A DNA stretch of 32,884 bases from Flavobacteriales bacterium (lineage in GTDB: Bacteria; Bacteroidota; Bacteroidia; Flavobacteriales_D; Sanyastnellaceae), in contig JADFAK010000054.1 in NCBI GenBank assembly GCA_015665315.1, positions 1 to 32,884 on the forward strand, in the 5' to 3' direction. The position numbers were made by a program, and so were the translations under genes. This document shows positions 1 to 32,884 of the stretch, piece after piece. Position 1 is the first letter of the stretch; every line of letters begins with the position of its first letter. A model generated the notes under the pieces. That model saw only the letters and a program-made list of their open reading frames with translations. It ran no database searches and had not been told where the DNA came from.

Positions 1-1
1 T

Positions 2-309
2 TGTCCCGTAGGGACTATATATCGGTAGAACAAAAATGAGTTAGGAGATTCCACCGTGCCGTTAGGTACGGGATTTTTCACGCCTGGCGCACGGATAAAA
101 ACTAAAATGAAGGCGAATATGGCCAATACATATACACAGATACATATTCAGGTAATTTTCGCGGTTGAGAAAAGACAAAGCCTGATTTTAAAACACTGGA
201 AAGATCGGATGTATTTGTTCAAAGAAATGAAGTGATTTATTCCGTACCTAACGGCACGGGGGCTGCACGAGGGCGGCATTTGCTACCGATATTTAGTCCC
301 TACGGGACA
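2..309 (+). mobile_element. RAYT/IS200-derived non-autonomous element, copy 1
   Basis: A 308-bp unit with inverted ends: the left end begins TGTCCCGTAGGGACTATATA and the right end is its reverse complement with one mismatch. The inverted homology continues inward as CCGTGCCGTTAGGTACGG on the left and CCGTACCTAACGGCACGG on the right. Each end can also fold into small local hairpins (GTCCC-GTA-GGGAC and CCGTGCC-gtta-GGTACGG), as in REP/IS200-type ends recognised by Y1 transposases. The interior holds a short frame reading like the start of a Bacteroidota Y1 transposase fused to what looks like its last residues. The element is therefore best read as an internally deleted, non-autonomous derivative mobilised in trans. 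The window starts one base before the left end, so nothing can be said about the outer target site. Confidence 0.8.
119..235 (+). pseudogene. Fused N- and C-terminal remnant of a Y1 (IS200/RAYT-like) transposase
   Basis: An open frame of 38 codons inside element copy 1. It starts MANTYTQIHIQVIFAV and continues to KHWKDR, which I recognise as the beginning of the REP-associated/IS200-like transposase common in Bacteroidota (normally about 150 residues). It then jumps directly to YLFKEMK and a stop, which resembles the C-terminal end of the same family. The HUH motif and catalytic tyrosine of the Y1 domain are absent, so no active transposase can be made. Deletion of the middle of the gene with retention of both ends is the classic origin of a miniature element. 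Recognition of the N-terminus is firm; the C-terminal assignment rests on a very short match. Confidence 0.7.
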
Positions 310-468
310 GGAGGTAGGTCGAAAAAGCAATCTTAGTCAATATTCTCAATTGGCGGCTCGTGTTTATGGTCAGAATTGCCGCATCTACAAAACTTCCACG
401 CGATTATGAAAGGATGAAAACCATGATTCTCGATATTCGGCCACGTTCTAATCGGTAAGACGAGAATT
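310..468. other. Spacer between the two mobile-element copies, no gene seen
   Basis: This 159-bp segment matches neither element. Frames on both strands are short or run into the elements, and no promoter or terminator could be recognised. Confidence 0.5.
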
Positions 469-762
469 TGTCCCGTAGGGACTATATATCGGTAGAACAA
501 AAATGAGTTAGGAGATTCCACCGTGCCGTTAGGTACGGGATTTTGCACGCCCGGCTCACGGATGAAAGTTAATATGAAGGAGAATATGGCCAATTCAGAT
601 TCACGCAGTTTTTGCAGTTGAGAATTGGCAAAGTCTGATTTCAAACTAGTGGAAAGATCGGATGTATTTGTTCAAAGAAATGAAGTGATCTATTCCGTAC
701 CTAACGGCACGGGGGCTGCACGAGGGCGGCATTTGCTACCGATATATAGTCCCTACGGGACA
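469..762 (+). mobile_element. RAYT/IS200-derived non-autonomous element, copy 2
   Basis: A second copy of the element at 2-309, in the same orientation and separated from it by 159 bp of unrelated sequence. It is 294 bp and has the better preserved ends: the first and last 26 bases are exact reverse complements (TGTCCCGTAGGG...TATCGGTA). The left and right 80-bp arms closely match copy 1. The interior transposase remnant has decayed further: relative to copy 1 it has a net loss of 14 bp near the start codon at 586, and the frame meets a stop after 11 codons. The tail with MYLFKEMK-equivalent bases is retained. Confidence 0.8.
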
Positions 763-1052
763 TACTTTGGTTGTGAAAAGAAATCTCTTTCTCTTTCTCT
801 TTCTCTTCCTCTGTATAATGCAGAACTTGAAGGCCAGAGCGAGTATTTAGTTATTTGCCTTGTGCGCCCCCTAAAACGCCTAAATCTAACCCCCTGAAAA
901 ACCAATACTTATTTCGTCCTATTTATCTCTCCCTATTATCTCTATTTAAAGTTGGAGGTCGTGGGAACGTAAATTGATATGACGAACCGACTTTTCACAG
1001 CGTTGGTTTCTGGTGACATATTGAGGATAGTCATTAAGAATTTTCAAAGCAT
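763..1052. other. Gene-free stretch with a short CTCTTT microsatellite
   Basis: Beyond the second element there are 290 bp without a convincing gene on either strand. The only structure is a pyrimidine-rich hexanucleotide tract at 785-808, three perfect CTCTTT units followed by one CTCTTC. The forward frame that crosses it starts inside the mobile element and has low-complexity content, so I do not regard it as coding. Confidence 0.6.
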
Positions 1053-1090
1053 AAAAAAAGAGCTTCATCCAATCGGACGAAGCTCTTTTT
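1053..1090 (-). terminator. Rho-independent terminator of the haloperoxidase-like gene
   Basis: A 12-bp perfect stem, AAAAAGAGCTTC pairing with GAAGCTCTTTTT around a 12-nt loop, begins 20 bp beyond the stop codon of the minus-strand gene ending at 1111. Read on the minus strand it ends in a run of seven T residues. The plus strand also has a T run, so it could work in both directions. Confidence 0.85.
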
Positions 1091-1110
1091 AGTTTTAGTC
1101 AATTCGATAC

Positions 1111-4100
1111 CTATTGAACCACTTGCAGTTGGAAAACTGCTTGGCCGGCATCAGAATGCAGGTGTACAAAATATGCGCCAGCAGCTAGGCCATCTGCTGA
1201 TACAGTAAGTTTATCACCTTGTAGATTATTCAATTGCTCTTGTCTTACCACTCGACCATTGCTCGTGTAGATCTGCAATGAAAGTGACTGAGGCAATTGA
1301 TCCATGAATATCTGGAATTCGCTGTTGCTGCGAACTGGATTCGGATAGACAGATAGGAGTGGCAGATTTCCTGCTTCCTCTTCTACTCCAACCGACATCA
1401 AGTTAATGCTGAAGTGATCAGCAGCAACCATCTCCAATTGCTCATTGCCTACGATATCTGTCAAACCTAAAAACTCAACATCAATATCTTCCAAGTTTTC
1501 TTCGCTCGCCTCAACGTCGTATTTCGCGACAAAAGTTGTGCTATTGATCCATCCAGACTCACCACCGTTGTAGGTCAATGAATTGGCTTCCGGATCTTCT
1601 ACAGGAAAGTCAATCGTTGGATCAATATCTTGATCCATATTCTCATCAAAAATCGCGATCAACGAGAATGTTGCTGTACCGATATCTCCTTGATCAACCA
1701 CATAGGTATTGGCCGACAAGAGGTAGATCGCAGGATTCTTCGTGTCAATGTCCAATTGGTCGACACTCACATACATCATCTGCTCATTTCCAACGGCATC
1801 TTGTGCCATTGAAATCTGCAAATCAACTGCAGTCAAATCTTCGTTGGCATCATTCAAGTCGAATGCTGCTATAAAGTTCATATCATCCATCCAGCTACTT
1901 GCGCCTTCATTGAAAGACAATGAATTCGAAGCGTCTTCATCTGGAAACGAAAGTGTAGGAACTTGATCTACATTCATGGCCTCGCTAAAAGTCACGGTAA
2001 AATGGAATACATCTGATCCCACTTCCGAATCTGAAAGCATCGTGGCATCTGTTGCAGAAGCTGTACCCATTGGATTCTCGTTGTCTACAGAGAACAAGGC
2101 ATCTTCAACATGAATGATCTGCACGTTTCCGTCCATGTCGGCTGCATCTTTCACTTGTACATCAATTCCAAGAGCCGTCTCATTACCATCGGTTACATCG
2201 TATTGAATGTTTACGATCGTATCATTCAACCAAGCGATATTGTTCAATTGAAGTGATGCACTTACATCGTTCAAGATGAATTGTACGTTTGGCGATGAAC
2301 CAGTGTCCATAGGCTTATCGTACTCAATGGTCATCGTCATCATCATGCCGTTATCCGCATCGCTCACGACATCAATGTCTGTACTGATATTCTCCACACG
2401 AGGATTAGCAGCTTCCATGCAAGCCATTGAGAAGTTGAAGGCATTTGGCCCAATGATCTCACCAATCTTTCTTCCTGGGATATCATCTGCTGGAGGGTGA
2501 ATTCCACCCCAAATTCTCGACAGACTGCATTGGTCAGAAGCATCTCTATAGGTTGCCCATTGCAATTCACAGTTAACACTAGGGCCTTCTTCAAAAACCA
2601 AGAACTCGTTCTGCATCGCATCAAAAACTCCCATTCCACCAGGGAAGAATTCATCTCCGGTCATCAACGTCATAACCTCAGCAGCAGCTCTAGAGAAAGT
2701 AGAGTGTCCAGAGACATATCCTGCAAAGGGAGGAGTCACAAAGGTTGGTCGCTGATATGGCCACCAATTTCCAGCAAGGATCCAATCCACACCCGCTTCA
2801 TCAACTTCTTCATCAACAATATAGTCAGGACCTTTCCAAGCCTTGATTTTCATTTCGCCAACAAATTCATCGTTTGGTCCAGCCAAAGGATCGCCAGCTT
2901 CAACTTGCTCAATACGTCCTGGAACGATAGGCATACCAGCTGGGTGATAGTTTACTCCGTCGGGATCCGAGCTTTGACCTTTTTCGGCCATGTAACGAAT
3001 CGCAGAAACAGGACGAATGTAATCGTACCAACCTTTAACTCCCCATGCGCTTACGGCACAATCGTGCATGGCTCCACCCATAATGAGGTAAGACTTCACG
3101 TCCCACTCCAAATTACTGAGTACTTCGCCAGTACCTTCCCATTGATGTGAAAAGTCTGGTTGATCTGAAACGTAGTTCAACAAGGTAAACCAGTGTCCCG
3201 GAGGTGTTTCAGAATCTGGACCATCGGCCCAAAATTCGGCCAAAATTCGACCGTAGTCACCACGTGGGATCACGTTCGGCTCATACGGCTGTCCAGTTGC
3301 TGGGTTCTCATCCCAGCCTTGACCAATATCACCACCTTCCATCCAATCGTAGAAAGCAGGGTATTCATCAAAAGTATCTGGGAAGGAAGAAGATGGAATA
3401 TTACCAATTGCTCCTGGGCCAATATCAATCATGACACCGTCCGATGGATCCAAATGAGACGACCAAGTGGCAGTCATCAAGAAATTCCACTTGTACAAGT
3501 CTTCAAGACCCGTCTGCGCAGTTGTATCAATATACGGAGGCTCACCTGGATCGTGGTACACAATGTATTGCTCCCCTTCGCGGTAGAAAAACGACTTGTC
3601 CAAATCAGTAAGGGCAAAAGGAACAACATTTCCCCACTCTGGTCCTAAGAAGTCAGGAATCTCGCTAAGCTCGTTTCCCGCTTGATCGACAAAAGTCGTA
3701 ATGTTCAATTGCTGCCAACGATTCGGATCCTGGATATCGGGATTACCAAAGTTGTCCATGATCAACCACGGATTGATCGTGAGGTAATATTCATTCTCAT
3801 AATTGTTCTCTTCATTGGCGCCATCATCAAGACCAAATTCGATCATGTGCATAGCGATGTAATTCCCAAGTGCCGCTGGAGAACCATCTGAATAATCGGT
3901 CGACACGAAATCCATGTCGTAGCCCAGATCTTCCATCAGATCATCGAATCTACCTTGACTCGCTTCAGAACCAGGTGAATTGGAGAAGCGATGTGAAAGC
4001 AGACGATAAGCCGCATAGCTCAAAGCCTCTTCTTGCGATAAAATGGCTGCCTCATCATCTGGCACAACTATACCGTCAAATGGTACGTCGTAACCATCGA

Positions 4101-4359
4101 GGGAACCTCCAAGAAAAAACGGCTTCGCATCTTCGTCGAAGGCAGCCCATGCATCATACATAACTGTGGACACATGCCATAAATTTCTAGAATGCACGGT
4201 CGGACGCGCATAATCATCTCGAATCGCTTCGAGCATTACTTCAGACCATTCTCGTGCAACCGAGTGATCTTGGGCGCATGCTGGCATCGTGTAGCCGAGC
4301 AAACCTGCTAATAGCACAAGCCATCGCCCCTTAGAGGATAAAATGTCTAATATTTTCAT
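1111..4359 (-). CDS. Secreted vanadium-dependent haloperoxidase/PAP2-like protein with T9SS sorting domain
   Basis: 1082 residues. A signal peptide covers about residues 1-29 (ACA|Q). The N-terminal helical region with ARPTVHSRNLWHVSTVMYDA (51-70) is typical of bacterial vanadium-haloperoxidase-like proteins. The oxyanion-binding motifs of the PAP2/haloperoxidase fold are all visible: Lys442 and Arg449-Pro450 (KGWYDYIRP), SGH at 550-552 and R-x5-H at 615-621 (RIWGGIH), with His552 and His621 as the expected catalytic and vanadate/phosphate-bonding histidines. Residues about 652-985 form three repeats of about 112 residues, probably beta-sandwich domains. A T9SS type A sorting domain starting near 'LSVYPNP' ends the protein. 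The gene has its own promoter and terminator, so it appears monocistronic. Whether it is a haloperoxidase or a phosphatase cannot be decided from motifs; substrate and halide are unknown. Confidence 0.85.
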   Translation of the reverse strand: MKILDILSSKGRWLVLLAGLLGYTMPACAQDHSVAREWSEVMLEAIRDDYARPTVHSRNLWHVSTVMYDAWAAFDEDAKPFFLGGSLDGYDVPFDGIVVPDDEAAILSQEEALSYAAYRLLSHRFSNSPGSEASQGRFDDLMEDLGYDMDFVSTDYSDGSPAALGNYIAMHMIEFGLDDGANEENNYENEYYLTINPWLIMDNFGNPDIQDPNRWQQLNITTFVDQAGNELSEIPDFLGPEWGNVVPFALTDLDKSFFYREGEQYIVYHDPGEPPYIDTTAQTGLEDLYKWNFLMTATWSSHLDPSDGVMIDIGPGAIGNIPSSSFPDTFDEYPAFYDWMEGGDIGQGWDENPATGQPYEPNVIPRGDYGRILAEFWADGPDSETPPGHWFTLLNYVSDQPDFSHQWEGTGEVLSNLEWDVKSYLIMGGAMHDCAVSAWGVKGWYDYIRPVSAIRYMAEKGQSSDPDGVNYHPAGMPIVPGRIEQVEAGDPLAGPNDEFVGEMKIKAWKGPDYIVDEEVDEAGVDWILAGNWWPYQRPTFVTPPFAGYVSGHSTFSRAAAEVMTLMTGDEFFPGGMGVFDAMQNEFLVFEEGPSVNCELQWATYRDASDQCSLSRIWGGIHPPADDIPGRKIGEIIGPNAFNFSMACMEAANPRVENISTDIDVVSDADNGMMMTMTIEYDKPMDTGSSPNVQFILNDVSASLQLNNIAWLNDTIVNIQYDVTDGNETALGIDVQVKDAADMDGNVQIIHVEDALFSVDNENPMGTASATDATMLSDSEVGSDVFHFTVTFSEAMNVDQVPTLSFPDEDASNSLSFNEGASSWMDDMNFIAAFDLNDANEDLTAVDLQISMAQDAVGNEQMMYVSVDQLDIDTKNPAIYLLSANTYVVDQGDIGTATFSLIAIFDENMDQDIDPTIDFPVEDPEANSLTYNGGESGWINSTTFVAKYDVEASEENLEDIDVEFLGLTDIVGNEQLEMVAADHFSINLMSVGVEEEAGNLPLLSVYPNPVRSNSEFQIFMDQLPQSLSLQIYTSNGRVVRQEQLNNLQGDKLTVSADGLAAGAYFVHLHSDAGQAVFQLQVVQ

Positions 4360-4438
4360 GTAAATACGGTTAAATTTCGACGGGGAGAAATGACTATTCG
4401 CCCGCCAATTGAGTTAGTTGGTATAATGGTTATTCACC

Positions 4439-4473
4439 CAAATATAGCAATTTGATAGAGTTCTACTCGCAAA
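4439..4473 (-). promoter_or_regulatory. Bacteroidota sigma-A-type promoter for the haloperoxidase-like gene
   Basis: On the minus strand, TTTG (4470-4473) is followed after 23 bp by TATATTTG (4439-4446). This fits the Bacteroidota consensus TTTG-N17-23-TAnnTTTG. It lies about 80 bp upstream of the ATG at 4359, which predicts a leader of roughly 70 nt, and it separates this gene from the upstream multicopper-oxidase operon. Confidence 0.65.
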
Positions 4474-4566
4474 AAAATCTTTTGAAGATAGGAAGCTCGC
4501 ATTTTTCAGATTCCAATATTTACTCCATTCGGAGCTCATTTATCCAAATCATGCCAAGCGGACCCC

Positions 4567-5727
4567 TTATTTTTCAATGACTATTCGGCTACTTTTTCCA
4601 AATTCATCGATAGCCAAATACAAGCCACTTGGTAAAAGTCCTAGATTGAGATTATTCGCTCCTTGCTTGACATTACGGGCGTATACACATTTGCCTTGTG
4701 CGCTATAAAAAAACAACTTGGTATCGTAAACGCTCTCATACTGAACGACATCGCGAGCTGGGTTTGGAAAGAAATTTTTTATTTCGTGAATATTCGTTTC
4801 TTCAATGCCGACGTCCAGATCAATGACATTTATCATATTACTATGTTCCAATTCGCCGTTGAGCATGTCGTAGTAGTCCACCTGAATTGCTTGGGCAAAA
4901 TCCCCCTGTGGCTGGCAAATAAGCGAGAAGCGCTCGCCAGGATAGATTTCAAGCTCAGTCGCTGCAAACGCTTGTGGCAGGGCGCGACCGTCGGACATAT
5001 AAACTACCGCGTTGAGCTCGGAAGGAAAGTGCATGACGATTTTGGAATAGGCCATACTTCCCACTCGCAAGGCTATCGAATCGCCTGCCTGGGCCATAAT
5101 TGCCTGTGAATTATCTGCCGCTATCATCTCGCCTTGGAGTCCGTTCACCATGAAATAATCTGGATCGATATCATGGAAAGGATAGGCATCGGTAGGCACG
5201 TCGTTGACCGCTATTTCTAAGTCGGAAAACAAGTAGGTATGTTCGTCGCTGTAGCCTGGTCCGTTGCTAAACAACACAGGTAGCTCCTCATGCACAACAA
5301 TCATCCCGTACATGCCCATGGTGAGGTGTAAAGTAGTTGTTACGTGGCAATGGTACAAATAGGTCCCCGGCTCAGTCGCCGTGAAGCTGTAGGTTCCCGA
5401 TTGATTCTGAAAAACCTGAAATGAGGTGAGCGGCACCCCGTCATTGGCCTGGTTGACATCCAGTCCATGCAAGTGAATCGTGTGTGCTTCGGCCGAGACA
5501 TTGGTAAAATTAAAGTTCACTTCGTCTCCCACCGTGAGCTCCAAAAGTGGCGCTGGTAAGACGAGTCCGCCCCCCGGTCCTTCGTAGCCATAGCCCCAAA
5601 AATTGGTTGTACTTCCATCTTCAAGTAACAGCTCCCCATCCATGCCCGAGATCATGTTAATTTCAATCTGGCATAAAGCCAAATGAGGAAGCGCAAGACA
5701 TATTAAAATTGCTAATTTCTTCATCAT
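4567..5727 (-). CDS. Two-domain multicopper-oxidase-like protein with T9SS sorting domain (type-1 copper subunit)
   Basis: 386 residues with a signal peptide (cleavage near LALCQ, residue 19-20). The first cupredoxin domain (about 30-150) has a complete copper signature: H82-TI-H85-L-H87-G, then H126-C127-H128, H134 and M139 in HCHVTTTLHLTMGM, giving type-1 copper ligands and two HxH motifs for a trinuclear centre. The second cupredoxin-like domain (about 160-305) has lost the HxH motifs. A T9SS sorting domain begins near FFPNP (319). Its start overlaps the stop of the upstream gene by 4 nt (ATGA), so the two are translationally coupled. The family covers laccase-type oxidases, metal oxidases and nitrite reductases. 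With only half the trinuclear ligands it may work with the upstream protein. A homo-oligomeric electron-transfer role is the alternative. Confidence 0.85.
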   Translation of the reverse strand: MMKKLAILICLALPHLALCQIEINMISGMDGELLLEDGSTTNFWGYGYEGPGGGLVLPAPLLELTVGDEVNFNFTNVSAEAHTIHLHGLDVNQANDGVPLTSFQVFQNQSGTYSFTATEPGTYLYHCHVTTTLHLTMGMYGMIVVHEELPVLFSNGPGYSDEHTYLFSDLEIAVNDVPTDAYPFHDIDPDYFMVNGLQGEMIAADNSQAIMAQAGDSIALRVGSMAYSKIVMHFPSELNAVVYMSDGRALPQAFAATELEIYPGERFSLICQPQGDFAQAIQVDYYDMLNGELEHSNMINVIDLDVGIEETNIHEIKNFFPNPARDVVQYESVYDTKLFFYSAQGKCVYARNVKQGANNLNLGLLPSGLYLAIDEFGKSSRIVIEK

Positions 5728-6572
5728 TCTGCTATGCTTAGGTAGGTTAACATTCCACCAGGGTAAAAGCCCACATTGGTAACGGCGATTAGGTTGTGGT
5801 CATGCACAGGGTAATCCCCTGGTTTATCGGGAACGAGTAAAACAGTCATGGCCTCTCCCTTTTTAATTGGAATTGAGTCTTTGATCCAACCCACGCGATC
5901 TCCAAGGACTTTGGCATCAAGAATTTCAACGTGGTATCCGTGGAAGTGAAAGATATGATCCATCAATCCTGAGTTGACGATGGAAATGATTATTTGATCG
6001 CCTACCGCACCTGTAATATAGGTGTCCTCATCATCCAATGTTTCCGGATAAAAGGCGCCGTTGATCAAAAACATTTCTGGCTGGTAATCGCTTGGAATCA
6101 TGTCGGTGACACCTTGCTGTAGATCATGGGAAAGTTGCGTTTGCAAGTCGAACAAGTTCCAATGAAACTTCGGGTTCCCGGTATAACCCACGAGAATCGA
6201 ACCAGAGGCTCCTAACCATTTGCCTTGTGCTAAATCAGAATAAAAGCGATGCGTGCCGCTCTCCAAAAAGCTTATCGAGAATTCTTCGAAGGTGCTCGGT
6301 GCAATGGTGTTGTCTGACTCCAAAAGTCCGTCGATAGTAAACGTATGCGGGACGGTATCGTTGTTGTGAATGATGAATTGCACTTCGTCGCCGACTTCAA
6401 GCTCAACGATCGCATTTTTCATTTCAAAGGTGGGCGAAAAATTAAAGGAAGCAGCTGCAATGTCTTGGGTATAAATGGTAGGAAGCGCGGCGTTGATATA
6501 CAAGGTAACCTCCTGTGCATGAGCCGACAATGCTAAGACTAGCAAACACCAAATTGAGAAAAACTGTTTCAT
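5724..6572 (-). CDS. Two-domain cupredoxin/multicopper-oxidase-like protein lacking the type-1 cysteine
   Basis: 282 residues with a signal peptide ending at AHA|Q (about 19). The first cupredoxin domain (about 22-130) retains only scattered histidines (H69, H76) and no copper motif. The second (about 160-282) has H206-IF-H209-F-H211-G and H257-D258-H259 followed by GFYPGGM. The position normally occupied by the type-1 copper Cys in HCH is Asp, and the later His is missing, so this domain resembles the non-type-1 half of a laccase. There is no T9SS tail, so it is expected to be periplasmic unless carried out with its partner. It overlaps the downstream T9SS oxidase gene by 4 nt and lies 54 nt after the response-regulator gene. 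Family membership is clear; enzymatic activity on its own is doubtful. Confidence 0.8.
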   Translation of the reverse strand: MKQFFSIWCLLVLALSAHAQEVTLYINAALPTIYTQDIAAASFNFSPTFEMKNAIVELEVGDEVQFIIHNNDTVPHTFTIDGLLESDNTIAPSTFEEFSISFLESGTHRFYSDLAQGKWLGASGSILVGYTGNPKFHWNLFDLQTQLSHDLQQGVTDMIPSDYQPEMFLINGAFYPETLDDEDTYITGAVGDQIIISIVNSGLMDHIFHFHGYHVEILDAKVLGDRVGWIKDSIPIKKGEAMTVLLVPDKPGDYPVHDHNLIAVTNVGFYPGGMLTYLSIAE

Positions 6573-6626
6573 TTCCCAAAGCTAGTGGAAAAAACATGTA
6601 AATGGATGACCTGGCTCAGTTTGGGG

Positions 6627-7274
6627 CTACTGCGAAATTTTGGCCAATCCGCTCTCGATGGCAAACCTGACAAGTGCTACTGAATTTGGCTGTTCCAGTT
6701 TGGACAGAATGTTTTTACGGTGAAACTTGATGGTATCGATGCTGAGATGGAGTGCTTCGGCGATTTCGTTGGAGGACCGACCTTGAACGATGAGTTGCAA
6801 AACCTCGTTTTCGCGTGGGGTGAGCATATCGGTCTTTCGGGTAACCTGCACGTTTTTGGCCAGTACCGCGTTGATTTCGGAGCTAATAAAAATATCGCCA
6901 TTGGCCACTCTGCGAATGGCTTTCGTGAGCTCGTCGCCGCTTGAATTCTTCAACAAATACGCATCTGCACCAGCGTTGAGGGCACTTCGAATCGTTTGAT
7001 AGTCACCCAGCATGGTGAGGGCGACACATTTCATCGTGGGGAATTCTTTTTTGCACATGGCGACCAATTCCACCCCATCCTTGCCGGGCATGCTGATATC
7101 AGTAATCAAGACATCGGGCTTGTACACTGGAATCGCACGAATCGCCTCATCGGCAGAAGTCGCCGTACCCACAACCTCAACATGCTCATGTAACTTGAGC
7201 AAGAGGTCTAGTCCGTCCAAAAACATCTGGTGGTCATCCACCAAGAAGACTTTCCATATTTGACTAGTGCTCAT
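6627..7274 (-). CDS. NarL/LuxR-family DNA-binding response regulator
   Basis: 215 residues. The receiver domain occupies about residues 7-125, with the acidic pair Asp13-Asp14, phospho-acceptor Asp59 (LITDISMPG), Thr87 and Lys109 (LLKN), all the residues needed for phosphorylation and switching. A LuxR-type helix-turn-helix follows at about 150-203, beginning LTPRENEVLQLI and including the recognition helix around SIDTIKFHRKNI. The start overlaps the stop of the kinase gene by 4 nt, so kinase and regulator form a cognate pair. The next gene downstream, 54 nt away, is the first multicopper-oxidase-like gene. That makes the copper-oxidase pair a likely co-transcribed or target unit, though no operator could be assigned with certainty. 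Confidence 0.92.
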   Translation of the reverse strand: MSTSQIWKVFLVDDHQMFLDGLDLLLKLHEHVEVVGTATSADEAIRAIPVYKPDVLITDISMPGKDGVELVAMCKKEFPTMKCVALTMLGDYQTIRSALNAGADAYLLKNSSGDELTKAIRRVANGDIFISSEINAVLAKNVQVTRKTDMLTPRENEVLQLIVQGRSSNEIAEALHLSIDTIKFHRKNILSKLEQPNSVALVRFAIESGLAKISQ

Positions 7275-10200
7275 GATTCTTTATTGGTTAGTGGGATTAA
7301 AATGCGAATGGCCATGCCTTGTTTCTTGGGTATCCATTGTGCGCTGGCTTGAATGACTAATAGTCGGTTTTCAATATTTCTCAAACCATAGCCCTCGCTT
7401 TTGGTCGTAGCTATATCCAGACTGTTCTCACCGTTGTCGGAATATTCGATAAGCATGTGGTCTTTGGCCTGTCGAACGACGATATCGATGGAAGAGGCAT
7501 TGGCGTGTTTGATCGTATTGTTGATCAATTCTTGGATAACCCGATAAAGTGTGAGCTCGACACGAGCCGAAAGTTCGAAATTGGATTCATCAGACACCAA
7601 ATGCGCCTGTACATCGGCGGCATGATTCAATCTTTCGGTGAGGTTTTCAAGGGCTTTGATCAACCCGAATTTATGCACAGCTTCAGGCGAAAGATCGTGT
7701 AGCATATTCCTCAAATCTGCCACTCCCTCATCGAGCAATTCCTGCGCTTTTTGACTAATTCCCTGGCTTTGGCTTTTGGGCGAACTCAGTTTTTCGAGGG
7801 AATTCAGGTACAACTTGAGCACACTGAGTCTGGTCCCCACCTCATCGTGCAACTCGCTGGCCAATCGCTTGCGCTCGCTTTCTTGTCCGTTCATCTCTCC
7901 TTCCAAGCGGAAGCGTTCAAGTTTTCGCCATTCTTGTCGGCGCCAGAAATAAAACGCCGTTCCAAAGATGGCCATACAAAGAATAGTGAGCGGCCAAAAC
8001 AGGGGTCGTTCCCAAAATGGCGGTCTGATTGAAAACCGAAACTCGGTAGGCGTCTCATTCCACAAGCCATGATTATTTGCAGCTTTCACTTGGAAGCAAT
8101 AGTCTCCTCCTTTTAAGTCGGTAAATCGGATATGATTTTGATCTCCGCAATAGACCCAATCTGTTTCGAGCCCGAGCAAGCGATAGGCAAATTGATTTTT
8201 TTCCGGATTGGTAAAGTTTAACGCTGCAAAACTAAAAGAGATAGTATTATCGGTGTATTCAAGGGATAAATCTGCTTGACTTGCTGGTGCAAGAGAACCA
8301 ATGTTTTTAATTGAAAGCTCAGTGATTTTCACAGGAGGAAGGGCTTGATTCATGAGCAAGAGTTCCGGTTTGAAGTGGATTAGAAAGCCATCTCCACCTG
8401 CATAGGCGTGACCTGAATCATCAATAAATACATCTCCAGACACACCGGAAGTGGGAAATCCATCAGCCGGACCAAATGACTGCCACGTATCATCCTCCAC
8501 ATTGTAGGTCGCCAGTCCGCCTTCAGCAACAACCCACAAATTGCCCTCTTGATCAATCGAAATGCCTTCCATCACTTGATGCGGCGACTTGATATAATTG
8601 AAACGGGGTGGATCGTTGAGATTTATCTCTACAAGTCCTTGACCACGAGTGGAGGCAAAGAAGTGATCTTTCTCATACTCAACTACATCAACTCCGATAA
8701 TATCTGACGGAATCAATGATTTCCATGTATCCGACGCCACCAGCGAACAGTAGCCTGTCACGTCTTTGTGGTAAGTAGAGTATTTGTCCGAAGTATATTT
8801 CCACATCTCAATGGCTTGTTCAGGATATTCGATTTGAACGTCAATGGAAATTCCAAATTCTGAGAAAAGCCACAGCCGGCCCGAGCTATCAAAAAAGCTA
8901 TTGGATATTAAACTTGCACTTTTTTCTTCATCAGCTGCCGTGCGCTCATGGAGGATCGACACAAAACCAACCTTCGTTTGTTGGTGAAAAATAGACAAGC
9001 CATATCCATAAGCTGCAAAGGTAAAAACGGGTTCCCCTGCCATTTGGCCTTCAGAGATATCTACAATGCGCGAAGCTTCAATCTGGAAAAAGTCAAATCC
9101 AATTTCGCTCGTATCGCTATGATTCCGAAAGGAGGCAAACTCATCAAGATCTAAAGTCGAGGCATCTGCCAAATAGCCTGAGTTATTTGTTCCCAAGATC
9201 AGGCCCTGCGCACTTGAGTTAAGGAGCGAATGCACCTGCAAAGCGCGCTGAGTTCCAAAACGGATAGGGTGCTTGGAAAGTCTGTTATTTTCCTCGAAAG
9301 TCCACAAACCACTGGTTGTTCCAACAAACAGCTTTTCGTCGGCAACACCAAATCCCGTAACTCGCTCCGAGGCATCCACTTGGCCCAGCGACTCCTCAAG
9401 CATGAGTACATCGAACTGAAAGCTTTTGGGATCGTAAATGCTCAATCCACGGTCGGTACCCACCCACATTCGATCTTCCGAATCGACATAAAGGCAATTG
9501 ATCGTTCTGGATGCAATCGACCCGAAGATGTGATAATTAGGCTCGCAATCAACCATTTGCCGTGAGGCTGGATTAAAAATATGCAGACCGCTATACCTCG
9601 ACCCAATCCATATTTCATCCTTGTACTCGACCATGTCTTTCACCTCGTCTGAAGAAAAGGAAATGTCCTTCCCATCTATCGTTGTTACGAGCGTGGGTAT
9701 GCTATCCGAAAGCGCTTGTGAGTACAGCCCGTTGTCCCACCCTCCAAACCATAAATTGGACTTCTTGTCTTCGCAAATGGCCACAACAGTGTGCGCTGGA
9801 TACGGAAAATACGTTGGTATGTTTAGGTCCGACCAAGAAGAACCATTCCACTTTAACAAGCCCCTTGCAATTGTCCCTGTGTACAAATTGGAATCTGAAG
9901 CCAAGAAGAGATCGAAAAAGGATCTAGAAAATTTTGAAGTTGAATCGGTGCTAAAATAGCAATCACGGCCGTTCAATGGAATGACATAGCAATCTCTACG
10001 ATGCAAAGAAACCCATAGCGAACTATCTCCATCGTAGGCCAGTGAAAGGAGGTTGTTTGATCCAATTCCCATTTGTTCGTGATTTGGATGCCTTCGAAAT
10101 GCGTCATTCACGGGTGAATAGACACTCAATCCCCCGTCCTCAGTGGCAACGAGCATTTCCCCTTTTTGCCCAGCTCGAATGGCAGAAATCTGATTTCCTT

Positions 10201-10438
10201 TTAAGTCGGCCGGAGAACTCGACGCGTAGTAATGCTTAAACTGTCTTCCATCGAAACGATTAAGCCCAAAATCGGTCCCTATCCATATAAACCCATCACC
10301 ATCTTGGAAAATGCAATTCACTTCATTGTTCGACAAGCCGTGGGCCGTGGTGTAGTTCGAAAACTGCGGCGACTGTCCATAGCTATTCATGCAGAATAGA
10401 TAGAAAAACAACATATAAACGAAGCGCGTCTTGAACAT
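7271..10438 (-). CDS. Two-component sensor histidine kinase with propeller and Y_Y_Y sensor region
   Basis: I take the ATG at 10438 because it opens a good signal peptide (MFKTRFVYMLFF to SYGQ). An in-frame extension to 10570 lacks one and would cross the palindrome at 10525. The 1055-residue protein has tandem beta-propeller repeats of the 'two-component regulator propeller' type over about residues 25-740 (e.g. GFIWIGTDFGLNRFDG, RMWVGTDRGLSIYD). A Y_Y_Y domain (about 745-810, LLGLETDW) and one membrane helix (about 815-832) follow. The HisKA_3 dimerisation domain has phospho-acceptor His864 in ELHDEVG, and the HATPase domain has the N box ELINNTIKHA and the G box GYGLRNIENR. It should sense a periplasmic ligand and phosphorylate the adjacent LuxR-type regulator. 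The ligand is not indicated by sequence; the copper-oxidase genes downstream are the best clue. Confidence 0.92.
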   Translation of the reverse strand: MFKTRFVYMLFFYLFCMNSYGQSPQFSNYTTAHGLSNNEVNCIFQDGDGFIWIGTDFGLNRFDGRQFKHYYASSSPADLKGNQISAIRAGQKGEMLVATEDGGLSVYSPVNDAFRRHPNHEQMGIGSNNLLSLAYDGDSSLWVSLHRRDCYVIPLNGRDCYFSTDSTSKFSRSFFDLFLASDSNLYTGTIARGLLKWNGSSWSDLNIPTYFPYPAHTVVAICEDKKSNLWFGGWDNGLYSQALSDSIPTLVTTIDGKDISFSSDEVKDMVEYKDEIWIGSRYSGLHIFNPASRQMVDCEPNYHIFGSIASRTINCLYVDSEDRMWVGTDRGLSIYDPKSFQFDVLMLEESLGQVDASERVTGFGVADEKLFVGTTSGLWTFEENNRLSKHPIRFGTQRALQVHSLLNSSAQGLILGTNNSGYLADASTLDLDEFASFRNHSDTSEIGFDFFQIEASRIVDISEGQMAGEPVFTFAAYGYGLSIFHQQTKVGFVSILHERTAADEEKSASLISNSFFDSSGRLWLFSEFGISIDVQIEYPEQAIEMWKYTSDKYSTYHKDVTGYCSLVASDTWKSLIPSDIIGVDVVEYEKDHFFASTRGQGLVEINLNDPPRFNYIKSPHQVMEGISIDQEGNLWVVAEGGLATYNVEDDTWQSFGPADGFPTSGVSGDVFIDDSGHAYAGGDGFLIHFKPELLLMNQALPPVKITELSIKNIGSLAPASQADLSLEYTDNTISFSFAALNFTNPEKNQFAYRLLGLETDWVYCGDQNHIRFTDLKGGDYCFQVKAANNHGLWNETPTEFRFSIRPPFWERPLFWPLTILCMAIFGTAFYFWRRQEWRKLERFRLEGEMNGQESERKRLASELHDEVGTRLSVLKLYLNSLEKLSSPKSQSQGISQKAQELLDEGVADLRNMLHDLSPEAVHKFGLIKALENLTERLNHAADVQAHLVSDESNFELSARVELTLYRVIQELINNTIKHANASSIDIVVRQAKDHMLIEYSDNGENSLDIATTKSEGYGLRNIENRLLVIQASAQWIPKKQGMAIRILIPLTNKES

Positions 10439-10521
10439 ATAATTTGGTCGGCTCGATAAAGATAATGCAATCCCATGCCGCTTGAAAGGGTGGAGGTCAG
10501 TGAAGTGAAAAAAAACAACAC

Positions 10522-10552
10522 AATCTACCCTATGGGGTAGGTTGAATCTACC
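10522..10552. promoter_or_regulatory. Palindrome and direct repeat in the divergent kinase/beta-helix intergenic region
   Basis: The 181-bp gap between the kinase start (10438, minus) and the beta-helix gene start (10620, plus) holds CTACCC-TATG-GGGTAG (10525-10540). The half-site AATCTACC (10522-10529) recurs in direct orientation at 10545-10552, 23 bp on. Symmetric half-sites at about two helical turns are what a dimeric LuxR-type regulator would bind, so this is a candidate operator. A hairpin in the beta-helix gene's leader is the alternative. Confidence 0.4.
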
Positions 10553-10619
10553 TAAAAGGGTGTTCTCCAATTGGAAATTCTGGAGGAAATTTGGTCTTCA
10601 AAACCAAAATCATTCACTT

Positions 10620-11642
10620 ATGAAAACTTCAAAACTATTTTCAACTCTCCTTTTTGCTCTCCTCGCGACAGGAATGCAAGCAACTATTTACAACGTAAAC
10701 AATGACACTCCAAGCCCTGGAGAATACACTAATCTACAAGTTGCAATTGACGCCGCTTCCGCGGGTGACACGATTTATCTTGCCCCTACCCTTATTAACT
10801 ATGGAGATATTACCTTGGGCAAACAATTGGTCATCATGGGCCCTGGATTTCAGGTAGGTGCCGACATCCTTGGTGCTCATGCTGTGGTTGAAGACATTGA
10901 CATTGCGGATGTTGCAGCCAGTGGGTCAGGTTTACATAGTTTTAGATTTCACACACTGACATCGAGCATTGCTGCTTCCGCAGCGATTATTTCCAATTTT
11001 TCCGTTAAAAGATGTCTGATAATCAATCAAATTAACAGCGCTAATGACTACTTCACAGGTTATATCTTTGAAGGAAATAAATTTGTCGCAACAACAGCAT
11101 CTCTCACGGCTTCAGTTGCGGGAGCTTACAATTCTGGAACCTTCTCCAACAACATAATAAATGGAATAGTATATTATATTGTCAATAGTGAAGTATCTCA
11201 CAATTGTTTCTTAGGGCCGTCGGGGGGGGCCTCCTTCTTGTTGTACAGCTCTACCAACAACACGCTGATCAATAATATCTCAATTGGCAGGAATGTTTTT
11301 GCAACCGGTGCTACGAATACATATGCAGGCAATATTAGCTTTGATGGGTCCAATAACACTTTTCCAAACGGAACCAACTTAGAAAATGTTGACCCATTAT
11401 TCACAAGTGCTGCATCGGGGTACTTTGCCTGGACCAACGATTATACCTTGGCTGGCGGATCACCCGGGATTGGAACTGGTGCTGGTGGAGCAGACATCGG
11501 ATTATATGGCGGTGATGGGGTGTACAGAAAAGACGGCGAGCCAAGCATTCCAATCATACGATCGGCCAATGTCCCAGGAGGAAATACAGTTCCTGCAAAT
11601 TCTACGTTCAACGTAAACATCATTAGTGAGGCCCACGAATAG
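10620..11642 (+). CDS. Secreted right-handed beta-helix protein
   Basis: I choose the ATG at 10620 because it begins a signal peptide (MKTSKLFSTLLFALLATGMQA); the longer frame from 10542 adds a non-hydrophobic stretch. The mature part of this 340-residue protein starts with YNVNNDTPSPGEYTNLQVAI and AASAGDTIYLAP, the usual opening of pectin-lyase-like beta-helix surface proteins of Bacteroidota. Degenerate Asn-rich turns follow (NNTLINNISIGRNVF). Near the end it has a standard closing segment (NVDPLF..., SPGIGTGAGGADIGLYGG) and then PIIRSANVPGGNTVP. There is no T9SS tail and no catalytic pectate-lyase signature that I can identify, so the ligand or substrate is unknown. The next gene starts 40 nt later on the same strand, suggesting co-transcription. 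Divergent placement from the sensor kinase makes it a candidate regulon member. Confidence 0.8.
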   Translation: MKTSKLFSTLLFALLATGMQATIYNVNNDTPSPGEYTNLQVAIDAASAGDTIYLAPTLINYGDITLGKQLVIMGPGFQVGADILGAHAVVEDIDIADVAASGSGLHSFRFHTLTSSIAASAAIISNFSVKRCLIINQINSANDYFTGYIFEGNKFVATTASLTASVAGAYNSGTFSNNIINGIVYYIVNSEVSHNCFLGPSGGASFLLYSSTNNTLINNISIGRNVFATGATNTYAGNISFDGSNNTFPNGTNLENVDPLFTSAASGYFAWTNDYTLAGGSPGIGTGAGGADIGLYGGDGVYRKDGEPSIPIIRSANVPGGNTVPANSTFNVNIISEAHE

Positions 11643-11682
11643 GCCAGTGTTTCTTCATAATCAATTACTTAAAAGAAACGCT

Positions 11683-12777
11683 ATGAAAAAGACAATTATG
11701 CTTTTGTTGTCGCTCGCTTGGATGCAGCTGGCAACAGGACAAACTATAGATGCTTATGAATACTTTTGGGACGATGATCCCGGTGAAGGTAACGGGGTGC
11801 TCACCACCGTAAGTCCTACTTCATTGATAGACCTTGACGTGAACGTGAGTACCGCCGACTTATCCGATGGATACCACATACTAGGTATTCGAGTTCGTCA
11901 TACACCGAATGTATGGGGCTTTGTGACCTACCAAAAATTCTACGTCCGGGATATTGCTCAAGCTGAATATTTCTGGGACGAAGATCCTGGGGCCGGAAAC
12001 GGTACAGCCATAAGTTATGCGTCCACAGATCTCTCTATCGCAACAAGTTTCGAGATCTCTACTAGTGGCCTAGCCGGTGGTGTTCATAAGCTGGGTATTC
12101 GTATGCGCGGCGACGACGCTTCGTGGGGGCCTGTGCACTATGACGATTATACAGTGGACGTGGAATACTTAGAAGGTGAGTATTTTTGGAACACCGATCC
12201 AGGGGTGGGCAACGCAACTACATTTGCGCTAACACCGGGCCAAAACAGCCTCGACGAAACAATTCAAATTGACAATTTCGGTCTTGGTGCTGGCTTACAT
12301 AAATTGTACACTCGTGTGCGAGGAGTCGGCGGTTCATTTGGACCAACGAAAGAAACCAACATCTACATCAGTCGAGTGATCGTGGGTGGCGAGTACTTCT
12401 GGGATACCGATCCCGGCGTCGGCAATGGCTTTCCTCTCAACACCTTGAACGCCGGAACAACAGCTCAAACCTGCGATGTAGCGAGCACAGTTGGACTCAC
12501 GGTGGGCGAACATTACCTATACGTGCGTACGGTGAGCGACGACAATGTTTGGTCGATCCCTAGTCGAATTCAAATGACAGTGACTCCAAACGATGTATTA
12601 GTAGGGTGTCCGGGTGATTACGACCGTTCGGGAGTTATTGACACCTCCGATCTTTTAATTTTCTTATCCGGATTTGGCAATTCAGGAGAATGTACCGTCG
12701 ACCTAAATGGCGATTTCGTAGTCGACACTACCGATTTGCTCATATTCTTGGGCTCATTCGGATCGATTTGTGAATGA
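11683..12777 (+). CDS. Secreted protein with four EYFW repeats and dockerin-like C-terminus
   Basis: The ATG at 11683 is preferred because it starts a signal peptide (MKKTIMLLLSL to ATGQ); an upstream start at 11626 overlaps the beta-helix gene. The 364-residue protein contains four repeats of 69-71 residues. Each opens with EYFWDxDPGxGNG-like sequence near residues 24, 93, 164 and 235 and closes with a G-x-H-x-L-x-x-R-x-R strand pattern. The last 57 residues (GCPGDYDRSGVIDTSDLLIF onward) form two Ca-binding-loop/helix units with DxDxS/N-type loops and FLxxFG helices, flanked by cysteines, resembling a dockerin. The large FG-GAP protein at 24398-27181 ends in the same module. EYFW-type repeats are known in uncharacterised Flavobacteriales surface proteins; I know of no assigned function. 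It is probably co-transcribed with the beta-helix gene, and a terminator follows. Confidence 0.82.
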   Translation: MKKTIMLLLSLAWMQLATGQTIDAYEYFWDDDPGEGNGVLTTVSPTSLIDLDVNVSTADLSDGYHILGIRVRHTPNVWGFVTYQKFYVRDIAQAEYFWDEDPGAGNGTAISYASTDLSIATSFEISTSGLAGGVHKLGIRMRGDDASWGPVHYDDYTVDVEYLEGEYFWNTDPGVGNATTFALTPGQNSLDETIQIDNFGLGAGLHKLYTRVRGVGGSFGPTKETNIYISRVIVGGEYFWDTDPGVGNGFPLNTLNAGTTAQTCDVASTVGLTVGEHYLYVRTVSDDNVWSIPSRIQMTVTPNDVLVGCPGDYDRSGVIDTSDLLIFLSGFGNSGECTVDLNGDFVVDTTDLLIFLGSFGSICE

Positions 12778-12823
12778 TGGATAACATCTATCTGGTTAAG
12801 CTTGGAGAAAATCTATAGCTAGG

Positions 12824-12859
12824 AAAGGCTGTCAAGAAATTGGCGGTCTTTTCTTTTTT
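12824..12859 (+). terminator. Rho-independent terminator after the beta-helix/EYFW operon
   Basis: AAAGGCTGTCAA and TTGGCGGTCTTT pair over 12 positions (three G-T pairs) around a GAAA tetraloop, followed by a T-rich run TTTTCTTTTTT. It lies about 45 bp after the stop codon at 12777. Confidence 0.8.
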
Positions 12860-12955
12860 CCACCAGCGACAAGCGCAAATGCGGATACCCGTTCGGAGAA
12901 TGGTCGGGGTAATCTGACTCAGATTGATAAATTGTTATCACTTTTGCTCTAATTT

Positions 12956-14011
12956 ATGAGCGAAACGCAAGGGTCCATCATGAGCATGAAAAAGAAGCAT
13001 ACAACACGAATAATCCGCATTCTACTCCTCGTTGGAACCATCATCTCGCTATGCTTTGTGCCTTGGATTATTGTAAAAGCATGGATCCTCCCTCTTCCAG
13101 ACACACTTCAAGAGCAAGCCAATGAAGCCATTTCCCACGGATTTGATGGTATAATCGTGTACGTAGATCAAGCAAATAAATCTCCTCAATTCGCGGACGC
13201 CGGCTGGCATGATCGCAATGCCAAAATTCCAGCCAATCCACAAGCCTTGTTCAAACTTGCGAGTATCAGCAAGCTCTATGATGCCGTGGCAGTGACTAAA
13301 TTGGTGCATGCCGGACGACTTTCACTGAATAAAACGATTGCCGAATATTTACCTGAGCTTGTTGGTAGAATTGAACATGCAGAGGCGATCACCTTAAAAA
13401 TGATGGTCCAGCATCGAAGCGGCATTCCCAATTTCACTGACGCGCCAGATTATTGGGCAGCCCCACTCGGATCGTTTGAAGAGAAACTCGCCTTGATTCT
13501 GGATATGCCAGCCAACTTTGAACCAGGTCAGGACTATGAATATTGCAATACGAACTACCTATTGCTCAGCAAAATCATGCAGAACGAGCTCGGATATGAC
13601 AAATTCCAATTCATCCAAGACGAAATTCTGAACCCACTTCATCTAACAAACACGCATGGTTCGCTAAGCGAGGTGAATCAAAACGATGTGATGAGCGGTT
13701 ACCACGTTGGACATCCATACGATTTGAAGTCCGACGACCACGGAATGTTGGCAACAGCACAGGATGTTGGTACCTTCATGCGGGCATTGAATGACGGGAC
13801 TCTATTTGCCCCTGGAGAGCGGGAAATCTATTCCTCTATTTATGAGTATGAGCACGCTGGATGGGTTCCGGGTTACCAAAGTTTTGCGAAATATTATGCA
13901 GACATAGATGCTGTGCTCATTGTGTTTTATAGTACTACCGACCCCAAACTGCTTCTGTGGAACTTGTCGGAAATACTGAATACGCGATTCGTAAAAATCT
14001 TAAAGCGCTAG
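12956..14011 (+). CDS. Membrane-anchored serine hydrolase of the beta-lactamase/CubicO family
   Basis: 351 residues if the first ATG is used; ATGs at 12980 and 12986 (MSMKKKH, MKKKH) are equally possible and give a more normal basic N-terminus. An uncleaved or signal-anchor hydrophobic helix lies at about 20-43. The class C beta-lactamase/penicillin-binding fold motifs are present: S103-I-S-K106 as the SxxK nucleophile box, Y196-C-N198 as the YxN box, and H300-A-G302 in place of KTG. The HAG variant is common in esterase/peptidase-type CubicO proteins and argues against a true beta-lactamase. It stands alone between two terminator/intergenic regions, with no gene nearby hinting at a substrate. 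Predicted location is periplasmic, anchored to the inner membrane. Confidence 0.85.
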   Translation: MSETQGSIMSMKKKHTTRIIRILLLVGTIISLCFVPWIIVKAWILPLPDTLQEQANEAISHGFDGIIVYVDQANKSPQFADAGWHDRNAKIPANPQALFKLASISKLYDAVAVTKLVHAGRLSLNKTIAEYLPELVGRIEHAEAITLKMMVQHRSGIPNFTDAPDYWAAPLGSFEEKLALILDMPANFEPGQDYEYCNTNYLLLSKIMQNELGYDKFQFIQDEILNPLHLTNTHGSLSEVNQNDVMSGYHVGHPYDLKSDDHGMLATAQDVGTFMRALNDGTLFAPGEREIYSSIYEYEHAGWVPGYQSFAKYYADIDAVLIVFYSTTDPKLLLWNLSEILNTRFVKILKR

Positions 14012-14164
14012 AATATCGATAAGGAATCAAGTACAATCTTCCTTTGCTCCGAACCATAGCGTCGATAGAAACCAATATCTTGGTCAAGAATTGAATTTCC
14101 AGAAATGCCTTTCCAATTGACCCACAAGCCTTTTAGAAACTGCATTTTCATCTATACCAAAGCC

Positions 14165-15616
14165 ATGAAAAACCCTTTATTTCGAATCCTTAGCATCGCC
14201 ATCATTCTCACCAGCATCGTAGAAACATCAGCTCAAATCACCATTTCAGAGCCCATCTCCGTAAGTGATAATTCCTACGGTTATAAAAGTCCGCGCTTAG
14301 GCCTCAACGCCAGCGGACAGCCACTCGTCTTTTGGGCTCGCCCCGGAGGAGTTGATGCGCTCTTTATCAGCACTTTGGCCGATGGCAATTTTTCCACTCC
14401 CACTCAAATTCCTCTCGACGGACTCAACCCCAACTTGTGGGGCGGAAGTTTAGGGCCAAACATGGCAGCGCAGGGGGACGATGTTTATGTGACATTTGAG
14501 GTGTACGGACAAGCCATTTACGTGAGTCATTCGGGCGATGGCGGACTCACCTGGGAATTGCCAGTAGAAGCCTTTGTTCCACCAGTTGGGCGCAAAGCTA
14601 CTATTCCAATCATTGCCGTGGATAGCGGCGGTCAGCCTTATGTCGCCTACGTCAACACCAACAATGCCGAAGAAGATGCCTACTACGGACTGGTAAAATC
14701 GGACGACTTTGGCGCTACGTTTTCGGCTGAAGTGGATGCCAGCTCGGCTTCGAACGAGGAAGTATGTGAGTGTTGCAATGGACACCTAGCTGTAACTGAA
14801 AACGGTGATATTTATGTCGCCTACCGAAACAACGAAGCCAACGTGCGAGATATCTGGCTCGCCAAGTCGACCGATGGTGGAGTGAGCTTTGATTCGGCCT
14901 ATGACATCGATGAAACCGACTGGATACTTAGCGGATGTCCGAGTAACGGTCCGCACTTCACCTTCTCCAACGACCAAGTCGTAGCGACATTTTTCTCAGG
15001 CATGGGAACAGCAGGAAGTGGCGTGTACTACTCGACCTTCGACATGGAAGAATCGATGATTGGAGCCACAGTTGGAGTGCCGGCAAGTGATGAGAGTTCA
15101 GGTGGACAAAACAGACCGCGGATTACGGCAAGTGGTGATACGTTGGGAATTGTATGGCAGGAAACATTTGCGGGGTCGACTGAAATTGGCATGAGCGTGA
15201 GCACTAGCGGGGTTTCAGGACTTACCTCGGAGGCTTTTCGACTTACGGACGCCCTTACCACGCAGCAACAACCCGATGTGCTATTTGCCGGAGGCTCATT
15301 CCACGTAGTCTACGAAGACCCTGACAACGGAACCGTTACGTACCAGGAAGTATCTTTTGGTGGAGTTGGAACCGAAGAGCTGACTACCACTCCATTTACT
15401 TTTGGTCCCAATCCAGCTTCGGGTCGAGTGGTTGTTCAAACCTCTGATTTTCCGTACGCACTTACGATAACAAATCATCTTGGACAGTTTGTGAGCAACC
15501 ATAACATCGATTCGGCCAGATTCGAATTGGATCTAACGGTCTATCCCGAAGGTCTGTACATGCTGCATTTCGAAGGAAAAACATCGAGGTCAAGCTCACG
15601 GCTTATCTTAAAATAA
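14165..15616 (+). CDS. Secreted sialidase-fold (BNR/Asp-box) protein with T9SS sorting domain
   Basis: I use the ATG at 14165, which starts a signal peptide ending ETSAQ (residue 24); the in-frame extension to 14105 weakens it. The 483-residue protein has at least three Asp-boxes: SGDGGLTW (near 122), SDDFGATF (near 178) and STDGGVSF (near 234), which mark a six-bladed sialidase-like propeller. A cysteine cluster, VCECCNGH (about 199-206), is typical of a Bacteroidota subgroup of these proteins and may bind a metal. I could not identify the arginine triad and Tyr/Glu pair of true sialidases, so glycosidase activity should not be assumed. The C-terminus from about FTFGPNPASG is a T9SS type A sorting domain that ends in RLILK. 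Nothing in the flanks identifies a ligand. Confidence 0.82.
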   Translation: MKNPLFRILSIAIILTSIVETSAQITISEPISVSDNSYGYKSPRLGLNASGQPLVFWARPGGVDALFISTLADGNFSTPTQIPLDGLNPNLWGGSLGPNMAAQGDDVYVTFEVYGQAIYVSHSGDGGLTWELPVEAFVPPVGRKATIPIIAVDSGGQPYVAYVNTNNAEEDAYYGLVKSDDFGATFSAEVDASSASNEEVCECCNGHLAVTENGDIYVAYRNNEANVRDIWLAKSTDGGVSFDSAYDIDETDWILSGCPSNGPHFTFSNDQVVATFFSGMGTAGSGVYYSTFDMEESMIGATVGVPASDESSGGQNRPRITASGDTLGIVWQETFAGSTEIGMSVSTSGVSGLTSEAFRLTDALTTQQQPDVLFAGGSFHVVYEDPDNGTVTYQEVSFGGVGTEELTTTPFTFGPNPASGRVVVQTSDFPYALTITNHLGQFVSNHNIDSARFELDLTVYPEGLYMLHFEGKTSRSSSRLILK

Positions 15617-15651
15617 AAGCAGGCTATACAACGTAAGTGTGTTAATTCTTC

Positions 15652-15780
15652 AGCCTTCGGCAAATGCTATTCCTGATGAAAAGTTCAAGTAGGATCGTAC
15701 AGCCTCAGCTCAACTGGCAATGGAAAATGCCGCCAGTATAATTCATGGTTAGCTGTAGCATTTGCACTTGTTGCAAATAG
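15652..15780 (+). repeat. 129-bp hairpin-rich direct repeat, left copy
   Basis: This segment recurs at 23660-23788 in the same orientation, with 124 of 129 positions identical by my count. It has its own symmetry: GCAAATGCTA (15660-15669) is the reverse complement of TAGCATTTGC (15756-15765). ACTGGC/GCCAGT (15713-15718/15732-15737) forms an inner hairpin, and ATTTGCA-cttgt-TGCAAAT (15760-15778) forms a terminal one. It contains no reading frame of note. It may be a small non-autonomous element or a structured intergenic repeat. Confidence 0.85.
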
Positions 15781-15818
15781 ATCTTTAGATAGCTGTCGTT
15801 CAAAAAACCAGAACTGAA

Positions 15819-15849
15819 GAATGACGGGTCCCCAAACAGCCCGTCATTC
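15819..15849. other. Perfect 10-bp hairpin upstream of the efflux operon
   Basis: GAATGACGGG and CCCGTCATTC pair perfectly around an 11-nt loop. No T run follows on either strand, so it is not a classical terminator; it could be a factor-assisted terminator for the sialidase-like gene or an operator. With the repeat at 15652-15780 and the promoter at 15930 it fills the 335-bp gap before the efflux genes. Confidence 0.5.
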
Positions 15850-15929
15850 GACTTGAGCCTTCCTTAAGGTTTATGATTTTTTAGCGCATAGACCTGATGT
15901 GTGTCAGTCGACCTCATGAATATTTCGCT

Positions 15930-15938
15930 TACATTTGC
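15930..15938 (+). promoter_or_regulatory. Candidate -7 element of the metal-efflux operon promoter
   Basis: TACATTTGC matches the Bacteroidota -7 consensus TAnnTTTG(C). It sits 14 bp before the ATG at 15952, giving a very short leader. No convincing TTTG box was found 17-23 bp upstream, so the call rests on the -7 element and the position. Confidence 0.4.
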
Positions 15939-15951
15939 GTTGAAGTTATCC

Positions 15952-16371
15952 ATGAAAAAGATTATTGCCATATTATTAGCCAGCTTGATCCTCATCTCAA
16001 ATGTGGGTTTTGCCGTTAGCAACCACTATTGCGGTGGAATGTTGGCAAGTAGCTCGTTGACCATTGGTCATGTGGCCGACGGATGTGGCATGGAGAAAGC
16101 TCCAAATTCAGAAAAATGTGCACAAAGCAGTACTACTCTTTCGCAAAGAAAATGCTGTGAGAATGTTTTCCAAGATTTGGAAGTAGAAAACGACTTCTCA
16201 AAAAGTGCTGATACTCAGGTGAGTTTAGACCCTGTTTTCGCGGTCGCATTTGTATTTGCCCTTGTGGCTGAGTATTTTAACAATGACGCTAGAACAGTAA
16301 CCCTTAGTGCATATATCCCTCCCGATCTACGAGGTGATACACATATTGAAAATCAAGTTTTTCGTCTCTGA
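15952..16371 (+). CDS. HYC_CC_PP family protein, first gene of the metal-efflux operon
   Basis: 139 residues from the ATG at 15952 (MKKIIAILLASLILISNVGFA), chosen because it gives a clean signal peptide; upstream in-frame ATGs at 15901 and 15916 precede the likely promoter. The three family hallmarks are visible: HYC at residues 25-27 (NHYCGG), CC at 68-69 (RKCCEN) and PP at 123-124 (YIPPDL), with a second hydrophobic stretch at about 92-107. Further Cys and His residues (C45, H40, C56) could bind a soft metal. Such small exported proteins regularly precede CusA-type genes in Bacteroidota; their function is not established, and a periplasmic metal chaperone or sensor role is an inference. The cusA gene begins 75 nt downstream. 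Confidence 0.8.
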   Translation: MKKIIAILLASLILISNVGFAVSNHYCGGMLASSSLTIGHVADGCGMEKAPNSEKCAQSSTTLSQRKCCENVFQDLEVENDFSKSADTQVSLDPVFAVAFVFALVAEYFNNDARTVTLSAYIPPDLRGDTHIENQVFRL

Positions 16372-16446
16372 TACAGCGTGATCGCAAATTTCTTGTGAAG
16401 TAATTCGCACGAGGAAATTTTTGTTTCACTTTTCATCTGTATCGAA

Positions 16447-19400
16447 ATGTTACGAAGTTTTATCAAGTATTTTCTGGAAAACAAGCTGGTTACCTTGCTT
16501 TTGCTTGGCTCTCTTGTCATGTGGGGAGTTTCCGTTGCCCCCTTCAATTGGAATGACTCCCTAATCCCTCGCAATCCTGTCCCAGTCGACGCTATTCCAG
16601 ATATCGGAGAGAATCAACAGATTGTCCACACCGAGTGGATTGGTCGGTCGCCCCAGGATATTGAAGACCAAATCACCTACCCTCTCACCACTGCTCTTCT
16701 GGGAATCCCCGGGGTAAAAACCATTCGTAGTAATTCCATTTTCGGACTCAGTAGCATCTACCTCATCTTTGAAGACGATGTGGAGTTTTACTGGAGTCGC
16801 ACTCGAATCTTAGAGAAACTAAACTCCCTCCCAAGTCAACTACTTCCAGACGATGTTTCGCCTTCTCTAGGGCCCGACGCAACTGCCTTGGGACAAGTAT
16901 TCTGGTATACGCTGGAAGGAAGAGATCAAGACGGAAATCCCGCAGGTGGTTGGGATCCGCACGAATTGCGGACGATACAAGATTTCCAGATCGGATACGC
17001 CTTAACCTCAGTAAAAGGAGTTTCCGAAGTTGGAACGATTGGAGGATATGTCAAGGAATATCAAATAGACATTGATCCCAATGCCATGAAGGCGCACAAC
17101 GTGACTGTAGCGCAAATCATGTCGGCCGTCAAAAAAAGCAATCTGGACATTGGAGCGCGTACCATCGAGTTCAATAAAGTCGAGTACCTAATAAGAGGTA
17201 TAGGCTACATCAAATCAATCAGCGATCTTGAAGAAAGCGTTGTTGTATCCAATGAAAATGTGCCCATTCGACTCAAAGATGTGGCCAAGATTTCATTTGG
17301 CCCAGCTCCTCGACGTGGCGGGCTGGACAAAGGCGGTGCTGAAGCTGTTGGCGGGGTTGTTGTGGCAAGGTATGGTGCCAACCCGCTTCAGGTTATCGAC
17401 CGCGTCAAAGAAAAAATTGGCGAAATCGACGCTGGTCTGCCGTCCAAAACCCTTACCGATGGCACTATCTCGAAAGTGACTGTGATCCCGTTTTACGATC
17501 GGACAGGACTCATTAAAGAAACGATTGGCACCCTCGAAGAAGCATTAACTCTTGAGATGCTCATCGCGCTGTTGGTGGTAATTGTACTAGTTCTCAATCT
17601 GCGTGCATCCATTATGATCACCAGTCTGCTCCCCCTTGGCGTGCTCATCGCCTTCATCATGATGCGACAGTTTGGTGTCGATGCCAACATCGTTGCGCTT
17701 TCAGGAATTGCGATTGCCATTGGAGTGATGGTAGACGTTGGAATTGTCTTTACCGAAAACATTATTCAGCACATGGACTTGCCTGAAAATGTCGGAAAGA
17801 GAGGGAAAGAACTTCTCGAGGTAATCTACCGAGGAACTTCAGAAGTGGCAACGGCAGTAATGACTGCTTTGTTCACCACAATAGTCAGCTTCCTGCCCAT
17901 CTTTGCCATGCAAGGAGCTGAAGGCAAACTATTCACTCCGCTGGCTCTAACCAAGACTTTTGCCATGTTGGCAGCCCTGTTCATCGGACTGGTTTTTATC
18001 CCAACATTTGCGCATATTATTTTCTCCATCCGACTTGACAAAGGGAAAATGAGCAAGGTCTGGAATGGCCTACTCATTGCGTTAGGCTTGGTCTTTCTAG
18101 TCATTTCGAATAGCTGGCTGCCCTTGGCTTTGATCCTATTTGGCATAAACAACCTACTCGAATACAAATGGTCTGAGGCAAAGAAACACTACGTCAACTA
18201 CATCAATATTTTCATCTCCGTGTATGTCGTTGTTTATTTCATCGCCGAAGTATGGCGTCCACTGGGAGTGCAAAATAGTTTCCTTGAAAACTGGCTCTTT
18301 GTCGCCATCATTATCGGCCTTATACTAGGTGCTCTTTTGCTTATCGTCAAATACTACTCCAACCTGCTTACTTGGTGCATGAACAACAAAGGGAAGTTTC
18401 TAATAGCACCGGCTGTAGTGATTTTACTTGGCATACTATCTTGGCAGGGCTTCGAACGTGTTTTCGCATTCATGCCTGATGCGGCCAAGGAAAATTCGGC
18501 ATGGACTTCACTTTCTGAAACCTTTCCTGGGTTAGGAAAGGAGTTTATGCCTTCCCTAAATGAGGGTTCTTTCTTGTTGATGCCCACTACGATGCCCCAC
18601 TCGGGGGTCGAAGAAAATGTGGATGTTATTCGTAAACTAGACCGTCAGCTCAACGCCATTCCTGAAGTTGATTTAACCGTGGGTAAGTGGGGCCGTGTCA
18701 ACTCAGCTCTTGATCCCGCTCCTATTTCTATGTACGAGAACATCATTAACTATCTGCCAGAATTCAAGGTGAATGAGGATGGTCATAAGATGCGTTTCAA
18801 GGTTGATGACAACGACGCATTTGTTGTTAGAGACAGCAGCACTTACGCCTACGGATCCGACGCTTTTCGGAGTATCGCGACCGCAGACTTGATCGAAGAC
18901 GAAGACGGTGAATATTTCCGTCAGTGGCGACAGCATATCTCTTCACCCGACGACATTTGGGATGAGATTTTAGATCACTCCAAAATTCCTGGATTGACAT
19001 CAGCTCCCAAACTGCAGCCCATCGAAACGCGCTTGGTCATGCTTGCAACCGGTATGAGAGCACCCATGGGAATCAAAGTATTTGGACCCGACTTGCCGAC
19101 TATAGAGAAAGTTGGGTACGACATTGAAAACTTCTTGAAACAAGTGCCCAGCGTCGAAGCCAATGCTGTCTTCGCCGACCGTGTAGTTGGGAAGCCATAT
19201 TTGGAAATCAATATCCAACGAGAAGCAATTGCTAGATACGGTCTTACAGTGCAAGACATGCAAGTCGTTCTTGGAACCGCAGTTGGTGGTATGCCTCTTA
19301 CAAATAGTGTCGAAGGTCGAGAAAGGTTTCCAATTCGCGTAAGGTATGCCCGAGAATTGAGGGACAATCCGGAAGACCTGAAAAATGTCCTCATCCCAAC

Positions 19401-20241
19401 TCCTGAAGGGGTTCAGGTTCCTTTGGGTGAGTTGGCCGACATCGAATATGTCAGAGGTCCGCAAGTAATCAAGAGTGAAGATACCTTCCTAGTGAGCTAT
19501 GTCATCTTCGACAAGAAGGATGGATTTGCCGAAGTAGATGTGGTAGAAGATGCGCAAGCCTTCCTGAGGCAAAAAATAGAATCGGGTGAATTCATCTTGC
19601 CAGCGGGAGTGAGTTATCGCTTCACAGGCAATTATGAAAATCAGGTGCGAGCTACCAAACGATTGATGCTCGTTGTTCCTATTTCCTTGTTGCTGATCTT
19701 CCTAATTCTCTACTTCCAATTTAGGTCTGTGGCAACCACTATGATGATTTTTAGCGGACTCGTGGTCGCGTTCTCTGGAGGGTTTATTATTCTGTGGCTC
19801 TATGGAATGCCTGGATTTCTTGACTTTTCAATCGGTGGAATCAACTTGAGGGATCTTTTCCAAGTCCACACCGTCAATCTGAGTGTCGCCGTTTGGGTCG
19901 GATTCATCGCCCTCTTTGGCGTGGCGACAGACGATGGTGTGCTCATGGGAACCTACCTCACGCAGCTTTTCGATCAAGACAAACCAGATACAGTCGAAAA
20001 AGTCAAGGCCACGGTATTACTGGCTGCGTCTAAACGTGTACGTCCCGCCGTCCTCACAACAGCCACGACGATCATAGCCCTGATTCCAGTCCTCACCTCG
20101 CAAGGCAAAGGTTCCGACATCATGGGCCCCATGGCTATTCCCCTTTTTGGCGGAATGCTCATCGAAGTTATGACCATGTTTATTGTCCCAGTGCTCTACT
20201 GCCTATATATGGAACGAAAGATTAACAGACTAAATCGATAG
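16447..20241 (+). CDS. cusA: CusA/CzcA-family heavy-metal efflux RND permease
   Basis: A 1264-residue inner-membrane proton/metal antiporter of the HME-RND family. The N-terminus has the first membrane helix (about 12-30) and the porter-domain opening VDAIPDIGENQQIV. The family-specific TM4 charge pair is present as Asp430 and Glu437 (AIGVMVDVGIVFTEN). The periplasmic motif FMPSLNEGSFLLMPTTMP (700-717) carries several methionines, as in Cu/Ag exporters. The late TM segment has GVATDDGV (Asp1162-Asp1163). It is about 200 residues longer than Escherichia coli CusA. The extra length is a hydrophobic block at about 528-638, with some four added helices between TM6 and TM7, and an acidic periplasmic insert at about 761-850. 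Related Bacteroidota proteins share this long form. Copper/silver rather than Co/Zn/Cd is favoured by the methionines and the neighbours but is not proven. Confidence 0.93.
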   Translation: MLRSFIKYFLENKLVTLLLLGSLVMWGVSVAPFNWNDSLIPRNPVPVDAIPDIGENQQIVHTEWIGRSPQDIEDQITYPLTTALLGIPGVKTIRSNSIFGLSSIYLIFEDDVEFYWSRTRILEKLNSLPSQLLPDDVSPSLGPDATALGQVFWYTLEGRDQDGNPAGGWDPHELRTIQDFQIGYALTSVKGVSEVGTIGGYVKEYQIDIDPNAMKAHNVTVAQIMSAVKKSNLDIGARTIEFNKVEYLIRGIGYIKSISDLEESVVVSNENVPIRLKDVAKISFGPAPRRGGLDKGGAEAVGGVVVARYGANPLQVIDRVKEKIGEIDAGLPSKTLTDGTISKVTVIPFYDRTGLIKETIGTLEEALTLEMLIALLVVIVLVLNLRASIMITSLLPLGVLIAFIMMRQFGVDANIVALSGIAIAIGVMVDVGIVFTENIIQHMDLPENVGKRGKELLEVIYRGTSEVATAVMTALFTTIVSFLPIFAMQGAEGKLFTPLALTKTFAMLAALFIGLVFIPTFAHIIFSIRLDKGKMSKVWNGLLIALGLVFLVISNSWLPLALILFGINNLLEYKWSEAKKHYVNYINIFISVYVVVYFIAEVWRPLGVQNSFLENWLFVAIIIGLILGALLLIVKYYSNLLTWCMNNKGKFLIAPAVVILLGILSWQGFERVFAFMPDAAKENSAWTSLSETFPGLGKEFMPSLNEGSFLLMPTTMPHSGVEENVDVIRKLDRQLNAIPEVDLTVGKWGRVNSALDPAPISMYENIINYLPEFKVNEDGHKMRFKVDDNDAFVVRDSSTYAYGSDAFRSIATADLIEDEDGEYFRQWRQHISSPDDIWDEILDHSKIPGLTSAPKLQPIETRLVMLATGMRAPMGIKVFGPDLPTIEKVGYDIENFLKQVPSVEANAVFADRVVGKPYLEINIQREAIARYGLTVQDMQVVLGTAVGGMPLTNSVEGRERFPIRVRYARELRDNPEDLKNVLIPTPEGVQVPLGELADIEYVRGPQVIKSEDTFLVSYVIFDKKDGFAEVDVVEDAQAFLRQKIESGEFILPAGVSYRFTGNYENQVRATKRLMLVVPISLLLIFLILYFQFRSVATTMMIFSGLVVAFSGGFIILWLYGMPGFLDFSIGGINLRDLFQVHTVNLSVAVWVGFIALFGVATDDGVLMGTYLTQLFDQDKPDTVEKVKATVLLAASKRVRPAVLTTATTIIALIPVLTSQGKGSDIMGPMAIPLFGGMLIEVMTMFIVPVLYCLYMERKINRLNR

Positions 20242-20244
20242 AAT

Positions 20245-21489
20245 ATGAGACCACTATTTCAACTTGCGATTGTTGTTCTTTCACTACTTACTTCAGTCGC
20301 GCATGCACAAAGTGAATTATCGCACTACCTCCAGATAGGCGCCGAGAACAACCCTGGGCTCATGGCAAAATTTACGACTTACTACGCTGCGCTCGAGAAA
20401 GTTCCTCAAGTGGGTGCATTGCCCGATCCATCTCTGTCTTTTGGCTACTTCATTTCGCCTATAGAGACGCGTGTGGGGCCACAAATTGCAAAAGTTGGCT
20501 TCAGCCAGATGCTGCCGTGGTTTGGTACGCTCCATGCCCGAGAAGATGTTGCCATGGAAATGGCCAAAGCCAAATTCGAATCGTTTGAAGAGGCCAAGTC
20601 GATGCTGTTCTTTGATATCAAGTCAACCTACTACGATATCTATTTCGTGCAAAAAGCGATCGACATTACCCATGAAAACCTTCAGATTCTACGCACTCTT
20701 CAAGAACTGTCGATTATCAAAATTGAAACGGGAAAGGCTTCTGTTGTTGACGAACTTAGAGTGGAGATGGAGATCAATGAGTTGGTCAACCAACTAGCCA
20801 ATCTCGAAGATTCAAAAGCTGCTATGGAAGTGAAGTTCCGACAACTCTTGAACAGCTCCGATGAGCTGAAAATAGCCGTACCCAATTCGTTAGAAGAGGA
20901 AAGTCTAACGATGACGAAGCAAGAACTTTTGGACAGCATCTCTGTTCAAAATCATCTCATTAAGCAGCTTAATCATAAAATCCTGTCGTGGCAAAATCAA
21001 GAAGTCGCCGCGCAGAAAATGGGCATGCCGCAGTTATCAGTTGGCTTTGACTACAGCATCATTGGAAAGAGCGACAATCCAAATTTAGGCAGAGAGAACG
21101 GACGAGATGCGGTTCTCTTCCCCAAAATTGGCATTTCAATTCCACTTTACAGGAAGAAATATACCTCACTAGTGAAGGAGTCGGCATTGAACCTAGAAGC
21201 CACACAATGGGAAAAGGAAGAGAAGGAAAACCAACTTACATCTCTGTTTGAATTCGGATACAAGGACTACCTCGATGCCACTCGACGAATCGAACTGTTT
21301 GAGACACAATCGCTGTTGGCCGAAAAGTCTCTAAATATCCTGATTACATCTTACTCGACCGACGGAGAAAATTTTGAAGAAGTCCTCAGGATCGAACGAA
21401 AAGTATTGCAATACGCCTTGGAAGGTGACAAAGCAAGGGCCGACAAAAGTGCTGCCATCGCATTTATCTCATTCCTCATGGGGAACTAA
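20245..21489 (+). CDS. TolC-family outer-membrane channel of the metal-efflux system
   Basis: 414 residues with a signal peptide ending at VAHA|Q (about 21). It has the OEP/TolC architecture: two long alpha-helical hairpins rich in Leu/Glu/Lys (about 95-215 and 305-410). Between them lie beta-barrel strands such as GALPDPSLSFGYF (about 57-69) and MPQLSVGFDYSIIG (about 258-271), the latter close to the usual 'P.l....y' strand of this family. It starts 3 nt after the cusA stop codon and would form the outer-membrane exit duct for the CusA-CusB pump. No lipobox is visible, so unlike E. coli CusC it is not expected to be lipid-anchored. Family assignment is firm; the partner assignment comes from operon position. 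Confidence 0.9.
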   Translation: MRPLFQLAIVVLSLLTSVAHAQSELSHYLQIGAENNPGLMAKFTTYYAALEKVPQVGALPDPSLSFGYFISPIETRVGPQIAKVGFSQMLPWFGTLHAREDVAMEMAKAKFESFEEAKSMLFFDIKSTYYDIYFVQKAIDITHENLQILRTLQELSIIKIETGKASVVDELRVEMEINELVNQLANLEDSKAAMEVKFRQLLNSSDELKIAVPNSLEEESLTMTKQELLDSISVQNHLIKQLNHKILSWQNQEVAAQKMGMPQLSVGFDYSIIGKSDNPNLGRENGRDAVLFPKIGISIPLYRKKYTSLVKESALNLEATQWEKEEKENQLTSLFEFGYKDYLDATRRIELFETQSLLAEKSLNILITSYSTDGENFEEVLRIERKVLQYALEGDKARADKSAAIAFISFLMGN

Positions 21490-21499
21490 ATCAACGACA

Positions 21500-23293
21500 A
21501 TGAAAAATCTACTTAAAAATATCTGGTTTGTTCTCGCTATCGGTTTGATAGCTGGTATTTTCATCGGCAATTTTGTCGGTGGTGACAAGGCGCCAGAGAA
21601 CGCCGAAGAGCATTTTCATGATGCTTCAAACGAAGACCAAATCTGGACTTGCTCCATGCACCCACAAATTCAAAAAGACGGCCCCGGCCAATGTCCTCTA
21701 TGTGGTATGGACCTTATTCCTCTTGAAAACTCCGGTGGCAGAGAAGACATGCTCCCCGACGAAGTTCCTATGTCTGCCTCAGCCATGAAGCTGGCCGAAA
21801 TCCAGACCTACGTAGTCAAAATGGAAAAACCCGAAAAGGAAATTCGTCTGCTTGGAAAAGTGAAAGCCGATGAGCGTTTGAACTATTCTCAAACTGCCCA
21901 ATTTCCGGGAAGAATCGAAAAGCTCTATGTCAATTTCACTGGAGAAAAAGTGTACAAAGGTCAGAAACTAGCAACCATCTATTCTCCCGAATTGGTCTCG
22001 GCCCAGAAGGAGCTCTTCGAAGTATTGAAAGATGACTCTCCACATATTCCACTTGTAGAGGCCGCTCGAAGTAAGTTGAAACAATGGAAATTCTCAGACA
22101 AACAAATTGCAGAACTCGAGAAATCGAAAGCCATCCAAACCGAAGTTGATATCCTTTCTGACTATGACGGATATGTTGTCATGCGCATGGTATCTGAGGG
22201 AGATCATTTCAAGGAAGGCCAAAATCTCTTTGACATCACCGACCTGAGCAAGGTCTGGGTACTCTTTGATGCCTATGAAAGCGACTTGGCCAGATTGAAA
22301 GTGGGCGACAACGTTGAATTCGAGGTGAAATCCAACCCTGGAAAGATCTTCAATGCCAAAGCCACGTTCATCGATCCCTTTATCAATCCAAAAACTAGAG
22401 TGGCGCAAGTGCGCGTAGAAGTGGACAATAAAAAAGGGTTGTTGAAGCCTGATATGTATGTCAATGGCATCGTTACTTCCAAAGTAAATACCGATAAAGA
22501 AGCATTGCTCGTACCCAAATCGGCCGTTCTCTGGACAGGGAAAAGAGCCGTGGTTTATGTGAAAATGCCCAATAGGGAGCACAATTCATTCATTTACCGC
22601 GAAATCATTCTCGGTCAAAATGTTGGCGATAGTTACATCGTGCTCGAAGGTTTGGAGGCCGGGGAGGAAATCGCAACCAATGGTGTCTTCAAAATCGACG
22701 CCTCTGCTCAACTGGCTGGCAAGAAGAGCATGATGAATCCCACGGGGACGAAAGGTTCAACAGGCCACAATCATGGGGGCAAGGCGGGCGACGATTCAAA
22801 GATGGATATGACGCGTTCGTTGAACATTGACAAAGCCAAAATTCCCGCCGCGTTTAAACAGCAACTTGGAGCTGTTGTGGCGGCATATTTACCTTTGAAA
22901 GAGAAATTGGCAAATGACAACTCGGACATCCAACCTGACGCCCTTCAGATGGAGAAAATGCTCACCAAAGTTGACATGAGCTTGGTACTCGAAGACGCCC
23001 ACAATTCATGGATGACAACCCTCACTTCCTTGAACAAGGATTTAAAACGACTGTCGACTACTGTGAATATTGACGAGCAAAGAAATGTCTTCCTGACCAT
23101 TAGTAAGGCCCTTTCCGATGCTGCCATGACTTTTGGAATCGAGCACGACGAGCAGCCACTCTACTTGGAATTTTGCCCGATGGCCAATGACGACAAAGGT
23201 GGGTATTGGTTAAGCGGTGAAAAAGAGATCAAGAACCCCTATTTCGGAAAAAAAATGCTTCGGTGTGGCGTAGTTGAACATGAATTTGAATAA
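21500..23293 (+). CDS. cusB: CusB-like periplasmic adaptor with N-terminal metal-binding domain and DUF3347 tail
   Basis: I start at 21500, where MKNLLKNIWFVLAIGLIAGI gives a membrane anchor; a longer frame from 21374 only overlaps the tolC-like gene. The 597-residue protein has a heavy-metal-binding domain at about 48-76 (WTCSMHP...PGQCPLCGMDLIP, with Cys51, Met53, His54, Cys65, Cys68 and Met70). The barrel-sandwich/HlyD-type adaptor region (about 95-420) includes FPGRIEKLYVNFTGEKVYKG and a characteristic 'DLSKVWVLFDAYESDL'. A DUF3347 domain (about 440-597) has a second candidate metal site, YLEFCPMAND (Cys559, Met561) and MLRCG (Cys589). The adaptor links CusA to the outer-membrane channel. 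Two separate thiol/methionine sites suggest metal loading from the periplasm at both ends, which is inference. Confidence 0.92.
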   Translation: MKNLLKNIWFVLAIGLIAGIFIGNFVGGDKAPENAEEHFHDASNEDQIWTCSMHPQIQKDGPGQCPLCGMDLIPLENSGGREDMLPDEVPMSASAMKLAEIQTYVVKMEKPEKEIRLLGKVKADERLNYSQTAQFPGRIEKLYVNFTGEKVYKGQKLATIYSPELVSAQKELFEVLKDDSPHIPLVEAARSKLKQWKFSDKQIAELEKSKAIQTEVDILSDYDGYVVMRMVSEGDHFKEGQNLFDITDLSKVWVLFDAYESDLARLKVGDNVEFEVKSNPGKIFNAKATFIDPFINPKTRVAQVRVEVDNKKGLLKPDMYVNGIVTSKVNTDKEALLVPKSAVLWTGKRAVVYVKMPNREHNSFIYREIILGQNVGDSYIVLEGLEAGEEIATNGVFKIDASAQLAGKKSMMNPTGTKGSTGHNHGGKAGDDSKMDMTRSLNIDKAKIPAAFKQQLGAVVAAYLPLKEKLANDNSDIQPDALQMEKMLTKVDMSLVLEDAHNSWMTTLTSLNKDLKRLSTTVNIDEQRNVFLTISKALSDAAMTFGIEHDEQPLYLEFCPMANDDKGGYWLSGEKEIKNPYFGKKMLRCGVVEHEFE

Positions 23294-23368
23294 ATAATTT
23301 ATGGCTGAAGCAAGAAATAGTAGACACAGCCAAATCAAACAATTGAAAACAATTAAATCATATATATC

Positions 23369-23590
23369 ATGAGAATCAGAAATATCATTTTAGGTGTGGG
23401 CTTGATAGCTGGCCTCACCCTGTTTGCAAGCTGCGGAGCCGACAACAAAGGCGCAGAATCACACTCAACGCACGACCATACGGCTGAATACCAATGCCCT
23501 ATGAAATGTGAAGGTGAAAAAACATATGACAGCAATGTTACTTGCCCTGTATGCAAAATGGACTTGAAAGAAATTGAAACGGTAGATTAA
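23369..23590 (+). CDS. Small lipoprotein with heavy-metal-binding domain
   Basis: 73 residues. A lipoprotein signal ends at LFAS|C22 (LTLFASC). The mature part has a His cluster (SHSTHDHT, about 31-38), then a complete heavy-metal-binding domain, YQCPMKCEGEKTY...TCPVCKMDLKEIE (Cys43, Met45, Cys47, Cys59, Cys62, Met64). This is the same module found at the N-terminus of the CusB-like protein. It is the last gene of the efflux operon, before a strong terminator, and would be a membrane-tethered periplasmic metal-binding protein, perhaps delivering Cu/Ag to the pump as CusF does in Proteobacteria. The chaperone role is inferred from context. Confidence 0.85.
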   Translation: MRIRNIILGVGLIAGLTLFASCGADNKGAESHSTHDHTAEYQCPMKCEGEKTYDSNVTCPVCKMDLKEIETVD

Positions 23591-23618
23591 TTGCTCCATT
23601 CAATTCCCACAAAATTAA

Positions 23619-23657
23619 ACAGAGTGTCTTCAGAAATGATGGGTGCTCTGTTTTTTT
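23619..23657 (+). terminator. Rho-independent terminator of the metal-efflux operon
   Basis: ACAGAGTGTCTTCA pairs with TGATGGGTGCTCTGT (14 pairs with one bulge and several G-T pairs) around a GAAA loop, followed by seven T residues. It begins 28 bp after the stop codon of the metal-binding lipoprotein and ends just before the right copy of the 129-bp repeat. Confidence 0.88.
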
Positions 23658-23659
23658 CT

Positions 23660-23788
23660 AGCCTTCGGCAAATGCTATTCCTGATGAAAAGTTCAAGTAG
23701 GATCGTACAGCCTCAGCTCAACTGGCAATGGAAACTTCTGTCAGTATAATTCATGGTTAGCTGTCGCATTTGCACTTGTTGCAAATAG
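23660..23788 (+). repeat. 129-bp hairpin-rich direct repeat, right copy
   Basis: Second copy of the segment at 15652-15780, in the same orientation and of the same length, with five substitutions by my count. In the inner hairpin one arm reads GTCAGT (23740-23745) instead of GCCAGT; it still pairs with ACTGGC (23721-23726) through a G-T pair, so the fold survives the change. The terminal ATTTGCA/TGCAAAT hairpin is intact. The two copies bracket the whole metal-efflux operon and its terminator. Confidence 0.85.
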
Positions 23789-23821
23789 AACAAATCCTAA
23801 ACTAGGGGATACTTCGAGGCT

Positions 23822-24163
23822 CTACGCCTTCTTCACAAACTCCGACTTGAGTCCCATAGAACCAAAACCATCGATCTTACATGCGATGTTGTGGTCGCCA
23901 TCAACCAGGCGGATATTCTTCACCTTGGTTCCTGCTTTCACTGGCTTGGGCGCGCCCTTGACTGGAAGGTCTTTGATCACCACAACCGAATCGCCATCCT
24001 GGAGTACTTTTCCCAACGAATCGAGCACTTGGTTGCCATCCGCAGCTTCCTCCTGGACATCATTCGGATTCCATTCGTGAAAACATTCGGGGCAATTGAT
24101 CAAATCACCCATTGGATAGGTGTGTTCGCACTTACATTTTGGACAAGGAGGGATATTTTCCAT
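23822..24163 (-). CDS. yjdM: YjdM/PhnA-family zinc-ribbon protein
   Basis: 113 residues, the normal family length. An N-terminal zinc ribbon has Cys7-x2-Cys10 and Cys24-x2-Cys27 (CPKC...CPEC). The conserved C-terminal PhnA domain follows (about 44-113), with DSLGKVLQDGDSVVVIKDLP and VKNIRLVDGDHNIACKIDG and the usual end MGLKSEFVKKA. The family was once named for phosphonoacetate metabolism, but that link is not supported; its true role is unclear. It is a single cytoplasmic gene, oriented against the efflux operon and divergent from the FG-GAP protein gene. Confidence 0.93.
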   Translation of the reverse strand: MENIPPCPKCKCEHTYPMGDLINCPECFHEWNPNDVQEEAADGNQVLDSLGKVLQDGDSVVVIKDLPVKGAPKPVKAGTKVKNIRLVDGDHNIACKIDGFGSMGLKSEFVKKA

Positions 24164-24365
24164 GTGGACCTATTTTTTCAGTTCTAATTCGATAAGCACC
24201 GCAATTTGAGTTTTTTCTGCATCACTGACTATTTGATCTCAAAAGATTATTATCATTTGATTTTTAAAAGTGAAAACAGCATCGAAATCAACGCTCCATT
24301 AAGCCGAAACAATCTCATATTCGTCGACCATCAACCGACATCTATCGGATTTATTGGCTTTTTCG

Positions 24366-24373
24366 TACTTTTG
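24366..24373 (+). promoter_or_regulatory. Candidate -7 element of the FG-GAP protein promoter
   Basis: TACTTTTG matches TAnnTTTG and lies 24 bp upstream of the ATG at 24398, consistent with a short leader. A TTG exists at 24354-24356 but is too close to serve as the -33 box, and none is seen at the expected spacing. Confidence 0.4.
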
Positions 24374-24397
24374 TACAACATCCAATTTTACTTAATT

Positions 24398-27181
24398 ATG
24401 GTGCTTCGACATATCTTGGCCGGCCTGTTAATCGGCTTGGTGAGTGTTGCTACTTTCACTGAAATGAATGGGCAATCGATCCTACTGGAAGACCCTATCA
24501 TCATTACTTCTTCTAATGGTCCGCGTGATATACTAATTGACAATCTGAACGCCGATGCTATTCTAGACTTTGCCGTGGTACAAAACTCTAGCGATGATGT
24601 AAAAGTTCACATCGGACAAGGAGGCCTGGCGTACAATACGCCATGGAGCTTTGGCGCGGCAGATTCACCTCAACGCATTGCTTCAGGTGATTTCAACGGA
24701 GATGGTTTTCCAGATATCGCGGTAACTTCTTCGACCGGGGACATTATCACTGTCAGACTCAACAACCAAAATGGTGCTTTTAATACGTCGGCAACCTATA
24801 GCGCGGGCAACACACCCATTGGCATTACAGCGGGATATTTCAACAACGACAGTTTCATCGACTTGGCATGTGCCATTGATCTTGGAGATGAAAAAGCGAT
24901 TTACTTGGGCAATGGAGACGGCACATTCCAATCGGCCTTGATTTCCTTTGGTGGCGACCGGCCGCAAGGAATTGTGACGGGCGACCTGGATGGCGACGGT
25001 TTTGCAGATCTCGTGGTAACCAATAAAAACGCTGCCGAAATAGGTGTATTCCTAGGGAACGGTGACGGTACTTTTGGCGCTATTTCAAGTTATCCGAGTG
25101 GTGGATCTGGTCCAGAGTTCCTGGAATTGGGTTACATGAATGGCGATACGATTTTAGATGTTGTTACCAGCAATGCCGGACCAGAGCTTTTGGGCGTTCT
25201 TATAGGACTTGGTGATGGGAGTTTTGCGGCTCCAACCACGTCCAGCGTTCCACAGGATCCTAAAGGATTGGCTATTTCAGACTTCAACCAAGATGGTTTC
25301 AACGACGTAGCAGTAGCTTGTGAAACAGCCGACAGTTTAAGTATTTCATTGGGCAATGGGGATGGAACCCTAAGTCCGGCTATCAATTTCCTTGCGGGCA
25401 ACGGAACCTACAATGTGAAAAATGTCGACATGAATGATGATGGTGTTGATGATATCGTTGTTGTCAACCGACTGAGTGGGGGTAGCATTTATATTTACCT
25501 GAATAATCCGTGTTTTGACATAGCCGTAGAAGGTACTAATACAACGACTGTAGACGGCATGGATGGAACAGCTACAGTAACTATTACAGGTGGTGCACCA
25601 CCCTTCGATATTCTATGGGACGATCCTCTAGCGCAAACAAGCGAAACAGCAACTGGATTGAGTCCGGGCATTTATTCGGTGACGGTTTCCGATGGTGGAA
25701 CCTGTGAGCTCACGGAATCGATTGAAATTACGAATCCCATATGCAATGTCGACGTGAGCATTCAAATTGACAACCTCCCAGCTGCCGGCGCGAGCGATGG
25801 AGAACTTTCAGTTCAAATAACAGGTGGTAACGACCCCTTCACTTTTGCGTGGGAAGCGCCATTATCGGCTACAAGCGAGTCGGTAAGCAGTTTGCCAGCA
25901 GGTGAATACTCAGTTATCGTATCCGACAGCATCGGATGTCCAACCCAAGCTAGTGTCTACTTAATGAATGCCGTGGCTTTTTGCGACACCTTGGAATTAT
26001 CCACTCGCATCGAAGAAATTTACTTCGCCGATTTGAATGAAGATGGGGTCGATGATTTCGTGGGGCTCAATCCATGGTCGGATGTCGTCGTCACTTATGA
26101 CGGACAAGGCGACGGTGAATTTGCCAATCAAGGTGTATATGGAGCTGGAGCCTATACTCAGAACGCAGTCATTGCCGATTTCAATGGAGATGACAACTTG
26201 GACATTATTGCCACAGCCCCAGACAGTCCCAATATTGGTATTGTGGTGTTGATAGGAAATGGCGACGGCACCTTCCAAGAGGGTGTAGAGATTTCGGTTG
26301 GATCACGACCTTATGATATTGAATACGATGATCTAGATGGCGATGGTGACCTCGATCTGGTTATAACGCGAGATCAAGGCGATGATGTGCGCGTGATGTC
26401 TAACAATGGACTGGGATCATTCTCTCCGGGCTCCTCATTCGACACGGGCATAGCTCCCAAACACATGACCAAGGGTGATTTTAATGAAGACGGTTTGATG
26501 GACTTTGTCGCTTCGAACAGTAGCCAATGGCACTTGTCTCTTCGACTAGGAAATGGGACGCTCATTCCAACATCAGGTGACCAAATCAGCTGCACTTTCC
26601 AACCCTACGACGTCATTTCTCTCGACGTGAACAACGATGGTCACTTGGACCTGGCAACTGTTCATGACGGCGATGATAAACTTTCCGTTTTTCTAGGCAA
26701 CGGAGACGGTACATTTCAAGATGGAATGCTTTTCGAAACACCGGAGCAGCCTTTGGCAATTTCTTTCGGTGACTACAATGGTGACGGTTTCGTGGACCTT
26801 TCAACTGCCAATCGAAATGGCTATTCTGTTTCGATCTTCCCCGGCTCAGGCACAGGAGAATTCAACATTCACCAAAGTTGGGGCTTTGAACTACCACTCG
26901 AAATAACGACTGCTGATATCGATGACGATGGCGACGATGATTTGGTCTTTGCCTTGAATAATATCAGTCCGCCCTACAAAGTAACCTTTCTGAAAAACTG
27001 CCTCATTCAAGCCTGCCCGGGCGACTTCAACAACGACGGGGAAGTCAATTCCGAGGACCTACTCTTCTTCCTCTCGCAATTCGGCTGCATGGTTGATTGT
27101 ATTGCCGACATGGACAATGACGGGGTTACCAATTCTTCGGATTTGCTTTTGTTCTTGGCTGCTTTTGGGGGGGATTGTTAG
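24398..27181 (+). CDS. Large secreted FG-GAP/VCBS and SprB-repeat protein with dockerin-like C-terminus
   Basis: I choose the ATG at 24398, which starts a signal peptide (MVLRHILAGLLIGLVSVATF to NGQS) just after the promoter-like element; the frame is open back to 24206 without further support. The 927-residue protein has a first set of FG-GAP/VCBS repeats (about 40-370) with calcium loops such as DFNGDGFPDIAV, DLDGDGFADLVV and the recurrent LGNGDGTF. Two SprB-type repeats follow (about 375-520, e.g. GGAPPFDILWDDPLAQTSE and LPAGEYSVIVSD), then a second FG-GAP set (about 530-860). The last 56 residues (ACPGDFNNDGEVNSEDLLFF and a second ADMDNDGVTNSSDLLLFL unit) match the end of the EYFW-repeat protein. 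There is no T9SS type A domain. It is a predicted surface-exposed, calcium-stabilised adhesin- or scaffold-like protein; the ligand is unknown. Confidence 0.88.
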   Translation: MVLRHILAGLLIGLVSVATFTEMNGQSILLEDPIIITSSNGPRDILIDNLNADAILDFAVVQNSSDDVKVHIGQGGLAYNTPWSFGAADSPQRIASGDFNGDGFPDIAVTSSTGDIITVRLNNQNGAFNTSATYSAGNTPIGITAGYFNNDSFIDLACAIDLGDEKAIYLGNGDGTFQSALISFGGDRPQGIVTGDLDGDGFADLVVTNKNAAEIGVFLGNGDGTFGAISSYPSGGSGPEFLELGYMNGDTILDVVTSNAGPELLGVLIGLGDGSFAAPTTSSVPQDPKGLAISDFNQDGFNDVAVACETADSLSISLGNGDGTLSPAINFLAGNGTYNVKNVDMNDDGVDDIVVVNRLSGGSIYIYLNNPCFDIAVEGTNTTTVDGMDGTATVTITGGAPPFDILWDDPLAQTSETATGLSPGIYSVTVSDGGTCELTESIEITNPICNVDVSIQIDNLPAAGASDGELSVQITGGNDPFTFAWEAPLSATSESVSSLPAGEYSVIVSDSIGCPTQASVYLMNAVAFCDTLELSTRIEEIYFADLNEDGVDDFVGLNPWSDVVVTYDGQGDGEFANQGVYGAGAYTQNAVIADFNGDDNLDIIATAPDSPNIGIVVLIGNGDGTFQEGVEISVGSRPYDIEYDDLDGDGDLDLVITRDQGDDVRVMSNNGLGSFSPGSSFDTGIAPKHMTKGDFNEDGLMDFVASNSSQWHLSLRLGNGTLIPTSGDQISCTFQPYDVISLDVNNDGHLDLATVHDGDDKLSVFLGNGDGTFQDGMLFETPEQPLAISFGDYNGDGFVDLSTANRNGYSVSIFPGSGTGEFNIHQSWGFELPLEITTADIDDDGDDDLVFALNNISPPYKVTFLKNCLIQACPGDFNNDGEVNSEDLLFFLSQFGCMVDCIADMDNDGVTNSSDLLLFLAAFGGDC

Positions 27182-27336
27182 GGGGGAGAGGCTTTCTTCC
27201 TATTCTCTTATCATCCTCAACGGTTCGCATCATGTAAAAAGAAATTGCTCTAACACGAATAAAATGCATGATTGTGATGGGAGGTAGGGCTTGTCAAGGT
27301 ATGTCAGCAATTCTATGATAGCCTCCCTAAGCTGTC

Positions 27337-29418
27337 TCATTCCACGACACAGCGCTCAAAACACTTCCCTCTCTCTCCAATCACTTCTACAACATACACT
27401 CCAGCGGGAAATATGAGTTGAACGACGGCATGGGATGTTGCCATCTTTGCCTCTTCAAAAACCAAGGTTCCGATTGAGGTGTAAATTCGGATGCTTTGGA
27501 TTGTTTGCTCTTGAGAAAGCACATTCAATATCCCATTTCCCGGATTGGGATAAATGTAAAAATCCGATATTTCGGCTTCATCCACTCCAACAAGGCTAAA
27601 CTGAAAACATTCAGAAACTTCAGTGCAATTTTCATTCGAAAGTTCAACGGCGTAATTCCCGGTTTCTAGAGGCATGAAATTTTGGTCGGTTTCACCAGCT
27701 ATGGCACTGAAACCATCATCGCAATCCAACCATTGATAGCTGACGCCTGTGGTTTGAGCTTGCAATTCTTGATTGGCCAACTCGATGATCTCCAAATCGA
27801 AGAGTTGCTCAATCGTAAGATTCAAGTTCACAATACTATCACAACCGTTTTCACTCCCACCTGCTATGACAAATTCAGGTTCATTAGTGCTCGAAGAATA
27901 GGTGTTCCCGTCCAACCACGTATAAGGAGTACAGGCATGCACCTCCTCCGTAGAATAATTGGGCACACAGCTATAAAAACGACCTAGGAATCCGCTTTGA
28001 ATACCTTCGCCCGTTAAACTAACGTCAGGATTGTCATCAATATCAAATGCAGAGGCAAATTTACCCGCGGCATATACCGCCGACTGGGCATCGATCGCCA
28101 AGGCATAATCTTGGTCGGTATTATCGCCGCCAAAAGTTAGCACATCGACGAATGTACCTGCATCCGTCAAATTCAACAAATAAACATCGCTCGTTGAAGC
28201 TACAGAACTCACCGTATAGGTTTGAGGCCCAGGATTAAAGTCGGCCGAATCAAAGAAAAAGCCCCCGATATAAACTCCTGCAGTCTGACTCAAAACCAAG
28301 GCATTCCCTTCGTTTCTCGTAGCCGACTCCAGTTGGTAGACCCAGATATATTCCCCGTTCGCATCCAACTTCTGGATGAAGGTTCTTTTCCCGTTCCCCG
28401 GCACTCCGGTATACAACACTGCTTCATATTCTGGGTCTGGGTCAAAATCGACCGTGTTTTCAAAATATCCCGTCGCATAGATGTTATCGAACGTATCTAT
28501 TTCGATATCATTCACCTTTTCGTCATTGGATCCACCAAAAGTTTTAACCCAGAGGTATTCTCCCAAATTGTCCCTCTTGGTAATGAAGTAGTCATTGAAA
28601 CCGGTCGATTGGAATTGAGCTAGATTATTGCCGCTGGACGGATCAAAATGACATGTGGCCGAAAATGTACCCCCAATGAAAATGTTATTCTGCGAGTCAA
28701 GGGTGATTGATGTCGGCACATCATTGGAATTTATTCCCCCAAATTGATCGTCCCATTCAACTAGTAAATCAGAGCCGATTTTCACCATGAACACATCCTT
28801 CATCCCGTAAGGAAAGAAAGAAGCAGCCGAACTCTGTCCCGGCCCACTAAATTGAGAACTTCCCTCGTAGCTACCTGTTGCATAGATGTTATTTTCTTCG
28901 TCCGTAACAAGCGCAGTTCCATGATCAGATTCGTCGCCACCACCCCCTATGACACTGAGGTAATTTCCATCCGTATCCAAGGAAAGGATAAACGCATCTA
29001 TTCCCCCTTGATCCCCGGGGCTAGCGTTTCCTCCGGCAGTCGAAAAATTCACTGGCGGATCGTAGGAACCCGTCACATGGATACGGCCTAGCTGATCAAT
29101 AGCCAGCCCGTCGGCACTATCGTTTCCCGTTCCGCCAAATGCCCTGGCCCAGATCAATTCTCCGCTGGCACTATACTTGGCCACGAATAAGTCTTGCGTA
29201 TTGTTGGCTTCAAGGAGAAACTCTTCTGCCGACGGGTCGAAATCTACTAGGTCAACGAATAATCCAACTACAACAACATTATCATCAGGATCTGTAGCCA
29301 TGTCGTTGCATTGCACAATACTCGACGAACTCAACCCTATGGCCCATTCGGCCGTTAACGATTGTGCCGAAGTATGATGGACAAACCCGAACAAAAGAAG
29401 GAAGTAGAAATTTTTCAT
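27337..29418 (-). CDS. Secreted SBBP/beta-propeller-repeat protein with T9SS sorting domain
   Basis: 693 residues with a signal peptide ending at TSAQ (about 19). The region about 25-480 contains repeated units of the SBBP type with the pattern 'D...N.yvtG.f...vdFdp' (DNVVVVGLFVDLVDFDPS, NNIFIGGTFSATCHFDPS, DNIYATGYFENTVDFDPD), alternating with 'W.k.fGG...D' (WARAFGGTGNDSADGLAID). This predicts a seven- to eight-bladed propeller. A short Cys-containing module follows (ACTPYTWLDGNTYSSS ... GCDSIVNLNLTI), then an Ig-like segment with YQWLDCDDGF. A T9SS type A sorting domain starts near FYIYPNPGNG and ends in CVVE. Function is unknown; the architecture is common in secreted Bacteroidota proteins. 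It is convergent with the FG-GAP gene across a 155-bp gap that holds only a weak GGGAGG/CCTCCC pairing. Confidence 0.85.
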   Translation of the reverse strand: MKNFYFLLLFGFVHHTSAQSLTAEWAIGLSSSSIVQCNDMATDPDDNVVVVGLFVDLVDFDPSAEEFLLEANNTQDLFVAKYSASGELIWARAFGGTGNDSADGLAIDQLGRIHVTGSYDPPVNFSTAGGNASPGDQGGIDAFILSLDTDGNYLSVIGGGGDESDHGTALVTDEENNIYATGSYEGSSQFSGPGQSSAASFFPYGMKDVFMVKIGSDLLVEWDDQFGGINSNDVPTSITLDSQNNIFIGGTFSATCHFDPSSGNNLAQFQSTGFNDYFITKRDNLGEYLWVKTFGGSNDEKVNDIEIDTFDNIYATGYFENTVDFDPDPEYEAVLYTGVPGNGKRTFIQKLDANGEYIWVYQLESATRNEGNALVLSQTAGVYIGGFFFDSADFNPGPQTYTVSSVASTSDVYLLNLTDAGTFVDVLTFGGDNTDQDYALAIDAQSAVYAAGKFASAFDIDDNPDVSLTGEGIQSGFLGRFYSCVPNYSTEEVHACTPYTWLDGNTYSSSTNEPEFVIAGGSENGCDSIVNLNLTIEQLFDLEIIELANQELQAQTTGVSYQWLDCDDGFSAIAGETDQNFMPLETGNYAVELSNENCTEVSECFQFSLVGVDEAEISDFYIYPNPGNGILNVLSQEQTIQSIRIYTSIGTLVFEEAKMATSHAVVQLIFPAGVYVVEVIGERGKCFERCVVE

Positions 29419-29497
29419 AAGGATAAAAATAGCGACATTTTCTCAACTTCAGTTTGATCAACTCCATGCATGAAAAGATGCCAAAAGCAAGTTCAAA

Positions 29498-30070
29498 TTA
29501 CGCGATGCGCTTTCCTATTAGAAGAACCGAATCCCCAGGCTCAAACTCTTCGTAGTTTTCAACCAATAAAACTTCGAATTGTCTCCCAAAAAATGCCCTA
29601 ATCTCCTCTTCCTCATGGTAGTTCACAAACAGACCATTGAAGACTTCCGAGCCCTCTCCCTTCCAAAAAGAATGGCAAATTACTCCGCCAGAAGAGAGGA
29701 TTTCATGTTGTCGTTGAATGGATCTTTGAAGCTCGACATCCGTCAAATGATGAAGCACCTTGTTGGAATAAATTCCGTCGAATCGCTTGTCTGTTACTAT
29801 CGTAGTGGCATCAAGTTCTAGAAACTCATGGTTGGGATTTTTCGACCGCAATAGCCTTAGAAACTCTGAAGAATTGTCGGAGCCGGTGACTTGGTAGGAC
29901 TTGTCGAGAATTGCCCAATCGGAGCCTGGACCGGAGCCTAGCTCGAGCACTGTAGTATCTTTTGGCAAAAATTTCGCCAGCTTTTCGATTAACTCCTTGC
30001 CGTCAAAGCCTTTCGCCGCTTGGATGTACTCTTGGACAGACTCCTTGGTTTTGTAGTATTCTCCTTCCAT
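29498..30070 (-). CDS. Class I SAM-dependent methyltransferase
   Basis: 190 residues, cytoplasmic, without signal peptide. The SAM-binding motif I is VLELGSGPGSDW (41-52). The acidic end of strand 2 is GSDNS (about 63-67) and motif II/III is present as ELDATT and FDGIYSNKVLHHLTD, the last being typical of methyltransferase_11/25-type small-molecule enzymes. The family does not reveal the substrate. The gene ends 79 bp before the SBBP protein gene start and begins 93 bp after the VOC gene stop, all on the same strand. The gaps are too wide to insist on an operon. Confidence 0.88.
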   Translation of the reverse strand: MEGEYYKTKESVQEYIQAAKGFDGKELIEKLAKFLPKDTTVLELGSGPGSDWAILDKSYQVTGSDNSSEFLRLLRSKNPNHEFLELDATTIVTDKRFDGIYSNKVLHHLTDVELQRSIQRQHEILSSGGVICHSFWKGEGSEVFNGLFVNYHEEEEIRAFFGRQFEVLLVENYEEFEPGDSVLLIGKRIA

Positions 30071-30163
30071 GATCGATTGATGGCCTGTGTCTTTACCGCG
30101 CTAGGTCGGTCGTTCATATGTACTGCTAAATTTAATCATTTGCACGCATGTGCCCTACAGAAA

Positions 30164-30580
30164 TTACGGCCTTATCACACCTTTATTCTCGTTATTGGGC
30201 TCAATTAAATCCCACAAGTTCCCGTACAAATCCTCAAATACCGCTACCCTGCCGTAGTTAAAATCCGTTGGAGGCCGCACAAAATTTATCTCCCTAGCGA
30301 TCATTTTTTCGTAGTCACGTTCAAAATCATCGGTAAACAAGAAAAAAGCTACTCGTCCGCCCGCTTGGTTCCCCACACTTTTCAATTGTTCCTCGTTTGC
30401 CGCCTTGGCCAGGAGCAGACAACACTCTTTGGCACCAGGAGGAGCGACCATTACCCATCTCTTTTTCTCGTCGATTTTGGTGTCCTCGAGCAAGGTAAAA
30501 TCCAATTTTTGGGTGTAAAATTCAATGGCTTCGTCGTAATCACGAACGACCAGAGCTATGTGGGCGATGTGTTGTTTCAT
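30164..30580 (-). CDS. VOC-family (glyoxalase/bleomycin-resistance-fold) protein
   Basis: 138 residues. It shows the two beta-alpha-beta-beta-beta halves of the VOC fold: HIAHIALVVRDYDEAIEFYT (4-23) opens the first half, and GRVAFFLFTDDFERDY followed by VAVFEDLYGNLWDLIEP the second. Candidate metal ligands are His7 in the first half and the Glu of LIEP near the end, as in many members with a 2-His/1-Glu-type site, although the middle ligands cannot be placed confidently by eye. The closest general type is the 'VOC family protein / glyoxalase' group with unknown small-molecule substrate. It starts 62 bp downstream of the cytochrome c peroxidase gene on the same strand. Confidence 0.87.
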   Translation of the reverse strand: MKQHIAHIALVVRDYDEAIEFYTQKLDFTLLEDTKIDEKKRWVMVAPPGAKECCLLLAKAANEEQLKSVGNQAGGRVAFFLFTDDFERDYEKMIAREINFVRPPTDFNYGRVAVFEDLYGNLWDLIEPNNENKGVIRP

Positions 30581-30642
30581 GTAGAAGTTGTGACCTGAAC
30601 AGAATCACAAAGGAAGCAAAATGCATCTTACTACTTCCGAAT

Positions 30643-31722
30643 CTATTCAAAAGGGTTCCCAAACTCTGGATTCGTTAGGAAGATTGAATCTGTCATGGTG
30701 TGGAGGAAGGCAATTATTTTATCCTTTTCATCTGGCGTGAGTCGCACTCCGCCTTGATGGGCGAATTCCATTTTTGAATCGACATTGTAACCTTGGTTTA
30801 CACCTTCACTATAAAAATCAAGGACTTCGCGTAAAGTATTGAACCTTCCATCGTGCATGTAAGGAGCGGTCACGGCAACGTTTCTGAGCGATGGGATTTT
30901 AAACTTTCCCATTTCACTAAGCCGACCAGTCACACCGGCCAATCCTAGGTCCAAATAATCTTCTGGTCCTCGCGCTGCATCCAGCCCATTGTTGCTGAAT
31001 TTGGCCGTTGTTCCTAGGGCGTCGGCATCTGTGGAATGGCAGTGCAGACAATCACCTTTGGTTTGGTCGTTGATCAGGACAAAGCCTTCAAATTCTTCTG
31101 GCGTGAGGTAGGTTTCACCGCGTTGCATTTGGTCGTATTTGGAATTATTGGAGATTAGCGTTCTCTCAAATTGGGCGATGGCCTTTCCGATCAATACGCT
31201 ATCAATCTTCACATGACCAAAAGCCGCCTCAAACATGGGACTATAAAGCTCACTGCTCGCTATACGTTCGGTCGCTGTTGCCCAATCGAGGTTCATTTCA
31301 TCGTGAGCACGTACTGGATGAAAAACTTGCTCTTCCAAACTGGCTGCCGCACCATCCCAAAATAGAGCAGGATACCAGGCGAGGTTGAACAAAGGCATCG
31401 TATTCCGCTCCATGGCCTCTCCATTGATTCCCATGCTAAATCTTTTTGGAGAATCTGAAAATGCAACTTCTTGCCGGTGGCAGCTTGAGCACGAAAAAGA
31501 ATAATCGGCACTGAGGATTGTGTCGTAAAACAGGAACCTACCCAATTCGGCGCCTTCTATCGTGGGCGGATTGTGCGTTGTGGGCATAGGAGGAAAGTGC
31601 AATAATTTGGGAAGCTGATATGGAGTTGCATCTCCAGTAACCTCGAATCTCAAAGTCAGCACGGCTACTACTGCCCCTAGCACGATCAATATGCTCGTTC
31701 TGAAGATCTCCATATTCGTCAA
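30643..31722 (-). CDS. Di-haem cytochrome c peroxidase (MauG/CcpA family)
   Basis: 359 residues. An N-terminal hydrophobic segment (about 8-24) exports it to or anchors it at the periplasm. Two haem-binding motifs are present: C78-SS-C81-H82 and C225-LH-C228-H229. The conserved closing region FKIPSLRNVAVTAPYMHDGR (274-293) includes the Met289-His290 pair; Met289 is the expected axial ligand of the high-potential haem. The enzyme would reduce H2O2 to water with electrons from small cytochromes. The ATG at 31722 overlaps the stop codon of the preceding T9SS protein gene by 4 nt (an alternative ATG at 31713 does not), so the two are likely translated together. The fairly short N-terminal part lacks the third haem of some family members. 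Confidence 0.93.
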   Translation of the reverse strand: MTNMEIFRTSILIVLGAVVAVLTLRFEVTGDATPYQLPKLLHFPPMPTTHNPPTIEGAELGRFLFYDTILSADYSFSCSSCHRQEVAFSDSPKRFSMGINGEAMERNTMPLFNLAWYPALFWDGAAASLEEQVFHPVRAHDEMNLDWATATERIASSELYSPMFEAAFGHVKIDSVLIGKAIAQFERTLISNNSKYDQMQRGETYLTPEEFEGFVLINDQTKGDCLHCHSTDADALGTTAKFSNNGLDAARGPEDYLDLGLAGVTGRLSEMGKFKIPSLRNVAVTAPYMHDGRFNTLREVLDFYSEGVNQGYNVDSKMEFAHQGGVRLTPDEKDKIIAFLHTMTDSIFLTNPEFGNPFE

Positions 31723-32636
31723 CGATCAAGGACTATTTTGAAGGTCTCCGATTGGATATTGGTCTTGATTTGAAGAATATAAATTCCATTGGGGTGGTCG
31801 GCAATATCGATGTAAAACTTGGTGGGACTCACCCCCCATTCTTGAACGACTTTCCCTTCAACATTGATGAGTTCAATTTTCTCAATTACATGAAACTCCT
31901 CAATTTTTCGGGTGTTTATTTCTACCCTGCCAGTGGTTGGATTGGGGCCGACTTTCATGTATTCATCTTGTTTCTCTTCGTTGACAGTGTGTTGAATCGT
32001 GAGGTGGGCAAGCATGTTATCAATCATCCATCCTTCTTTGTGGTTATCGATGGAATCCGACATCATCGTAAAACGAAATTTTAGTGTATCCTCATAGGAC
32101 AACCACGAAGTCTCAAAGCACAACCAAATATCTTTCCAAGTGGTATCTGTCCCGGTAAAAGCGTTGGCTCCATTCAATATCGTGTCTTGATTTGCCTCGT
32201 CAAAACCGTAGAAATTATATACGTATGGGTTATCAAATGCATTTTGCCATGTATCATCTACGTTCGACCAAAACTCAATGATACCGCCATCATTTCTAAG
32301 ATCCATATCGAGTTTCTGTGTCCATTGCAGGGCCAAAATTCCCCAATCAAACCACTCAGGATCAATGTTAAAACAGAAACTAGACACATTATTATCCGGA
32401 TAACCACTGACTGTATCCGTGACCAACGCATTGGGCAACGTTGACGCACTATTAAATATATTCTTCTGTGGTGGTCCGATTTGCCAGACATTGGCCGCAG
32501 ATGTGTCGATTTCAATAATTAAAGACGACCAAGTGGTATCGGCACCATCGAAATATTGGGTGTAGGTCTGACTAATACATAGAAATGGGGCAAGTATTAC
32601 GAAAAGGCCAACTAGTATATTTAGCTTCATGATCAA
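31719..32636 (-). CDS. Secreted jelly-roll-like protein with T9SS sorting domain
   Basis: 305 residues with a signal peptide ending near CISQ (about 23; MIMK or MK start). The mature N-terminal domain (about 24-215) contains YTQYFDGADTTW, NVWQIGPPQKNIFNSASTLP, an all-beta pattern with NDGGIIEFWSN and the closing GWMIDNMLAHL. I read this as a MAM/jelly-roll-like fold of the type found in Bacteroidota proteases and adhesins. The C-terminus from KVGPNPTTGRVEINTR is a T9SS type A sorting domain, ending in FKIVLDR. No catalytic motif was seen. It overlaps the cytochrome c peroxidase gene by 4 nt, which is an unusual pairing. Confidence 0.83.
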   Translation of the reverse strand: MIMKLNILVGLFVILAPFLCISQTYTQYFDGADTTWSSLIIEIDTSAANVWQIGPPQKNIFNSASTLPNALVTDTVSGYPDNNVSSFCFNIDPEWFDWGILALQWTQKLDMDLRNDGGIIEFWSNVDDTWQNAFDNPYVYNFYGFDEANQDTILNGANAFTGTDTTWKDIWLCFETSWLSYEDTLKFRFTMMSDSIDNHKEGWMIDNMLAHLTIQHTVNEEKQDEYMKVGPNPTTGRVEINTRKIEEFHVIEKIELINVEGKVVQEWGVSPTKFYIDIADHPNGIYILQIKTNIQSETFKIVLDR

Positions 32637-32760
32637 TAGTTATTGACACCCAAAACAGGGAGTGGTATAGGTTAATGTAGGCAGGTTAAACATATAACAA
32701 TTGAACCTCAAAGAACCCTACCTCATCTGCCATAATCATCAAAAAAATCACAGCAATAGC

Positions 32761-32884
32761 CTAGAAAGATTTTGCATTTTCGGCCAACCGCTTCAACAGG
32801 GTTTTCCTAACAAGTTCAAACTCTTTTTTCCTCATCCATTTTTTTTCAATAAGATAAGATTCGTGTTCAGTTTGAATTTCAACT
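32761..32884 (-). CDS. C-terminal end of an unidentified charged protein (runs off the window)
   Basis: An open minus-strand frame enters from the right edge and ends at a TAG at 32761-32763. It covers 40 residues that include ESYLIEKKWMRKKEFELV and LLKRLAENAKSF. The content is highly charged and looks helical, as in a real cytoplasmic protein, but I do not recognise a family, and a frame this short could arise by chance in A/T-rich sequence. Confidence 0.4.
   Translation of the reverse strand, partial: VEIQTEHESYLIEKKWMRKKEFELVRKTLLKRLAENAKSF

Follow-up and report, generated by a model that had tools for sequence, protein, structure and literature searches.

How two neighbouring bacterial proteins, each with only half of the histidines of a trinuclear copper cluster (TNC), could serve as an oxidase is the question raised by a pair of genes in a 32,884-nucleotide stretch of DNA from a Flavobacteriales bacterium, referred to here as the window. 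The proteins, which we call alpha (upstream) and beta (downstream), have two cupredoxin domains each (D1 and D2). An earlier note on this DNA had proposed that they form an obligate hetero-oligomer of the multicopper oxidase kind, with the copper cluster at the subunit interface. Judging from the sequences of this pair and of its relatives, the two genes very probably encode a working enzyme built from two different, individually incomplete proteins. We consider it likely that this enzyme is a heteromeric oxidase resembling the type C two-domain oxidases, in which the TNC would form in trans, with alpha D2 and beta D1 each contributing half of its ligands.

Two adjacent genes divide the copper ligands

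On the translations, the motifs lie in the domains to which the earlier note had assigned them. Those of alpha (HIFHFHG and HDH) are confined to D2, which has no type-1 cysteine, and those of beta (HTIHLHG, HCH, His134 and Met139) are confined to D1; in the proteins of the window, alpha D1 and beta D2 contain no HxH motif. The split of four HxH motifs two and two across proteins whose genes overlap by 4 nt was likewise found at the expected positions (Table 1), and the ATGA overlap suggests that translation of the two genes may be coupled. Pfam matches above cut-off were obtained for alpha with Cupredoxin_1 and Cu-oxidase_2, and for the first domain of beta with Cu-oxidase_3 and also with Cu-oxidase_2 and Copper-bind. 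The T9SS tail that had been noticed on beta scored 25.6 bits with TIGR04183, for which the cut-off is 23, and 26.0 bits in Pfam PF18962, just below the cut-off of 27.

Table 1. Positions of the alpha and beta genes, their domains and motifs, and some neighbouring genes in the window
Feature	Position	Strand	Remarks
alpha subunit gene, 282 aa	5724..6572	-	TNC ligands confined to the second of its two cupredoxin domains
alpha signal peptide, residues 1-20	6513..6572	-	putative, by eye from sequence
alpha D1, cupredoxin without copper ligand set	6183..6512	-	Pfam Cupredoxin_1, residues 54-116, 35.2 bits
alpha D2, cupredoxin with TNC ligands, without type-1 Cys	5727..6095	-	Cu-oxidase_2, residues 176-261, E 1.2e-12
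HIFHFHG, alpha 206-212	5937..5957	-	H209 and H211, presumed TNC ligands
HDH, alpha 257-259	5796..5804	-	presumed TNC ligands; Asp replaces type-1 Cys
alpha stop/beta start, 4-nt overlap (ATGA)	5724..5727	.	shared by 37 of the 77 named loci examined
beta subunit gene, 386 aa	4567..5727	-	D1 with TNC half-site and type-1 site; D2 blank; T9SS tail
beta signal peptide, residues 1-20	5668..5727	-	putative, by eye from sequence
beta D1, TNC half-site and type-1 copper site	5284..5667	-	Cu-oxidase_3, E 6.7e-19
HTIHLHG, beta 82-88	5464..5484	-	H82 presumed type-1 ligand; H85 and H87 presumed TNC ligands
HCHVTTTLHLTMGM, beta 126-139	5311..5352	-	H126 and H128 TNC; C127, H134 and M139 type 1; presumed by homology
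beta D2, cupredoxin without copper ligand set	4813..5175	-	aligned to 3g5w D2; SDGR and PGER conserved
T9SS type A sorting tail of beta	4570..4770	-	TIGR04183, residues 320-372
HYC_CC_PP family protein	15901-16371
CusA/CzcA-type exporter	16447-20241
outer-membrane channel	20245-21489
CusB-like adaptor with heavy-metal-binding domain	21374-23293
MbnH-like di-heme enzyme	30643-31722		250 bits, below family cut-off 363

Kinship with type C two-domain oxidases

Among PDB structures, beta was matched best by 3g5w (1.4e-20) and 2zwn (1.1e-19), both spanning its two domains. The same structures were matched by alpha alone (3g5w 7.6e-6, 2zwn 1.9e-7) and by an alpha profile of 13 rows (2e-18 and 1e-16). 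We take 2zwn, a two-domain laccase from a metagenome, and 3g5w, a blue copper oxidase from Nitrosomonas, to be of type C. The motifs of alpha D2 and of beta D1 coincide in alignment with those of these two-domain oxidases: in the printed alignments HDH of alpha falls on HDH of 2zwn D2, and HTIHLHG and HCHV of beta fall on HTIHWHG and HCHV of D1.

According to PMC13151041, type C is defined by a type-1 copper in the N-terminal domain, and PMC3192119 and PMC6854816 describe two-domain laccases as homotrimers whose active site lies where the monomers meet. Alpha and beta each consist of two cupredoxin domains. Only beta has type-1 ligands in its N-terminal domain (91 of 91 rows), alpha being without the type-1 cysteine, and neither of them has four HxH motifs in one chain, the pair together having four. 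Neither chain is itself a type C member, because neither carries the full motif set. Counted as the single assembly that they presumably form, the two would bring together eight TNC histidines and one type-1 site.

Other family models scored far lower than their cut-offs. The copper_res_A model (three-domain laccase/CueO/CopA) gave 62.2 bits for beta and 18.2 for alpha with a cut-off of 478.95, and the laccase model TIGR03389 gave 31 bits for beta with a cut-off of 558.9. The laccase-type parentage proposed earlier stands in so far as the proteins are kin of multicopper oxidases; more precisely, the parentage is that of type C two-domain oxidases, with 3g5w and 2zwn nearest. Complete two-domain oxidases, with the four motifs united in a single chain of about 425 aa, also occur unsplit in Bacteroidota (L042, L123:9512-10792 and L155) and are weaker relatives of alpha and beta; the PDB structure nearest to L042 is 2zwn (2.3e-56). 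In a Saprospirales genome, the oxidase at L123:9512-10792 follows a split pair at a distance of about 2.5 kb on its downstream side.

Since the type-1 site is complete in beta alone, the two could also be separately acting copper proteins of one pathway without a shared cluster, for example with beta as a NirK-like or cupredoxin-like carrier and alpha as a partner that binds or delivers copper. The weak matches of beta are indeed to plastocyanin-type cupredoxins and to copper nitrite reductase, but with the NCBIfam equivalog model of the latter beta reached 47.4 bits and alpha 20.2, against a cut-off of 296.3.

Conservation of the ligand division

For the scoring of ligands, two unsplit oxidases were aligned together with 93 rows of alpha and 91 of beta, from 86 and 84 distinct contigs respectively, seven contigs being counted twice. 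Contig ends deprived L127 of alpha D1 and L100 of part of beta; L101 and L151 yielded no usable beta. All four TNC histidines of alpha D2 were present in 93 of 93 rows, and beta D1 had its four TNC histidines together with both type-1 histidines, the cysteine and the methionine in 91 of 91. Alpha D1 had none of the TNC histidines in 68 rows, one in 22 and two in 3, never four (n = 93), and beta D2 had none in 85 rows and one in 6, never the set (n = 91).

Part of the sample consisted of relatives from named genomes, of which the best 80 of 137 were kept, 78 labelled Bacteroidota and two without a phylum label. These 80 loci were picked by a pattern that contains the second HxH of alpha, and therefore the conservation of that motif is circular in those loci; the first HxH of alpha and all motifs of beta lie outside the selection pattern, and their conservation is not circular.

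The complementary loss seen in the window is conserved, with the same division in the other 92 alpha and 90 beta rows. Full motif sets in close homologues, which the earlier note had named as a sign of random decay, were not found in any member of the split family among the 93 alpha and 91 beta rows. In a decay scenario alpha and beta would be two degenerate copies of a two-domain oxidase heading to become pseudogenes, as might be imagined from the lack in both chains of motifs that the unsplit relatives have, and from the ligand-less beta-like proteins of another genus described below. But which half is retained and which is lost does not vary across rows whose median identity is 37% for both chains (89 pairs), and gene order is conserved, so we regard random decay as extremely unlikely. 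The ligand-bearing domains are also the most conserved ones, with values of 0.63 for alpha D2 and 0.64 for beta D1 versus 0.44 for alpha D1 and 0.52 for beta D2.

The same rows speak against separately acting proteins. The halves of the TNC that they keep are exactly complementary, and by homology these conserved ligands would lie on the two surfaces through which neighbouring subunits of the homotrimeric type C oxidases touch. To our knowledge, half a TNC in a single chain has no use. We therefore consider separate action rather unlikely and favour a cluster shared between the two chains.

Co-occurrence and adjacency of the two genes

A survey of 35 genomes of one family, with cut-offs of 1e-20 and 1e-30, found alpha in 18 genomes, beta in the same 18, and neither in 17, a result with a probability of 2.2e-10 if the genomes were independent. 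Each gene was present in 19 copies, every one of them adjacent to its partner. Of 295 genomes surveyed across the class, 12 matched the alpha profile at 1e-8, 11 of them strongly (at least 199 bits); in the twelfth (G247) the match was a complete unsplit oxidase of 422 aa. The beta profile at 1e-15 gave matches in 45 of these 295 genomes, mostly to other oxidases. Beta matches above 260 bits were confined to the 11 genomes with strong alpha matches, which contain 13 copies of each gene, all adjacent. In the survey of 395 genomes of the phylum a strong alpha match was obtained in the source genome only, the weak alpha matches of G247 and G609 being unsplit. Homologues of one protein found widely without the other had been named beforehand as evidence against a split oxidase; no ligand-bearing alpha or beta homologue without its partner was found in the family survey of 35 genomes, nor in the class survey, where the same 11 of the 295 genomes have both.

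Of the 80 named loci, 79 have beta directly downstream of alpha; in two of them a contig end truncates it, and in one a frame slip joins it to alpha. In the remaining locus the contig stops about 70 nt past alpha. In the source genome, contigs C58 and C75 carry two further pairs of neighbouring alpha and beta genes, with 34-36% identity and the same division of motifs, and contig C23 carries one multicopper oxidase of 574 aa. A 689-aa open reading frame in L122 (G121) and L037 was considered as a natural alpha-beta fusion and rejected: it arises from a one-base slip in a G8 run near the 3' end of alpha, and in L122 the normal end of alpha lies in another frame and the signal peptide of beta lies inside the open reading frame. 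The slip is probably a sequencing or assembly error.

Alpha and beta have also diverged in parallel (r = 0.86 over 89 pairs, with a maximum of 0.13 in 1000 permutations), which is equally expected of any neighbouring genes inherited together. Co-occurrence and adjacency are compatible with any shared pathway, and in this respect with separately acting proteins as well.

A single genus includes four genomes, G194, G437, G462 and G502, that have beta-like matches but no alpha match at 1e-15, the alpha and beta surveys being presumed to come from the same draw. The proteins of G194, G437 and G502, which were read, have lost the copper ligands of D1, with the HxH gone and YHCH changed to YYSP, and the copy of G462 has two internal stops. 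A tyrosinase gene adjoins all four of these genes (L073, L159, L160 and L161, in G194, G462, G437 and G502 respectively). It is possible that the ligand-less beta-like proteins act as a silent scaffold or chaperone for the tyrosinase.

Structure models and covariation

Two alpha-beta tandems were modelled with AlphaFold using one-sided alignments, L135 with alpha rows and L111 with beta rows. The first run had a pLDDT of 80.9 and a pTM of 0.75. Its beta part (residues 290-580) superposed on 3g5w with Z 26.4 (rmsd 2.3, 251 aligned) and on 2zwn with Z 26.1, and its alpha part (residues 1-266) on 5zl1 with Z 24.9 (rmsd 2.9, 251 aligned). The whole chain superposed on ceruloplasmin chains with TM 0.65-0.69 of query length and rmsd 7.0-8.5; because either half covers at most about half of the query, the two chains must be placed roughly like adjacent units of the ceruloplasmin ring. 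The second run (pLDDT 87.1, pTM 0.57) left the chains apart, with TM 0.32-0.35 and rmsd of about 41 to ceruloplasmin, and for this reason the alpha-beta interface is a prediction and not a result. A TNC placed between D1 of one chain and D2 of its neighbour is compatible with the first model and incompatible with the second. Chains that stay apart in one of two co-folding runs would also suit proteins that act separately.

Covariation was measured as mutual information on 89 pairs, in which seven contigs are present twice. In the top 30 pairs the combination of alpha D2 with beta D1 was enriched 2.58-fold, and in the top 100 and 300 the combination of alpha D2 with beta D2 led, with 1.93 and 1.68 versus 1.06 and 1.18 for alpha D2 with beta D1. 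Few changes in the tree (81 rows) underlie the best covarying pairs. We rejected covariation as proof of a contact between alpha D2 and beta D1, since the ranking shifts with depth, the tree changes are too few, and the signal is inseparable from ancestry.

Neighbouring genes

The region of the window from 15901 to 23293 contains CusCBA-like heavy-metal efflux genes and a HYC_CC_PP protein (Table 1). A T9SS-tailed protein (31719-32636) adjoins the MbnH-like enzyme and has no match to the MbnP model. Directly downstream of beta (1111-4359) lies a T9SS-tailed protein with a domain of the vanadium haloperoxidase type (VCPO_2nd, DUF6851), and directly upstream of alpha (6627-10570) are a LuxR-type response regulator and a propeller-type sensor kinase. 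In the other loci (86 clustered), members of the MbnP family were found near the pair in 19, of the di-heme peroxidase family in 21 and of the HMA copper chaperones in 5, these family names coming from one tested member each. The neighbouring genes fit with copper handling, and a role in the oxidation of copper or phenols is suggested by them.

With such neighbours, and with ligand-less beta-like proteins beside tyrosinase genes hinting at another use, the heteromer could be a scaffold that binds or senses copper instead of an oxidase that reduces O2, the oxidase activity of the pair being itself a prediction. None of the eight TNC histidines and no member of the type-1 set varies in the scored rows, however, an invariance that a storage site would not require; we hold such a scaffold to be very improbable and an oxidase to be the better reading.

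An unassigned protein of about 230 aa that has a T9SS tail and a W..S.CD...C..GIP-like motif (L074:4244-4927, from Lishizhenia tianjinensis, and similar ones) occurs close upstream of alpha, in 44 of the 75 named loci with room for it; apart from its tail, the L074 copy matches nothing in Pfam. A relative of this third gene also adjoins three of the four beta-like genes that lack alpha. The protein was rejected as an obligate third subunit, because beside the window pair it is absent and the response regulator stands in its place.

Proposed assembly, export and reaction

We propose that alpha and beta are paralogues that arose from a duplicated type C two-domain oxidase. The two would then have undergone complementary loss, of the ligand set of D1 in alpha and of D2 in beta, while the fold of two cupredoxin domains was kept. 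Made together from overlapping genes, the chains would assemble in a type C-like manner with alpha D2 (H209, H211, H257, H259) opposite beta D1 (H85, H87, H126, H128), and two different proteins would thereby supply the eight histidines that bind the trinuclear cluster. Electrons from the substrate would be accepted singly by the type-1 copper of beta D1 (H82, C127, H134, M139) and would pass via the H-C-H segment to the cluster, which would reduce O2 to water. Both a 1:1 dimer and a three-subunit ring with one live interface fit this arrangement.

T9SS tails are present in 66 of 72 beta alignment rows and in 0 of 73 alpha alignment rows, four rows of each being tandems cut ahead of the tail, and alpha has a Sec-type signal by eye. 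Both chains are presumably exported by Sec; the T9SS tail of beta may then sort the complex to the cell surface, with alpha riding along. The export by T9SS of an untagged partner is a clear question posed by this pair.

The hetero-oligomer proposed in the earlier note thus gains support from the division of ligands, its conservation, the co-occurrence and adjacency of the genes in the surveyed genomes and the relationship to type C oxidases, while the physical complex with its stoichiometry, its loading with copper, its oxidase activity and the piggy-back export of alpha are what we infer from them. To a wider reading we give somewhat better than even chances: that the only O2-reducing centre of the pair is formed in trans, that complementary loss after duplication converted the identical interfacial sites of a symmetric type C oxidase into a single site between unlike chains, a non-covalent form of the route taken by ceruloplasmin and the laccases, and that alpha can get to the cell surface only as a passenger of beta in T9SS export.

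Comparison with known systems

The type C oxidases 2zwn and 3g5w resemble the split pair in having two cupredoxin domains per chain, type-1 ligands on D1 and TNC half-sites on D1 and D2; they are the top sequence matches of alpha and beta and the top fold match of beta. In type C, four HxH motifs stand in one chain and the cluster of the homotrimer lies between identical subunits, as PMC3192119 and PMC6854816 describe for two-domain laccases in general, whereas the motifs of the split pair are divided over two paralogous chains, each incomplete. If our reading is correct, the pair would be an oxidase that can be switched on by mixing two inert proteins.

NirK has the two-domain fold, with high fold scores, and binds copper between subunits, with a type-2 site instead of a TNC; the scores of alpha and beta are far below the NCBIfam cut-off. 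Heterodimeric fungal laccases consist of a complete laccase and a small non-laccase subunit. In the Mnx manganese oxidase, MnxG alone carries the whole TNC and the E and F subunits are accessory, whereas the TNC of the split pair would be divided. MnxEFG is called a multimeric multicopper oxidase in the title of PMC5622069, in whose text terms for copper sites were looked for and not found. The heterodimeric form, which the pair may share, is mentioned for laccases in the available parts of two reviews (PMC6854816, PMC12195979), where no divided copper cluster is described. Papers that join the terms multicopper oxidase, two-domain, heterodimer and trinuclear dealt, in the parts available, with heterodimeric laccases in general or with product dimers, and not with a divided cluster. 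We found no description of a multicopper oxidase or laccase with a divided cluster in the open-access PMC literature searched.

Ceruloplasmin has six cupredoxin domains, with a single TNC where two of them meet, and its equivalent interfaces are blank. Over its whole length the first tandem model superposed on ceruloplasmin about as well as on any structure, ceruloplasmin being one of its best matches; the second does not superpose. Ceruloplasmin is one covalent chain, whereas the split pair spreads the asymmetry over separate proteins. Homotrimeric two-domain oxidases are possible ancestors of ceruloplasmin and of the three-domain laccases, in which redundant interfacial sites would later have been lost. 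If the split pair is what we propose, a living family that divided the site between paralogues would make this ancestral step of site loss testable.
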